64,000 nt of DNA from Prorocentrum cordatum. Lineage: Eukaryota > Sar > Dinophyceae > Prorocentrales > Prorocentraceae. The translations under genes were made by a program, and so were the position numbers. The number at the start of each line of letters is the position of its first letter. Within the stretch, counting starts at the first letter, position 1. Shown in pieces: positions 1-64,000 of this stretch. Under the pieces are notes generated by a model that saw nothing but the letters and a program-made list of their open reading frames with translations, searched no databases and had not been told where the DNA came from. The stretch lies in contig CAUYUJ010019273.1 of the NCBI GenBank assembly GCA_963575745.1, positions 1 through 64,000 of the forward strand. The letters are read 5' to 3'.

Positions 1-1
1 A

Positions 2-694
2 GATGCCGAGGACTTCATGCGAAACAAGTTCGCAATATACAACATCACGAAAGAGGTAATCGACCAGTTCGACCAGTTCAGCCCATTGAATTGCATGGAC
101 TACCACTGGGGGGTCGAGGAAGCTCGGATCAAGATTGCACTCGACGAAGTCTATTCACAACATAGTGCTTGCCTCAAGCATATCACGGCGATTCATTCGC
201 CAATCAAATATAAAGCGGTGTCAGTGAAGAAGGAGTTCAAGAAGGACGCCATCGGACTTGTTCCGTTGACGACAGCCATATCGCTCAAGAAGGCGACGGA
301 TGAGATCAATATTGGCAACGTTTGCCTTAGGAAGTATACCGACCCTGCCAAGCATACCGATTACAACGTCGCGTTGATGGCCGCCGGCGGGCTCAGGCTC
401 AAGCGTGAAGAGGGTGGGACTGGCATTGGTGGTCTGAAGCGCGTGCCAGATCAGTACGGGGTGCCTTTCTGGTTGGTCGGCGTGTGCACCGCGAAGGAGA
501 AGCCAAACTTGGCTGTGACATTTGTGACCGCCACGAACGGCAGTAAGGTTCCCATCCTCAAAAACACGGTCGAGCTCAAGAGCGGCGACAGGTTGCGCAT
601 GTCCGAGGACACAGCAAAGGCGCTTGCAAGGAAAGTTGCATTGTCCGACGCCACGCCCGCCAAGCCCGCCAAGAAAAAAGCAAAGCCGCAGTGA
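2..694 (+). CDS. Hypothetical protein, 5' partial
   Basis: The reading frame is open to the left edge of the window (residues DAEDF precede the first visible Met at position 17), so the gene starts outside. At least 230 residues are visible, with no family I recognise. The composition is that of an ordinary globular protein. The C-terminus is a lysine/alanine/proline tail (TPAKPAKKKAKPQ) that could be a nuclear localisation or nucleic-acid-binding tail; that is inference. The next gene on the same strand starts 249 bp downstream, with a decayed spliced leader in the gap, as in dinoflagellate same-strand gene series. Confidence 0.6.
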   Translation, partial: DAEDFMRNKFAIYNITKEVIDQFDQFSPLNCMDYHWGVEEARIKIALDEVYSQHSACLKHITAIHSPIKYKAVSVKKEFKKDAIGLVPLTTAISLKKATDEINIGNVCLRKYTDPAKHTDYNVALMAAGGLRLKREEGGTGIGGLKRVPDQYGVPFWLVGVCTAKEKPNLAVTFVTATNGSKVPILKNTVELKSGDRLRMSEDTAKALARKVALSDATPAKPAKKKAKPQ

Positions 695-879
695 GCCGCC
701 CATTCGCCGCATTGCCGCGGCATTACGCAGGGCGTTGGCGTCGCCCTCCGTATATGAACGCACCTTGTTGGATGGCGAAGACATACTGAAATGCTTCATC
801 CTGCGATGCGCCATCACACCATCGCATCGCATCATTCTGCGATGCAGCATCGCGCCAGTCTGCGACATCGTCGCAACGC

Positions 880-901
880 ACCATAGCCGTTCTGGCTCAA
901 T
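880..901 (+). other. Decayed dinoflagellate spliced leader relic
   Basis: The 22 bases match the dinoflagellate spliced leader at 17 of 22 positions, including TAGCC and TGGCTCAA in the right spacing. It lies 42 bp upstream of the ATG at 943. In dinoflagellates such genomic relics mark genes that were copied back from trans-spliced mRNA. Confidence 0.55.
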
Positions 902-942
902 CGCTGGGGTATCACGCGGCCCACGCTGCCCCGCACGTCTGC

Positions 943-1809
943 ATGGCAGTGTCTGTTTCCATGCGCACGGTGATCGAGGGCGGCGGGCTCAAGGAGCCGT
1001 GGATACCGCGGACTATTGTCCATAGCGGAGGTATTGCGTTCATCGAGGTATCCCGGATGGACAGGAGGCTCTTCCAGTTCGTCGACATCCAGAACCCAAC
1101 AAACAGGAACGCCCCATTTGCCCAAAATCATTTCTTCAAAGAGTTGAAGGCCCTCCGAAACGCTGCATCGGACATTGCGATATGGGAGTACATGAAATCG
1201 CGAGACCCATTGCTGTCGGACCAGTCTGACCAAGACAAACTGATCAAGGCCTACAAGAAGAACATCGACGAGGGTGCTATGCCAGCATACGTTACGGTTC
1301 AGTTGCCAGAGGTTGAATCTAATGGTGGCGGCGTGGCCTTGAAGTGCGAGCCGATCGCAGTAAGATGCATATTTTCTGCATCAGCGATTAGCAAGGTACA
1401 TGTGGAATGTACAGAGAACGTACTGACTTACATCAGATGTGCTGCGCTGAAAGCAGCAGAGGACGATGGCACCGAGAAACAAAAGAGAGGACTGAACGGA
1501 GTGCCAGGGGTCCGATGCGACAAGCGTCGCAGGGTAGTGTATGTCGTTGTGAAATCCCACAACTCGTCAAGACGCATCTATCAAAAACCAGTGGAATGGA
1601 ATGACACGTGCATTTTGCACTGCGCCCCCGAGCTACGCGACAAAGTGGTCGCGAAGGGCGAGGAGATAGAGGATCGCGAGCCCGATGCCGATCTTCTCCA
1701 TGGGCTGAATTGTGCCGAGTATGCCGAGGGGGGTGGACCCGAAGATCAACAGGGCGATGGCGAAGACGACAATGTCGATGCTGCGGGTGATAGCGACGCC
1801 CAGGGCTGA
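943..1809 (+). CDS. Hypothetical protein, probable retrogene
   Basis: A 288-residue uninterrupted ORF with no family I recognise. The N-terminal two thirds look globular. The last ~60 residues are rich in Glu, Asp and Gly (EEIEDREPDAD, then GGGPEDQQGDGEDDN), an acidic disordered tail. The start was chosen because it is the first in-frame ATG after the spliced-leader relic at 880-901 and there is no intron-like break. The spliced-leader relic and the single exon suggest an origin by mRNA retroposition. The antisense frame is hydrophobic near the 3' end, but this is what an acidic tail gives on the opposite strand. Confidence 0.6.
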   Translation: MAVSVSMRTVIEGGGLKEPWIPRTIVHSGGIAFIEVSRMDRRLFQFVDIQNPTNRNAPFAQNHFFKELKALRNAASDIAIWEYMKSRDPLLSDQSDQDKLIKAYKKNIDEGAMPAYVTVQLPEVESNGGGVALKCEPIAVRCIFSASAISKVHVECTENVLTYIRCAALKAAEDDGTEKQKRGLNGVPGVRCDKRRRVVYVVVKSHNSSRRIYQKPVEWNDTCILHCAPELRDKVVAKGEEIEDREPDADLLHGLNCAEYAEGGGPEDQQGDGEDDNVDAAGDSDAQG

Positions 1810-3310
1810 GACGCCAGGCGCTGCGTCGGGCACGCACAGCGCGCCCACCCTTTCGACCTCCTATCTATTCTCCCACCGTCGGCCCCGTCGTCCTTCCCAC
1901 CCGCGGGGGGGGGAGGAGGGGGAGGGGGGGTGGGGGCTCGTCGCCATCGTTCTACACGCCCCCTCGTGCCACTCCTCGCCCGTTCGCATCCTAGATGCGC
2001 TCTTCAGGCAGACGTGCCGCCGCCACCCCTCACCCCTGAATGTTCAACAAGGAACCATCTGGGAACGACCTCTTATAGAGCGCCAACTCGTCCTGAGGGC
2101 CTGCACCTCCTGCCCCAGCCCCTCGACCTTCTGCGCTGCCTCCGTCTGCTGCTGTTGCTGTAGCGCTGCCTCCGTCTGCTGCTGCTGGTGCCGCTGCTAT
2201 GCGATCGTGCGCTGCTGCTCCCCCAACTCCGCGAGCAAGTGATCGTGCTGCTGACCGCGCAGCAAGAGATCGCCCTCCACATCGCCCACTCGTGCTAGCA
2301 ACACTCGTGCAGCATTTACGTGCGTAAGCAAAGCCTTCTATCGGCAGGTGGAGGGGCGACGGCGGCGGCGACGACATCGACGACGACGAACTTAAGACGA
2401 CGACGCCCGCCTCGCGAAGCTGCCGCATCGCGGCGACTATGCCAGGGGTCTCGGGCGCCATCGCAGCGCGGCTCTCGGACGACACCACGGGGGGATGTGC
2501 GGGGCCCGATCCGTCCTCGGGGGGGCTACGCGGGGCTCGCGTGTGAGCGCCAGCCGCTACGTACGAGCGCCCCGGCCCCATCCCCATGAACCCTACACCC
2601 AACACGGCGATGCGGATGCTCCGCAGAGGCGACGTCGCGGGGTGGCACCGTCGCGGGGTGGGGGACTTGGGGGTGGCCGACTTGGGGGGGGCCAGGAGCA
2701 AATGATTGGTATGGGGTTCGAATGGGAATGGGGTCGGGGGCACATTGTGCGTGATCTATGGGGGGCATGCAGCTTACTTCGCATGCCATATATGCGAGCT
2801 CGTAGTTGGGCGTGCTGTTTATGGGGATACAGCCATCGCCATGGGTGTGAAAACCGTCATCGTTGCACATGCGTTCAGCAACATTTGCTTGTGACGCAAC
2901 CGTGCATGATTCTCATTATGGTGACAATCGCATCTGCCACATCGTCGGCCGCACAATTGCCACTGTCATTACCACCGATACACACCGACTCGAACGTACA
3001 TGTCATGTAAGAGACGTTAGCGTCAGCATCACAAATCACATTATGCGTATGCAAACTATTTCGCCACAGCCGTTGTGTTGTTATGTGCGCGCGACGCCGT
3101 GAGTTATTGATGTGGGTGTTGGACTAGCTTCGGTTAGGGCGAGATAATGTTTGGTATTTGAAATATCGTAGTTTGATGTCGAACGGCACAGTAGTGTAGA
3201 GCTTCGTAGGTTAAGGATTTCGGCTTTCGGGTGAGTACAGTACTGCAAGCTTTGTGTGGTCTGTATGTGTAGAGTGCATCTAAGATGCACGAGGAACTAT
3301 AAAGATCCGC

Positions 3311-3311
<1 letters not shown>
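1810..3311. other. Region without a clear intact gene
   Basis: The sequence is C/G-rich with short poly-G runs (1907-1934, 2655-2695). The minus strand near 2060-2285 encodes a Gln-rich coiled-coil-like stretch described separately. From about 2750 to 3310 I see nothing I can call. Confidence 0.4.
2050..2305 (-). pseudogene. Possible Gln-rich coiled-coil gene fragment
   Basis: On the minus strand one frame reads as a plausible coiled coil: HDHLLAELGEQQRTIA, a stop, then repeated QQQQTEAAL units and VEGLGQEVQALRTSWR. The in-frame stop and the absence of clear ends make it a fragment at best. The overlapping 237-residue minus ORF (2030-2743) is in another frame and is Ser/Ala-rich. The short repeated QTEAA unit comes from a local CTGCTG-type repeat, so chance coding is possible. 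No family is recognised. Confidence 0.25.

Positions 3312-3358
<47 letters not shown>
3312..3358. repeat. (CT)n microsatellite
   Basis: A pure CT dinucleotide tract of about 47 bp. It is followed by a C-rich stretch and a CAG just before the ATG at 3504. It could serve as a polypyrimidine tract of an intron ending at 3503, but no donor site was identified. Confidence 0.85.
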
Positions 3359-3360
<2 letters not shown>

Positions 3361-4181
3361 CCGACGCCGTTGTGGCCCATGTGTTCAGCCACGCCCGCGG
3401 CGCGCGGGCCGTGGGTTCACGGCGCGGGGCCCGCGCCTCCACAGGGTGCTCGCCCCCCCCGCCGCGCGGGGCCCCCGACGCCCGCCGCGGCCTCGCCCTG
3501 CAGATGAGCGGCGGTGGCGACGACGCCACCGAGGTGGCAATGTTGCTCGCAGCGGCGAGCGAGATCCAGCAGCGACGGGAGAAGGTGGCGGAGGAGAAGC
3601 CGTCGCGGCTGCAGCCGACGTCCAAGAAGCGGCCGACCGCGCCGCGGACGGCTCCGCCAGAGCACGTCTTGGCGGCCGCCATGGCCTCCGCCGAGAAGAA
3701 GCGCAAGGCGGTGTGCTGGTCGGCACCGGCTCGCGTGCAGACGTGGCGCGGCTCGGTGGCGGACTCGCTGCTCGAGAAGCTCAACCTCGCGCCGCCCATG
3801 CACCCGACGATGAACTCGATGCAGGACCTTCTCGAGTTCGAGGTCGACGAGCCCGAGGGCGGCGGCGACGACGCCGCGGGCGGCGGCGACGCGGTCGACG
3901 AGGCCGACGGCGACTACGAGGGCGCCATGGCGGATGAGTACGAAGGTGGCGACGCTGAGGGCGGTGGCTACGACGACAGCGCGGGCGAGGGCTACACCGC
4001 CGATGGCGACGCCGAGGGCTACGGCTACTACAGCAGTTGCCGTAAAAGCCGCCACTACTACGACTACGACGACAGCAGCGAGGGCGTTGGCGGCAAAGAC
4101 AGCTACTACACCAAGGACGGCAACGACGGCCACACCAAGGACGGCTACTACGGCGGCCACAACAAGGACGGCTACTATTTA

Positions 4182-4202
4182 TTTTTTTTTTTTTTTTTTT
4201 TT
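4182..4202. repeat. Poly-T tract inside a coding repeat
   Basis: Twenty-one T residues lie between GGCTACTAT and TACGGCCAC, which are normally adjacent in this YG repeat. The tract therefore interrupts the coding repeat. It resembles the much longer poly-T at 10909-11055. Confidence 0.8.
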
Positions 4203-4985
4203 AAATACGGCCACTAATCAAGACGCGACTACGGCGGCCACACCACAGGACGGCTACTACGGCAAGGAGGGGCTGGTGGGCCTAGGACGCTACAACGGCC
4301 GTGAAAGGGCGACGGCTACTATGCCGCAAGGCGGACGGCTACTATGGCCAGAGAAGGGGAACGGCTACTATGGCCAACAAGGGCGACGCTACTATGGCCA
4401 CGAAATGGCGACGGCTACTATGCACGAGACGGCGACGCTACAGCGGCCACGTGAAGGGCGAACGCTACTAACGGCCACAAGCGACGGCTAAACGGCGCCA
4501 CTGCAGTGGCCGCGAACAAGGGCGACGGCCTACTACGCCATAATAAACAAAGCGACGCTACGAGCCACGTGAAGGCACCCTACAGCGGCCACGTGAAGGG
4601 CGACGGCTACTACAGCCACGAGAAGGGCGACGGCTACGACAGCCACGACAAGGGCGACGGCTACTACGGCGGCCACAAGAAGGACGGCTACGGCGGCCAC
4701 AAGAAGGACGGCTACGGCGGCCACGTGAAGGGCGACGGCAAGGACGGGGGCGGGGGCGACGGCCCCCGCCCCCGCGGGGGCAAGCACATCCGCCTCGCCA
4801 AAGCACTGGCCGTGCGGGAGCACCTGCAGGGCTTGCACGACCTGCCCGAGCAGGACCAGAAGTACGCGGCCTGGAGCCGCCGCACGCCGCCGCAGGTGTG
4901 GCTGAAGGCGGTCGCCGACTACGCTGCGGCGACCGCAGCGGGCTCAAGCTCCGTGCGATCACGGGGCACACGTCGGCGACCACCG

Positions 4986-4986
4986 T

Positions 4987-5029
<43 letters not shown>

Positions 5030-5053
5030 GCGTTGTCGTCGTCGTCGTCGTCG
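4986..5053. repeat. (GTC)n microsatellite
   Basis: A trinucleotide tract of GTC/CGT units at the 3' end of the YG-rich gene. It gives poly-Arg in the coding frame and poly-Ser or poly-Asp in others. Confidence 0.8.
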
Positions 5054-5182
5054 CGTGGTCGGCGAGGTGTGCCCTGTCGGAAGGGGTTGAGGCTCCCACG
5101 GCGGCGACTCAGCACAGGAGTTGCCGCCGAAGCTGCGGGGGTGCACAGCAGCTGAGGGCTGCCACGAATACGGATTAAGAAT

Positions 5183-5468
5183 CGTCGCAGAGGGTACCGC
5201 TGTCAAACGACACGGGTGTCGTCTTTGAGAATCTCAAAGACGACAACGTGTCGTCTTTGAGAATCTCAAAGACGACACGCGCGTCGTCTTTGAGAATCTC
5301 AAAGACGACAAAATCTCTATTAGATTTAATATTACCAACGTGTCGTCTTTGAGAATCTCAAAGACGACACGCGCGTCGTCTTTGAGAATCTCAAAGACGA
5401 CAACGTGTCGTCTTTGAGAATCTCAAAGACGACGCGCGTGTCGTCTGACAGTGGTACCCTCTGCGACG
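5183..5468. mobile_element. Nested-palindrome MITE-like foldback element
   Basis: Both ends carry inverted repeats: CGTCGCAGAGGGTACC at the left is matched exactly by its reverse complement at the right. Similarity extends about 20 bp further in (CTGTCAAACGACAC against CTGTCAGACGACAC) and perhaps 5 bp outward. Inside are six copies of a perfect 27-bp palindrome with 13-base arms (GTCGTCTTTGAGA) around a single A, at 5218, 5250, 5283, 5342, 5375 and 5407. There are three on each side of a unique ~32-bp AT-rich centre, so the whole 286 bp is a near dyad. It contains no ORF. A clear target-site duplication was not found. Confidence 0.7.
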
Positions 5469-5763
5469 CTTCTCGGTCCACCTTCAGAGGTGTTCATCGC
5501 ATCGGTCGCGAGGCCTTTGGACGATCGCTGAGCGACGCGTCGCTCCCGCTCAGCGTGATCGCTCCGCTTCCCTGAGCACTTTTCGGAGGCTCACGATCGA
5601 CGGCGAAACGACCGACCTCCCCCCTCCTCCCTCTCATCCCTTCCTCCTCCTATTCCTCCTCCTCCTCCTCATCCTTTGCCTCCCCCTCCCCCTCCTCCTC
5701 CTCCTGCATCCTCCTCATCCGCCCCCGCCTCCTCCAGTTCCATCCTCCTGCTCGTCCCCCTCA

Positions 5764-5925
5764 GCATCCTGAGGTGTCCTGAGGTGTCCTGAGGTGTCCC
5801 GAGGTGTCCTGAGGTCTCCTGGGGTTGTCAGCTCAGAGATGCCCTGAGGTGTCCTGAGGCGCCCTGGTGTTGTCATCTCAGGTGTCCTGAGGTGTCCTGA
5901 GGTATCCTGAGGTGTCCTGAGGCGT
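5764..5925. repeat. 10-bp minisatellite (TGTCCTGAGG)n
   Basis: About 14 degenerate copies of a 10-bp unit near TGTCCTGAGG, in two runs separated by variants such as TTGTCAGCTC. It lies between a CTCC-rich stretch (5620-5760) and a GTC/GCC tract. Confidence 0.75.
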
Positions 5926-5929
5926 TGCA

Positions 5930-5968
5930 TTCGCCGTCGTCGTCGTCGGCGTCCGCCGTCGTCGTCGC

Positions 5969-6000
<32 letters not shown>

Positions 6001-6223
6001 TCCCGCATCGTCGTCGTCGCCGCCGCAGTCGTCGCCGTCGTCCGCCGCCTTCGTCGCCGCCGACGTCGTCGCCGTCGCCGTTGTCGCCGCCGTCGTCGTC
6101 GCCGTCGTCTTTTCGTCGTCCTGCATCGTGGTCGTCGCCGCCGCAGTCGTCGTCGTCGTCCGCCGCCTTCGTCGCCGCCGACGTCGCCGCCGTCGCCGCC
6201 GTCGCCGCCGCCGCCGTCGCCGC

Positions 6224-6257
<34 letters not shown>

Positions 6258-6296
6258 GTCGCCGTCGCCGCCGTCGCCGTCGCCGCCGTTGCCCTT
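5930..6296. repeat. (GTC/GCC)n trinucleotide tract
   Basis: About 370 bp of mixed GTC, GCC and CGT triplets. The long ORFs here (poly-Val/Ala, poly-Arg, poly-Asp/Thr) are by-products of the repeat. Confidence 0.85.
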
Positions 6297-6320
6297 ATCA
6301 TCCGCATCGGCTGCGCCGTC

Positions 6321-7098
6321 TCACCGCCGCCCATCATCCCCGCAATCGCGACCCTCATGGTCCTCGCGAAGGTTCGCGACGCGGCCCTGGCCCTCGCGAA
6401 TGTTCGCGATCGTGGCGACCTGGCTCGCGATAGTGGCGGCCTGGCTCTCGATCGTGGCCTTCTGAGCTTCGATCGTGGCGCCGTTGCTCTGAATCTGCTC
6501 ATGCCATTTGATGTAGTCATCGCGCTGCTTCAGGGCACGATCAACCACGGAGACGATCACACGGCGATGATCATCAGCCGACTTGAGCTGCTGGTTCATA
6601 TCAGTAACCATGCGGTCCGCCGTATCCTCGACGGGGCCGCTCCGCCACGATCCACCACCAGCATAAGCCGATGACGAGCCGTCACCAATTGACGCCAATT
6701 CGGGCGGGGAGGTCGACGGTGGGCGGGCTGGGCTGATAACCGTTCTGCGCCAACATATACGGAGGATGGCGGGGAGGACGAGGGCGAGGATACCAATGAT
6801 GACGAGGACGGGGGCGGTGGAGATCACGCTGCTCAGACAGCGATCGCACATCGTCGACGGATGCGATCATCGTCGCAGCGTTCTGGCACAGATCGCGCCC
6901 GTCTCTCTTCTCTATAGCCACAACGCCGCGCACGCATGAAGATATCAAAGCACTCCGAGCCCTGCATCGCCATGAGGATATACTGTTTAGGAACCAGCAG
7001 CTTGACACCGCCTCAAGCACAAGGCCAACAGCCTCAAGAAGGCGAAGCAGATGGACCGCAAGGCGACCTTGTCGCCGCGCCGCGCGCTGTCGGGACAT
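6321..7098 (-). pseudogene. Possible minus-strand coiled-coil protein, frameshifted
   Basis: On the minus strand a Pro-rich segment (HPPYMLAQNGYQPSPPT) runs to a stop near 6684. In the next frame it continues as ELASIGDGSSSAYAGGGSW and then a helical region with DRMVTDMNQQLKSADDHRR and a heptad-like run, IEAQKATIESQAATIASQ. This suggests one gene with a single frameshift near 6700. The heptad run ends in the GTC/GCC tract. The 5' part (toward 7098) is weak, because the plus strand there also reads like protein. No family is recognised. Confidence 0.35.
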
Positions 7099-8205
7099 GC
7101 TTGCATATGCATGCAGATATGATATTGTTGTTTGGTGCGGTGTATGTACACTAGAAGAGCGGCGTGATATGATAGTTCTGGGCTAGGTTGTGGGGTGTGT
7201 CTGATATTGTCGGCGTGATCCCGCCTGGTTGTGCGTCTCACGGCGGGCGTGGTGACGCCTATCGCCGCACCTATTTCCCCCCCCCCCTCCCCCACCATCC
7301 GACATGCCCCGCCCGTTCGGTGTGAGGTGATGCAGTGCTTCAAGGCGTACGAGAAGGCCAAGAAAAAGGCCGAGGACGCCGAGTACGCTTGGCTGCAAGC
7401 GCGTGAGCACGCCGTGGACTTGCATGGGCAGCACGATCGGGCAAGGAAGCTGGTAATCGACACAGGGGGCTTGTACAGAGCACGGGGGCGCAAGGCCTTA
7501 GGCTTCGGCGCGTGAGTGCGTGGATACGCAATTAGGTCCGAGTGTGTAAACACCGTTTCCCAAGAGTTGCGCCTGTCGCGGGGAGGGCGGGCGCTTCGCG
7601 CCATGCGCTAAGACAACAATGCCTGGATCGAGCTCGTCGGGGCAGCGTTGCAACCATTGCAAATATGGGGTCAATTGTTAGGGGGGAGTGGGGGATGTGT
7701 GGCCTATCGGCTCAGTTGCAATAGGTTTTGCACAAGTTATCGTTTCAGTTGTGGAGGGGCAATGGGCAAGTCCCGCAAGACGATCGCGATGGATGCCCAG
7801 GCTCGCCAGGACTGGAAGGAGGACAAACATGTCAGGCTGACCAACGCTAACATCACCAAGGTAGCATGCAAGGCCGGGTTCTTGTGTGCATCGAAGAAGG
7901 TGGCCCCGTGTGTGAAAACACGTTAAACACTCATTGCAATGACATTAGCCGCCGCACTAGAAATTGCAATTGCATTTGAATTTGGTGGCATTGAATGCCT
8001 GTGCCCTGTATATGTGTGTTTTGTTTTAGCGCACGATTCCCAGGTTCTCGAGAAGTTCAAGAATTTCGAGGCCGCCAAGAAGAAGATGGAGGAGGCCAAG
8101 AGCGAGTGGATGGAGTCGATCGGTGATCGCATCGATGCCCGCGCTGAGTGGGAGAACGCGTGCGAGCAGCACGCGAGCATCAAATCAGAGCGCATGCCGC
8201 GCTGA
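6930..8205 (+). pseudogene. Possible multi-exon small coiled-coil gene(s)
   Basis: Several short plus-strand segments read like charged helical protein but are not in one frame: EDIKALRALHRHEDILFRNQ (6939-7000), LKHKANSLKKAKQMDRKATL (7018-7075), FKAYEKAKKKAEDAEYAWLQ (7339-7400, open to 7515), an ORF with ATG at 7760 (MGKSRKTIAMDAQARQDW), and FKNFEAAKKKMEEAKSEWM (open to the stop at 8205). The 7339 and 8050 segments resemble each other. The sequence between 7910 and 8028 has GT-rich and TTTTGTTTTAG ends that could be an intron. This is either a spliced gene with repeated exons or a decayed one; I cannot decide, and I recognise no family. Confidence 0.35.
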
Positions 8206-8520
8206 TGGGGCCGTGTCGGGCGAGGCTTCGCAAGTGCGATGATGTGTTCAGATTCGCAATGGTCCACGTCAAATGTTCAGTGGTCACGCCAATCATGCCT
8301 TACATCTGATTAGCATGCCGAGCAAGGGGGTGGACCCATCCAAGTCAGTGTTTGTCAAGCTGCGCCCAGCCGTGGCGACGACGATGGCTGACCCCCCCCC
8401 GCCCCCCGAGAGGACTACCACCCCCGCGAGAGGACTACCAACCCTCGCGCTGTTGGTTTGTTCGACACCCCTGTTGACCTTTGCCTCATCGCCAAGCGTG
8501 CACGCGTCATCGTCGTGGGC

Positions 8521-8542
8521 TCCGTAACCAGTTTGGCTCAAA
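8521..8542 (+). other. Spliced leader relic
   Basis: Matches the dinoflagellate spliced leader at 19 of 22 positions (TCCGTAACCAGTTTGGCTCA). It lies 44 bp upstream of the ATG at 8586. Confidence 0.75.
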
Positions 8543-8585
8543 CAGTTTTGCGAACTTACATATCGCTTTCTGCTGCGTAGCAGCA

Positions 8586-10048
8586 ATGACGTCGATACGT
8601 GATGTGCTGGCCGAACTCAATCATCTGATTGATTGGCATCATACCCAAGTCGGCTGCGGACTCGACGCAAAGACATGCGCCGACAACCAGATGCAGTCGC
8701 TGTTGTCGAGAGTGCGATCCTTCGGAACGATCAGCACTGACGACGCTACGCTCTTGGTGGGCACAATTCGGGACAATGCGCTCCCAGACTGGTCCCCTGA
8801 TCAGATTGCAGAAATCTGCACGGCGGTAGGGCAGAAGACGGGTGTGCTGACCAGCACCGCAGATAAGAAGTGGCAGAAGGTAACTGCATTCTCGCGCTTC
8901 CTTTCGGCGTCTGAGGCGACCAAGTTAAAGAGCGGCGACATGTCGCAGAAGGCGATGATCGCCATGGTGTGCAAGAGGGCCCATGCGATCGGTATGTACA
9001 CTCTGTCCGAGGGGAGCAGGGGTCAACTCGCAGCGGTGGTATCGTCCCAACTCACTGGCGTTACCAACGACATGTGGTACGACATCCTGGTGCAGGTCAA
9101 GCTGAAGCTGGCTGCCATGAAGGCACGAGACTGGAAACACAGAACTATATGGGAATACGATTCTCCAGACTCCCTCGAGAGCGAATCGTGGTACTATACC
9201 GCGTACCCCGAGGGAGACCCGCCACACGGGCAGGACTGGTACATCGACGAGCCCGACTTCGTGCGACTGAGCAGTCGCTTGATGAAGGGCGGCAAGCAAG
9301 CGGCCAAGCAAGCGCGGGACGACCGCCCCGCCCCGCCGCCGCCGACCGGCCCGCCTCCCGCCATTTGCGACTTCGGCGCCTACCAATCCATGTACGGGAC
9401 GATGAACGCGTACCATATGTACGCTCATCCAGGAATGGTGCCTCCGCCAGGGATGGTGCCTGGCCAATCGTCACACTCTTGGTCGCCTCCGCCAGGGATG
9501 ATGCCGAAGCCCAAAGCGCCACCGCAAGATGCGCCCTCACCACAGGAGGCGCCCCCGCCTGCGGCCCCACCAGCCGCGGGAGGAATGCCCGCCCCGCTCG
9601 GCGACTTATCCGATGAGGGGGCAGCGCTTCGCAAGACAATGCGCAAGCGTAAGGAGGCCGTGGCCCTGAGTAAACGTCCAGCAGCTGCTGGGGGCGATGC
9701 CGATGGCGTCGAGGGCGCCGACGACGATGGCGACGAACACGCCGACGAGGAGGGGGGCCCGCCGAAGAAGGTCATGAAGGGCGCCCCGCCGAAGAAGGCC
9801 ATGAAGGTGGTCATGCGGAGGCCCTCGGCGAAGCCGAGGCCACGGCGAAGCCGAAGCCGCTGCCCAAGGCCCCGCTGACGGGGGCCCCGAAGATCGAGTA
9901 CCGCGCGGGGTATATACTCACGCAGCCAGACAAGTCCCAGTACAGGGCTGTCCTGGGGCGGTCCGACAGGCGCATCCGCTGGGACACGGGCAGCGCGCGC
10001 CAGGAAGCTTTCACCAAGGCGATGAAGTTCATAGACGAGCGCTCGTAG
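8586..10048 (+). pseudogene. Hypothetical Pro/Met-rich protein, retrogene, frameshifted
   Basis: The start at 8586 (MTSIRDVLAELNHLIDWHH) is the first ATG after the spliced-leader relic. The N-terminal ~230 residues are globular with conserved-looking Trp and Cys. A Pro/Met-rich linker (GMVPPPGMVPGQ) follows, then a basic region with KKVMKGAPPKKAMKVVMRRP. The frame stops at 9878. The next frame continues as KPKPLPKAPLTGAPKIEYR, then DKSQYRAVLGRSDRRIRWD, to a stop at 10048. A one-base deletion near 9842, in an AKPRP-type repeat, would explain this. I do not recognise the family. The spliced leader, the single exon and the same-strand neighbour 220 bp downstream fit retroposed dinoflagellate genes. 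Confidence 0.6.
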
Positions 10049-10245
10049 CCGCTTGTCTGCTCTGCTCATCGCCGATCGCGACTTCTCGCGATTTGTTTCG
10101 CTGTGCTATAACGCTTGTGTGCATTGTTCATGTATGCCTGCATGGTGCAATGTAAAAAGCAAGTCGTTGTTCCATCGTATGCGAGGGGCACCCGTCGCAC
10201 AATCCTCTGTTGCGATTGCAGATATCGCATTCATGCTACCATCTC

Positions 10246-10267
10246 TCAGTAGCAGTTTTGGCTCAAG
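10246..10267 (+). other. Spliced leader relic
   Basis: Matches 19 of 22 positions of the dinoflagellate spliced leader, with TTTTGGCTCAAG intact. It is only 2 bp upstream of the ATG at 10270. Confidence 0.8.
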
Positions 10268-10269
10268 CC

Positions 10270-10908
10270 ATGTCGGCGGGGCCACCGAAGCGTCGCAAGA
10301 CAGACGCCGAAGCACTGATTGAGTTACACAGAGGCCCATATGTATCAGAGCGGAGTCTTACATACATTCTCAAGTACGTACGAGATAATGGTATACCAGG
10401 TAACATTTCGCGTTATGCGCAGTGCAGCGCAAGGCAGAAATTAATCGGTGCCGAATCGAACCAGTACGGTGACGTGCTTGTCGGCATTGATATGCCATTG
10501 AACAGCGGTAAGAGCTTCAAGAACTGGGCGTGCGCCCCTGGCCCGTACTTGTACTCGACGGCGAAACGGAGTAAGGGGTTCAGAGATCTGTTGCGCCGCC
10601 AGCTCGCCAAGCACCCGTGCTCCCTAGCATCCCCATGGCGCATCTGCTTATATTTCGACGGTACCTCACCGCGTGACCCGTTGGCCAAGGGCAAAGACCA
10701 CCGAGGGGTGGATGCTGTATACTGGTCGTTTCTAGAGTTCGATGAGTTCTTGCAGGACGAAGACGCATGGCTCGTGCTCAGCACCGCTCGGGTTTCCAAA
10801 GTGAGGGACATGCCTGGAGGGATCGGGCAGTCGGTTGCAATGACGTGCAACGAGCTCATGTTCAATACGCCTGGCGGGGTGAACTTTCGTACGACTGGAG
10901 ATATCTTG

Positions 10909-10939
<31 letters not shown>

Positions 10940-10989
10940 TTTTTTTTTTTTTTTTTTTTTTTTTTGTTTTTTTTTTTTTTTTTTTTTTT

Positions 10990-11058
<69 letters not shown>

Positions 11059-12516
11059 CTTGGACGTGTCAGAAGCAGGGGATGCCACAAGGCTCGCGAC
11101 TATAATCGCGAGGTTGGGCTGCATTGTGGGCGACGAAGAAGCCCTCCGTGAATTCCACATGAACAAAGGGCACGCGGGCACCAAACCGTGTGCCATCTGC
11201 AGGAACGTGCTCAACCAGAAGTTCGACTATGCGTCGCACGACACGTCTGGTACATTTATATCGGACGCATGCCTCGACAGAAGCAAACGCGTCGTCAACG
11301 CAGACGCGCAGATCGTTGCTATCTTGGAAAGGCTACGCCCCGACTGGGAGAGGCACGACCGCGGTGAGATTAGCGACAACACGTGGAAGGAGATCACGCA
11401 GCTAAAGGGTTGGAACTTTCATCCGACGCACGTTGCCTTGGACGCCAACCTCGCCTACGGTGTCATGACGCTCCTCTGCTTCGATTGGATGCACATCTAT
11501 AGCGTCAATGGCATCGTAGCTAAAGAAGTGAAAGCTTTCACTGAGAACAAGGCGGTTTGCAAACTCTGCAGCGCCGAAGATCTCAACGACTATCTTTCAA
11601 ACTGGACATGGCCCCACAAGTTTCACGCCGCCAATGCCGTGTTCGCACAGGGCGAACTACAAGCAAACGCATCGCAAGAGCTGTCTATGATTCCCGTGCT
11701 GGCGCACTTCATCAGGCAAGTCATTGCCAAGCTGCCTGATGCAGGCACCATCTCGGGTCATATTGCAAGTTACTTGCACTGTGCGATGCCATTGATATGG
11801 TTATTCTCTCGTCCAGGGGCCTCGCGACTGCACGTGAGCTGGATGTCGCCGTGATGAAGCATTTGGAGCTACACACGCGCACATACGGGACTAAATATTG
11901 GGTTTACAAACACCATATGGCAACTCATCTTGCCGACATGTACTTCAAATTCGGACCCTTGAACAGCTTCGTCCACGAGCGGAAGCACAAAGTTTGCAAG
12001 AAGTTTGCAAAGGACCATCTGTGCATGAGGACCCCCGAGAAGTCATTGATGATGCAGCTCACGGCGCAGCACAGTTACGACATGGAGCACTTCAACATCT
12101 CAACGACGCTGGTCGACCCCGTAGCCGCCACCAAGAAGCTCATGGGCGTCTTGAAGGAGTTGCGCCCGCAAACGCAATCGGCATCATCGAGCCTCACGGC
12201 GTGGACCAAGTACGGGCCGATCCATAGAGGAGACATATGCTTGCTGGGACGTGCTGCAGGACATGCAGCCGTGCAGGTCTGGTTCCATGTAGATTGTGAC
12301 ACAGAGACTGCGCCCTCAGGGCCTCTATGCTTAGTCTTGGAATTGCAGACTCGGCGCGTGCACAGCGCAGATTACTATTCTAGGTACTCCATAGACGAAG
12401 ATAATAATCCCGTGCTCATTCCTTTGGACTCGCTGAGGCACCCTGTGATTAACAGGCGTCTCGGCGATGCAACCACTTGCATTTGGCCAGTTGAGTATCG
12501 CAAATTGGAATGCTGA
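10270..12516 (+). pseudogene. CACTA/TNP2-like transposase remnant
   Basis: The start MSAGPPKRRKTDAEALIELH follows the spliced leader relic. Three pieces in two frames make one protein of roughly 700 residues. They are 10270-10908, then after a poly-T tract 11056 to about 11790, then after a one-base shift (YLHC into DAIDMVILSSRG) to the stop at 12516. Candidate catalytic and binding features are LYFDGTSPRDP (Asp), KGHAGTKPCAICRN (zinc-binding CxxC after a Gly-rich turn), FDWMHIYSVNG (Asp-x-Met-His, as in TNP2-type transposases) and FVHERKHKVCKKFA. Assignment to CACTA/TNP2-like elements rests on these motifs and their order; I could not test it by alignment. No terminal inverted repeats were found around it, so it may be a retroposed transposase mRNA. 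Confidence 0.5.
10909..11055. repeat. 147-bp poly-T tract interrupting the transposase gene
   Basis: Almost pure T, broken only by AAAAA at 10935-10939, a G and an A. It splits a coding region whose two sides are in different frames. It may be an inserted poly-A tail in antisense orientation, a homopolymer-rich intron or an assembly artefact. Confidence 0.85.
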
Positions 12517-12519
12517 CGC

Positions 12520-12735
12520 GTTTACGATGTAGAAGTATACATCTTCACATCAATGAATACATCTTCAAAACATCCCGCAAGAAACACAACATCGAAATTG
12601 AAACAACATTGAACGCCCCAAAATCAAGTATATGTTAGCCGAAAAACTATCATGTTATCCGAAATAAATCAACATGCTAACTTTTATAAATGAGTTATAA
12701 CTAAATTATAACTCCGCCTAACAGTTACTAACTTC
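12520..12735. other. AT-rich 3' flank of the transposase remnant
   Basis: About 200 bp far richer in A/T than its surroundings, with short repeats such as ACATCTTCA and TATAACT. It contains no ORF. It may be the 3' UTR or an element end; no inverted repeat partner was seen at the 5' side. Confidence 0.4.
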
Positions 12736-12749
12736 AAATGCCTTCAGGC

Positions 12750-13330
12750 AGAGGAGCCCAGAGCGGCCTCCGGCACCGTTTCCGGACAGATCCGGTGGAT
12801 CCGCTGGATCCGGTGACGAATCCCGAACCGGCGCCCTCGCTTGAGACATCCTCACAAAACCGACCCCGGGGGAGGTGCCCAGAGGAGCCCAGAGCGGCCT
12901 CCGGCACCGTTTCCGGACAGATCCGCTGGATCCGGTGAATCCGCCGACGAATCCCAAACCGGCGCCCTCGCTTGAGACATCCTCACAAAACCGGCCCCGG
13001 GGGAGGTGCCCAGAGGAGCCCAGAGCGGCCTCCGGCACCGATTCCGGACAGATCCGCCGACGAATCCCAAACCGGCGCCCTCGCTTGAGACATCCTCACA
13101 AAACCGGCCCCGGGGGAGGTGCCCAGAGGAGCCCAGAGCGGCCTCCGGCACCGTTTCCGACAAATCCGGTGGATCCGGTGACGAATCCCAAACCGGCGCC
13201 CTCGCTTGAGACATCCTCACAAAACCGGCCCCGGGGGAGGTGCCCAGAGGAGCCCAGAGCGGCCTCCGGCACCGTTTCCGGACAGATCCGGACAGATCCG
13301 GTGGATCCGCGCCCCGGGGGAGGTGCCCAG
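12750..13330. repeat. 131-bp satellite, block 1
   Basis: About 4.5 copies of a unit of up to 131 bp. Each contains CCAGAGGAGCCCAGAGCGGC, TTTCCGGACAGATCCG with variable GGATCC-rich repeats, GACGAATCCCAAACCGGCG and CGCTTGAGACATCCTCACAA. Unit length varies because the GATCCGSTG segment repeats a different number of times. The last part matches the recurring CTGAGACATCCTC motif found elsewhere in the window. ORFs across it are repeat by-products. Confidence 0.9.
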
Positions 13331-13585
13331 AGGAGGAATGAGGAGGAGGAGGAGGAGGAGGAGGAGGAAGAGGAGGAGGAGGAGGAGGAGGAGGAGGAGG
13401 AGGAGAAGATGATGGAGCTGTGGGGTGGAGGAGGACAGACGGAGGCAAGAGAAAAATGGAGGAGGAGGAGGAGGAGGAGGAGGAGGAGGAGGAGGAACCT
13501 CATCCTCACCCTCGCCAACAGGCGCACGCACCTTCTTCTATATACAGAAACTTCCGATCAACCGCAGAGCGGCCGGCTAGTCTAT
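13331..13585. repeat. (GGA)n tract with flank shared with 18115-18410
   Basis: GGA triplet runs are followed by a unique ~85-bp segment (CCTCGCCAACAGGCGCACGC through CCGCAGAGCGGCCGGCTAG). The same satellite end, GGA tract and segment recur at 18060-18408, so the whole edge was duplicated. Confidence 0.8.
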
Positions 13586-13894
13586 ATGACGCAAGTGGTA
13601 TCGCTCCCCCCCGGTTCAGGGGCGGCCTACTTTCAATGTTCTCTCTCGCACACACACACCAGTAACCAAATTGAGCCCCCAGAGTTTTGGGCCCGTCTCC
13701 GGTCCTTTGGGTGACCATTTCAGTTCCGAGATGGGTGACGACGGCCGTGGACGGCCCCAAGTTGGCGCCAAGAAAGCTCCCAAGATGCCCGATATCTGCT
13801 AAGGACGGCAGAAGATCGCCCAAGACCAAAATCAGCCTGGCGAAGGACCTAATCATATGCAGCGGTGAGTACCGCAGTTAGGGGTATCGTCTTC

Positions 13895-14590
13895 GGTGGA
13901 GTTTCCTATGGGCCACGAAACGCTGCACTGGGTGGGAGAGACGCATGCTACCTTTGCCACTGGGGCCTTCGGTGGATCTCCCTATGGGCCACGAAAAGTT
14001 GTACTGGGTCGTGGAGACGCATGCAAAGTTTGCCACCGAGGCCTTCGGTGGAGATCCCTATGGGCCACGAAATGCTATTCTGGGTGGGGGAACCGCATGT
14101 GGACTTTGCCATTGTGGCCTTCGGTGGAGCTACCTGTGGGGCCACGAAACGCTGTACTGGGTGTGGAATCGCACGTGGACGCTGCCATTGAAGCCTTCGG
14201 TGGAGCTCCCTTCGGGGCCACACAACGTTGTACTGGGTTGGGGAGACGCATGCGGACGGTTCCACTGGGCCTTCGGTGGAGCTCCCTATGGGGCCACGAA
14301 ACGCTGTGTTGTGTTGGGGGGTGGAGCCCCCTATGGGGCTACGAAGCGCTGTATTGGGCGGGGGGAGACGCATCATTCGGGCGGTAGCGCTGTGACCTTA
14401 AAGGCAGCTCCCTCTGGGGCCACGAAACGCTGTACTAGTTGTGGGGCACGCATGCGGGCGGTAGCACTGGGGCCGTTGGTGGGGCTCCCGATGGGGCCAC
14501 GACAAGCTTTGTTGGGCGGGGGGACGCATGCAAGCGGTAGCACTGGGGTGGAGCTCCCTATGATGCCACGAAGCGCTGTATTGATGCGGA
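13895..14590. repeat. ~75-bp tandem repeat array
   Basis: About nine degenerate copies of a unit near 75 bp, with TTCGGTGGAGCTCCCTATGG, GCCACGAAACGCTGTACTGG and GAGACGCATGC. Two copies are shortened. The 408-residue ORF across it is a repeat product and shows no domain. Confidence 0.85.
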
Positions 14591-15090
14591 GAGCAGAGGC
14601 AGGGATGGGAGGAGGGAGGAGCGGGAGGAGGAGGAGGAGGACGAGAGGAGAGGAGAGGAGAGGAGAAGAGAAGAGAGGAGAGGAGACGCGAGGCGCCGTC
14701 TCTTCAAAACGAGGACCCAACACCACAGGATGGCTGGGAAATGCGGATGTCCGCAAGGCTTCTGCCAGATTTGGGCGTCCCCGTTGTCTCGGGCTCTTGA
14801 GGCCCACGCCGGACTGCCCCGGGGCTACAAGAGCTACAAGAGAGCCCCCGAGAGAGAGCCCAACCGCGCGGCCGCCCTCTCCTCTCTCCGGGTCTCTTGC
14901 GCGCAGGACAATTTGCCCAGTGGTGCCCCCGGTTGGCCACACGCTGGTGCGGATCGCCTCCGCCTCCCCGCCGACGAAAAACGTACTTATGTTCAGTGGA
15001 TTTGTGTCGGGTCATCTTTGGCACTTCTCGTGGCATAGTGGTGGGGCCCTGGGTGTTGGGCGGCTGATGATACGGGTTGACTGCCGAGTA
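14591..15090. other. Spacer without recognised gene
   Basis: It begins with a GGA/GAGAGGA purine tract (14610-14690). The rest shows no ORF with recognisable content. Confidence 0.4.
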
Positions 15091-15091
15091 G

Positions 15092-15113
15092 TCCGCAGCT
15101 GCGCTGGCTCCAT
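15092..15113 (+). other. Possible heavily decayed spliced leader
   Basis: TCCG-AGC and CTGGCTC fall in spliced-leader spacing, but only 14 of 22 positions match. It is mentioned because it sits 8 bp upstream of the ATG of a single-exon gene. It could be chance. Confidence 0.25.
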
Positions 15114-15121
15114 ACGAAGCG

Positions 15122-16598
15122 ATGAAAGAAGTCGCGTTATCGGAGGTCGGAAGTCACAACACGGCTGGTGACTTCTGGACAGTGATACATGGCGCCGTTT
15201 ACGACATGTCCCGTTTTGCGCCATTTCATCCTGGCGGCCCGATTATCATGTTGGCTGCAGGGACTGACTGCACAGTGATGTTCGAGCAGTACCATCTGCG
15301 CAGCCAGGCAGCCTTAGACAAAGTCGCAGGCTGCAAGGTCGCCGCTCTCAAGGGCAAGTCTCCCGCCATGGGCCCCATGTTCATTGAGCTCCAACGTCGC
15401 GTTGCAGAAAGACTGAGCGGAGAACCAAAGCGGCCTCGCAGCGTGCAAGTTTTGTTCCTTTTGGATGTGATAGCAGCTGTGCTTGCGCTGTGCTGGTCAG
15501 TCCGTGCAAGTGCTACCACACCGACTTGGCAACTTCTTTCAGCTCCACTCGCCATTCAGCTCCTGTTATTGCGACTATTCGGACAGGCGCATGCCCTCGG
15601 CCACATGCAGATCTGGCCCGCACCGACTGACATTTTGGCGACGCTTGCTGACAGCGATTGGGAGTCCTGGCATCGGCCTGGCGACGGTCCCGGAGTCCAG
15701 CGAAAACCCGCGCAAGATGCTGAACGAAGCGCACGTTGCGGCGCAGTTCGAGTTCCCAGATGGGCGTGGACCGTGCGAGCACCAGTCCGTTCACCACGTT
15801 CGCGGTGCCGAGCTTGAGCACGACCAGTGCTACAAGGTCTGTTCAATGGGCGGGCTGTTGAGGATCGGCGGGCGCCAGACCTACCTGACGGTGAACACAT
15901 TCCAGCGTTTTCGATGGTACCGGATTTTGGCTGGCGTGTTTTCGGATTGCATGTTGCCTGCCGTGGCCGTCATCGAGCGCGTCGCCTTTCTCTCGCACTC
16001 TTGGGTACCGCAAGCCCATTGGGTCGAGATCGGGGTTTGCACGTTGGGGATTCTCGCGTCATGCGCGTTTCTCAGGGCATCCTTGCTGCTGTTCGCGAAA
16101 GGCATGGGAGGAGTGTGCTGCTTCGCATGCGCGCAGTTTCTCAAGCAGCACCTTGTTGCATCCAATGCCGAGCTTTTTTTCGCACAGCACGTGTGGGACC
16201 GCGAAGTTGGCGAAGAAGAGGTGAACCAAGATTGGGGCAAGCACAACGCTGAGACGTCGGTGTCTCTGAGGGGCATGGAGAGCCATCCCGCGTGCTGGGG
16301 AATGCCGTGGATGGCAGGAGCCAATCCGTCAACTCTGACGTATCATCTCGAACACACGTTGTTCCCTGGCGTGGCCTATGCGAACTTGCCCAAGATCGCA
16401 AGGATCGTGGAGACCACTTGCGCCGAGTTCGGCGTCGGGTGCGACGTGCTGGTCGGCGGATCCCAGTTGCGTCGGAGATGGACGACTAAGCTCACCCACT
16501 ACGCCACTGATCAGACGAAGGCTGTGGGCATTTCGAGTATTGTAGACGCTGCTCGAGAGTTGTTTCAATTTGTGTTTTACCTGCTCACAGGCAGGTGA
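15122..16598 (+). pseudogene. Cytochrome b5-fused front-end fatty acid desaturase, frameshifted
   Basis: The start (MKEVALSEVGSHN) leads into a cytochrome b5 domain with the haem-binding HPGG motif (FAPFHPGGPIIMLAAGTD, about residues 35-52). Hydrophobic segments follow, with a first histidine box, GQAHALGH. Near 15660-15700 the frame shifts by one. The second frame holds the HQSVHH box (second histidine box type), hydrophobic segments (e.g. IGVCTLGILASCAFL) and the third box, YHLEHTLFPG, followed by LPKIARIVETTCAEFGV. The full length would be about 490 residues, typical for b5-fused front-end desaturases, which introduce double bases... i.e. double bonds near the carboxyl end of fatty acids at the ER membrane. 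The third box has Tyr-His where Glu/Gln-His-His is usual, and the first box region is short, so activity is doubtful. The frameshift may be real or a sequencing error. It is flanked by repeats on both sides. Confidence 0.75.
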
Positions 16599-16809
16599 CA
16601 GAAGTCGCGTCTGGCGAATTCAGTGTCATCGCTGGCGTCGCTCAATCTACTTGGTGTTGTTTGCTCTACCTTGTTGTGTTTTGTATGTCCCATACGCTGC
16701 GTCTATGTACCCTCTGGCCTGCTCCTTCCCTTCTTTCAAACAGTGCCTTGGCGGTGCGAGCATCTAATTTGAGGGAGTTTCTGTGGAACTACCGTCATCC
16801 TCACCCCCG

Positions 16810-18112
16810 GCGCGGGGGGCACAGGGGCCCAGAGCGGCCTCCGGCACCGTTTCCGGACGGATCCGGTGGATCCGGTGGATCCGCCGACGAATCCCAAACC
16901 GGCGCCCTCGCTTGAGACATCCTCACAAAACCGGCCCCGGGGGAGGTGCCCAGAGGAGCCCAGAGCGGCCTCCGGCACCGTTTCCGGACAGATCCGGTGG
17001 ATCCGCTGGATCCGGTGGATCCGCCGACGAATCCCAAACCGGCGCCCTCGCTTGAGACATCCTCACAAAACCGGCCCCGGGGGAGGTGCCCAGAGGAGCC
17101 CAGAGCGGCCTCCGGCACCGTTTCCGGACAGATCCGCTGGATCCGGTGGATCCGCCGACGAATCCCAAACCGGCGCCTCGCTTGAGACATCCTCACAAAA
17201 CCGGCCCCGGGGGAGGTGCCCAGAGGAGCCCAGAGCGGCCTCCGGCACCGTTTCCGGACAGATCCGCTGGATCCGGTGGATCCGCCGACGAATCCCAAAC
17301 CAGCGCCCTCGCTTGAGACATCCTCACAAAACCGGCCCCGGGAGAGGTGCCCAGAGGAGCCCAGAGCGGCCTCCGGCACCGTTACCGGACAGATCCGCTG
17401 GATCCGGTGGATCCGCCGACGAATCCCAAACCGGCGCCCTCGCTTGAGACAACCTCACAAAACCGGCCCCGGGGGAGGCGCCCAGAGGAGCCCAGAGCGG
17501 CCTCCGGCACCGTTTCCGGACAGATCCGCTGGATCCGGTGGATCCGCCGACGAATCCCAAACTGGCGCCCTCGCTTGAGACATCCTCGCAAAACCGGCCC
17601 CGGGGGAGGTGCCCAGAGGAGCCCAGAGCGGCCTCCGGCACCGTTTCCGGACAGATCCGCTGGATCCGGTGGATCCGCCGACGAATCCCAAACCGGCGCC
17701 CTCGCTTGAGACATCCTCACAAAACCGGTCCCGGGGGAGGTGCCCAGAGGAGCCCAGAGCGGCCTCCGGCACCGTTTCCGGACAGATCCGGTGGATCCGC
17801 TGGATCCGCTGGATCCGGTGACGAATCCCACACCGGCGCCCTCGCTTGAGACATCCTCACAAAACCGGCCCCGGGGGAGGTGCCCAGAGGAGCCCAGAGC
17901 GGCCTCCGGCACCGTTTCCGGACAGATCCGCTGGATCCGCTGGATCCGCTGGATCCGGTGACGAATCCCAAACCGGCGCCCTCGCTGAGACATCCTCACA
18001 AAACCGGCCCCGGGGGAGGTGCCCAGAGGAGCCCAGAGCGGCCTCCGGCACCGTTTCCGGACAGATCCGGACAGATCCGGTGGATCCGCGCCCCGGGGGA
18101 GGTGCCCAGAGG
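16810..18112. repeat. 131-bp satellite, block 2
   Basis: About ten copies of the same unit as at 12750-13330, often with period 131. It ends with the same terminal sequence (a doubled GGACAGATCC, then GGATCCGCGCCCCGGGGGAG). Each copy contains CGCTTGAGACATCCTCACAA. Copies are almost identical, so amplification is recent. Confidence 0.92.
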
Positions 18113-18114
18113 AG

Positions 18115-18770
18115 GAATGAGGATGAGGAGGAGGAGGAGGAGGAGGAGGAGGAGGAGGAGGAGGAGAAGAGGAGGAGAGGAGGATGAGGCGGACGAGGAC
18201 GAGGAGAGAGGAGGAGGAGGAGGAAAAGATGATGGAGCTGTGGGGTGAGGAGGAAGCAGACGAGGTCAAGAAAGATGGAGAGGAGAGGAGGAGGAGGACA
18301 GGAGGAGGAGGAGGAGGAGGAGGAACCCCATCCTCACCCTCGCCAACAGGCGCACGCACCTTCTTCTATATACAGAAACTCCCGATCAACCGCAGAGCGG
18401 CCGGCTAGTACCCTCATATATACTCCTTATCTTCACCTCTCCTGCGCCTGGCCGTTTGGGCTCAGGTATTGGGACGGATCGATCATACCCTTGATCGTGC
18501 AGGAGGGAAAGACATCCATCTATCCCTCCTTCCCTCTACCAACGGATCAGGGTCTCTGTACCCTTGTACTACAACCCCATACACAGGAGGAGGAGGAGGA
18601 GGAGGAGGAGGAGGAGGAGGAGAAGGAGGAATATGATGAGGAGGAGGAGGAGGAGGAGGAGGAGGAGGAAAAGGAGGAGGAGGAGGAGGGAGAGGGAGAG
18701 GGAAAAGGATGATGAGGAAACAGGAGGAGGGAGAGGAGGAGGAGGAGGAGGAGGAGGAGGAGGAGGAGGA
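18115..18770. repeat. (GGA)n tracts flanking the LINE
   Basis: Three GGA-rich purine runs (18119-18330, 18588-18700, 18720-18770) surround the ~85-bp segment shared with block 1. The last run continues on the far side of the LINE (24479 onward), so the LINE was inserted into it. Confidence 0.85.
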
Positions 18771-18792
18771 GCCGTAGCCATTTTGGCTCAAG
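18771..18792 (+). other. Intact dinoflagellate spliced leader
   Basis: GCCGTAGCCATTTTGGCTCA followed by AG: all 22 positions fit the dinoflagellate spliced-leader consensus, whose first base may be A, G or T. It is the best copy in the window and lies 119 bp upstream of the ORF1 start. Confidence 0.93.
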
Positions 18793-18911
18793 GGGCCTGC
18801 TCCTGAACTTCCCAACCTCGCTCAAGGGCGGCCACAGAGGGCCAGGTTGGGCGCGCGCCCCATCTCCAGCACGGCCCTTTGCAGTTGGCCTCCACTCGCC
18901 GTCCTTGCGCG

Positions 18912-19859
18912 ATGGCAGGGCAGTGGCGCTGGAATGCCAGCACATGGCGCTGGGAGAAGAAGGGCAAGCAGCAGCAGCAGAGCAGGGCGTACGTCGTCTG
19001 CGAAGCGTGTGCTCGCTGGAAGTGGACGGATCGCCTCAAGAAGGATCCGCTTTGCGTCTGTGGCCAGGTTCTTGGCCATGACCCTGCTGCTGCTCCTGAT
19101 ACCACACAACAGAAGTATACCATTGATGACTTCGTCAAGTTGCTCCAGGAACGGGGAGGTGAGTTTGCTCTCCCGACGGTTGCCAGCCGCATCAAGGAGA
19201 CCGTCACCGTCAACGCCGCCAACGGGCCCTCCCAGAAGTCCCTCAGCGAGTCCTTCAAGCTGCGTCAGGAAGCAGTGGAGAGGGCCTCGAAGCACAAGGA
19301 TGCTGCAGATGAACGCGTTCAGCATCTTCGTGAACAACTTGACGAAGCCGTCCAAGCTCAGACGGCTGCTGCCACGGCCCACGAAGAGGCCAAGGCAGCA
19401 GCAGCGGCCGCGGGCCGCGCCTATGCAGCCTACGTGGGTGAAGGAGGCCCAGGTGCTGCAGCAGATGATGACAAGTCGATGGCCAGCGAGGGCTCCAACC
19501 TCAGCGACCTCGACGACCTGGACGAGGGCGACTACGAGGTCATGCGCCAGGCCGCTCAGGCCAAGCCGAAGCTCCGGCGCCTGTTCGCCAAGGTCGAGGA
19601 GCGCGCCAGGAAGAAGGCTCGCCGCGGCGCCAGGGCAGGTAACGGCGAAACCGGTCCCGTCACGGCGCCAGGGCAGCCAGCCGGGGGCGGGGCCTTCTCG
19701 CCCGCCGCCTCAGGCGCCAGCGGGCATGCGGCCTGGCAGCCCATGGCGGCGGCTATGGCGGCGGAGGTCCACGCGAACGCGCGTGCAGCCGCCCACCAGG
19801 CCGAGGGTGCCCATGCAAGTGTCGCCCCGCAGGCAGGCCCAGGGACAACGGGGGGGTAG
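18912..19859 (+). CDS. LINE ORF1 (zinc-binding, coiled-coil)
   Basis: 315 residues starting MAGQWRWNASTWRWEKKG. Near residues 29-51, VCEACARWKWTDRLKKDPL followed by CVCG gives a Cys-x2-Cys...Cys-x-Cys zinc-ribbon-like pattern. Residues ~100-180 form a coiled coil (LREQLDEAVQAQ, EEAKAAAAAAGRAY). An acidic patch (SNLSDLDDLDEGDYE) and a basic patch (ARKKARRGARAG) follow, then a Gly/Ala-rich tail. In LINEs, ORF1 products bind the element RNA; here that role is inferred from position and composition. Upstream in-frame Met codons exist, but 18912 is the better start after the leader. The basic patch is followed by the shared 25-bp insert described separately. Confidence 0.8.
   Translation: MAGQWRWNASTWRWEKKGKQQQQSRAYVVCEACARWKWTDRLKKDPLCVCGQVLGHDPAAAPDTTQQKYTIDDFVKLLQERGGEFALPTVASRIKETVTVNAANGPSQKSLSESFKLRQEAVERASKHKDAADERVQHLREQLDEAVQAQTAAATAHEEAKAAAAAAGRAYAAYVGEGGPGAAADDDKSMASEGSNLSDLDDLDEGDYEVMRQAAQAKPKLRRLFAKVEERARKKARRGARAGNGETGPVTAPGQPAGGGAFSPAASGASGHAAWQPMAAAMAAEVHANARAAAHQAEGAHASVAPQAGPGTTGG
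19626..19676 (+). repeat. 25-bp insert flanked by 13-bp direct repeats (copy 1)
   Basis: GGCGCCAGGGCAG stands on both sides of a 25-bp segment starting GTAACGGCGAAACCGGTCCC. The same 25 bp occurs at 22865-22889 in ORF2 of the same element. The reading frame stays open through it. Confidence 0.8.
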
Positions 19860-22800
19860 CATTACCCTCTATCTTGCCAATATCACAACATGGAGTGAGA
19901 AGGCTGACAAGTTTTGCTTCGACCAGAAGCTACCATACGACTTTCTGCTTTTGACTGAGGTTCATAAGTCTGCAGGGGACTTGAGGCCACTCAGAAAGAA
20001 GTTTCGGAAAGCATCCTGGTCTACCTACGTTTGTCCAGCCTCCCCGACAGCTAAAGGGGGTACACATGGGGGTGTACTTCTTGCAGCACAAACTAGATAC
20101 CATACACACTCCAGATTCATGGGGGCCAAGGGGCACAAGAAGCCGATTGTCGAGGGGACTCAATGGGCTAGCTGTGTCTTGAGGTTATCCAAAGTAGATA
20201 TTCTACTCATCGGGGTCTACCTCTGGGACTCCATAGGGTACAAGCAGGCCAATAGGGATATTCTGTGGGAGATTATCGCTTTCATTCGGGTCATGCGCAT
20301 GCCTTACATACTAGGAGGTGATTTCAACATGGACCCATCTGTCATAGAGGGGGCCAACATCCTTGAGTACATGAATGGCACGATCATCGCGCCCGACATT
20401 CCCTATACCAATGCGGTGACCAAAACCATGATAGATTACTTTATTGTTGATGATCGTTTGGCTACGAGCATCACCGTCAAGGGGCACCTGAAGGGCCCTT
20501 GGAGCCCACATTACGGGTTGACCATGACGATGGAGGCTGAGGTTTTCACCAAGCAGATATGGGCCCTTGAGCGGCCAGCCCCTCTCCCACGGGCCCTGGG
20601 ACCAGCACGGCCGTGGGCGGACTACTTCGGGAAGGCTTTCCTCCAGGTCCAGGGGCCCCAGTATGCGCAGTATCCAACGTGTTTTGGGCACCACGATGCG
20701 ATGCTCACGCAGTCCTTTGCCGTTCTCTGTAGGGCAGTAGAGATCCAGCAGCGAGACATCGCAGTTTCCGACATCGAGTGCCAGGCAGGGCTTGTGCCGC
20801 GCTTCGCCTGGAAGCCGCTCCTGCCGCCAGCGCCCAAGGAGGGCCGCGCGAAGTCGGCCGCCAGCCAGTGGGCCACGCTCGGCATCCGTGCGAAGGAACG
20901 GGACCAAGCTAGAGCTGGCTACGAACACTTTCAGAGGCTGCAGGAGTTCTTGAGGCACTTCTTTGACAAGATCCCCCATCCTGAACTTTCTCCAGAGGAT
21001 TCTTGGGCTCTTGAGGCTTATCTTGGGGGTTATTCCGACAAGGACACACAGGCTAAGGGGTTGGAGATCATTGATCGGGTCCAGCACAAGTTCCACCTTT
21101 CTGAGTTGACAGAGTCTAAGGAGGGGTTCAAAAACTTTGTCCTGGAATCGCTAAAGAAGGGAGGAGGGGCCGCTCATGCAATCACCCGTGCCCCTGGAGC
21201 CCACCCAGAACCACTTGAGGACCTTGAAGGCCCAGACGGGGGGATCATCACCGACCCCTACCAAGTCATGAATAAGAAACTTGAATACTGGATGAAGAAG
21301 TGGGACCCGAAAGACAAAAAACACCCTGCCCCGTTCGAGCCACTTTGGGTCCGGAAGGTCCGTCTGCAAGCCATTGAGGATTGGCAGTTAGACTACCGCG
21401 ACTGGGAGACCAGCGATATCTTTAATGTCGTGGCCCTCTACAAGCCCTCCGCAGCTCCAGGAGGCGACGGATGGTCAGTCCGCGATTTCCTCTGCCTGCA
21501 GGGCGAGGGCCGCCAGGATTTCACACTTTTAATCAACCAGATCTGTCGGCGACAGCAACTTCCCCTCCAGGTCCTACTCAACCTCATCTTCCTCCAGCCT
21601 AAAAATGCAGAATGTGACCGACCCCTGACCCTTACGATTGGATTGTATCGGGTGCTTTGCAAGCTTTTCAGGACGGAACTTTCCTCGTGGGACCAGGACT
21701 CCGCGGGCTTCTGGGACCAGGCGCTCAAGGGGAACGATGCACTCAGGGCCGCAGTTTTATCAGAAGTAGCAGCAGAGATAGCATCAGCAGGAGGTATATC
21801 TATGGTAGAAGCTCTCCTCGACTTAGAAAAGTTCTTTGACTCAGTGGAACTTGAGTGGATGGTCCACTCGGCACTTCGCCTCAATTATCCGACCCCCCCG
21901 CTGGCCTTGGCGCTCATGGTCCATCGGTGTACTAGGGTCCTCACGTCGGCGATCGGATGTTCAGATTTTGCAGTGCCTGACAAGTCCATGCTGCAGGGCT
22001 GCGGGGAAAATTGCTCTATGGCACGCGCATTTCTGTACCACGTGTTAGATAAGTTCCATCGGGATTATATGCCGCTCAGTTTCCGCACGTGGGTGGACGA
22101 CCTCCGAGTGCGCATGTGGGCATCATCAGAGCATATATTGCGACTGTTCCCTGCTGCCATTGTCTCGTTGGGGCAGGGCCTCGCACGGCAAGGGTGCAGG
22201 CTTTCGCCCAAGAGTTGTTTGATGGCCTCCAGTTCGACTTTGGCCACCGGCGTCGCCCAGCGTCTTGAGAATGCAGGGGTAGCCATTTCAGTGCAGCGCC
22301 AAGGCAGGGATCTTGGAGTTGATGCCACACTAAGACGACAACGTAGACTCAAAAGTTCGTAAAGCTAGACAAGCAGCAGGATATACCCGTCTTGGGAAGA
22401 TTCGAAGGCTCACTAAGAAGATTAAGAAGGCCCGTAGTCTGGTCAGTACTGGGGCCCAACCTCAACTTGTCTGGGGATTCCAGGGACAAGGGTGGCCCCC
22501 ACGGCTCTCAGGACCCTCAGAGGCAAACTCGCTACTACCATGGGGATTGTTTGTAAGTCGGGGTGTACTACGACTGCGTACGCTTTATCACCTAAGGGGC
22601 ATCTGGTCACGGATCCAGGCTACTATATTCCCTTGGGGTGCTTGCAGCTTTGGTTTTCCATCTTGAATCAGGAGGAACATTTACACGTTGGGGTTGAACG
22701 AACGTGGCCCGAGACCCTTGCTCGACTCCAGGGGCCAGGTAGGTGGAACAAGGTGTATAGCCTCATGTCGTCCGTGCTGGCCTACCTCTTAGACTTCCGC

Positions 22801-24414
22801 TGGGAGGTTTCGCATCCATGGAGGTGGACCAGCCCGCGCGGCCAACAGTACCACATCAAGCCAGGTAACGGCGAAACCGGTCCCGTCACGGGCGACCAGT
22901 CCGCTGTCATAGATATCTTCACCGCGTGCATCACCCAGAAGTACTGGGGGCAGGCGGCCGAATACTACTGTGGGGGAGGAGGAGATGCAGGAGTGGATGT
23001 ACACCAGTTTCGACAGCACGTAGGAGGATGGAGGAGGAGTTCGAAACACCTGCTTACTGCTGCTTATTCTGTTGCCAAGGGTTGCATCTGGCATGGAGCC
23101 AGAAGGTTTAAAGCAGGCATGGCAGGCCCTCCAGGCTGCTGGAGATGTGGGGCCCCGTGTGAAGATGCCTTTCACGCCTATTGGAATTGCCCTGCCCTCA
23201 TTTCCCTGGGACATGAGCATGATGAGATCCGTGACTCGCAACACCTCCTCCCCAAAGCTCGGGCTGAACGAAACAGATTCCCGATCAAATGGTTCCGAGG
23301 ACTCCAGCCGCAGGAGCAGACGGTCGGTTTTCTAGCCTCCAGACCTAGGAACAGCCAGGTGTACGGGACGGGCTGCCTTCGCACGGGCCGCTTCAGTTTC
23401 ACCGAGACCAGGCTTGTGGGCACGGACGGGCCAGGTGGAAAGTTCTCTGCTGACCCCCGCCTTCGACGAGTAGGATGGGGACTTGTTCTCATGGGACGTG
23501 ATAACTGGGCCCAGGGAACCCTATATGGTCTTGCCGCAGGAGCCCAAACTATCAACCGAGGTGAACTTACTGCCGCCATACATGCCTTGGCCCTTGAAGG
23601 GCCCATCGTCATCGTTACCGACAGTGACTATCTCATGAAAGGCGTCCGCAGGGGTGAGCAGTGGAAACATAAAAGTAACACCGACTTGTGGCCTCTCTTT
23701 TGGCAGGCCTATAATGACAGGACCCATCACGTCGCCTTTAAGAAGACCAAGGCGCACGCCACGTTGAGCGACATCAGCGATGGCACCGTGCGCCCCGACT
23801 TTTACATTGCCAACGCCGCCGCCGACGCCGTTGCGCGCAGAGCGGCCGAGTTTTTCGGATTCACGGAGGAGGAGGTTTTGGAGGTCCAGGCCAGGGATAA
23901 GGATATGCAGCTGATCAGATCCCGGCTTGCATGCATCCAAGATCTTAACTGGAAATACGGCCCCAATCTAAAGCAGCAGAAGGTCCCGAAAAGTGCCAAA
24001 ACCCGACGGCTTCGAGAAGCCGAGATGAGCCCGCACTGTATCATCAAAGGGGGGGGTACCACAAGTTGTACCCGCTGTGCTGCTTTTTCTGTCACGCCTT
24101 CTCCAGGATGGGTTTCGCAGGTGTGCTTACCCAGGAAATATATATTTGAAGTCCACCCCTCCCACCACCCCAACATATGCATGGTAAAAGGGGTGGTGTT
24201 ATGTTCCAAGTGTGGGGGGTGGGCAGCCTCTCGAGCCACCAAACTTTCAGGTCCTTGCGAAAAGCCAACAAGTACGGGGATCAAAGCGTCTCGTCGGTTG
24301 TTGCAGGGACAGAAGCCTAAAGGGCTTCTCGAATGGCCCGTGGGACAACTTGCCCATTTAAGAACGCAGGTTGCGACCCGCTGTGGCCTTCCACGAGAGA
24401 AGATAATCTCGTGA
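19813..24414 (+). pseudogene. LINE ORF2: endonuclease, reverse transcriptase, zinc finger, RNase H
   Basis: About 1530 residues if read through two frameshifts. The first Met in the ORF2 frame near the end of ORF1 is at 19813. An APE-like endonuclease comes first: LLLTEVHK, GGDFNMDP, IDYFIVDD, and SPHYGLTM for the catalytic Asp-His. The reverse transcriptase has APGGDGWS, LDLEKFFDSVE (motif A), MLQGCGENCS (motif B) and WVDDLRV (motif C). A stop at 22362 is bypassed in the next frame (KVRKARQAAGYTRLGKIRRL), and the original frame resumes near 22480 (ALRTLRGKLATTMG). Then comes a Cys-Cys-His-Cys finger, CWRCGAPCEDAFHAYWNC, and an RNase H domain with VGTDGPGG, NRGELTAA, VTDSDYL and an AADAVARR end. 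All catalytic residues I looked for are present, so only the two compensating frameshifts stop it being intact. The domain order and the RNase H match I/R1-clade-like LINEs, though clade assignment needs a tree. Confidence 0.88.
22861..22899 (+). repeat. 25-bp insert (copy 2) within LINE ORF2
   Basis: CCAG, then the same 25-bp segment as in ORF1 (GTAACGGCGAAACCGGTCCC and five more bases), then GGGCGACCAG. It encodes GNGETGPVT in both places. It lies between the RT and the zinc finger. Confidence 0.8.
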
Positions 24415-24462
24415 GTCATTTTCAGAAGGGCCCTGGCGCGCAGGGAGCCCACCTTCTAGTGC

Positions 24463-24478
24463 AGGTCAATAGGTCAAT
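24463..24478 (+). repeat. LINE 3' tail, two 8-bp repeats
   Basis: AGGTCAAT twice in tandem, followed directly by GGA repeats. Short tandem repeats at the 3' end instead of poly-A are known for several LINE clades. Confidence 0.6.
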
Positions 24479-24687
24479 AGGAGGAGGAGGAGGAGGAGGA
24501 GGAGGTGGTCGAGGAGGCACAAGGAGGAGGAGGCAGGGGTTGAGGCAGGATGAGGAGCAGGCAGGAGGAAAAGGAGGAGGCAGGAGCAGGTGGGAGAAGG
24601 AAGGAGGCAGGAAGAGATCCCCAGGCAAGTCATACACATTCTCTGTCGAGGTCCTACCGCCGGAGTCTTTTTTTTTTTTTTTTTTTT

Positions 24688-24727
<40 letters not shown>

Positions 24728-25062
24728 GCCCCGCCAGGTGTTGGCAGCCCCCAGTTCTCCATGGAGTCGCGGGCGGCGGGTTTGCCCCGCCCCATGATGG
24801 CAAGGCCCACCGCGTTCCCGTGCAGGTTCGCATCGATTCTGCTGTGCCCTTCGGCTCGGCGTCCGCGGGGCGTGGCTACTGGCGGTGTCAAGGCGCGCCC
24901 CGTAGCCACGTTGTTGTCTCGAAGGTTGGTGTGCTATAGACTCTGTAGCGCCATGCTGTGCCCAGGAGGAGGAGGAGGAGGAGGAGGAGGAGGAGGAGGA
25001 GGAGGAGGAGGAGGAGGAGGAGGAGAGGAGGAGGGAGGAGGAGGAGGAGGAGGGGCAGCTTG
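24479..25062. repeat. Simple repeats: GGA, poly-T, CT, GGA
   Basis: GGA-rich purine runs (24479-24620), a 25-base poly-T (24668-24692) running into a CT tract (24693-24724), a ~230-bp GC-rich spacer without a gene, and another GGA tract (24966-25060). All ORFs here are repeat translations. Confidence 0.85.
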
Positions 25063-25079
25063 GGAGCCTCTATGGGGCA

Positions 25080-26660
25080 CTCTTTAGGGCCTCCCGGGAG
25101 CTTCCTGGGAGCCTCTTGATGGCATTTCCGGGGCCTCCTTGGGCCTCTTGGGGGCCTTTTGGGGTCTTCTCGGGGGCTTCTTTGGCAAGTCTGACGCCGT
25201 CGGAAGCCGTCTTGGGGGCGTCTCTGGGCCGACTTGGGGCCCTCTTGTGGTGCTCCAGGGCCGTCTTGGAGGTCATCTTGGGTATCTTGGAGGCCGGGCC
25301 GTTTTGGGGCAGTCTTGGGGCTCTTGGGCCCTTCTGGGTGGCCTCTCGGGCAGTTTGTGCAGCCTTCTGGGTGGCCTGCGCGCCGAGCCGAAGCCGCAGG
25401 GGAGTTCCTAAAGAACCAAGGACCTCCTGAAGTCTGACACGCCGGGCACCCCTGTGGCAGGCCAAGGAGGCTTCTTGGGCGATCTTGGGGCTCCTCGGGG
25501 CCGCCTTGGGGGCCTCGTGGGCCCCTCTGGGGCCAGCTTGGAGGCCTATTTGGGCGATATCGGGGCGATCTTTAGGGGTTTGGGGGCCGGCTCGAGCCGT
25601 CGGACGGCCGAAAAGAAGCACGCGCCCAAATCCCTCATACACCGAGTGTGGTTGGCATCTTGGGGCCCTCTTGGAGAACGTTTCCGGGGCATCTTGGGGG
25701 CTTTTTGGGCCGTCTTGAGCCATTTTGGAGGCCTTGTTGGGCGGATTCGGAGGCATCGTGGAGCCATCTTGGGCCGTCTTGGTGGCTTCTCCAGCGGACT
25801 CGAAGCAACTTGGACCATCTTGGGCAATCCCGGAGGCCATCTCGGGCCAGCGTGACCATCTTAGAAACCATCTTGAGCCGTCTTGAGGTTTGTGTGTGGA
25901 CGTTGAGGTCGTTTTGTGCGGCCTTCTGAGTGGCCGGCGCGCTGGGCCGAAGCTCCATGGGGAGTTAAAGAGCCAAAAGCAGCCTGAAGTCTGGCACGCT
26001 GGGCACCCATGTGACAAGCCAACAGGGGGCGGCGGATCTTGTGGCATTCGGTTCATCCCGCCACCGCCCATGGGTTGGTTGTAGGTATGAAGCCTATTGG
26101 ATGTTCGCTGCGATCTCGTGGGAGCCTCTCGGAGGCAGTTTGGAGGCCTTTGGGGGGCCGCTTCGGGGCCTCGGGGCCTCTCTCGCGCCTCTTTTGCGCC
26201 CGGGGCCTCCTGGGACTCCTGGGCGCCTCTTCGGGCCTCCTGGGGGCCACTTGGGGCGGAAGGCTAGGATTTCCGGTTCGTGTACCCTCTTGGGCTGGTT
26301 GGGGGTCCTCCAGGAGGCCTCTTGGGCCGGTTTTGGGGGCCTCTGGGGCCATCTGGGCGCGTCGGGAAGCCGAAACGGCGAGAATGCCCAAATCCTTCAA
26401 ACAGCTCGGGGAAATCATTAATTTGGGCCTTTCGGGGCCCTCTTGGGAGGTCTCTTGGCGGCGTCTTGGGGCGTCTTCCGGGCCTCTTATTGGCCGTGTG
26501 GGGGCCATCGCGAGCGTCTTGGAGCGATTGCTCGGCGACCCTGGGTGGGGCTCTCTCGCCCCGTCTTGGGGTCCTTGTGGGGCCCGAGCAATTCACGCGG
26601 CACCGCTTCCAGGAGGCCAGGCGGCACGCGACAAGCCCCAGGGGGCACGAGAGATTTGAG
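25080..26660. repeat. Degenerate CTTGGGGGCC-type array with dispersed core
   Basis: Irregular repeats built from CTTGGG, GGCC and CCATCTTGGG steps of about 12 bp. Around 25358-25460 and 25916-26018 the same ~100-bp segment recurs (GCCGAAGC, CCTGAAGTCTG, GGGCACCC in order), so a unit of about 558 bp is tandemly duplicated. A conserved core with CCGAAA and GCCCAAATCC is seen at 25605-25650 and 26375-26425, and a relative of it at 30549-30612. I see no gene. Confidence 0.6.
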
Positions 26661-26699
26661 AAGGAGTGCGGTCCCTTCAAGAATCCTCTCGACGAGACG

Positions 26700-26843
26700 T
26701 AAGAGTGACCTTTCGCCGGAGTGACCTTTGGTGCGGATCGCTGATCTCGAGGCGGCAATGGCGTCGTGCGCGCTTGTGTTTGGCCACCTCGCGGCCCCCA
26801 AAAGCCGCGCACCAAAGGTCACTCTTACCCAGGGTCACTCTTG
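26700..26843. mobile_element. Short inverted-repeat element
   Basis: GTGACCTTTGGTGCG at 26721 is matched exactly by its reverse complement at 26808. The flanking TAAGAGTGACC at 26700 pairs with GGTCACTCTTA at 26818, and a further GGTCACTCTT follows at 26834. The arms enclose a ~72-bp centre. No ORF and no clear target-site duplication, so it may be a MITE remnant. Confidence 0.45.
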
Positions 26844-26849
26844 CGTGTA

Positions 26850-28110
26850 GCCGATCTTCAGGAATGAGGAGAGAGGCTCGGAGGACTACGTAGGCACAGG
26901 ACCTGACGACACGCCCACTCCTTGCCCAGTGGCACGGTTGCGGATGAACCATCGGTGCCGCAAAGGGGCCGCTGAGAAGCGCTCGGGCTCCTAAGGATTC
27001 CTGAGAACGGCCCCAGGAACAGCAAGCCAAACTAGCGGACCCCGCCCGCTAGGCAGCGGAGTGCCTGCTGGCCAGTTTCGCCAGTGAGGCGCCTGTCTCG
27101 TTGTTTGAGCTTGGAGCCTTGTTCAGGTGAACCCCAGGGCCGTTCCGAGTCTGAGCAGGAGAGTGTCGAATCTACGGTACGCACAACACGACGGAGGCGC
27201 ATCCCGCCTCCTTACGGCGCTTGGTGCGGGCAAGCTGAATCTCGTCCGCCCCTTCGTTCGTTTGGCACCCTTCCGAACGCTCCTACCAACGGTGGCTCGC
27301 GACTGGCGTCAGTCGGCTTCGACGCTCACTTCCAGGACCTGGACCTCCGACGCCGCAAACCAACACTCCACTTGGCGGCAGAAGTCGCGAATAGAGCTGT
27401 CGTCGACGCCAGTTTTTGTTGCACATTTCTAGCAAGCTCGATTCGTCAGGGTCCCGGGAACCGAAACGTGATTAGTGAGCCTGTCGTGATTTCTCTCACG
27501 ACACTTGCACGTTAGCGGAGGATGATGAAGTCGAGGACGAGGAGAACGAGGAGGAGGAGGACAAGGAGGCGGATGAGGACGACCAGGGGGACGAGGACGA
27601 AAAGGACGAAGAGGAGGATGAGCAGCAGTGGAAGCGCCGCCGCTGCTGTTGCCAATGCCGCCGATGCCGCGGGTGGCGCCGCCAGAGCCACCCATCATGC
27701 CGCCGTTTGGGTTGTGGCCCTCACCGTCAGCCCGCTGGCTCCTCCGAGCGAGGGCCGTGTGAGCGACGCGAGGAAACGGGGTCGTCTTCACGCGTACGGT
27801 CGTGCGGAAGTGCCTTCGTGTCCAGTGCAGCGTGCCACGCCGACAGCCCGCGCAAAGCTTCCGCGTAGGTCGCTACAGTCAGGACGCTGGAATAAGGAAC
27901 GCTCGGGGCTCAAGGAGGGGTTCGGATTTTCGGGCGGCTCCTTCGCCAAATGTTCTGGAACCTGTTCGTGGACTAGGCCCGCCGTGGCCAGAAAAGCCCC
28001 CTGGTTCCCTACTGTGCGTTCCTTATGGTAGCACGATGGCTGTATAGTATGTCGCGTGAGACCCGTTTCTTTTCGTCGCTCGCGTGGCGGAGGAGGAGGA
28101 GGATGATCAG
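26850..28110. other. Region without a supported gene
   Basis: 26850-27520 is unique-looking, moderately GC-rich sequence whose ORFs show no domain. 27530-27620 is a GGA/ACGAGG purine run. 27700-28060 again has ORFs without recognisable content. Confidence 0.4.
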
Positions 28111-28125
28111 AGCCCCGAATCATCA

Positions 28126-28317
28126 GGGGTAACTCGGGTCAGGGGTAACTCGGGCTCGTTTTTCGTGAATCCGAACCCCAGTTACCCCGAACCCGAGTTA
28201 CCCCGGATAATTCGGGCGTCCAGGGCCCCACATCATCAGGGGTAACTCGGGTCAGGGGTAACTCGGGTTCTTTTTTCGGGAATCCGAACCCGAGTTACCC
28301 CGGACCCGAGTTACCCC
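28126..28317. repeat. Tandem pair of long hairpins
   Basis: Two units 113 bp apart. In the second, a 32-base left arm (two copies of GGGGTAACTCGGGT in tandem) pairs with its reverse complement at 28286-28317 with a single mismatch, leaving a 15-base T-rich loop. The first unit (28126-28204) has the same structure with more mismatches. The arms themselves consist of a 15-bp direct repeat. Confidence 0.85.
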
Positions 28318-28699
28318 AGATAACTCGGGCGCCCAAGATGAGGAGGAGGAGGAGGAGGAGGACCAGTGTAAACCCCAGGCTCATCAACGATGTTGGAATA
28401 GAGCCTCCCTCCAAGCTCCCTCTTCATAGGCCCCTGCAAGGGTTCATTTCCACTGAGGGAACTCCTCGTTGGGAGAGAGCCGTTTGAAGACCCTGAAGCA
28501 CGCCAAAGCACCATTCTCGGGACTCCAACGCCACGGATCAACCAGACTCTTGCGTCTTCACAATCCTGAATCGTGCCAGAACACTATGGCTGGGACTTGA
28601 ACACCGCGAATCAACGTAAATGTTGGATCCTCGCAATCCTGAGTCTTTCCGGAACCACTTCTGGTACACTGACCATGGGAAGCCGTGAGGCCTTTGCAT

Positions 28700-29040
28700 T
28701 TTGTTAAGACATATGTGCGCGGCGCTACGGCGAGAGCCACATTTTGAAAGCCACCCGCCCTCAATCCGTGAAGCGTTTGCAAACGTTTAAGACGAATGTG
28801 CTCGGCGCTGAGGCGAGAGCCACATTTTGAAAACAATCCGCCCTCAATCCGTGAAACTTTGAGTAATGTTCAAAAAGATTGCGCGCGGCGCTGAGGCGAG
28901 AGCCACAGTTTGAAAACCGCCCGCCCTCAACCGTGAAAATCTTGCACATGTTTACAACGAGTGTGCGCGGTGCTCAGGCGAGAGCCACATTTTGAAGACG
29001 AACCGCCCTCCATTTGTGAATACGTTGCCAGTTGTTAAGG
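28700..29040. repeat. ~83-bp tandem repeat array
   Basis: Four copies, starting at GCGCGGCGCT-like sites at 28717, 28800, 28883 and 28965. Each contains GGCGAGAGCCACATTTTGAA and CGCCCTCAATCCGTGAA. The second half of the unit is more variable. A fragment precedes the array at about 28670. Confidence 0.85.
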
Positions 29041-29147
29041 CCCAGGGTCGCACATGATGAGGAAGTCTCGAAACGCCCAGCCCGCCGTTTCGACGGGACT
29101 CGAGGTGCGACACCGAGGAGTTTTTTGGATTGGGGAAAAAGAATGGA

Positions 29148-29282
29148 CGAGGGGGAGGAGCAGGAGCAGGAGCGGGAGCAGGAGCAGGAGCTTGAGCAAC
29201 AGGAGCAGGAGCAGGAGCAGCAGCAGCAGCAGCAGCAGCAGGAGCAGGAGGAGGAGCAGGAGGAGCAGGAGGAGGAGCCGTC
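29148..29282. repeat. (GAG/CAG)n tract
   Basis: Mixed GAGCAG triplets with a central CAG run (29217-29242). ORFs across it are Glu/Gln/Arg/Ser homopolymers. Confidence 0.8.
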
Positions 29283-30540
29283 CCGAGGACCTCTCGGTGG
29301 CGCCGCGCGCCGCGCAACCCTCGGGAGCCCCTCGGGAGAGCGGGGCCGCGGCCGCAGGGGGCCCCACCCTCGGGCCTGCCTGGCGCGCGCGCCCCTCCCC
29401 GCGGCGCCGCATGGCGGCGCGGCCGCCCTCTGGCAGCGCCGGCCGGTGACCGCCTGCACCTGGAGGGGCGGGGGGGGGGCCTGGCAGCCAGCTTCGGCGG
29501 CGACGCCAGGGGCGCATTGCCCAGGGGCGGGCATGACACGCATGCGCCCGGGAGCCTTTCCGAAGACGTGGATCGTCGGTGCACCTGGATACATGCATTG
29601 CTCTGCCCTGGGCTATTCGCCCTATCGTCGCCTTCTGGCACTTCGACGCCGCTCTCACATGGGACACAATCGCCACACTCTGCAAAACCAGGAACATTGA
29701 AAATACTCCAAAAATACTCCGGCAATACATTTTTGGCATATTTATGTTAAGATGCTAGAAAACTATTCGGGGAATTATCAAACAACAATCTTTCGCGACA
29801 AATATTAGAGAAATGCTCGGGGACCGCCTGCACCGGGAGGGGCGGGCGGAGACCTGGCAGCCAGTCAGTTCGGCGCCGTCGATTCACATCGACGGCTTCG
29901 AGAACGCCGACTGCGAGGCGAGTCGGCTCGGGAGTCCGGCCCTGGCTTGGGCTTCCTCGTGAACGCCTCGGCTCGAGCCGGCCGACGTCGACTCCGATGT
30001 CTTCCCGACATGTTTGCCGATTTCTGTTGATCCGATGTACTTCTATGACCGATTCGATTTTCCGGGTCGAGTTTGGGTTATTATTGGGGGGCCCAAGCCC
30101 CCCGCGAGCGGCGAACATGTTTATCAATACCCAAACCCTCGCGGTTTGGGTTCTGGAGCGCGATCCCGCTGATAAACAACGTGGTCGCACGGATGCGATC
30201 CACGCGGAGCATCAGCGATACAGCGCCTCATGTCCTTGGTGTCGCGGCCAAAGGGCCTGGCCCGCGAGGCCGTGGATATGGATATGCTTCCCGCCCATGA
30301 GCCTCTTCGCGTCGTGAGCAGACAAGCCAACGGTGGGCATGTTTGCGCACATTGTCTTGATTTTTTGCAGGGGCCTAAACGTACCCCGGGTCCAGTAAAA
30401 AAGACAGCCAGTCCTAGGGAAGCGCCACTCCTGAGGAAGGGGTCGAGGCCTCCGGGGGCCCACGCTTTGAATAAAGAGCATGACGTCTGAGGTCTGGGGC
30501 GACTTGGGAAGGATATTCTGACTTGTGTGGGGCTCTTGGG
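29283..30540. other. Region without a supported gene
   Basis: GC-rich. A segment with ACCGCCTGCACC-GGAGGGGCGG-CCTGGCAGCCAG occurs twice (29448 and 29825), which shows a local duplication. 30090-30160 has complementary words (CCCAAGCCCCCC, CCAAACC-CGCGGTTTGGG) able to form small hairpins. No coding content is recognised. Confidence 0.4.
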
Positions 30541-30800
30541 CCATCTTGGGCGGTCGCGAACCCAAACAGGCAAGAACCTCGAAAATTTTCAAGCGCACGA
30601 GGAAAATTATAGGTTTTCGCCTCCTCTCCTGCCGGATCTCTAGGAGCCCTCTTGGGCCGTCTTGGAGGTTTCTTGGGCTGCCGTGAGGCCGTCTTGAGAA
30701 CCTTAAGTGGTCGTGGGCCATCTTGGGCCGTCTTGGCGTCATCTTGGCTGTCTTGGTAGCCGTCTTGGAGTCCATCCTGGCCGTCTGGAGGTCGAACGGA
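30541..30800. repeat. Third copy of the CTTGGG degenerate array
   Basis: Repeated GGCCGTCTTGG and CCATCTTGGG steps, with a core (GGCAAGAACCTCGAAAATTT) corresponding in position to the cores in 25.6 and 26.4 kb. Confidence 0.5.
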
Positions 30801-30884
30801 GCGCAGGGGAGCCAATTCAGGCGGGCTGTTTTCAGACCACGCGCGCGGTGAAGGGTTTTTAACCCTTTGGTTAAATAATCAGCG

Positions 30885-31463
30885 TTTAGCTTGAGACATC
30901 CCCTAACAACATCCTTCGAACGGGCCCTCGAAACCATCTGGCTTCCTCCTCCTCCTCTTCCTCCTCCTCCTCCTTCTCCTCCTTCTCCTTCTCCTCCTCC
31001 TTCGCCTCCTCCTTCTGTTCTTCTTCCTCCTCCTCCTCCTCCTTCTCCTCCTCCTCCTCGTCCTCGTCCTCTTCTTCCTCTTCCTCCTCCTCCTCCTGTT
31101 CTTCCTCCTCTTCTCCTCCTCGTCCTCTTTCTCCTCCTCATGTCGGGAAAGGTTAAGCTAACTCGCGTTTCGCCTGAGACATCCTCGCCAAATCGTGCAG
31201 ATCAGTGTCATAGATTAAGACGTCTGTTGCTAACAAATGGGCGTTTCGCCTGGGACATCCTCGGGAAATGGAGATGTTGAAATCGTAGACGTTTCGCCTG
31301 AGACATCCTCGAACAATTGGGATACGCCAACAAGCTCTTGTAAGGCATCTTTTCGGAGCGATCTCAGAAGACCTCCAAGATGGCCCAAGAAGCGAAATGT
31401 TTGAACAACCCATGGGTGTTTAACACTTTCGTTTAAACATCAGCGTTTCGCTCGAGACATCCC
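30885..31463. repeat. Array of the CTGAGACATCCTC motif
   Basis: The motif close to TTTCGCYTGRGACATCCTC occurs at about 30887, 31168, 31244, 31292 and 31446, mostly with 48-150 bp of unrelated sequence between copies and interrupted by a TCC tract (30944-31140). Words around the first and last copies (CTTCGAACGGGCCCTCGAAA) are also shared with 36.1 and 47.8 kb. Confidence 0.75.
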
Positions 31464-31502
31464 CAAGATAATGCCTTCGAACGGGCCCTCGAAATCATCT
31501 GG

Positions 31503-32090
31503 TTTCCTACTCCTCCTCCTTCTCCTCTATCGCCTCCTCCTTCTCCTTCTCCTCCTCCTTCTCCTTCTCCTCCTCCTCCTGATCTTCCTTCTCCTCCTCC
31601 TCCTCATCCTCCTCGTTCTCTTCCTCCTTCTCCTCCTCCTCCTCCTTGCCTCCTTCCTCCTTCTCCTTCCTCCTCCTCTTTCTCCTTGTCGGTCTCCTCT
31701 TCCTCTTCCTCCTCCTCCTCTTCTCCTCTTCCTCCACCTCCTCCAGTTCTTCCTCCTCTTCCTCGTCCTCTTCCTCCTCATCCTCCCATTGTTTCTCCTT
31801 CCCCTTCCTCCTCCTCCTCCTCGTCCTCCTCTTCCCCCTCCTCCTGCTCTTGTTCCTCCTCTTCCTCGTCCTCTCTCCCATCCCCTCCTCACCCTCTTCT
31901 TCTGCTGTTGCTGCTTCTCCTTCTCCTCCTCCTCCTCCTCCTTCTCCTCCTCTCCCCTCCTCCTCCTCCTCCTCCTCCTCCTCCTCCTTCTCCTCCTCCT
32001 CCTCCTCCTCCTCCTCCTCCTCCTCCTCTCTCCTCCTCCTCCTCCTCCTCCTCCTCCTCTTCCTCCTCCTCATCCTCATCCTCCTCCTCG
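31503..32090. repeat. Long TCC/CTT pyrimidine tract
   Basis: About 590 bp almost free of purines on the plus strand, built from CTCCTC, TTCCTC and occasional CATCCT. All long ORFs over it (poly-Leu/Pro/Ser or poly-Glu/Arg) are artefacts. Confidence 0.9.
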
Positions 32091-32565
32091 ATGGCAGCGG
32101 CCACGGAGCCCCCGCCGCCGCCGCTGCCGCCACCCCTGCCGACGCCGCCCACGGCCATGCCCGCAGCCCACTATGGCGGCATGTGGCCAGTGCAGTACTA
32201 CCCGCCGCAGGCGCAGGGCCAGAGCGGGTGCCCTGTATTACCTACCTATGCCTCCACTGGGTGCGCCCGAGCACTACGGCGGACTCGCCTGGCCAGAGCC
32301 ATTGCCCGCTTGCCAGCAGGGCCAGGGCAAGCGCGAGCTTAAAGGTGTGGGCAAGGGCAAAGGCAAGGGCAAGTTGAAGGGCAAAGGAAACGGGCAGGAC
32401 AAGGGCCAAGAAGGTACTACCGGTCCTTTGAAGTTGCCCCAGAAACCCAATTTGTCGCCAATCGACCTGGCCACGGCGGAGGTTGACTTCTGGAAGAGCA
32501 AAGTCCAGCCGGACCACCCCAAGCTGCTCCAGATTCGTTTGAAGGAAGCCTCTGCAGGCAAGTAG
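32091..32565 (+). pseudogene. Pro-rich, Lys/Gly-rich protein gene broken at a duplication edge
   Basis: It starts MAAATEPPPPPLPPPLPTPP, followed by AAHYGGMWPVQYYPPQAQGQ. At about 32220 the frame changes, and the likely continuation is YYLPMPPLGAPEHYGGLAWP, then a Lys/Gly repeat (KGKGKGKLKGKGNGQDKGQ) and a conserved-looking tail (DLATAEVDFWKSKVQPDHP) ending LKEASAGK. The break falls exactly where the 1.6-kb tandem duplication unit begins (32219). The family is not recognised; the basic repeat suggests nucleic-acid binding, which is inference. Confidence 0.5.
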
Positions 32566-33843
32566 TTGAGGTAGTTTGGATTCTTAGGGTCGTTTTGGTG
32601 GCGGTCACAATTTTGAGCCAGAGTGGCTGTCTCAAGTGTGACCGTTTTGGTGCCGTGCACTTGGAGTGTGTGGCGGCATCCTTGTTTCGCACGCGCACGC
32701 AGAGAGTCTAATCGGCACGATAGCTTTGCACCGGAATCTCGAGCATTCTCTTCCAGCCTCTCTCCTCCCTGCCCTCTTGCCGATCCCGCCCGGGGTCCGC
32801 GTAGTAGTAGAAGCCGCAGCAAGAGAGGGATACATTTTCCCCAGTTTCGTATCATCCAGGATCGGTGCCTCGTGATCCCAAGGGGGGCATGATTTGTCCG
32901 CCCGCTCTGGGTGTCACGGACTACCCTTGGGGTAGAAGCCGTAGCAAGAGAGGGAGCCATTCTCCCCAGTTTCGTATCATCCAAGTTCGGTGCCTCGTGA
33001 TCCCGAGGGGGAGCATGATTTGTCCGCCCGCTTTGGATGTCACAGTATACCCCTGGGGTCCTGGTAGCAATAGGCAGCGGTAGACAGCACATGCTAGGCT
33101 AACAATCCCACTAAGTGGGACAGCAGCTACGGCATCAACAATCCTACTGAGTGGGATAGCAGCTTTATGCGATACGCAGCAACATGCGTAGACAATTGTA
33201 TACCCTATATCCGAGCGTGGCGGGGGCGAATTCCATTCCCCAGCCACGCCAGAGGGGGTTAGAGGAGGGTGGAGTCCGAACGCGGGCTGGGGCAAATGGC
33301 ATTCCCCAGCCACGCCAAAGGGGCACAGAAAGGTGACCCCTCATGCTGGGGAGCTGGTCCCCCTTACCTCGTGCGTTGGCCCTTCACGCTGGGGATTGCA
33401 CCTCTCGCGCGTTGACCCCTCATGCTGGGGACTGTACCCCTCATGAGTCGCGCTGTCGTGCTCGCGTCTCGCCCGTCATGATGTCGTGCTTTCCCAACGG
33501 GTGGCTTTCGGCCGTGCCTGGAGAGAACACCGGTGAGTTGGGCAGCTTACCGGTGCATTGAGACTGTTTTGGCCGTACCTGGAGCTCAAATTCAGCGGCA
33601 GGGAGGCGCGCGGACGCATTAGGGGTCCGATTGCTCCCCTGAGGGGAACCGCTGGGCAGTGCACGGCTGCAGATTTAGTATGTGTGCGGACCACTACGGA
33701 GGCAAGTTCGCTTCCCCGACTTGGGATGCCACCCTGTAGGAGCCCGGATTTGACCAGATCACCAGAGGGCATGGGGTGAGGAGGGGGCGGTGGACAGAGA
33801 AGGCGATAGAGAGGTGGAGCATCGACCGGTGCTCCTCGCTGAG
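32219..33843. repeat. Tandem duplication, unit 1 (1.6 kb)
   Basis: A 1625-bp segment repeated almost without change at 33844-35440. It includes the 3' half of the Lys/Gly-rich gene and a 125-bp internal tandem repeat (two copies at 32810 and 32935 with TTTCGTATCATCCA and GGTGCCTCGTGATCCC). Confidence 0.92.
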
Positions 33844-35440
33844 CCAGAGCGGGTGCCCTGTATTACCTACCTATGCCTCCACTGGGTGCGCCCGAGCACT
33901 ACGGCGGACTCGCCTGGCCAGAGCCATTGCCCGGTTGCCAGCAGGGCCAGGGCAAACGCGAGCCCAAAGGTGTGGGCAAGGGCAAATGCAAGGGCAAGTT
34001 GAAGGGCAAAGGAAACGGGCAGGACAAGGGCCAAGATGGTACTACCGGTCCTTTGAAGTTGCCCCAGAAGCCCAATTTGTCGCCAATCGACCTGGCCACG
34101 GCGGAGGTTGACTTCTGGAAGAGCAAAGTCCAGCCGGACCACCCCAAGCTGCTCCAGATTCGTTTGAAGGAAGCCTCTGCAGGCAAGTAGTTGAGGTAGT
34201 TTGGATTCTTAGGGTCGTTTTGGTGGCGGTCACAATTTTGAGCCAGAGTGGCTGTCTCAAGTGTGACCGTTTTGGTGCCGTGCACTTGGAGTGTGTGGCG
34301 GCATCCTTGTTTCGCACGCGCACGCAGAGAGTCTAATCGGCACGATAGCTTTGCACCGGAATCTCGAGCATTCTCTTCCAGCCTCTCTCCTCCCTGCCCT
34401 CTTGCCGATCCCGCCCGGGGTCCGCGTAGTAGTAGAAGCCGCAGCAAGAGATGGATACATTTTCCCCAGTTTCGTATCATCCAGGATCGGTGCCTCGTGA
34501 TCCCAAGGGGGGCATGATTTGTCCGCCCGCTCTGGGTGTCACGGACTACCCTTGGGGTAGAAGCCGTAGCAAGAGAGGGAGCCATTCTCCCCAGTTTCGT
34601 ATCATCAAAGTTCGGTGCCTCGTGATCCCGAGGGGGAGCATGATTTGTCCGCCCGCTTTGGATGTCACAGTATACCCCTGGGGTCCTGGTAGCAATAGGC
34701 AGCGGTAGACAGCACATGCTAGGCTAACAATCCCACAATCCTACTGAGTGGGATAGCAGCTTTATGCGATACGCAGCAACATGCGTAGACAATTGTATAC
34801 CCTATATCCGAGCGTGGCGGGGGCGAATTCCATTCCCCAGCCACGCCAGAGGGGGTTAGAGGAGGGTGGAGTCCGAACGCGGGCTGGGGCAAATGGCATT
34901 CCCCAGCCACGCCAAAGGGGCACAGAAAGGTGACCCCTCATGCTGGGGAGCTGGTCCCCCTTACCTCGTGCGTTGGCCCTTCACGCTGGGGATTGCACCT
35001 CTCGCGCGTTGACCCCTCATGCTGGGGACTGTACCCCTCATGAGTCGCGCTGTCGTGCTCGCGTCTCGCCCGTCATGATGTCGTGCTTTCCCAACGGGTG
35101 GCTTTCGGCCGTGCCTGGAGAGAACACCGGTGAGTTGGGCAGCTTACCGGTGCATTGAGGCTGTTTTGGCCGTACCTGGAGCTCAAATTCAGCGGCAGGG
35201 AGGCGCGCGGACGCATTAGGGGTCCGATTGCTCCCCTGAGGGGAACCGCTGGGCAGTGCACGGCTGCAGATTTAGTATGTGTGCGGACCACTACGGAGGC
35301 AAGTTCGCTTCCCCGACTTGGGATGCCACCCTGTAGGAGCCCGGATTTGACCAGATCACCAGAGGGCATGGGGTGAGGAGGGGGCGGTGGACAGAGAAGG
35401 CGATAGAGAGGTGGAGCATCGACCGGTGCTCCTCGCTGAG
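33844..35440. repeat. Tandem duplication, unit 2
   Basis: A near-identical copy of 32219-33843. The main difference is a 28-bp deletion near 34735, inside a short ATCC-CTGAGTGGGA-type repeat (33105-33165 in unit 1). Only scattered single-base changes are seen, so it is recent. Confidence 0.92.
33873..34190 (+). CDS. Duplicated 3' part of the Lys/Gly-rich gene
   Basis: 105 residues from MPPLGAPEHYGGLAWPEPLP to LKEASAGK, the second copy of the C-terminal part of the gene at 32091-32565, with a few substitutions (for example Glu to Asp after GQDKGQ). It lacks the original 5' end, so it is probably not a functional gene unless it is started from the internal Met. Confidence 0.45.
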   Translation: MPPLGAPEHYGGLAWPEPLPGCQQGQGKREPKGVGKGKCKGKLKGKGNGQDKGQDGTTGPLKLPQKPNLSPIDLATAEVDFWKSKVQPDHPKLLQIRLKEASAGK

Positions 35441-35727
35441 CACCTCAATATCATTGCTGTCCTCCGCCCCCCGCTTTAGGCCGCGTGGCAGGTTTCTCGC
35501 ATCGGCCAGACCCCGCTTCCCTAGGGGCTGAGTTGTGTGAGCCCGACCCACGGCCCAAGGGTACATCCGTGACAATCCTCCTCCTCCTCCTACTCCTCCT
35601 CCTCCTCCTCCTCCTCTCCTTTCTTCCCCGGTCGTCGTCTTCGCCGTCGTCCTCCCTATGCGGAGGAGGGGGGGATACTCAGGAATATGCTTGTGAACGT
35701 TCGGGGGGCGCGTGCCCATACGTATCC
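35441..35727. other. Spacer with a short TCC tract
   Basis: Unique sequence with a CTCCTC tract at 35577-35626. The adjacent TCTTCGCCGTCGTCCT and GAACGTTCGGGGGGCGCG words are also found near 45075-45120 and 48490-48540, so this is a diverged piece of the same repeat family. Confidence 0.45.
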
Positions 35728-36581
35728 CTTGTGAGCATTCGGAGAGCTCGCCTGTATTACATTTCATCGCGATGGTGCTGCCTGTTCTTGCGCAATTATT
35801 CCTTTTCACGCGCTTCCCGTACATGTCAGAAAAGGTTTGAAGCAAAAAACGAGCTTTTCGCCTGAGGCATCGTCGCCAAATCGTGAAGCCGGGGATCGTA
35901 TCTGAAAACGTCGTTTGCTAAACATGGGAGTTTCGCCTGAGACACCCTCGAACGACTGGGATGCGCCAGTAGCTCTTGTAAGGCATCGTTTCGGAACGAT
36001 CTCGGATGACCTCCAAGATTGCCCAAGAAGCGAAATTATTCAACAACCCATGGGGCTTGAACACTTTCGTTTAAGAATCAGCGTTTCGCTCGAGACATCC
36101 CCTAAACAAATCCTTCGAACGGGCCCTCAAAACCATTTGTTTTTTTCCGCCTCCTTCTCCTCCTCCTCCTCCTCTTCCTCCTCCTCCTTCTCCTCCTTCT
36201 TCTCCATTTACTCCTCCTCCTCCTCCTCCTCCTGTTCTTCCTCCTCCTCATCCTCATCTCCTCCTCATCCTCATCTCCTCCTCTTCCTCCTTCTCCTCTT
36301 CCTTCTCCTCGCCTTCTTCCTCCTTCTCCTTCCTCCTCCTCCTCGGTCTCCTCTTCCTCTTCCTCCTCCTCCTCCTTCTCCTGCTCCTGTTCTTCCGCCT
36401 CCTCCTCGTCCTCTTCCTCCTCCCTCTCCTCCTCCTCTCTCCTCCTCCTCCTCCTCCTCCTCCTCCTCCTCCTCTCCTCCTCCTCCTCCCTTCCTCCTCC
36501 TCCTCCTCCTCCTCCTCCTCCTCCTCCTCGTCCTCCTCCCGTTTTTCCTCCTTCCCCTTCTCCTCCTCCTCCTCGTCGTCC
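35728..36581. repeat. Segmental duplication copy 1, left part
   Basis: Matches 47458-48284 closely. It contains three copies of the CTGAGACATCC motif (about 35856, 35936, 36084) and a long TCC tract (36142-36581). It ends exactly where the tyrosine-recombinase element starts, and copy 1 continues at 44868. Confidence 0.9.
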
Positions 36582-36639
36582 TGCTCCTTCTTATCCCCAT
36601 CGCGCCCGCTGATTGCAGTCGTCTGCAGCTTCTCGGCCC
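36582..36639 (+). repeat. Split direct repeat A1
   Basis: 58 bp starting TGCTCCTTCTTATCCCCATC and ending TCTCGGCCC, identical to 44603-44660. It is the left end of the element. Confidence 0.95.
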
Positions 36640-37340
36640 GATAGCTGCCCCGCTCGCCCCCCACTCCCCTCCCCGCGCGCGCGCGGCCGGGGCGCCAGGG
36701 GCCCGCGGGGCCATCGCCGTTCAGGTTTCCTCGACACCTACGCGGCGATCGTCGACTCCGGGTTCGCCACCCCGCGCTGGCCCAAGTCGGTCGGGCCGGC
36801 GCCTGTGGCCCGTACGACGAGAGCGAGCGTCGGGGCCGACCGTCCGTTCTGAGCGGTGGTCGGTCGGGCAGGCGCGCCTTTCGGCACCCTGCCTGCCGTG
36901 GCCACTGGGCCTTGCTAGCACCGTCGCTGCTCGCTCTTCGGCGGGCGGTGCGGACAGGGCCCATGCCACGTCCTGCCGTTGGCAGGTCTCTCCAGCCTGC
37001 ACCAGTCTGGTGGTCTTCGGCGCTCTCCACGCCGACTTCGGCGCAAAACTCCTCTCCCTCCTCCTTCGCCTTCTCCCCCTTGGCCTTTGGGGCGGCGGAG
37101 CAGGAGGCCCATCTGAGGAGAGGAGTAGGAGGGGGGCCTCACACGCCGCAGCGCCGCGCCTTGCGCCGTGGCGCAGCGCCAGCCCTCGTCTCGGGCGTTC
37201 AAAGTGCCGCCGCGCCTGGGGTCTCAGCCGCCGCTTCTACGCAAGACTTTCAGCCGCCGCGACAGAGACGCCCGACGGAGGGCACAGTGGCCAAAGGCGC
37301 TCCGACGCGCCGCCCAAGGGCTTCAGCCGCCGCGCAAGCC

Positions 37341-40300
37341 ATGCCCGCCATTCCTGCTGCCAGCGAACCCAATGCCAGCGTGTTCAACGCCGAAGCACCA
37401 GAGGGGTGCCCTGCGAAGATAACTGCGCTCTTGGGAAGGGAAGTGGTGGACGAGGATCTCTCTTACCTCCCCCCAACTCCTTCTCCTTGCCTCTACTCCG
37501 CCACCTGGCTCACCTGTGCCGCTAGGCATGGCGACCACTTTGTGGGCCCCGCCTGCTCCACCGTGGGCGGGGGAGCGTCACTCGCGGGGCACACGGGCTT
37601 TGCCGCCGCCTCGGTTTCCTGGCCTTCGGCTGGAGGCATCGCCGCGGCCACTTCTGCCGACGATGCTGCTCGGACCGCCGGGGGCGGATACATTCGCGCA
37701 CCTCCAGGCTTGGACCCGCTGCCTCCTGGGCCTCCGGTCAGGCAGATTGGGCCGCCTCCGGGCCTTGACGTCTTGGAGGTTGGTTCCCAGAGGCTCAGTG
37801 CGGCATGCCCGCGCCGTGGCGCGGCTGCGGCTTGGAGCCCCACGGTCGTCTATCAGGTCCGACCTGGGGCCACGGCGTCAGAGGCCGCGCTTCCTCTACT
37901 GAGGACGCCGCCTCCGCCGCCACAGGGTCGCCCCTGGAGCGGTGCGTTGGCCCTGGTGGAGGCGGGGTGCTCCGTCGTCCCTCCTCGGGGTTCTTCGGCG
38001 GCCATGTCCGACTGCGGCCTTGACGGGGGTAGTCCCTCCTTTTCGAGGGCGGCGCCGCGGTGTGGCTCGAAAGGGGTTGGTATGCGCCCTGCCAGCGATG
38101 CTGATACGGCCCCGCAGGGAGGGGCTCGTACCGCCCCCCCAGCCGCCACCGCAGTCCACCAGCCTGGCACCCCGCCGCGGAGCGGCCCCAGGGCCACCTC
38201 GGCCTTACGCGCCGACCTCCACTTGTGGGACCTGCACACGGGCTCCGACACTCAGGGTGTGGATCCGCCGCCAGGCCTCTCCGGCTCCGAAGCAGGCTCA
38301 CGGGTGCCGCCTTTGGTCGACCTCCGCGCGGCCCTTGCCTCGGATGGGGTGCAGCTGTTTAGCAGCGGGAGTATGCCGTGCACTGCGGCGTCGCCACTTC
38401 TGTCCGAGCGCTTCACGGTCGCCGACGGTGACCGCGCGGCCAGCGGAACACCCCTGAGCGCGGACTGGCATCGTGTCTCCGGGGATTCGCCCTCCCAGGC
38501 CAGGCATCTGAGGCCACCGTCCGGAGTTGCCGTCCCAGAAGCGGATGTTCATGCGCCGCCGCCGCTCCACCGTAGCGCGGTTGGTCCCGCCTCACTTCGG
38601 GCGGGCGCTGCCCGTGGGCGCATGTGGTATGGTGAGCGCGCAGGGCTCCTGCCTTTCACTAACCTCGAGGGCGGTGTCGGCGCGCCAGCTGCCGGAGGGC
38701 CACCTCCCCAGTCAAGCGCCCGGGGCGCTTGCACTTGTAACGCAGCGGGCACTCAAGCAGCGGAGTCAACTCCAGGCCTCGTCGGCTCCGCCGCGGGCTC
38801 CTCGGGTGAAGGCGTCGCCGCAGCCGCAGCCATTCCAGCGCGGCCCCGACGCCTCTCGTGCGATCGGATCCAGGGCCTCGCCGCGTCGATCCCTGCTCGC
38901 GCTCGCGAGCGCCTGCTGGCCGACCCTCGTGGTCTGAGCTCTTCTCCGTCACCACTGGTAGGCATGCGCCCTTCCAGCGATGCTGTTACGGCCCCGCAGG
39001 GAGGGGTTCGTGCCGCCGGTGGGAAGTCAGGAGCGGGCTCGTCCACGGCGGCCGCGACGCCCCGGGATGCGGTCCCTGCGTTCTGCTCTGTCCGAGGGGC
39101 CGCTTTCGCCACGGGCTCCTCGGGCGAATGCGCCGCCGCAGCCGTTGCCACTCCAGCGCGGCCCCGACGCCTCTCGTGCGATCGGATCCAGGGCCTCGCC
39201 GCGTCGATCCCTGCTCGCGCTCGCGAGCGCCTGCGGGCCGACCCTCGTGGTCTGAGCCCTTCTCCGTCCCCACTGGTCGGCATGCGCCCCTCCAGCGATG
39301 CTGTTACGGCCCCGCAGGGAGGGGTTCGTGCCGCCGGTGGGACGTCAGGAGCGGGCTCGTCCGCGGCGGCCGCGACTCCCCGGGATGCGGTCCCTGCGTT
39401 CCGCTCTGTCCGAGGGGCCGCTTTCGCCGCGGGCTCCTCGGATGAAGGCGTCGCCGCAGTCACTGCCACTCCAGCGCGGCCCCGACGCCGCTCGGCCTCC
39501 ACCAACAGCGCTGCCGCACTCCCCGCCTTCAGGCTCCGACGAGTTCGTCGGGTCCGCACTCGGCGTGGAGGACGGCGGGGTCGTCGGGCCGTCGATGGTA
39601 GCTGCCGTGCCGCTCACGCTCCAGCCCATGCTGGTGCAGCTGCCTCGTCTTCGGACGCCCTTTCTGGTGCTTCAGAGGCCGCTTCTGGGGCCCCTGTCCA
39701 AGGGAGCCGCCGCTCGCGCTTCAATCGGAGCGTGCGCGAGGATGCGGCAGCAATGTTGCGCTTCGGAAGTGCACCGCCCGTTGTCGTGCCTCCTGCGGCT
39801 GGAGCCCCGCCACGGTTTTCAGCTTCAGCCGAAGCTGCGGGGGCCCCGTCGGTAGGCATGTGCTCTGCCGGCGATGCTGGTGCGGCCCCGCAGGAAGGGG
39901 CTCGTGCCGCCGACGGGGTCACCGCGGAGGGGGGTGCACGCGCCGCCCAGGCCAGCGGCTACCAAGGCGGAGCCCCCGACGAGCCTCCTCGGCTCCAAGC
40001 TGTCGGTGGCCCTGCCCTGGACCAAGAGGGCTCCGGGCAGCCCCGAGCCGGCCCCGCCGACCAAGGTGCCTCTTACCCCCAATCTGTTGGAGCCGCCCAC
40101 GTCGGGCGGGTCGAACGGGGTGCTGGATGTGCTCGGCCGCCGCCGCCGGGGAGGTCTCATCCCGCGGCCGCCGCCCGCCGCTTCTGGACCGAGCGAGGTC
40201 GCGATGGTAGGGATGCGCAGGTGCAGCGCGGCTGTTTCGGCGCCGCTGGGCCCCGTGCGTTGTTGAGCTCGCTCGTGGGGCGGTGTTGTCCGCAGCGACA

Positions 40301-40490
40301 TCAGTTCGCACCTGTCACAAGAATTGTGGCGGCGCTCCGAGCGCGGCGGCTGGCATACTCGTCTCCACGACCGCCACTTGCTCATGGTTCTGAGCCGCGG
40401 GGAACCTTTAGGCCCCGAGCTGACCCAGATACACCGCGAGGTGGGGCTTCCCTCCCTCGAGCTCCCCATCGCACCGCGCTGGGTCAGTGA
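37341..40490 (+). CDS. YR element ORF A: Pro/Gly/Ala-rich protein with 106-residue repeats
   Basis: The frame is open from before 36912; the Met at 37341 (MPAIPAASEPNASVFNAEAP) is a reasonable start. The protein is low in complexity, with recurring APPGLDPLPPG/PPPGLDV motifs. A ~20-residue motif, VGMRPSSDAVTAPQGG followed by VRAAGG, recurs at DNA positions 38080, 38962, 39280 and 39856, and again in ORF B at 41228. Between 38962 and 39280 a 318-bp (106-residue) unit is tandemly repeated, including RPRRLSCDRIQGLAAS. I see no RT motifs; its position suggests a gag-like role. It overlaps ORF B by about 167 bp in another frame. Confidence 0.55.
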   Translation: MPAIPAASEPNASVFNAEAPEGCPAKITALLGREVVDEDLSYLPPTPSPCLYSATWLTCAARHGDHFVGPACSTVGGGASLAGHTGFAAASVSWPSAGGIAAATSADDAARTAGGGYIRAPPGLDPLPPGPPVRQIGPPPGLDVLEVGSQRLSAACPRRGAAAAWSPTVVYQVRPGATASEAALPLLRTPPPPPQGRPWSGALALVEAGCSVVPPRGSSAAMSDCGLDGGSPSFSRAAPRCGSKGVGMRPASDADTAPQGGARTAPPAATAVHQPGTPPRSGPRATSALRADLHLWDLHTGSDTQGVDPPPGLSGSEAGSRVPPLVDLRAALASDGVQLFSSGSMPCTAASPLLSERFTVADGDRAASGTPLSADWHRVSGDSPSQARHLRPPSGVAVPEADVHAPPPLHRSAVGPASLRAGAARGRMWYGERAGLLPFTNLEGGVGAPAAGGPPPQSSARGACTCNAAGTQAAESTPGLVGSAAGSSGEGVAAAAAIPARPRRLSCDRIQGLAASIPARARERLLADPRGLSSSPSPLVGMRPSSDAVTAPQGGVRAAGGKSGAGSSTAAATPRDAVPAFCSVRGAAFATGSSGECAAAAVATPARPRRLSCDRIQGLAASIPARARERLRADPRGLSPSPSPLVGMRPSSDAVTAPQGGVRAAGGTSGAGSSAAAATPRDAVPAFRSVRGAAFAAGSSDEGVAAVTATPARPRRRSASTNSAAALPAFRLRRVRRVRTRRGGRRGRRAVDGSCRAAHAPAHAGAAASSSDALSGASEAASGAPVQGSRRSRFNRSVREDAAAMLRFGSAPPVVVPPAAGAPPRFSASAEAAGAPSVGMCSAGDAGAAPQEGARAADGVTAEGGARAAQASGYQGGAPDEPPRLQAVGGPALDQEGSGQPRAGPADQGASYPQSVGAAHVGRVERGAGCARPPPPGRSHPAAAARRFWTERGRDGRDAQVQRGCFGAAGPRALLSSLVGRCCPQRHQFAPVTRIVAALRARRLAYSSPRPPLAHGSEPRGTFRPRADPDTPRGGASLPRAPHRTALGQ

Positions 40491-43400
40491 GCTGTCGGAG
40501 GCGCTGCGTTTCCGTTTGGCCTACAAGTGGGAATTCCGCACGCCCCGCCACATCAATATCCTGGAGACCACCGTGTTCAAGAGTCTGTGCAAGTACTGTT
40601 GCATCCGCAACCCTGACTCACGGATCCCTGTTCTCTTGGATTCCCAAGTGGCACTAGGCGCGGCCGCCCACGGTCGGAGCAGCAGCCCTGGCCTTTCGCA
40701 CGTGTTGAGCACCTGCTTGCCCTACATTTTGGGGGGCGGGCTCTACATGGGCGGGCTCTACGTCCCGACCGACGTCCACCGAGCGGACGACCCCACGCGC
40801 AATCGCCCTGTTCGCCCCCCCTCGCGTGTCGAGCCTGCTTGGTTGCTTGACATAGACGAGGGTCGCTTTGAGCGATTCGACATGATAGCGGCCGCCGACG
40901 CCGCCTCCGCGTACCCGACTTGTCTGTGGGGCCGGTGCGTGCTGCAAGTTCTGGCTCGCAGCCCCGCCGCGGGCGCAGGCCCGCTCGGGCACCCCGAGGA
41001 TCGCCACGTGGGAGCGCCAGCCCGGGTCGACGGGGGCGACGCGACGGCCTCCGCCGAGGCCCGCGACGCATATGAAAGCGCCGCGCCGCGCAGGGGGGCT
41101 CCTGTCTCCGTCAAGGTGCCCTCGAGCGCGGCGGCGGTGAGCTTCTCCGCGTCGCGCTGCACTCGCGCCCGTGACAGCCTGCCGGCCGCCCCTCGGGTAC
41201 CAAGCCCTTCGCCGTCCCCGCCGGTAGGCATGCGCCCTTCCAGCGATGCTGTTGCGGCCCCGCAGGGAGGGGTTCGCGCCGCCGGTGGAGGGCCAGGAGA
41301 GGGCGCGCCCGAGCGGAGGTCACGCGCCAAGAGCGACGCAATCGCCGCTGCTCGACCTGGTACGCCCAAGGGGGACGCTCACCCCGTCTCGCTTCTGTCG
41401 GAGGCGAACGGCTCGGCTCCAGCTTCGTTGGGGGGTCTTCTGGGTCGTCCGTCCGTCACGACTCAGACTCGCCACCGCCAAGATCGTGCTGCCAAACTTG
41501 TTGCCGCGCTCGATTTGCTCCACCTGGAGCGCGGTGCGACCACTGATCGCGTGAACGCTCAGTTTCGACGGATGGGTTGGGCCTGCCATCCCGACCGCGA
41601 TAAGTCGATCGAGGCCAGCAGGAAATGGCGTGCTCTCTGTGACGCCGAAGCCTTCCTCCTCGGGCCTGGGCGCGATGTTACCGGCCCCGATGCCCCGGCC
41701 TCTGGCGGCGCTACTCGCCGTGCTTTGGGCAGAGGGCTCTTGGCGGCGGGAAGGCGTGACGACGCGAACCGCTCGCGCGGGGTCGCCACCCGGGATTCGG
41801 CTCTCGACGCCTCCCTCGGTGCTCGCCTCCGCGGCATGCCGGGGGAGCGTCGGAGCGCCCCTGGCGCGTCTCCAGACGCAGAGCCGAGCGCGGTCGCTAG
41901 CTGCAGCGACCCAGGGTCGCGGGCTGCGCCACGTTGTACGGTGCAGACCCCCGCGATGCCTACTGCCGCCATGCGACGCACGCAAGCTCGCCCGGAGGCC
42001 GACCTGGGGGCCGCCCGTACCGCGGCCGCGGTGCTCCCGCCCTTTCGAGCCAGCACCCTGCCCCCCCTGCCAGGGTGCCGCGCCGACGCCCATAGCGTCG
42101 CGCCGCGCGCCAGCTCTGCACCTGCCCTGCTGGCCGGGCGCTCGCTGGGCGCAGCGGCTATGCTGCGTGCTACCCGCGAGCGGACTGCCAGTGCGGCCGC
42201 CGCCGGGGCGGCACATCACAGGGCCGTGCTTCCGTGGGGCCACAGCGCAGAGCGCAGCGAGGTGTCGCCGGCTCCCAGCTTTGCCGACTCCTGCTGCGCC
42301 GGCCAGCGTGCCGACTCTTGCGCCGCCCAGCTCACCGCGTCCCGCGGCGACCAGCTCACTGACTTGCAGCCCTCCAAGCTCACCGACTCCCGCACCGACC
42401 AGCTCGCCGACTCCCGCGCCGACCAGATCGCCGACTCGCGTGCCGAGGGGCTCGCCGACGCCCGCACCGACCAGCTCGCTGACGCCTTCACCCGTTCCGA
42501 CTCCCGTGCCGATCCTCTCACCGGATTAGCATTGCGCACCAGCCGGGTCGTTGGCCCGACGGCCACGGTTGCGAGGCGCGTGCGTGACGAACGGCGCGCT
42601 CTGGCGCGGTTCCGTGCCTCGGTCGATGTTCTCGACGCCGCTCTTACCGAAGTTGAATTCGGTCGAGGCGCGGAGGCTTGGGGTCCAAGTGCAGGAGAGC
42701 TGGCTGAGCTTTTGCAGACGACACTGGCCGAGCTCGAGCGCCAGAAGGCTGCGTTGCGCATCGCCCGCTCTCGCACTGCCGAGTGCGTCAGAGGGTCCGC
42801 TTCCGCCTCGGGCTTTTCGGGTGGAGGCGCCGCCGCAGCCGCTGCCGGCGCACCCCCGAGAGCTCCCGCCACGGCTGGTAGCGCTACTTTTGCAGCTCAA
42901 GCGAAGGAGCGTGCGGATAAGCACACGGCTAGCTATCGCGACGTGGTCGAGGCTAGGGCTCATTCGGGCGCCCAGGCGTCGCATCCGCGCAAGCGCCGTG
43001 GCGTCGGGCGCCCGTGCTCTGCGGCGCCCGTCACGCCACGGACCGCCATTAGTTGCGATGAGCGCTCCCGCTCCGCAGCACCTGCCGCCGCCCGCTCGGC
43101 CGCGTTTTCCGAGACGCTGTGCGCTGTTGACCGCAGGCGGCGCGAGCACTCCCCAGGACTCAGGCCTCTGATCCTGGACGGCACGGACCGCCAGCCGGAA
43201 GCCGCGCCGAGCACCGGCGAGGTCGTCGAGGCCCCCCGCGCCGAGCAACGCGGCCGCACCTCGCGTCGCAAGCGCAGGCGTGTTCGGGCTTCCGCCGGAG
43301 CGGCAGCTACCACTCCTGCCAATCCCTCTGGTCAAGAGCCGCCCGCGTCAGCCTTCGTGGCAGGGCGCCAGGACTGGCCTGCCTCTCTGGAGCCTGCCCT

Positions 43401-44427
43401 TCCCGAGGGGGCTTCCGAGGCCCTCGGGGTGAAGGTGGAGAGCCACTCTCGGCGCGTCCCCTCTTGCGGCGACCAGCGCACTCGTTCGCTTAAGGCGTTT
43501 GACGTGTGGTGCGCCGAGCACACAGGAGTGGCACTTGCCACATGGGCTCGCAGCGGCATCTTGCTCGGGAGAGCGCTCGCGACCTTCGGCGTGTGGTTGT
43601 ACGATGCTGGCTTCCCCCGCCTCGTCCTCGTGAATGCGATCCGGGGAGCACAGGCCCTTCAGCCCCACTGGAGGGGCTTCCTCACCGAGGCGTGGGATGT
43701 GGCGGAGCGGTGGATCCCTTCCAAGCCTCCCTGTCCCCTCCCACCGCTACCGCGTGCTCTGCTGCGCGCCATGGTAGCGTTGTGCCTCGCATGGGACTGG
43801 CCGGATATGGCCACCCTGCTGCTTGCCGGGTTCACTATGTCCGTGAGGCCTGGTGAGTTGGCAACCGCCCGCCGGAGCGACCTCACTCTGCCCATTGACC
43901 GCCGTGAGTCCACGGGCGACGCTTTGCTGAGCATCTCTGTTCCGGAGGCCCGGGGGTCTGGCGGAGAGCGTCAACACGCTCGGTGCTCCGATCGTGCTGT
44001 GGTCAGGATGATGGAGCTGGTCTTTAGAGATTTGAGTCCCACCGATCCCCTATTGACCTTCGGTCAAAGCGGCTTCCGCACTCGGTGGCTCGATCTTCTT
44101 TCGGCGCTGGGCGTCCCGCTCGCCAGAGCGCCATCGGGGTTCGATCTGTCCCCTGCGCTGCGCTTCAGAACCGATATTTCGGACGGCATTAATCGCGTCT
44201 TCTGGCGTGATCGCTGGCGGCTAGCTTCCAGTACAGAGCGCTATCTCCACGATGCTGCCGCCTCTGCAGTCCTCCCATCATTGGCTGAAGCCGCTCGGGA
44301 CCGCGTTTCTTACCTCGCCGAAGCAAGCGACCTCCTCGTCGCATCCTTTCTGAATGTTGGCCCAGCTGTGTGGCCCATTCAGCTCGCGGCCGCCCGCCGA
44401 AACCTTGTCACTTCGCAAGGGCTTTGA
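40324..44427 (+). CDS. YR element ORF B: RNase H-like, J-domain-like, tyrosine recombinase polyprotein
   Basis: A 1367-residue uninterrupted ORF. The frame is open back to 40267 (SDISSHLSQELWRRS), which looks like part of the same domain, so expression may depend on a frameshift from ORF A. RNase H-like domain: HINILE (Glu81), VLLDSQVALG (Asp106), and VHRADDPTR near residues 151-159. J-domain-like segment at about residues 392-440: LDLLHLERGATTDRVNAQF, then the MGWACHPDRDKS loop with His-Pro-Asp at 422-424. A long Ala/Arg-rich linker has repeated SRTDQLADSRADQ-type heptamers (about residues 670-740). The tyrosine recombinase is C-terminal: SVRPGELATARRSDL (Arg1175), SPALRFRTDISDG (Arg1280, with Pro where the box-II His is usual), DRWR, and ERYLHDAA (Tyr1307). 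In Ngaro/DIRS elements the recombinase integrates a circular DNA intermediate. The missing His could weaken catalysis. Confidence 0.78.
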   Translation: MWRRSERGGWHTRLHDRHLLMVLSRGEPLGPELTQIHREVGLPSLELPIAPRWVSELSEALRFRLAYKWEFRTPRHINILETTVFKSLCKYCCIRNPDSRIPVLLDSQVALGAAAHGRSSSPGLSHVLSTCLPYILGGGLYMGGLYVPTDVHRADDPTRNRPVRPPSRVEPAWLLDIDEGRFERFDMIAAADAASAYPTCLWGRCVLQVLARSPAAGAGPLGHPEDRHVGAPARVDGGDATASAEARDAYESAAPRRGAPVSVKVPSSAAAVSFSASRCTRARDSLPAAPRVPSPSPSPPVGMRPSSDAVAAPQGGVRAAGGGPGEGAPERRSRAKSDAIAAARPGTPKGDAHPVSLLSEANGSAPASLGGLLGRPSVTTQTRHRQDRAAKLVAALDLLHLERGATTDRVNAQFRRMGWACHPDRDKSIEASRKWRALCDAEAFLLGPGRDVTGPDAPASGGATRRALGRGLLAAGRRDDANRSRGVATRDSALDASLGARLRGMPGERRSAPGASPDAEPSAVASCSDPGSRAAPRCTVQTPAMPTAAMRRTQARPEADLGAARTAAAVLPPFRASTLPPLPGCRADAHSVAPRASSAPALLAGRSLGAAAMLRATRERTASAAAAGAAHHRAVLPWGHSAERSEVSPAPSFADSCCAGQRADSCAAQLTASRGDQLTDLQPSKLTDSRTDQLADSRADQIADSRAEGLADARTDQLADAFTRSDSRADPLTGLALRTSRVVGPTATVARRVRDERRALARFRASVDVLDAALTEVEFGRGAEAWGPSAGELAELLQTTLAELERQKAALRIARSRTAECVRGSASASGFSGGGAAAAAAGAPPRAPATAGSATFAAQAKERADKHTASYRDVVEARAHSGAQASHPRKRRGVGRPCSAAPVTPRTAISCDERSRSAAPAAARSAAFSETLCAVDRRRREHSPGLRPLILDGTDRQPEAAPSTGEVVEAPRAEQRGRTSRRKRRRVRASAGAAATTPANPSGQEPPASAFVAGRQDWPASLEPALPEGASEALGVKVESHSRRVPSCGDQRTRSLKAFDVWCAEHTGVALATWARSGILLGRALATFGVWLYDAGFPRLVLVNAIRGAQALQPHWRGFLTEAWDVAERWIPSKPPCPLPPLPRALLRAMVALCLAWDWPDMATLLLAGFTMSVRPGELATARRSDLTLPIDRRESTGDALLSISVPEARGSGGERQHARCSDRAVVRMMELVFRDLSPTDPLLTFGQSGFRTRWLDLLSALGVPLARAPSGFDLSPALRFRTDISDGINRVFWRDRWRLASSTERYLHDAAASAVLPSLAEAARDRVSYLAEASDLLVASFLNVGPAVWPIQLAAARRNLVTSQGL

Positions 44428-44438
44428 GCCTGGGTATG

Positions 44439-44602
44439 GCTGCTGCGGCCTCCCTTGGCCGCCCGGGTGCCCTCGTTGGACGAGGCCGCCTGAGAGCGTC
44501 GCACGGCCCGCCCGCGTAGGCCTGTCCCGCTTTACGGGCCGCCGCGGGCGCGCGCCGCGCGTTCGCCCTGAGACGACTGCTCACTTGCGCAGCGTGCGGG
44601 GA
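44439..44602 (+). repeat. Split direct repeat B1
   Basis: 164 bp starting GCTGCTGCGGCCTCCCTTGG and ending GCAGCGTGCGGGGA, repeated at 44704-44867. It begins 12 bp after the ORF B stop and abuts A2 directly. Confidence 0.95.
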
Positions 44603-44660
44603 TGCTCCTTCTTATCCCCATCGCGCCCGCTGATTGCAGTCGTCTGCAGCTTCTCGGCCC
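44603..44660 (+). repeat. Split direct repeat A2
   Basis: 58 bp identical to the left end of the element. The junction GCGGGGA/TGCTCC with B1 equals the sequence expected if the right and left ends of the element were joined in a circle. Confidence 0.95.
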
Positions 44661-44703
44661 CCTCCCTCTCTCCTCCCTCCTTCTTCGAAGGCTGACCTGC
44701 GGC

Positions 44704-44867
44704 GCTGCTGCGGCCTCCCTTGGCCGCCCGGGTGCCCTCGTTGGACGAGGCCGCCTGAGAGCGTCGCACGGCCCGCCCGCGTAGGCCTGTCCCGCTTTAC
44801 GGGCCGCCGCGGGCGCGCGCCGCGCGTTCGCCCTGAGACGACTGCTCACTTGCGCAGCGTGCGGGGA
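44704..44867 (+). repeat. Split direct repeat B2 (right end of element)
   Basis: A second copy of B1. It is followed immediately by TTTTTCCCCTCCTGCTCC, which in the empty copy follows CGTCGTCC at 48285. Confidence 0.95.
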
Positions 44868-45259
44868 TTTTTCCCCTCCTGCTCCTGTTCCTCCTCTTCC
44901 TCGTCCTCCTCCCCCTCCCCTCCTCACCCTCTTCTTCTGCTGCTGATGCTCCTTTTCCTCCTCCTCCTCCTCCTCCTCCTCCTCCTCCTCCTCCTCCTCC
45001 TCCTCCCCTCCCATCCTCCTCCTCCTCCCCCTCCTCCTCCTCCTGGTCCTCCTCTCCCTTCTTTCCCGTTCGTCATCTTCGCCGTCGTCCTCACGCGGTG
45101 GTGAACGCTCGGGGGGCGCGTGTCGATACGTATCCCTTGAGAGCGTTCGGAGAGCTCGCCTGTATCAGATGTGATCGCGATGATGCTGCAAGTTCTTGCG
45201 CAACTCTTCCCTTTCACGCGCTTCCCGTTCATGTCAGGAAAGGTTCCCCAGAATGGCGA

Positions 45260-46162
45260 TTTCGCCTGGGACATCCTCACAACATTGACATCTCCGCGAC
45301 ACGCGTTTAACAGCAAGAAGCATTTCGCTAGAGACATTCTCGAAACGCTGACCGCCGCGAATTTCATGCATCTGTAAAAAGTTGCGTTTCGCGCGAGACA
45401 TCCTAGCCAAAATGAGGTGTCGACGGAGGTGGATTACCATCTCTTATGTTGAAAACTACGTTTTCGCTAGGGACGTCCTCAGAACATGAGCGGCAGCACG
45501 GCGGACCAGAAATTTGAGCACGGCAGAACATTTGCATTTCGCTGGGGACATCTTTAAACCATGCGATGTTCTCAACATCGTCTTGACATCGTACTCGAAG
45601 TGCTTCATAAAGGAGGAATGAGAGCCCGACAAGGACCCACAGACGGCTCCAAGAGCGCCCTGAAGAGTGCTGGGCATGATGATTTCGCTAGGGACATCCT
45701 CAAACAAATGAAAACAGACAACAGCATCGTTTTGACAACTGCTGTTCTAACATCGTCGTGGGGTCGTTCTTGAGACGGTTTCCAGGCGTCCTAAGCCAGG
45801 CTTCTAAATATGACAATTTAGCTGGGGACATCCTCAAACAAGAGATGCGTGATGCGTGTTACATCGCATTGACATCGTTTGGATGGCATCCAAACGGCCC
45901 CGAACGAGCTCCAAACGAGCCCCAAAATGATCCCAAGGGTGACCTCGATATTCATCATCATGAGTCTTTCGCTCGATACATCCTCAAAACATGAGTTGTT
46001 CGCAACACCGTCTTTCACAAAACCAAGCATTTCGCCTGAGACATCCACCAGAAAATGAACACCGCGAATTTAGCAAACGTGTGGAAATAGGGACACCGCC
46101 TGAGACATTCTAGAAAACACGCGATGCTGAAAAGGCTGAACTTTTCGCCTGGGACATCTTCA
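45260..46162. repeat. Array of TTTCGCYTGRGACATCCTC motifs
   Basis: At least eleven copies, at about 45260, 45330, 45386, 45464, 45537, 45682, 45817, 45966, 46029, 46094 and 46144. Variants keep the CG(C/A)-...-GACAT-C core while the sequence between them (50-150 bp) is unrelated. On the minus strand the motif reads as ORF pieces such as EDVSSE and RMSQAK, but no continuous ORF exists. Confidence 0.85.
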
Positions 46163-46192
46163 GAACATGGGCAGCATCACGGCAGCCCAGCA

Positions 46193-46272
46193 CGCAGAGG
46201 CAGTGCAGAACGCGCGAGAGCACGTGAGAATACACAGGAGCACGGCAGAACACACAGGAGCACGGCAGAACC
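46193..46272. repeat. 20-bp satellite fragment (AGGAGCACGGCAGAACACAC)n
   Basis: A few copies of a 20-bp unit directly before the retrogene. The same satellite continues beyond the full retrogene copy at 51446-52055. Confidence 0.8.
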
Positions 46273-46284
46273 GAAAGATTACCC

Positions 46285-46306
46285 TCCGTAGCCATTTTGG
46301 TTCAAG
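46285..46306 (+). other. Spliced leader of the truncated retrogene copy
   Basis: Matches 21 of 22 positions (GGTTC instead of GGCTC). Identical to the copy at 49701. Confidence 0.9.
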
Positions 46307-46350
46307 CCATTTCCCGTGGCCCGCCCTTCGGTCTCCCGTGCTGTGCGAGC

Positions 46351-46685
46351 ATGGCCGTGAGGGTGCCGCTGGAGGGTGCGGGCTTGGGAGCGATGGCAGC
46401 GGGGAGACGGCCGTGGCGGCCGTCTGAGGCGGTGTGGAGGCCTCAGCGCGTGCGGCGGGCCGCACAGCGCTGGGCGGCCCTCTCCCGCGAGCGCCTGGTG
46501 GAGCGCCAGGCGTCCGAGTTCGTGGAGCTGCGGAGCCTGGCATCGGCCCCCCCCAGCGTCCTGCGCCGCCTGGCGCTTGTGGCGCCCGTGCTGATCGCCC
46601 AGGAGCACGGCGGGCCACTGGAGGAGGAGCGCATCCTCGAGCGCAATGTGGGGTGCCACGCGCGGGTCCTCCCGCGGCCTGGCGC
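46351..46685 (+). pseudogene. 5' fragment of the duplicated retrogene
   Basis: MAVRVPLEGAGLGAMAAGRR and onward, the same as the start of the gene at 49767. It is cut off at the edge of the segmental duplication after VLPRPGA. Beyond this come short CCACGCGCGGGTC repeats (46660-46720). Confidence 0.8.
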
Positions 46686-46809
46686 GGGTGCCACGCGCGG
46701 GTCATCCCGGTGCCACGCGCGGGTCCTCATCATCATCCCAATCATTACCATCACTCACATCATCATGATCGTCACGCGCCTGTGTGTCGTCTCGGACGGG
46801 TCGTCTGTG

Positions 46810-47440
46810 TGATTTGCGAGGAAGTCTCAGGTGGGAGCCCCCTCCTTATGGGGCCCGCGCTTCACGTTCGAGTCCCAGGCGGGTCTTCGGCCTCCTGTAA
46901 TTGTCGTCACTGTTGTGCTCCTGTGGCCGGAATATGGAGGAAATTTCAGGCTGTAATTGAATTGCGAGGACGTCTCAGGCGGGAGCCCCCTCTGTATGGC
47001 GCCCGCACTTCACGTTCGAATCCGAGGTGGGTCATCGACCTCTTGTAACCGTCGTCATTGGGCTCCTGAGGCCTGGATATGGAGTGTCAGGCGGGAGCCT
47101 CGTCTGTGAGTGAATTGCGAGGAAGTCTCAGAATGAGCCCCCTTTCCCATAGGGCCCGCGCTTCACGTTCGAATCCGAGGAGGGTCATCGGCTTCCGGTA
47201 ACCGTCGTCATTTTTGGGTTTCTGAGGCCTGAATATTGAAGAAGTATCAGGCGGGGGCCTCGTCCGTGAGTGAATTGCGAGGAAGTCTCAGGCGGGAGTC
47301 TTCTCCTTATGGGGCCCTCTTTTTCATGTTTTTGTAACTGTCGTCACTCTTGGGCTCCTGAGGCTTGAATATGGGGGAAGTGTCAGGGGGAGCCTCGTCT
47401 GTGAGTGACTCGCGAGGAAGTCTCAGGCTGGTGCTTTCTC
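46810..47440. repeat. ~150-bp tandem repeat array
   Basis: Five diverged copies, marked by GCGAGGAAGTCTCAGG at 46816, 46964, 47117, 47277 and 47412. Each unit also holds GGGGCCCGCGCTTCACG, TTCGAATCCGAGG, GTAACCGTCGTCA and GGCTCCTGAGGCCTGAATAT. GTTCGAATCC resembles a tRNA B box, but no matching A box was found. Confidence 0.8.
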
Positions 47441-49684
47441 CCCATGGGGACCATTCGCTTGTGAGCATTCGGAGAGCTCGCCTGTATTACATTTGATCGC
47501 GATGGTGCTGCCTGTTCTTGCGCAATTATTCCTTTTCACGCGCTTCCCGTACATGTCAGAAAAGGTTTGAAAAAAAAACGAGTTTTTCGCCTGAGGCATC
47601 GTCGCCAAATCGTGAAGCCGGGGGTCGTATCTGAAGACGTCGTTTGCTAAACATGGGAGTTTCGCCTGAGACACCCTCGAACAACTGGGATGCGCCAGTA
47701 GCTCTTGTAAGGCATCGTTTCGGAACGATCTCGGATGACCTCCAAGATTGCCCAAGAAGCGAAATTATTCAACAACCCATGGGGCTTGAACACTTTCGTT
47801 TAATAATCAGCGTTTCGCTCGAGACATCCCCTAAACAAATCCTTCGAACGGGCCCTCAAAACTATTTGTTTTTTTCCGCCTCCTTCTCCTCCTCCTCCTC
47901 TTCCTCCTCCTCCTCCTTCTCCTCCTTCTTCTCCTCCTTTTCCTCCTCCTCCTCCTCCTCCTCCTCCTCCTCCTCCTGTTCTTCCTCCTCCTCATCCTCA
48001 TCTCCTCCTCATCCTCATCTCCTCCTCTTCCTCCTTCTCCTCTTCCTTCTCCTCGCCTTCTTCCTCCTTCTCCTTCCTCCTCCTCCTCGGTCTCCTCTTC
48101 CTCTTCCTCATCCTCCTCCTTCTCCTGCTCCTGTTCTTCCGCCTCCTCCTCGTCCTCTTCCTCCTCCCTCTCCTCCTCCTCCTCCTCCTCCTCCTCCTCC
48201 TCCTCCTCCTCCTCCTCCTCCTCCTCCTCCTCCTCCTCCTCCCGTTTTTCTTCCTTCCCCTTCTCCTCCTCCTCCTCGTCGTCCTTTTTCCCCTCCTGCT
48301 CCTGTTCCTCCTCTTCCTCGTCCTCCTCCCCCTCCCCTCCTCACCCTCTTCTTCTGCTGCTGATGCTCCTTTTCCTCCTCCTCCTCCTCCTCCTCCTCCT
48401 CCTCCTCCTCCTCCTCCTCCTCCCCTCCCCTCCTCCTCCTCCTCCTCCTCCTCCTCCTCCTGGTCCTCCTCTCCCTTCTTTCCCGTTCGTCATCTTCGCC
48501 GTCGTCCTCGCGCGGAGGTGAACGCTCGGGGGGCGCGTGTCGATACGTATCCCTTGAGAGCGTTCGGAGAGCTCGCCTGTATCAGATGTGATCGCGATGA
48601 TGCTGCAAGTTCTTGCGCAACTCTTCCCTTTCACGCGCTTCCCGTTCATGTCAGGAAAGGTTCCCCAGAATGGCGATTTCGCCTGGGACATCCTCACAAC
48701 ATTGACATCTCCGCGACACGCGTTTAACAACAAGAAGCATTTCGCTCGAGACATTCTCGAAACGCTGACCGCCGCGAATTTCATGCATCTGTAAAAGTTG
48801 CGTTTCGCGCGAGACATCCTAGCCAAAATGAGGTGTCGACGGAGGTGGATTACCATCTCTTATGTTGAAAACTACGTTTTCGCTAGGGACGTCCTCAGAA
48901 CATGAGCGGCAGCACGGCGGACCAGAAATACGAGCACGGCAGAACATTTGCATTTCGCTGGGGACATCTTTAAACCATGCGATGTTCTCAACATCGTCTT
49001 GACATCGTACTCGAAGTGCTTCATGAAGGAGGAATGAGAGCCCAACAAGGACCCACAGACGGCTCCAAGAGCGCCCTGAAGAGTGCTGGGCATGATGATT
49101 TCGCTAGGGACATCCTCAAACAAATGACAATAGACAGCAGCATCGTTTTGACAACTGCTGTTCTAACATCGTCGTGGGGTCGCTCTTGAGAAGGTTTCCA
49201 GGCGTCCTAAGCCAGGCTTCTAAATATGACAATTTAGCTGGGGACATCCTCAAACAAGAGATGCGTGATGCGTGTTACATCGCATTGGCATCGTTTGGAT
49301 GGCATCCAAACGGCCCCGAACGAGCTCCAAACGAGCCCCAAAATGATCCCAAGGGTGACCTCGATATTCATCATCATGAGTCTTTCGCTCGATACATCCT
49401 CAAAACATGAGTTGTTCGCAACACCGTCTTTCACAAAACCAAGCATTTCGCCTGAGACATCCACCAGAAAATGAACACCGCGAATTTAGCAAGCGTATGG
49501 AAATAGGGACACCGCCTGAGACATTCTAGAAAACACGCGATGCTGAAAAGGCTGAACTTTTCGCCTGGGACATCTTCAGAACATGGGCAGCATCACGGCA
49601 GCCCAGCACGCAGAGGCAGTGCAGAACGCGCGAGAGCACGTGAGAATACACAGGAGCACGGCAGAACACACAGGAGCACGGCAG

Positions 49685-49698
49685 AACCGAAAGATTAC
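49685..49698 (+). repeat. Target-site duplication, left (AACCGAAAGATTAC)
   Basis: A 14-bp word two bases before the spliced leader; the identical word is at 51433-51446 after the gene. It marks the edges of a retroposed mRNA. Confidence 0.85.
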
Positions 49699-49700
49699 CC

Positions 49701-49722
49701 TCCGTAGCCATTTTGGTTCAAG
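49701..49722 (+). other. Spliced leader at the 5' end of the retrogene
   Basis: 21 of 22 positions match the dinoflagellate spliced leader. It is separated from the target-site duplication by only two bases (CC), as expected if a full-length trans-spliced mRNA was inserted. Confidence 0.93.
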
Positions 49723-49766
49723 CCATTTCCCGTGGCCCGCCCTTCGGTCTCCCGTGCTGTGCGCGC

Positions 49767-51247
49767 ATGGCCGTGAGGGTGCCGCTGGAGGGTGCGGGCT
49801 TGGGAGCGATGGCAGCGGGGAGACGGCCGTGGCGGCCGTCTGAGGCGGTGTGGAGGCCTCAGCGCGTGCGGCGGGCCGCACAGCGCTGGGCGGCCCTCTC
49901 CCGCGAGCGCCTGGTGGAGCGCCAGGCGTCCGAGTTCGTGGAGCTGCGGAGCCTGGCATCGGCCCCCCCCAGCGTCCTGCGCCGCCTGGCGCTTGTGGCG
50001 CCCGTGCTGATCGCCCAGGAGCACGGCGGGCCACTGGAGGAGGAGCGCATCCTCGAGCGCAATGTGGGGTGCCACGCGCGGGTCCTCCCGCGGCCTGGCG
50101 CCCCGCGGGCCGCCTGGAGGAGGGCGCAGCGCGGGCCGCGCCTTCCGTGCCCGAGGTCGGCCGTAGCGGCGAGCTCAGCGGAGGTGGAGCCGCGGGCTGT
50201 GGGCGCAGATGCCATTCACGTCGCTGATCTTGAAGCGGAGCTCCTGGCGGAGGCTGACGCCCAGGCGAGCGGCGGTGCGTTCCCTCCCCCGCCAGGCGTT
50301 TGGCTGGTCGCTGACCCACTGGCTGGGGCGAGGGCCTTCCGGGAGGGCTTCGACGCGGGCTGGCGCCTTGCTGGGACGGCCTCCGGCGCTCCGCGGGGCG
50401 GCGACGGCGTGGTGCTGCAGGAGCAGTGCGTGCCCTCCTCGTCCTTCGCGGCGTATGGGAGGTCTGCTGCGACGGTGCGTGCGGCGGCGGGCAGCCTGCC
50501 CCTGCCGCCAGGGCAGAGCCTGGCCCTCCCCGTGAGGGGGTCTGGGAGGCAGGCGCGGCGATGGAGGAGGACGGCAGGGCCGCCCTCCATGCGCCGTGTC
50601 GTGCGCGCGATGGTGTGCAAGGCGGTACTGCAGGCGAGAGAGCGCCGCGGCCGCCGCTGCTTCTGGAGAGCCTGGCGGGCCCAGGCAGCGACGACGGCTT
50701 CGATACCTACGACTCGGCCCTGGGAGAGGCGGAGCACGGGAGCACGGCATTGCACGGCAGCGGCGACGGCTTCGGTGTCGGCTACCCTGAAGCGGAGCAG
50801 GACTTCGGCTTTCATGCCCGTATGAGGGCCAGCGGCGAAGCTTGGCGGGCTGCCCTGGAAGCCCGTCTGAGGGCCAGGGATGAAGCCTGGGAGGCCAGCC
50901 TCGAGGAGTCGATCGAGGTGGAGCCCCAGGAACACGGCGAGGACAGCTTCGTGGGGGACTCGGAGTTCGAGGATCTCGGGTCTGAGCACGGGCAGTTCCT
51001 GCGTGACGAGTTCTCGGACGGCAGCGAGCAGGCCGCGGAGTACGAGCTTGCGCGCGCTGCCTGGCTGGAGCGCACGGGCTCCAGGCGCGAGGACGCTGAA
51101 AGCAGCCTCGAGGCCGATGCCCCTGGCGTGCGTGCGCAGGGGCGGCTGGCTGCGACCGAGGCGGCCCAGGCGGCAATCCTGAGCGGCGATCTGGCCGAGG
51201 GGCTGCGGTTGCTCGAGGCGGCTCAGGTCTTCGGCCAGGCTGAGTGA
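49767..51247 (+). pseudogene. Hypothetical protein, complete retroposed mRNA, frameshifted
   Basis: It starts MAVRVPLEGAGLGAMAAGRR, 44 bp after the spliced leader. The first frame runs to 50825 and includes DLEAELLAEADAQASGG and GARAFREGFDAGWRLAG. From about 50680 a second frame gives the better protein: GSDDGFDTYDSALGEAE, RASGEAWRAALEARLRARDE, an acidic region, and RLAATEAAQAAILSGDL, to the stop at 51247. A single frameshift near 50650-50690 would join them (about 490 residues). The protein is Ala/Arg/Glu-rich and mostly helical; I do not recognise it. The ~185-bp 3' UTR ends CTTTAACTTTAACTT without a clear poly-A. Confidence 0.6.
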
Positions 51248-51432
51248 GGCGTGCAGTTGCATTATGTATGTAGATCTGGTCTCGCCTCGGTGGGGGGGTT
51301 GGGCGTCTGAGGGGGTTTGGCCCTTCCGCCTGCCCAGGCCCGAGGGGGCCGCCCCGTTTTGGTGTCGCTGGGGTTTCCCTTTTGCCTTGGGCACCCCTTT
51401 TGCCTTGAAGGCCCCGTCTTTAACTTTAACTT

Positions 51433-51446
51433 AACCGAAAGATTAC
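51433..51446 (+). repeat. Target-site duplication, right
   Basis: AACCGAAAGATTAC, a perfect copy of 49685-49698. The 20-bp satellite resumes directly after it. Confidence 0.85.
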
Positions 51447-52057
51447 ACGGGATCACGGCAGAACAAACATGAGCACAGCAGAACACATAGGAGCACGGCA
51501 GAACACACACAGGCGCACGAGGAGCACGGCAGAACACACAGAATACATAGCAGCACGGCAGAACACACAGGATCACGGCAGACCGCACAGGAGCCCGGCA
51601 GTATACATAGGAACACGGCAGGACACTGGATTTTTGGTCGGCGGGGCGAGAGCGAACCTCTTCCGCTAAAAGCTAGGCGGGCTACGCACAGTTTTAATTA
51701 GGGAGACTGGGCACAGGAAGGCGGGGCCTCAGGAGGCCGGAGCGCGCGGAGCCTGGGGTGCAGGCGGTGCAGAACACACAGGAGCACGGCAGAACTGACG
51801 GCAGAACACGCAGGAGCACGGCATAACACATAGGAACACGGCAGAACACACAAGATCACGAGGAGCACGGCAGACCACACAGAGTACGTAGGAGCACGGC
51901 AGAACACATAGGATCACCGCAGAACATACAGGAGCGCGGCAGAACACACAGGAACACGGCAGAAACACATAGGAGCACGGCAGCGCAGGACCATGGCAGA
52001 ATACGGCAGAAAACACAGGAGCACGACAGAACGCGCAGAAGCACGGCAGAACACATA
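51447..52057. repeat. 20-bp satellite (AGGAGCACGGCAGAACACAC)n
   Basis: About 25 degenerate copies, interrupted by a ~150-bp unrelated segment (51620-51770). Variants include ATAGGAACACGGCAG and GATCACGGCAGACC. It is the continuation of the array before the retrogene. ORFs on the minus strand (CSAVLLC repeats) are repeat products. Confidence 0.85.
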
Positions 52058-52074
52058 GAGCATCGATTCACACA

Positions 52075-52300
52075 GCCGCACCCACGGGCACATGCATATA
52101 GGCACATGCACACAGGCACGCACACGCACACACAGACACATACGCACACGCACACACGCACACACAGAGAGGCAACATACGTTCACGCAGACCGCAGGAG
52201 CACGGCAGAGCAGCACGGCATAACACGCACGGACACACATGCACATATTCCACGCACGCACGCGCGCGCGCGCAAACGCACGCACGCCACGACACATCTG
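52075..52300. repeat. (CA)n/(CG)n-rich microsatellite
   Basis: ACACGC and ACACAC dinucleotide runs with a short CGCGCG run at 52259-52271. Confidence 0.8.
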
Positions 52301-52536
52301 CGCGCCAGACCAACAAAAGACGTAGTGAACAAAAGCGACGCTTCCCGTTCTTGTCCGGTCAGGTCTCCTTCTGCGGTTGTTTCCAGCCCCTCATCAGAAA
52401 ACGATCCGTGGCGACTAGCTGGCCCTGCGGATGGGGTCCAGAGCTCCAGGGGACACGTTGTGAAAAAAAAGGCACGCAGCGGAGAAACCGGGGGGCTGGG
52501 GAGTGGCTCGGTGGGATGAGTGCACCAGGGGTGCCA

Positions 52537-52754
52537 GGGCCTCCCGCATGGGGTCCGAGCAAATGGGGTCGGAGGATCGCGCCGCATCACCGATGCATCG
52601 GCGATGCTGCTCGATGTGGAGCTCAATTTTCTCAACCCCGACAGCGTCGATGCATCGCCGACGTTGCCGATGCATCAGCGACGTATCGACGAGGCATCGG
52701 CGATGCGCCGCGATCCTTCGACTCCCATCTGTCTGAACCCCATCTGGGAGGCCC
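52537..52754. mobile_element. 218-bp TIR element (MITE-like)
   Basis: The ends GGGCCTCCC and GGGAGGCCC are inverted. The similarity continues inward with scattered mismatches for about 60 bp (ATGGGGT, GGATCGCG, GCGCATC-CCGATGC on both arms). The centre contains several GATGCATCGGCGATG-like palindromic words. No ORF. A CCA direct repeat at the edges could be a target-site duplication but is too short to be sure. Confidence 0.6.
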
Positions 52755-53940
52755 CCACAGGGACTGCAGTGCAGTGGACCTGCCCTGGCTTGGAGGAGGA
52801 AGTTATGTGAAAAAGGAAGGGAAGGACAGAACGGAAGAGCAAGGGAAGGGATGAGGATTTCGGGGCGCGCGGTGCTGTTTGTCGCCTTGGCCGCGCGCAC
52901 AAACGAGGCGGGGAGGGGCAGGCGATGGACCCCCTGTACCTCATCGAAGGCTCGGGGTGGTGCCGGCATCGAGGGCTGTCGGGCAGGATGAGGATGCGCG
53001 GAGAGGTCGCTCCAGTTAACACCCCCCGCCCTCATCTGGCGGCCGCAGGGGCGCCTGCTATGGACACTCTGGAGCGCCAGGTGCACCGTTACGTATTTGT
53101 CCTGAGGCATTGGCGCTTTCGGGTTTGGTGCACTGTCGCGTCGGCAGGCTTCGGTCCACGGGGGCCGAGCTGCGGAAGTGCGCTGACTGCCTGTAGCTGG
53201 CTTGGTTCGTGGTGTCCTGAGCCAGTCAGGGCTCACGTAACGGGGGTCAGTGCTAACCGGGGTCAGCCTGTCCTATTTGGCCAGACTGGGTTTGGGAGCC
53301 ATGTGGCACCGATTCCCACTTTCCGCCCTTCGCTGACCCACGATCTTATCTTCGAAAGAATAAGCAAGATTCAATGACCGGTTATTATTTTGTGCGTAGA
53401 CAAAAAGTGATTGTGATTTATATTCTGTGCGTGGGCAGAAACTTCGATAGCCAGCTGGCCGGTCTTCGCGACAGGGCCTTGGCCGACCTGGGAATGTGCG
53501 TATGTGCGTGCCGGAGCTAGGAGCGGGCCACACCGAGCAGGCTGTGCAGAGGGCCGCGGCCCAGAGTGCGCTCCCACGAAGAGGCACCGAAGCCAGGACG
53601 CCACCAGTGAGGAGGTCAGGAATGGGCCCCAGGCAAGCGGCAGGAAGACGGCAGAGCCAGCCCTCCAACGTATTGAACAGATCAAGGTGCAGGTTTGTCT
53701 TAATTCTCGGGGGCCCTCGCCGGACCCTTTGGTCCGCAAAATAGATTTCCAGGACGAAACACCGGATCGGGGGGAGTGGTCCAGAGCTCTGGGGGCCCCG
53801 TATGACAAGACTCAAGACATCGGAGGTCTGTCTAGTCTGGGGAGCGCGCCTGATACAGTGATCAAACTCGCCGTTCTTCGAGATCCCGCGAGTTATCCGA
53901 ACCAGATGTTGTCCGCACTCTGCCTCGTCTCAGGCTGACA
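52755..53940. other. Region without a supported gene
   Basis: A short purine run (52795-52850), then unique sequence. The 144-residue ORF at 53504-53938 has normal composition but no recognised domain, so I do not call it a gene. Confidence 0.35.
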
Positions 53941-54149
53941 CCATGCGGCACTATGCCTGGCCAGGGCCGCACGGGATCGAGATGCATCCTCCAATTTCTC
54001 CTCCTCTTCCAGCTCTTCCTTCTCCTCCTCCTTATTCCGCCCTGCGCGCTGGGAAGGGGGTGGGGGGGGAGGGGAATCCTGCGTCGTCCCAAGAACTCCT
54101 GCGCGGACCTCCGACAGTTTTCCATGTTTCTGCCATTTCCAGCTCTCTA

Positions 54150-54625
54150 TGTGTTCCTCCTCCTCCTCCGCCTCCTCCTCCTCCTCCTCTTCCTACACCT
54201 CCCTCAAACAAACCCTCACCAGGGCCATGCAGCCATATGGCGTCTTCGGCGGATGTTCCAATTCTTCGGTCAGGTGGCGGGTGAGCCGAACCGTAACCCG
54301 CCAGACGCAGGCTCGAGGCGTCGTCGTCGTCGTCGTCGACGTTGTTGTTGTCGTCGTCGTCGCCGTCGTCCTCGTCGCCGTCGTCGTCGTCGTCGTCACG
54401 ATCGTCACGATCGTCGCCGCCGGAGGTGGGAACGGAATCGTGTTCACTTACTCGCGCCAGGACGACAGGACGTGGCGCTTCTCCAGGCGCCCACGGGGGT
54501 TGGCGTCGTCGACGTTGTCGTCGTCGTCGTCGACGTCGAAGTTGTCGTTTTCTTCCTCCTCCTCCTCCTCCTCCTCATCCTCATCCTCCCTCTCCTCCTC
54601 CGTTCTCCTCACCCACCTCCCGACG
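54150..54625. repeat. Simple repeats (CTC)n, (GTC)n
   Basis: CTC runs at 54155-54195 and 54550-54605, and GTC/CGT runs at 54320-54420 and 54505-54545. Short unique sequence lies between them. Confidence 0.75.
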
Positions 54626-54705
54626 CACAACAATCGACGCCGCTTAGCCGAAGAAGTATCGGGATAATGCCGATGGGCTTCCGCAGCCCCGCAGCAGCGG
54701 CTGGT

Positions 54706-57200
54706 GATGGTGGTGGGAGACCGGAACTTGGACGACGGCGTTCATCTATCATAGTTTGATCCGCAGCGGACTCGGCAGCACCGTGATCACGCTGCACCCT
54801 GGCATTGACAGCAGCTGCCCGGTTGTTTTTTGCAGGTCAAGGTCGACCCCCCGACTAACTATGACGCGCACCGGATCAATCGCCGACGTTGGACCGGCTC
54901 TACGTCTCTGTCCCGCCAGAGCCTGTCTTCGGCATCTCCGTGAACGCCTACTTCGCTTCAGACCCAGCAGCACTTCCAGGCAGGAAGCTCAGCGACCACG
55001 GCATCCACGTACTGGAACTGAGCAATGGCAAGACCCCTCGCCGACGGGATTGTCCCATAACTGTTCGGATCTGCAATGACCTTCTGTTCGCATCCACGTT
55101 TGAGATGATGATATGGCCGTCTCTGGGATGTGGCATACCATCAAAATTGACATCCCAGTCGCCGCCTGCCTCTACGCGCAACGTGCTGGCCAGAGAGCCG
55201 GACCTGAGCGACAGAGCGTTTTATCCAAACGCGCGGTTGTTCGTCCTCCGCGCTGCGGCTCGTGCACATGAGCGCGAGTGCGGCCGCACCCTCAGCGTGT
55301 TGGTGCACTCCAGTCCGGCGCTGCCAGATCGCGGCGTCCGAAACGGGCATCGTTCTCTCTCTCTCTCTCTCTGACCACGCGGGCTTCGCTGCTGCGATCC
55401 GCGCGGCTGCTTCCGCCATTGTAAACCGGTACCGCCAGGCCGCCGTGGGGAATTTGTCCGCGGCTGTGGAGCGCGGCGCCCAGGCATGCGGAGCCTTCTG
55501 CAAAGGCAGGGCCTGTGCGGGCCGCCCAGGATGCCTGGCTTTGCAGCCCCTTCCAGAGCGTCGAGGTTTTGGCGGGGATCCTTCAGCCAGCGACGCGCCC
55601 AGCAGAGCCGTTTTCCGAAGGCGCCGCTGCCGCCCCGCAACAACAGGTATGGCCCGCGACCCTGCTGGAATGGCCGCAGCCAGGCGCGCCCACTGGGTGC
55701 CGATGTTCGCGGCCGAGGAGGTGGTATGTGATGATATCCATAATTCCCTTCAGTGCCACCTTCCCCGCCTCTCCGACATCCAGCTGCCGCTCGCTGACAT
55801 CGAGGACGTGGAAAGTACGGCACCACAGCTCCGCCCCACGGCACCCGGCCCCGATGGCATAGCGTGCGCGGCTGGGCGCGGGCTTCTGGAACCAGTCAGC
55901 GCAGGCACGTCGGGAAGGTTCGCCATAATGGGCAGGGCGTGCCCTCCAGGAGGCCTTAAGAACTTGCTGCTCAAGCTCGCCCTGACAGGGGATGGCGCCC
56001 CGTCGATGGCGGAGGTGGCGCGGGAACCTGCCAAGACCCGCCCACCTCGCGCTCGAGAGCTCCGCCGCGAAGCTGATGGAGGCGGCGGCCAGTTGGACTG
56101 GCACGCACTCGGCAGTCGCGGAGACGCCCCGAGCCCCAGAGCGCGGCTTCGTCAAGGGGCGGAGCTTCTTGGAGAACGCCCAGGCGAGGGCCGCTGCGCT
56201 GGACTCCCCAGAGGCCCTCGCTCGCCGCCGCCCGTGCCGGGTCTCCGACGTGCCCGCGGCCTCTCACGGCCGGGCATGGGAGATTGGCTCTCTGCGGCAC
56301 TCTGCCGGGCCGGCACCCCGGGCTCGTGCACCCAGTGGACCACGGCGCTGCGCGCTGGGCAGCTCTGCTGGACGACGACGCGGGCCGTCTACATTCGGAG
56401 GTGAACAGACCTCCTACCCTGACGCATCGATTAAGGAATCGGGCCTTTTCGGTTCGCGAGAGGGCGTCGCGGCCGTCATTTTTGCGGGCCCAGGTCCGTC
56501 GGTTTCGGTCCCAGGCCGTTTTCACAAACGGGAGGTTTGCTAAAGGGAGGCTTGTTCACTGCCGATACATGCGCTTCGTGCCCACGGGCGTTGCCCAAGA
56601 GCGCCGTCTCTCAGGCGCCCTGTGGGCCATCACCGCGGCGTCATTCGTGGGAGCACTGGCCGGCGCTCTCGCGCTGCCGTCGAGCTCGCTGGCCAGCCGC
56701 CCGCTCCGCGACGCGCGGCGCATCGGCCCTGCCCGGGGCGCCCAGCTCGGCGTCTGTGCCGACGACGCGTGCATCGTCGTGCGGGACATCTGCTTCCGCG
56801 CCCTCGCCGAGCACCATTTCCAGGCCGTGGGGCGCCTCGCGCGCTTGCTCCTGCAGCCGCGGAGGTGTGTCTGAGTGCCGATGTGGCTGGTCGCCGCTTG
56901 CCTGCCAGCCGCCATCGGCGCCATCCGCTCGGCTCTCAGAGAAGTCGCCCCTAGCTGATCTGATTTCGACGTAGCCTCCAACATCAAGTACCTCGGGCTT
57001 GCGTCGGGTCCACGGTCAGCCCTCGCGGATGCATGGCATGCTGCCGCAACGGAGAACATTGCAAGCAGCGCGCGGCCGTGCGCCAGACCGTACCAGTGCC
57101 AAAGGCAGAACTCACCACCTCGTGCAACGGCTCCGTTGTATCCAAAGCGAGCTTGACGCGCCGCGCCGCAGCCTGAAAGCGCCCCCAAAAACTTAGCTTC
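54706..57200 (+). pseudogene. Decayed LINE (endonuclease and reverse transcriptase relic)
   Basis: Pieces of one LINE ORF2 occur in the right order but in all three frames. The endonuclease GD(F/R)N-type motif appears as VVGDRNLDDGVH (54706). DRLYVSVPP and KLSDHGIHVLEL (54895-55020) fit the end of an APE-like endonuclease (Ser-Asp-His). RPTAPGPDGIA (about 55835) is the RT start motif, ERGFVKGRSFLENA is at about 56137, and CADDAC at 56755 is RT motif C. NIKYLGLASGP (about 56980) fits the thumb entry. Many stops and shifts separate the pieces. It differs clearly from the LINE at 18771. Confidence 0.65.
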
Positions 57201-57249
57201 GAACGATCTGCTGAGCATGGGGGAGCGAGCGCTCGGGCCGTCGCTGAAG

Positions 57250-58850
57250 GCGCTCCTGGCTGCAGCCCAGGCCCCCGCTTGGAGAACGGCCGAGGTCATC
57301 CTCGAAGGGCGGCGAGACCCGCAGCGGAATGGCAGGGGCGCGCCCGCGGGATGCCCCCAGCCCGCGCCACCTTAGAATGGCGCCAGGCCTTCCCCTGTCT
57401 GGGCGCGGCCGCAATCGATGGCCCAACAGGTGCTTTCCGTCGCCGAGGCTGCGGTGGGCGCGTCCAGCCTAGTACGCGGCTCTGCCAGCAACGCCGGCAT
57501 GCCCCGGCTGCAGGCAGTGCCGCGGCGAAGGAGGAAGTCCGCCAGTCCGGGGCCGCTGGGCGCCGCGCCCTCGCGCGGCGCGCCCGCGCGCGCGTGGCGT
57601 CCCATGGTTTGCGCCCCGAGACGTTCCACCAGACCTTCGGGCGCCGTCTGCGCGGGCGGTGGCCCCGCCGCCCCGCGCCGAACAATTTGCAGCGGCGCTG
57701 GGCGGTGCGCCGACGCCCGCTGGCCAGCGCGGTTCCCGGCGCGCTCCGGGCCGCGCGCCGGGCGCTAGCGGGGCGATGGCCGACGTCGCGCCGCGCGCGC
57801 GTCGGTCGGCCCTGGCTGCGACGCAGACGGGGCGCGGAGGACGCGCGGTGGACCCCCCCTCGCTGCTTTTCCGGCTGCAGCGGGGCGCCGTGGACGTGGA
57901 GTGTCCTCTCGGGGCGATCAACATGGGCGCGGGAAGAATGGGCGCAGTGCCCTGCGTCAGCTCTTGTTCATTTTGGACGGGACTCGCTGCCCGCGCCGCC
58001 GCGGCCTGTGCGCATTTGAAACAGAAGGCCGCCTGCCCAGCGGCGGCCGCTGTTGGTGTGGGACAGCATTTGATGTTGGACATTGCTCATTTCTCCGCGC
58101 CGCGCCCATGTCCTCGCTGCCGCGCGCTCCATGGCCCGCGCGCGCCCCCTGCGCCGCCCTGGCCATTGTGCAGCGCGGAATGTCGGACGGGGATGCGACG
58201 AGGATGCGTCCGCTCCATGGCTTTCTGGAACGTCGCCAGAGCGCTCCGGAACGCTCCGAGATGGCCGCGGTGCCTGAGACATCCTCCGGAGCGGCTGGAA
58301 TCCCAAAGATTTTCGACTCATCTGTGCTCGATTGTAGCCTCGCCCTGGCTTCGCCTCGACTGACGACGCGCCGCAGGGCGAGCGCGGGTCCCCAGGAACG
58401 GCGGCGCGGTCATAGCTGCGGTGCGTCACGCGCGCCACCTGTTCCGGCCCTGGCCCGCGCCGCGGCCCAGCGCGCCCCGGCCCGCCGCCCCCCGCGCGCT
58501 GCCCAGCGCGGCCGCCATGCTGGGGGAGACGGGCCCCCGGGGAGCGACTTCCGCGGTTTTTCGCCGCCATCGGGCTCCCGGGGCCCTCTGCGGGCCCCGA
58601 GACGATCGGCGGGCGTCGCGGGCTGAAGAACCCGTCCTGGGGGGGGGGGCGCCCCGCGGCGCGCCCAGGCGGGCTGGCCCTTTGAAGCCGTGGGCGCCCC
58701 GCCGTCTCCTGCCCCTGCTGCTGCCCACCCCCCTCCCCCGCCTCCCCCCCCGCTGCCGTCTTGGCCCGAGATGCCCGCTTGCCCGCGGCAGAGCACGGGC
58801 GGCACTGGCGTTGTGGAAGTCGATTCGTGGAGAGGAAGCATGCTGCCAAA
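57250..58850. other. GC-rich region without a supported gene
   Basis: Very GC-rich sequence; ORFs overlap in all frames without recognisable content. One isolated CCTGAGACATCCTCC word is at 58273. The first few hundred bases could be further decayed LINE sequence. Confidence 0.4.
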
Positions 58851-58867
58851 CGATTTCCAGATGTCTA

Positions 58868-58950
58868 AACATGTGTCCAACATGTTTAAACATGCCAAAC
58901 ATGTTTAAATCATGTTTAGTATATGCTTTCCACAGTTTAAACACACTGTT
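58868..58950. repeat. Palindromic CATGTTTAAACATG cluster
   Basis: An AT-rich island inside GC-rich DNA with overlapping copies of AACATGTTTAAACATG and AAACATG, a perfect palindrome able to form short hairpins. A further GTTTAAAC follows at about 58935. Confidence 0.6.
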
Positions 58951-59279
58951 AACTCAATGATAGGATTGCTAGAGCGCCCATTGTCACGGCATCCACAACA
59001 CTTGTGCGCTGCAGGCGAGGCTGTTCAGACTGGTGTTCTTTGCAGGCCTCTACCGTGGAAGTTGGGCCCCCACGTTAGTCCCTGTTCCGCGCCCCTTTCG
59101 CGCAAATTTGCCCGCGCTGGGGCGTCGGCGGGAAATGGCTGTAAGGTCGCCAAGCCGATCGCGAGAGGAGAGAAAGCATCGCGCCCAGGTCCTCGTTCAA
59201 ATGGCGTACTTCCTGCTGGATCTACCGGCGCTGCTGCCTCTTCGGGAGGTCCTGAGTGCCGTGACGCCGCCGGCTCGGA

Positions 59280-61652
59280 TGGCGACATGTCCGACGAGCA
59301 CGTCCGTGCCATCTGTTCCTCCTGCTCAGATGAGCTCGCCGCATTGCAGAAGCAATTCGACTCGGAGGTTGCTGCGACAGTTTCGTCTGCGCCCAAATCT
59401 GAGGCGGCCTCGTTCACGTTCGCTTTCACTCTGAACTTCAATGACTATCTCAAGAAGTGCCAGTCCGACTTCGCGGCTACCGGCGCCGAGCACGACCAGC
59501 GCATCGCGGCGGCGGTGGCTCCCAAGGCGGATGGGGCCCGACGTGAAGTGGTCGCCCGCTTCGACGCGATTGATGCTCAGCTTCGTGGGCGCGTAGCCCA
59601 GTGGATGCCCGAGATGCGCTATTTCGCCGGATGGCCAGTCGGGTCGAGGCTCTGCGGGGCGCTTTGGTTGTCGCCAACGCTCAATCCGCCCGGCCGCTCC
59701 AGATAACTAACTTTCAGCTCGACGAGGGCACGGGCGGGGCGATCATGCTTTCTGGCCTTGGATAGGAGCTGCCCAACCGCCGCGACGTGATTGGCATCAG
59801 GAAGAAGAGCAACGTGTGTAGAGCTGGGGTGCCAGCACTGCGCGGCCAGCCTGTGGCTCGGGCCCCTGCTCGACGGCGCGCGCGGCATGGGCGCGACGCG
59901 ACGGCGTTGGTCGCGGCGGACAGGTGGGCCCGACACTTCATGTCAGCGCAGGGCGCAGTCCAGAACAGAGTTACAGACGTGAATGCCAACACGTCGGACG
60001 AGTTGATTCGCAAGCACGCGCGTGCCATTCGGGCGTTTCTACAAGAAGCGCGCGTCTACCAGCGGCGGCGCCTGAAGCAGCAGCGCCTGCTGCAGCAGCT
60101 GGACGAGGAGGCGTTGCTTCTCTTCCACAGCGGCGTCGCTGGCTTTGGCAAGCCAGACTTCCAGCAGCAGGCGCAGCGGGCCACCGACGAGGGCAGCGCG
60201 AGAACGGCCACTGCAGAAGCCCATTGCGCCAAAGCCTGGCAGGTCTGGGCCAAAAGCAGCTTTGACGGCGGCGCAGGCCGCGCGCGCGGCTTTACAAAGG
60301 AGCGGAGCCCAGTTGAAGTGCCGCCAACCCACGAGACGAGGCAGCCATGCGAGCTGGCTGGTCGTCGGCATGGGCAGTGGACGAAGGTCTGGCAACGTCG
60401 TGGGCGGGCCCGAGCTGCCTCCAGATGCGCATGCGCGGCCGCAGCTGGAGCCGACCATGGCCGACGAACTAAGAAAGGTGTTCTTGACGTTCCCCGAGAG
60501 GTCTGCCGTTGGCCAGTCGGGCCTCCATCCTCGGCAGCTCATTCACCTGACCGGCCGAGTTGCAATTGCCATGTCGCTCATGTTCGCAGCGTGCGAGGAC
60601 AAGTTGAGCTGGCTACCTGTGAGACTGCTCGCACTTCTAGTCCGCCTTCCGCAACCATATGGAAGCACGAGGCTGATTGGTCTCCTCAACTCGGTCATCA
60701 GAGTATGGAACCGAATGCGCAGGCCAAAACTCGCAGCCTGGACAGCGAGCAACACACCGCAGCCCGCACTCATGGGGAACTGGGCCTGACAGGAGCTCTT
60801 CGGCGTCAGCCTTCTCTCTCAGCCTCGACAACGCGAATGCCAACACGCTCAACCGCAAGACACTGACGCTCATGGACGCTCATGATTGATCCCTGGAAGT
60901 GTTTCGAGCTAGTATCACCTCCTGTCCTCCTCCGTGAGGCGAAGGCAGTGGGGTAGTCCCCGAGATGTTGATCCAATGCGATGCCCAGCCTTGGACACTT
61001 CGAGCACGTGGACGCGAACCGTCGCTATCCACAGCTCACCGCGGCATCGTTGCAGGCTGCTTACATTGCGCCATTGCGCTTGAGGTTCTCATGTGCCGCT
61101 CCATGAGGATTGATGCTGTGGACTCGAGGCAATTGATGGATAATAGGTCCTTCCGCTGGTCTGGCTATGCCAGTATGCCAGTGCGTGTGCCCAGAGTTCG
61201 CAGATGCTGCAGATGAAGCTACTGCGGCACCCGAAGACCTGAAGCTGCCCACCCAGCTAATGAAGCTGGGACTCGTCGCCAGCGATGGACGCGCGGAGAA
61301 GGCGGTGTACGATGCAGCGGAACGCCGCCACATGCGACCTCGGAAGTGGATGGGGAATCTTGGCCACGCGCTTTCTGCAGGCAGGCCTCGGCGTGGCCAA
61401 GAGGCAGCCAGATTTACCAGCCTCAAGCAGCGAGTCAGAAAGCTGCATATCCTCGAGAAGCCTGTCAAATGCAGACGCATGGTTGGGATCCAGGCTGCAG
61501 AACTCACGCCTCCGGTCTTGTATGGAGCAGATGTTGCCGGAGTTGCCGAGCGTGTGCCACAGCCAGTCCGAACGCCGGCGGGAGCCATGGCTGGATTGAA
61601 ACCTGGGGCTTCTCTTTCAATGGGCTTGTCACTCTTGTCCAATGCCAAGTAG
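59280..61652 (+). pseudogene. Second decayed retroelement (RT relic of another family)
   Basis: A coiled-coil segment (DELAALQKQFDSEVAATV, then AAVAPKADGARREVVARF) may be a gag/ORF1 remnant. After frame changes, TMADELRKVFLTFPER, GLHPRQLIHLTGRVAIA, LLALLVRLPQPYGSTRLIGL and VIRVWNRMRRPKLAAW (about 60455-60750) fit the fingers of a reverse transcriptase (a LIPKP-G-RPIGLL-type region). GIVAGCLHCAIALEVLM (about 61045) fits a palm motif. LPTQLMKLGLVASDGR, RRMVGIQAAELTPPVLYGAD and LKPGASLSMGLSLLSNAK (61245-61652) resemble a thumb region. I could not find an intact xxDD motif. Confidence 0.5.
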
Positions 61653-62440
61653 GACGCGGCCTTCAAGGCTACAACAGAAGTGCTGTTCCTGTTCGCGACG
61701 TGGATTTGGGAGGCCAGACATGCTCTTCATGAGTTGGAATTGGCTTGACAGAGCATGCGGCCCAATATGGCCAAGTCCGAGAGCTGGTCCAATGTCATCG
61801 GGCCCACAGCAGCAGCCTGGATGCCCCGCACACATATGATATGTATATCTAATACACACGCGCACACAATCGTTCGTCGTTGCGGGCAGGAGCCGCTCTA
61901 GACCAGATGATGTTGGCCGACGCGCGCGCGTGCGCCGATCGAAGAGAATGAGCCGCGGGTCCCACAAGGAGCAGCGACTCTGCAGACGCCAAGAGCCTTC
62001 ATGGGCCGAGGCGGGGCAAGGAACTCGCGCGATGGAAAATAGCCAATGCCGGCCAGATTAATACGACAACGGGGCCAGCGAGACAAGAAAAGGGCAAGGG
62101 GGGCCAAGCAATGCGGAGAGGGAAGCGAGGAGCGAAGAAGCCCAGGGAGGGGAGGCCGAGGGAACCAAATGATACTCCACACAAGACAAGGGCAAGGCAA
62201 GACACGAAGAGGTGGAGCCAGCCGAGGAGGAGGCGAGGAAGGAAGAAAGGCGGCGGCACAGCACAAAGGCAGGGGGGAGGGCGGAACGGGACCACCGAGC
62301 GGCCAGAGGAACACCGGGTGGAAAGCGCGACAGCAGAAGGAGGCCGAGCTTCTGGAGGAGGGAACGGCGGGGCGAGGAGGGGACGACGCGATACGACAGG
62401 AAAGTAATGAGGAGGAGGGGGGGGGGAGGCGTGGCGGGAT
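61653..62440. other. Region without a supported gene
   Basis: Contains ATATGATATGTATATC (61834) and a CA-rich word, then a purine-rich stretch (62080-62430). The overlapping ORFs have no recognisable domain. Confidence 0.35.
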
Positions 62441-62444
62441 TACA

Positions 62445-62640
62445 TACCCCGCCTGGCCCGGCGGCCACTGGAAGGGCGGATTGCGTCCCGCCGCGGGGAA
62501 AGGTGAGGGCGGATGTCGTACCCCGCCCTGCCCTGCGGCCACTGGAAAGGAGGATTGCCCCCAGCCGCGGGGGAGGTGACGTCCCCGTTTGCCCAGCATC
62601 CACTGGAAAGGCGGATTGCCCCCCTGACAATTGGGAAGGT
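62445..62640. repeat. ~66-bp tandem repeat, three copies
   Basis: Copies marked by GCCACTGGAAAGGCGGATTG-like words at about 62464, 62530 and 62590, with CCCCGCC-TGCCC before and CCCGCCGCGGGG or CCCAGCCGCGGGGG after. In one frame the unit reads CPAATGKADCPP. Confidence 0.7.
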
Positions 62641-64000
62641 GCGCGAGTGATGCATTGATCGTGCCCTTCCGAAGGGATGACAGCGTCCGTGGAGGATGAA
62701 GCAGCGAGGCCCTCAACTGGCGATTCTGGCGGGATGGCCAGGCCACCACTTGGAGGCTCCAAGGGGAGCGAGCCCGCATGAACTGGTGTTGGGCAACGGC
62801 AGAGTTTGCACTCCGCTCTGCCGGTCGGGTGAGGCACGGCAGAATTTCATACCACGCCCAGCCCGGCGGCGAATTAGAACACGCAGGTGGGAGAAGCAGG
62901 AAGGGAATATCGGGCGAAACGACCGGCAGCAGAAGAACGAGGAGGAAGGCGAGAAAGTGCGCTCGCGTTGCATCTGACATCCAGGCAGCTGCATTGAGTA
63001 TTGAGATACGCCCTGCCAGGCGGTGTCCTGGGCCAGGAGGCTAAGCCTCTGGAGAAGACATCAAGAGCTAGCAGGGGCGGGGGGAGGAGGAGAGGGGAAA
63101 AGGAAGAGAGGGGGCGGGGAGGGCGGGGGAGGAACGGTGGAGAGGGGGAACGGGGGGGAGGAGGGGACGACACGACCGACAGGAGAAGGACGAGGAGGAT
63201 GGGAGGAGTTAACGAGTCACGCACGAATGCACACAGCCGTGCAACTGCTCATCCGGCTGCTCTGCCACATGGAGTAGCGGACCGAGCTCTCCTTACACAG
63301 CGGACGACCATAGACGTCCCCAGACGGAGAGTGCGGACCACGCCCTCGCCCTGATATTCGTGCTGGGCGATGCAGCAGACCGCACGCGTGCCATGCAAGA
63401 GGGAGAAGGACGAGGCCGAGGATAAGGACAAAGGAACACCATTCCTCCAGTTCCCTGGAAATTCAGAATGTCATAACAGAGAGGATGAAAGAGAACCCAC
63501 ATCATCAACCAGTCACGCAAGCTGCGCAGTCTTCTTCAGAGGTCGGGGAGGCCCACTCCCCGTGAACCCGTCAAGTCTCACCACGAGTAGAAGTGGCAAC
63601 ATCACTTGCGAAAAGGATTCGGAGGTGGGAGGCGGGCTGGAGGGAGGGAGGGAGGGCGGGAGGGAGGGAGGGAGAGAGGGAGGGAGACAGGGAGGGAGGA
63701 GGAGGAGGAGGAGGAGGAGAAGAAGGACGACAAGACCGAAGGGACAGGAGGGCTCTCAGACGTGGGGCATGTGCGCCGAGGAGACCGTCAGAGAGGGCGC
63801 CGCCCACTTCCTCCACGCCTGCGCCTCCACGCCTCCTCCGCCTCCGCCTCCCACGTCCTCTGGCGCATCCGTCCTACATTCCCGTCCTCCGGGCAGGGCG
63901 TCGGGCAGGCCGTCGGGGAAGGCTTCGCCCGTCTCCTCCACGACTCCCTGCGCATCTCCGCCTCCACCGCCTCCGCCTCCCGCGACCCCTACACCCCTTC
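62641..64000. other. Region without a supported gene
   Basis: Purine-rich runs at 63075-63200 and a GGGA/GGA tract at 63635-63725; the last 180 bp are CTCCGCC-rich. No ORF with recognisable content. Confidence 0.4.

What the first reader, a model, noticed from the sequence alone, without database searches (positions are those of the whole stretch)
36582..44867. Complete tyrosine-recombinase retroelement with A1-B1A2-B2 split direct repeats and an exact empty site 3.4 kb downstream
Seen: a 58-bp repeat (36582-36639) is identical at 44603-44660. A 164-bp repeat at 44439-44602 recurs at 44704-44867, and B1 directly abuts A2. The flank CGTCGTCC before A1 and TTTTTCCCC after B2 are joined without change at 48284/48285 in a duplicated copy of the locus. 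There is no target-site duplication. Known: split direct repeats, a tyrosine recombinase and absence of target-site duplication define Ngaro/PAT-like elements of the DIRS order. Inference: the B1A2 junction equals a circle junction, with crossover at a T shared by target and element. I know of no description of this particular dinoflagellate element.
Basis: partly seen in the sequence, partly recalled or inferred. Interest (0 to 1): 0.95.

Follow-up and report, generated by a model that had tools for sequence, protein, structure and literature searches.

The report
Microsatellite-targeting dinoflagellate tyrosine-recombinase retrotransposon
A jumping gene of a dinoflagellate alga, seen here in dozens of nearly identical copies, inserts itself in exact step into three-letter DNA repeats, and the copy in this window has lost its copying enzyme.

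Summary
The repeats, junctions and empty site are exactly as reported: A1-internal-B1A2-B2, 8,286 bp, no target duplication. 'Complete' is wrong for this copy. The window's genome (unnamed, 4.13 Gb) has 40 scored places with the B1A2 block, the window included. Of 20 other copies fetched, 18 carry about 2 kb that the window lacks at 40260/40268; it encodes reverse transcriptase. In 13 of the 18 one frame runs through RT, RNase H, a DnaJ-like segment and the tyrosine recombinase; the window's two ORFs are broken halves of it. The family is a split-direct-repeat member of the DIRS order; closest published kin: SymbioDIRS. New: insertion is phased. At 29 distinct sites T follows B2 in 29, and recurs at +4 (28), +7 (27) and +10 (26), mostly in triplet repeats. 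The A end reads TGC TCC TTC TTA TCC, so the circle junction mimics the target. The recombinase lacks a lysine found in 117 of 117 relatives compared, yet shows purifying selection among copies (7 synonymous, 2 non-synonymous). The mechanism is inferred, not shown.

The parts
36582..36639 (+). A1, left terminal repeat; begins TGC TCC TTC TTA TCC (T at 1, 4, 7, 10, 13)
36645..40490 (+). ORF1, 1281 aa, Ala/Pro/Gly/Arg-rich, no Pfam or NCBIfam match; in 13 of 18 longer copies the same frame runs on into RT
40261..40267 (.). deletion junction: about 2 kb with RT is present here in 18 of 20 fetched copies and missing in the window
40267..44427 (+). ORF2, 1386 aa, 3' part of the broken frame
40267..40887 (+). 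RNase H remnant; homology starts just after the first catalytic Asp of relatives (TGA at 40264-40266 here)
41512..41658 (+). DnaJ-like (J) segment with HPD at 41587
   Evidence: Pfam PF00226: E 4.4e-4 on ORF2; E 6.8e-6, 26.5 bits against cut-off 27.8, on an 87-aa piece
43558..44298 (+). tyrosine recombinase domain (R1194, E1227 in place of Lys, R1299, Y1326 of ORF2)
   Evidence: profile i-E 3.1e-39; alignment; fold
44439..44602 (+). B1
44598..44619 (+). B1|A2 junction core GGGGA-TGCTCCTTCTTA-TCCCC: 5-bp inverted arms around four TNN triplets (inferred recombination site)
   Evidence: sequence; function inferred
44603..44660 (+). A2
44661..44703 (+). 43-bp spacer between A2 and B2
44704..44867 (+). 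B2, right terminal repeat, ends GGGGA; the next base, T, is target
48284..48285 (.). empty site in the duplicated locus 47455-50101

Best explanation
The feature is one copy of a young, multi-copy retrotransposon family of a dinoflagellate, of the tyrosine-recombinase (DIRS) order with split direct repeats. Longer copies measure 9,980-10,349 bp (10,349 in 6 of 15 measured), and most of those fetched keep one long frame with RT, RNase H, a DnaJ-like segment and a tyrosine recombinase. The window copy lost about 2 kb with RT, before or after it inserted. Inferred cycle: the RNA is reverse transcribed; B1A2 serves as the template that joins the B and A ends into a circle; the recombinase exchanges the B|A junction with a genomic site. 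The site must show T at every third base in phase with the A end (T1, T4, T7, often T10), so triplet repeats such as (TCC)n and (TCA)n are preferred. Exchange at the phase T leaves no duplication and an exact empty site. Shown: anatomy, copies, RT in longer copies, target phase, lack of duplication. Inferred: RNA step, circle, crossover position, role of the T phase.
For: Repeats and empty site exact. 40 scored places with B1A2, 29 at full score. The RT profile matches the extra segment in 18 of 18 copies that have it, E 9.5e-45 to 1.1e-53, and nothing in six frames of the window (best E 2.2). One frame open across the whole fetched stretch in 13 of 18. The RT tree (53 rows) places the family inside a clade of relatives. 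Target: of 33 right flanks plus the window, 29 are distinct; T at +1 29, +4 28, +7 27, +10 26, +13 22. T1+T4+T7 together in 26 of 29 against 1.74% of positions on both strands of the window, binomial about 6e-43. Left flanks are in the same phase: T at -3 in 13, -6 in 13, -9 in 14, -12 in 15 of 16 (15 distinct). In 8 sites that are not regular arrays T1 holds in 8 and T1,4,7 in 5 (P 2e-4 given T1). Recombinase: the AlphaFold model's best PDB matches are Cre and XerA chains, best E 1.6e-3, probability 1.00, none at E 0.001 or below; 7 synonymous and 2 non-synonymous differences among 13 open copies (P 0.0035).
Against: No circle, RNA or protein was observed. The 3' end was read at 36 of the 39 places besides the window; 33 have an exact B2 end. 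Of the other three, L048 has a truncated B2; L054 (TATATGT) breaks the phase at +4 and L060 (TCCTGTA) at +7, though both start with T. Within the 29, L010 and the window break it at +7 and L025 at +4. The background is one window, not the genome. Left ends were found for 15 of 18 copies with an exact A start; L026 has one with a mismatch and was left out, L017 and L024 gave none. Outside the recombinase the differences are near neutral (RT 17 syn, 27 non-syn, P 0.098). Internal repeats of ORF1 and ORF2 differ equally at the three codon positions. The DnaJ-like segment is just under Pfam's cut-off, and its fold model found no J domain.
Confidence: 0.85

Rival explanations
1. The window copy belongs to an RT-less lineage that moved by borrowing RT (and perhaps recombinase) from full copies; the deletion came before insertion.
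For: Ends intact, A1=A2 and B1=B2 with 0 of 222 differences, so a deleted copy could still have been mobilised.
Against: None of the 20 fetched copies shares this deletion, so there is no sign of an expanded RT-less lineage. Deletion after insertion explains the same data. 0 of 222 is only mildly unexpected even if the insertion is as old as the flank duplication (about 2.3 differences expected from 19 mismatches in 1817).
Confidence: 0.3
2. The triplet-repeat pattern is passive: insertions elsewhere were lost by selection, or triplet arrays are simply abundant; the recombinase has no such specificity.
For: The window is rich in TCC arrays (alignment; T1,4,7 at 1.74% of positions).
Against: Abundance cannot fix the phase: T follows B2 at 29 of 29 sites on the element's coding strand. 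Sites outside regular arrays keep the phase in part: T1 8 of 8, T1,4,7 5 of 8.
Confidence: 0.08
3. A YR-only DNA transposon (Crypton-like) that moves without an RNA step.
For: The window copy alone has a recombinase and no RT.
Against: 18 of 20 fetched copies carry RT, in 13 of 18 in one frame with RNase H and the recombinase; A-B-A-B repeats.
Confidence: 0.03
4. The empty site at 48284/48285 arose by precise excision, not by insertion into one duplicate.
For: Recombinase exchange without duplication is reversible in principle (general knowledge of tyrosine recombinases).
Against: Needs an extra step; the sequence leaves no trace either way.
Confidence: 0.1
5. The 2-kb gap in the window copy is an assembly error.
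For: No reads available; bases around the junction differ from the longer copies.
Against: A 7-base patch (40261-40267) sits at the junction, unlike a clean collapse.
Confidence: 0.1

Closest known systems
SymbioDIRS / SymbioDIRS-Dnmt3 of Symbiodinium (de Mendoza et al. 2018, PMC5890265; passages seen)
   Same: dinoflagellate host, A-coding-B-A-B repeats, RT, RNase H, tyrosine recombinase, an RT that Pfam handles poorly (stated; Pfam gave nothing for 27 relatives). That the relatives are of this kind is inferred from their make-up and the Symbiodinium names of some
   Different: no long insert between the RNase H halves such as P0121, P0123, P0124 and P0125 have (its methylase-like nature judged by eye); RT to recombinase in one frame; DnaJ-like segment; recombinase on a long branch (2.25, median 0.32); triplet target phase, which the passages seen do not mention
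PAT and Ngaro retrotransposons (PMC4157794, PMC3783388; passages seen)
   Same: A1-B1A2-B2 split direct repeats; RT, RNase H and tyrosine recombinase in the family
   Different: host group; methyltransferase (a mark of PAT in PMC4157794) not found but poorly testable; not placed by a tree with PAT, Ngaro or VIPER references
DIRS-1 and DIRS1-like elements (PMC3266345, PMC5006619; passages seen)
   Same: circle-junction model, recombination at a short shared motif, no duplication, a target preference
   Different: inverted repeats and a 3-bp junction there; DIRS-1 prefers its own copies, this family prefers T-phased triplets
Majaniviruses and other endogenous nimaviruses with tyrosine recombinases (PMC10871703; abstract and passages seen)
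   Same: works alike: a tyrosine recombinase that inserts into simple repeats
   Different: large DNA viruses, pentanucleotide (TAACC)n; according to that paper not closely related to DIRS recombinases

Membership tests
DIRS-order, split-direct-repeat (PAT/Ngaro-like) retrotransposon | A1-B1A2-B2 split direct repeats | tested here: met
   window; A1 with 58 of 58 also found for 15 longer copies, B1A2 and B2
DIRS-order, split-direct-repeat (PAT/Ngaro-like) retrotransposon | tyrosine recombinase domain | tested here: met
   profile i-E 3.1e-39, best fold matches Cre and XerA
DIRS-order, split-direct-repeat (PAT/Ngaro-like) retrotransposon | reverse transcriptase in the family | tested here: met
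   18 of 18 longer copies, 18 of 20 fetched
DIRS-order, split-direct-repeat (PAT/Ngaro-like) retrotransposon | reverse transcriptase in the window copy | tested here: not met
   no hit in six frames; deletion
DIRS-order, split-direct-repeat (PAT/Ngaro-like) retrotransposon | no target-site duplication | tested here: met
   window empty site; left and right flank share 0 nt at the ends in 9 of 16 pairs; the other 7 share 1, 4, 6 or 18 nt, mostly within arrays
DIRS-order, split-direct-repeat (PAT/Ngaro-like) retrotransposon | circular DNA intermediate | not testable with these tools
   none
PAT (as opposed to Ngaro) | methyltransferase domain | tested here: inconclusive
   Pfam finds none in the window ORFs, but Pfam also finds nothing in 27 relatives; longer copies were not scanned
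PAT (as opposed to Ngaro) | recombinase or RT phylogeny with reference PAT, Ngaro, VIPER, Crypton | not tested
   no reference sequences were at hand; trees hold only hits and our sequence
SymbioDIRS-Dnmt3 | cytosine methyltransferase domain in Pol | tested here: inconclusive
   the RNase H halves lie next to each other, without the long insert of P0121, P0123-P0125; no profile able to see this domain was at hand
Crypton | recombinase only, no RT | tested here: not met
   family level
J-domain protein | match to the DnaJ profile above cut-off, with HPD | tested here: inconclusive
   HPD text found in 18 of 18 longer copies; 26.5 bits against cut-off 27.8; fold search lists no J domain

The most novel reading that the evidence does not exclude
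A tyrosine-recombinase retrotransposon whose circle junction is itself a short triplet repeat, GGGGA-(TNN)4-TCCCC, so that any T-phased triplet microsatellite is an attachment site. Its recombinase has left its clade: the lysine found in 117 of 117 relatives compared is glutamate and a short stretch after the second arginine is missing, while RT and RNase H stayed ordinary. The change of recombinase may be what opened triplet repeats, which abound in this dinoflagellate DNA, as a safe and self-renewing target.
Probability: 0.5. Interest if true: 0.78.

Novelty: new variant of a known kind. Interest (0 to 1): 0.64.

Why it matters
To my knowledge, target choice by tyrosine-recombinase retrotransposons is known for few elements. 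Here dozens of young copies give the target rule to the base, and the rule matches the element's own junction, so the crossover can be tested directly. It also ties a mobile element to triplet microsatellites in a giant dinoflagellate genome, and offers a recombinase that seems to work without a residue conserved in all 117 relatives compared.

Tried and rejected
Reading of the element as an RT-less lineage with a decayed recombinase: held until; given up when the copies showed RT in 18 of 20 and the same Glu in place of Lys in 20 of 20.

Hidden frameshift in the recombinase: none seen. DnaJ-like segment in relatives: phmmer against 187 proteins gave best E 0.011 for a whole protein and no convincing single domain. 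Fold search with the single-sequence J model (pLDDT 67.6): no J domain in the Foldseek list or among the 83 chains of VIA-align; inconclusive. Codon-position test on the internal repeats: no excess of third-position differences.

Related loci in viral and prokaryote collections: none confirmed in 5 scans. Pfam on 27 relatives: no family. NCBIfam: only DnaJ models, below their cut-offs.

Empty sites of other copies (one asked, L025): the search did not complete. RT-bearing relatives elsewhere in this genome by protein search: not completed.

Paper searches for prior reports. The listings (some capped: 10 of 13, 12 of 13 and 15 of 43 papers) and abstract starts showed no DIRS-type element that targets triplet repeats and none with a J domain. 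Subscription papers and Repbase reports are not held, so this is no proof of absence. Passages only were seen of PMC5890265, PMC6338049, PMC3783388, PMC4157794, PMC6681497, PMC3266345, PMC10871703, PMC3627910, PMC5753468 and PMC5006619.
Full report
OBSERVATION. The stated repeats are exact: A1 36582-36639 equals A2 44603-44660, B1 44439-44602 equals B2 44704-44867, B1 touches A2, and 43 unique bases separate A2 from B2. Joining the two flanks gives the sequence at 48284/48285 without a change. The locus is duplicated: the right flank differs from its copy at 19 places in 1817 compared, the left by 15 mismatches and 57 gap columns in 872.

HOST. The window carries an exact 21-base dinoflagellate spliced leader at 18772-18792, two copies with one mismatch and two with three (the motif is recalled). 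Of the relatives that bear an organism name, several are Symbiodinium and one Amphidinium carterae. The window is G000:C18424:1-64000 of a 4,128,499,153-base assembly in 21,875 contigs, unnamed.

CODING CONTENT OF THE WINDOW COPY. Two long frames, 1281 and 1386 aa, exceed the longest frame in 1000 Markov simulations of the same stretch (833 aa). The one protein found for the recombinase region is P0001 (33%), which also matches the RNase H part. Searches with P0001 and with the RNase H region gave 253 (120 listed) and 68 relatives, 187 proteins in hand. Profiles built from 74 of the 120 hit the RNase H part of ORF2 (E 3e-19) and no RT in any frame of the window. RT is present in 176 of the 187 relatives at E 1e-5. 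In the seven relatives aligned, RNase H homology starts at or next to the residue after the catalytic aspartate; a TGA stands in that place here.

THE FAMILY. After eight busy answers the genome search worked once. Its table has 81 rows: 40 full B1A2 matches plus matches to B2 and pieces; 400 first-look candidates, 40 scored. Twenty copies were fetched. In 18 of 20 an additional segment (2014 to 2064 bp by the measure) lies between the window's 40260 and 40268; L009 and L014 are other shortened copies. The segment matches the RT profile at E 9.5e-45 to 1.1e-53 in 18 of 18; in L010 its catalytic motif reads LNIDDHTG. The aspartate motif DASLGW of RNase H was found by text in 17 of 18 (not in L013). 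In 13 of 18 one frame stays open over the whole fetched stretch, 2695 aa from about element position 1821 to the end, through RT, RNase H, the DnaJ-like segment and the recombinase; L013, L015, L022, L025 and L028 are interrupted. By position this is the frame of the window's ORF1. So the window's ORF1 and ORF2 are halves of one frame. The frame upstream of position 1821 was not read in longer copies. Full lengths could be measured for 15 copies: 10,349 bp in 6, 9,980-10,345 in 9.

THE RECOMBINASE. Profile score 131 bits. An AlphaFold2 model with 22 relatives (pLDDT 81) has Cre and XerA chains as its best PDB matches, top E 1.6e-3 with probability 1.00, none at 0.001 or below. Against 117 relatives (131 had a hit, 14 short ones were dropped) it keeps both arginines and the tyrosine, but the lysine found in 117 of 117 is glutamate and the stretch aligned with GGA after the second arginine is missing. 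All 20 fetched copies have the same glutamate. In the recombinase tree (64 rows) its branch is 2.25 against a median of 0.32, place unresolved, while RT of copy L010 sits with length 0.66 beside P0122 (support 99/96, 53 rows). At RNase H identity of 45-50%, 629 pairs of relatives have recombinase identity of at least 35.7% (median 46.9), whereas our 6 pairs lie at 27.6-31.5%. Among 13 open copies the recombinase has 7 synonymous and 2 non-synonymous differences, against a neutral non-synonymous share of 0.709 (P 0.0035). RT has 17 and 27 (P 0.098), RNase H 2 and 4, first linker 5 and 8, DnaJ-like part 0 and 1, second linker 7 and 16: little or no sign of constraint there at this small divergence. 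Internal repeats of the two ORFs show none either.

TARGET. Right flanks were read at 36 of the 39 places besides the window: 33 have an exact B2 end, L048 is truncated, L054 and L060 have a changed B2 end. Of the 33 plus the window, 29 are distinct over 40 bases (arrays that read alike are merged, and L050=L013 and L062=L021 look like duplicated loci). T stands at +1 in 29, +4 in 28, +7 in 27, +10 in 26, +13 in 22 of 29. The positions between follow no such rule (2 to 20 of 29 match the A end at positions 2 to 15). T at +1, +4 and +7 together: 26 of 29, against 1.74% of positions on both strands of the window. Left flanks of 15 copies plus the window (15 distinct) show T at -3 in 13, -6 in 13, -9 in 14, -12 in 15 of 16. 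Eight sites are not regular arrays (under 55% identity at distance three over 24 bases); T1 8 of 8, T1,4,7 5 of 8. Exceptions: L010 and the window at +7, L025 at +4, and, outside the 29, L054 at +4 and L060 at +7. The A end reads TGC TCC TTC TTA TCC. Left targets do not resemble the B end beyond A at -1 in 7 of 15 and one position at -10 (9 of 15).

MECHANISM. Shown: the anatomy, the RT-bearing kin, absence of duplication, the phase rule. Inferred: RNA copy, B1A2-templated circle in analogy to the model for DIRS1-like elements (PMC3266345, passages), exchange at the phase T of the B|A junction. The junction core GGGGA-TGCTCCTTCTTA-TCCCC has 5-bp inverted arms round four TNN triplets; a match this short could be chance, and its role is a guess.

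COMPARISON. The published SymbioDIRS-Dnmt3 elements have the same A-coding-B-A-B order in Symbiodinium (PMC5890265, passages). PAT and Ngaro share split direct repeats and are told apart by a methyltransferase (PMC4157794, passages; Ngaro order also in PMC3783388). Simple-repeat targeting by a tyrosine recombinase is on record for nimaviruses (PMC10871703) and self-targeting for DIRS-1 (PMC5006619). None of the papers listed reports triplet-repeat targeting by a DIRS-type element in its title or abstract start; the lists of the last three are capped.

VERDICT. Observation confirmed; 'complete' rejected for this copy; the family is a new variant of a known kind, with a target rule for which I found no earlier report. 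The DnaJ-like segment is a probable but unproven addition.

Noticed in passing
18772-18792; 46286-46306; 49702-49722; 8522-8542; 10247-10267: Spliced-leader relics (0, 1, 1, 3 and 3 mismatches; mean 0.00 in 100 shuffles). The exact one stands directly before a LINE-like ORF with weak endonuclease and RT matches (18778-22362) followed by an RNase H ORF (22438-24414); two lie in the duplicated flank of the element.
   Followed up: partly
relatives P0121, P0123, P0124, P0125, P0126, P0129, P0185: Seven of 187 relatives carry a 2A-like motif D(V/I)ExNPGP (recalled motif), in the first six between RNase H and recombinase, and 104 carry GEAx(N/H)PGP; NPG is absent from the window ORFs and NPGP from the frame of L010.
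   Followed up: partly
L009 4332-4430: In this shortened copy A1 is preceded by the last 41 bases of B, and B2 is doubled in part: a tandem or self-insertion product that would fit a B|A circle junction.
   Followed up: no
38059, 38941, 39259, 39835, 41207: A repeat encoding VGMRPSSDAVTAPQGGVRAAGG and variants recurs five times in the frame, partly in a 318-bp tandem unit whose copy number seems to differ between copies.
   Followed up: partly
15474-16598: ORF matching fatty acid desaturase (E 1.2e-9).
   Followed up: no
32212-33844 and 33837-35441: Tandem duplication of 1.6 kb at 97.6% identity upstream of the element's left flank.
   Followed up: no
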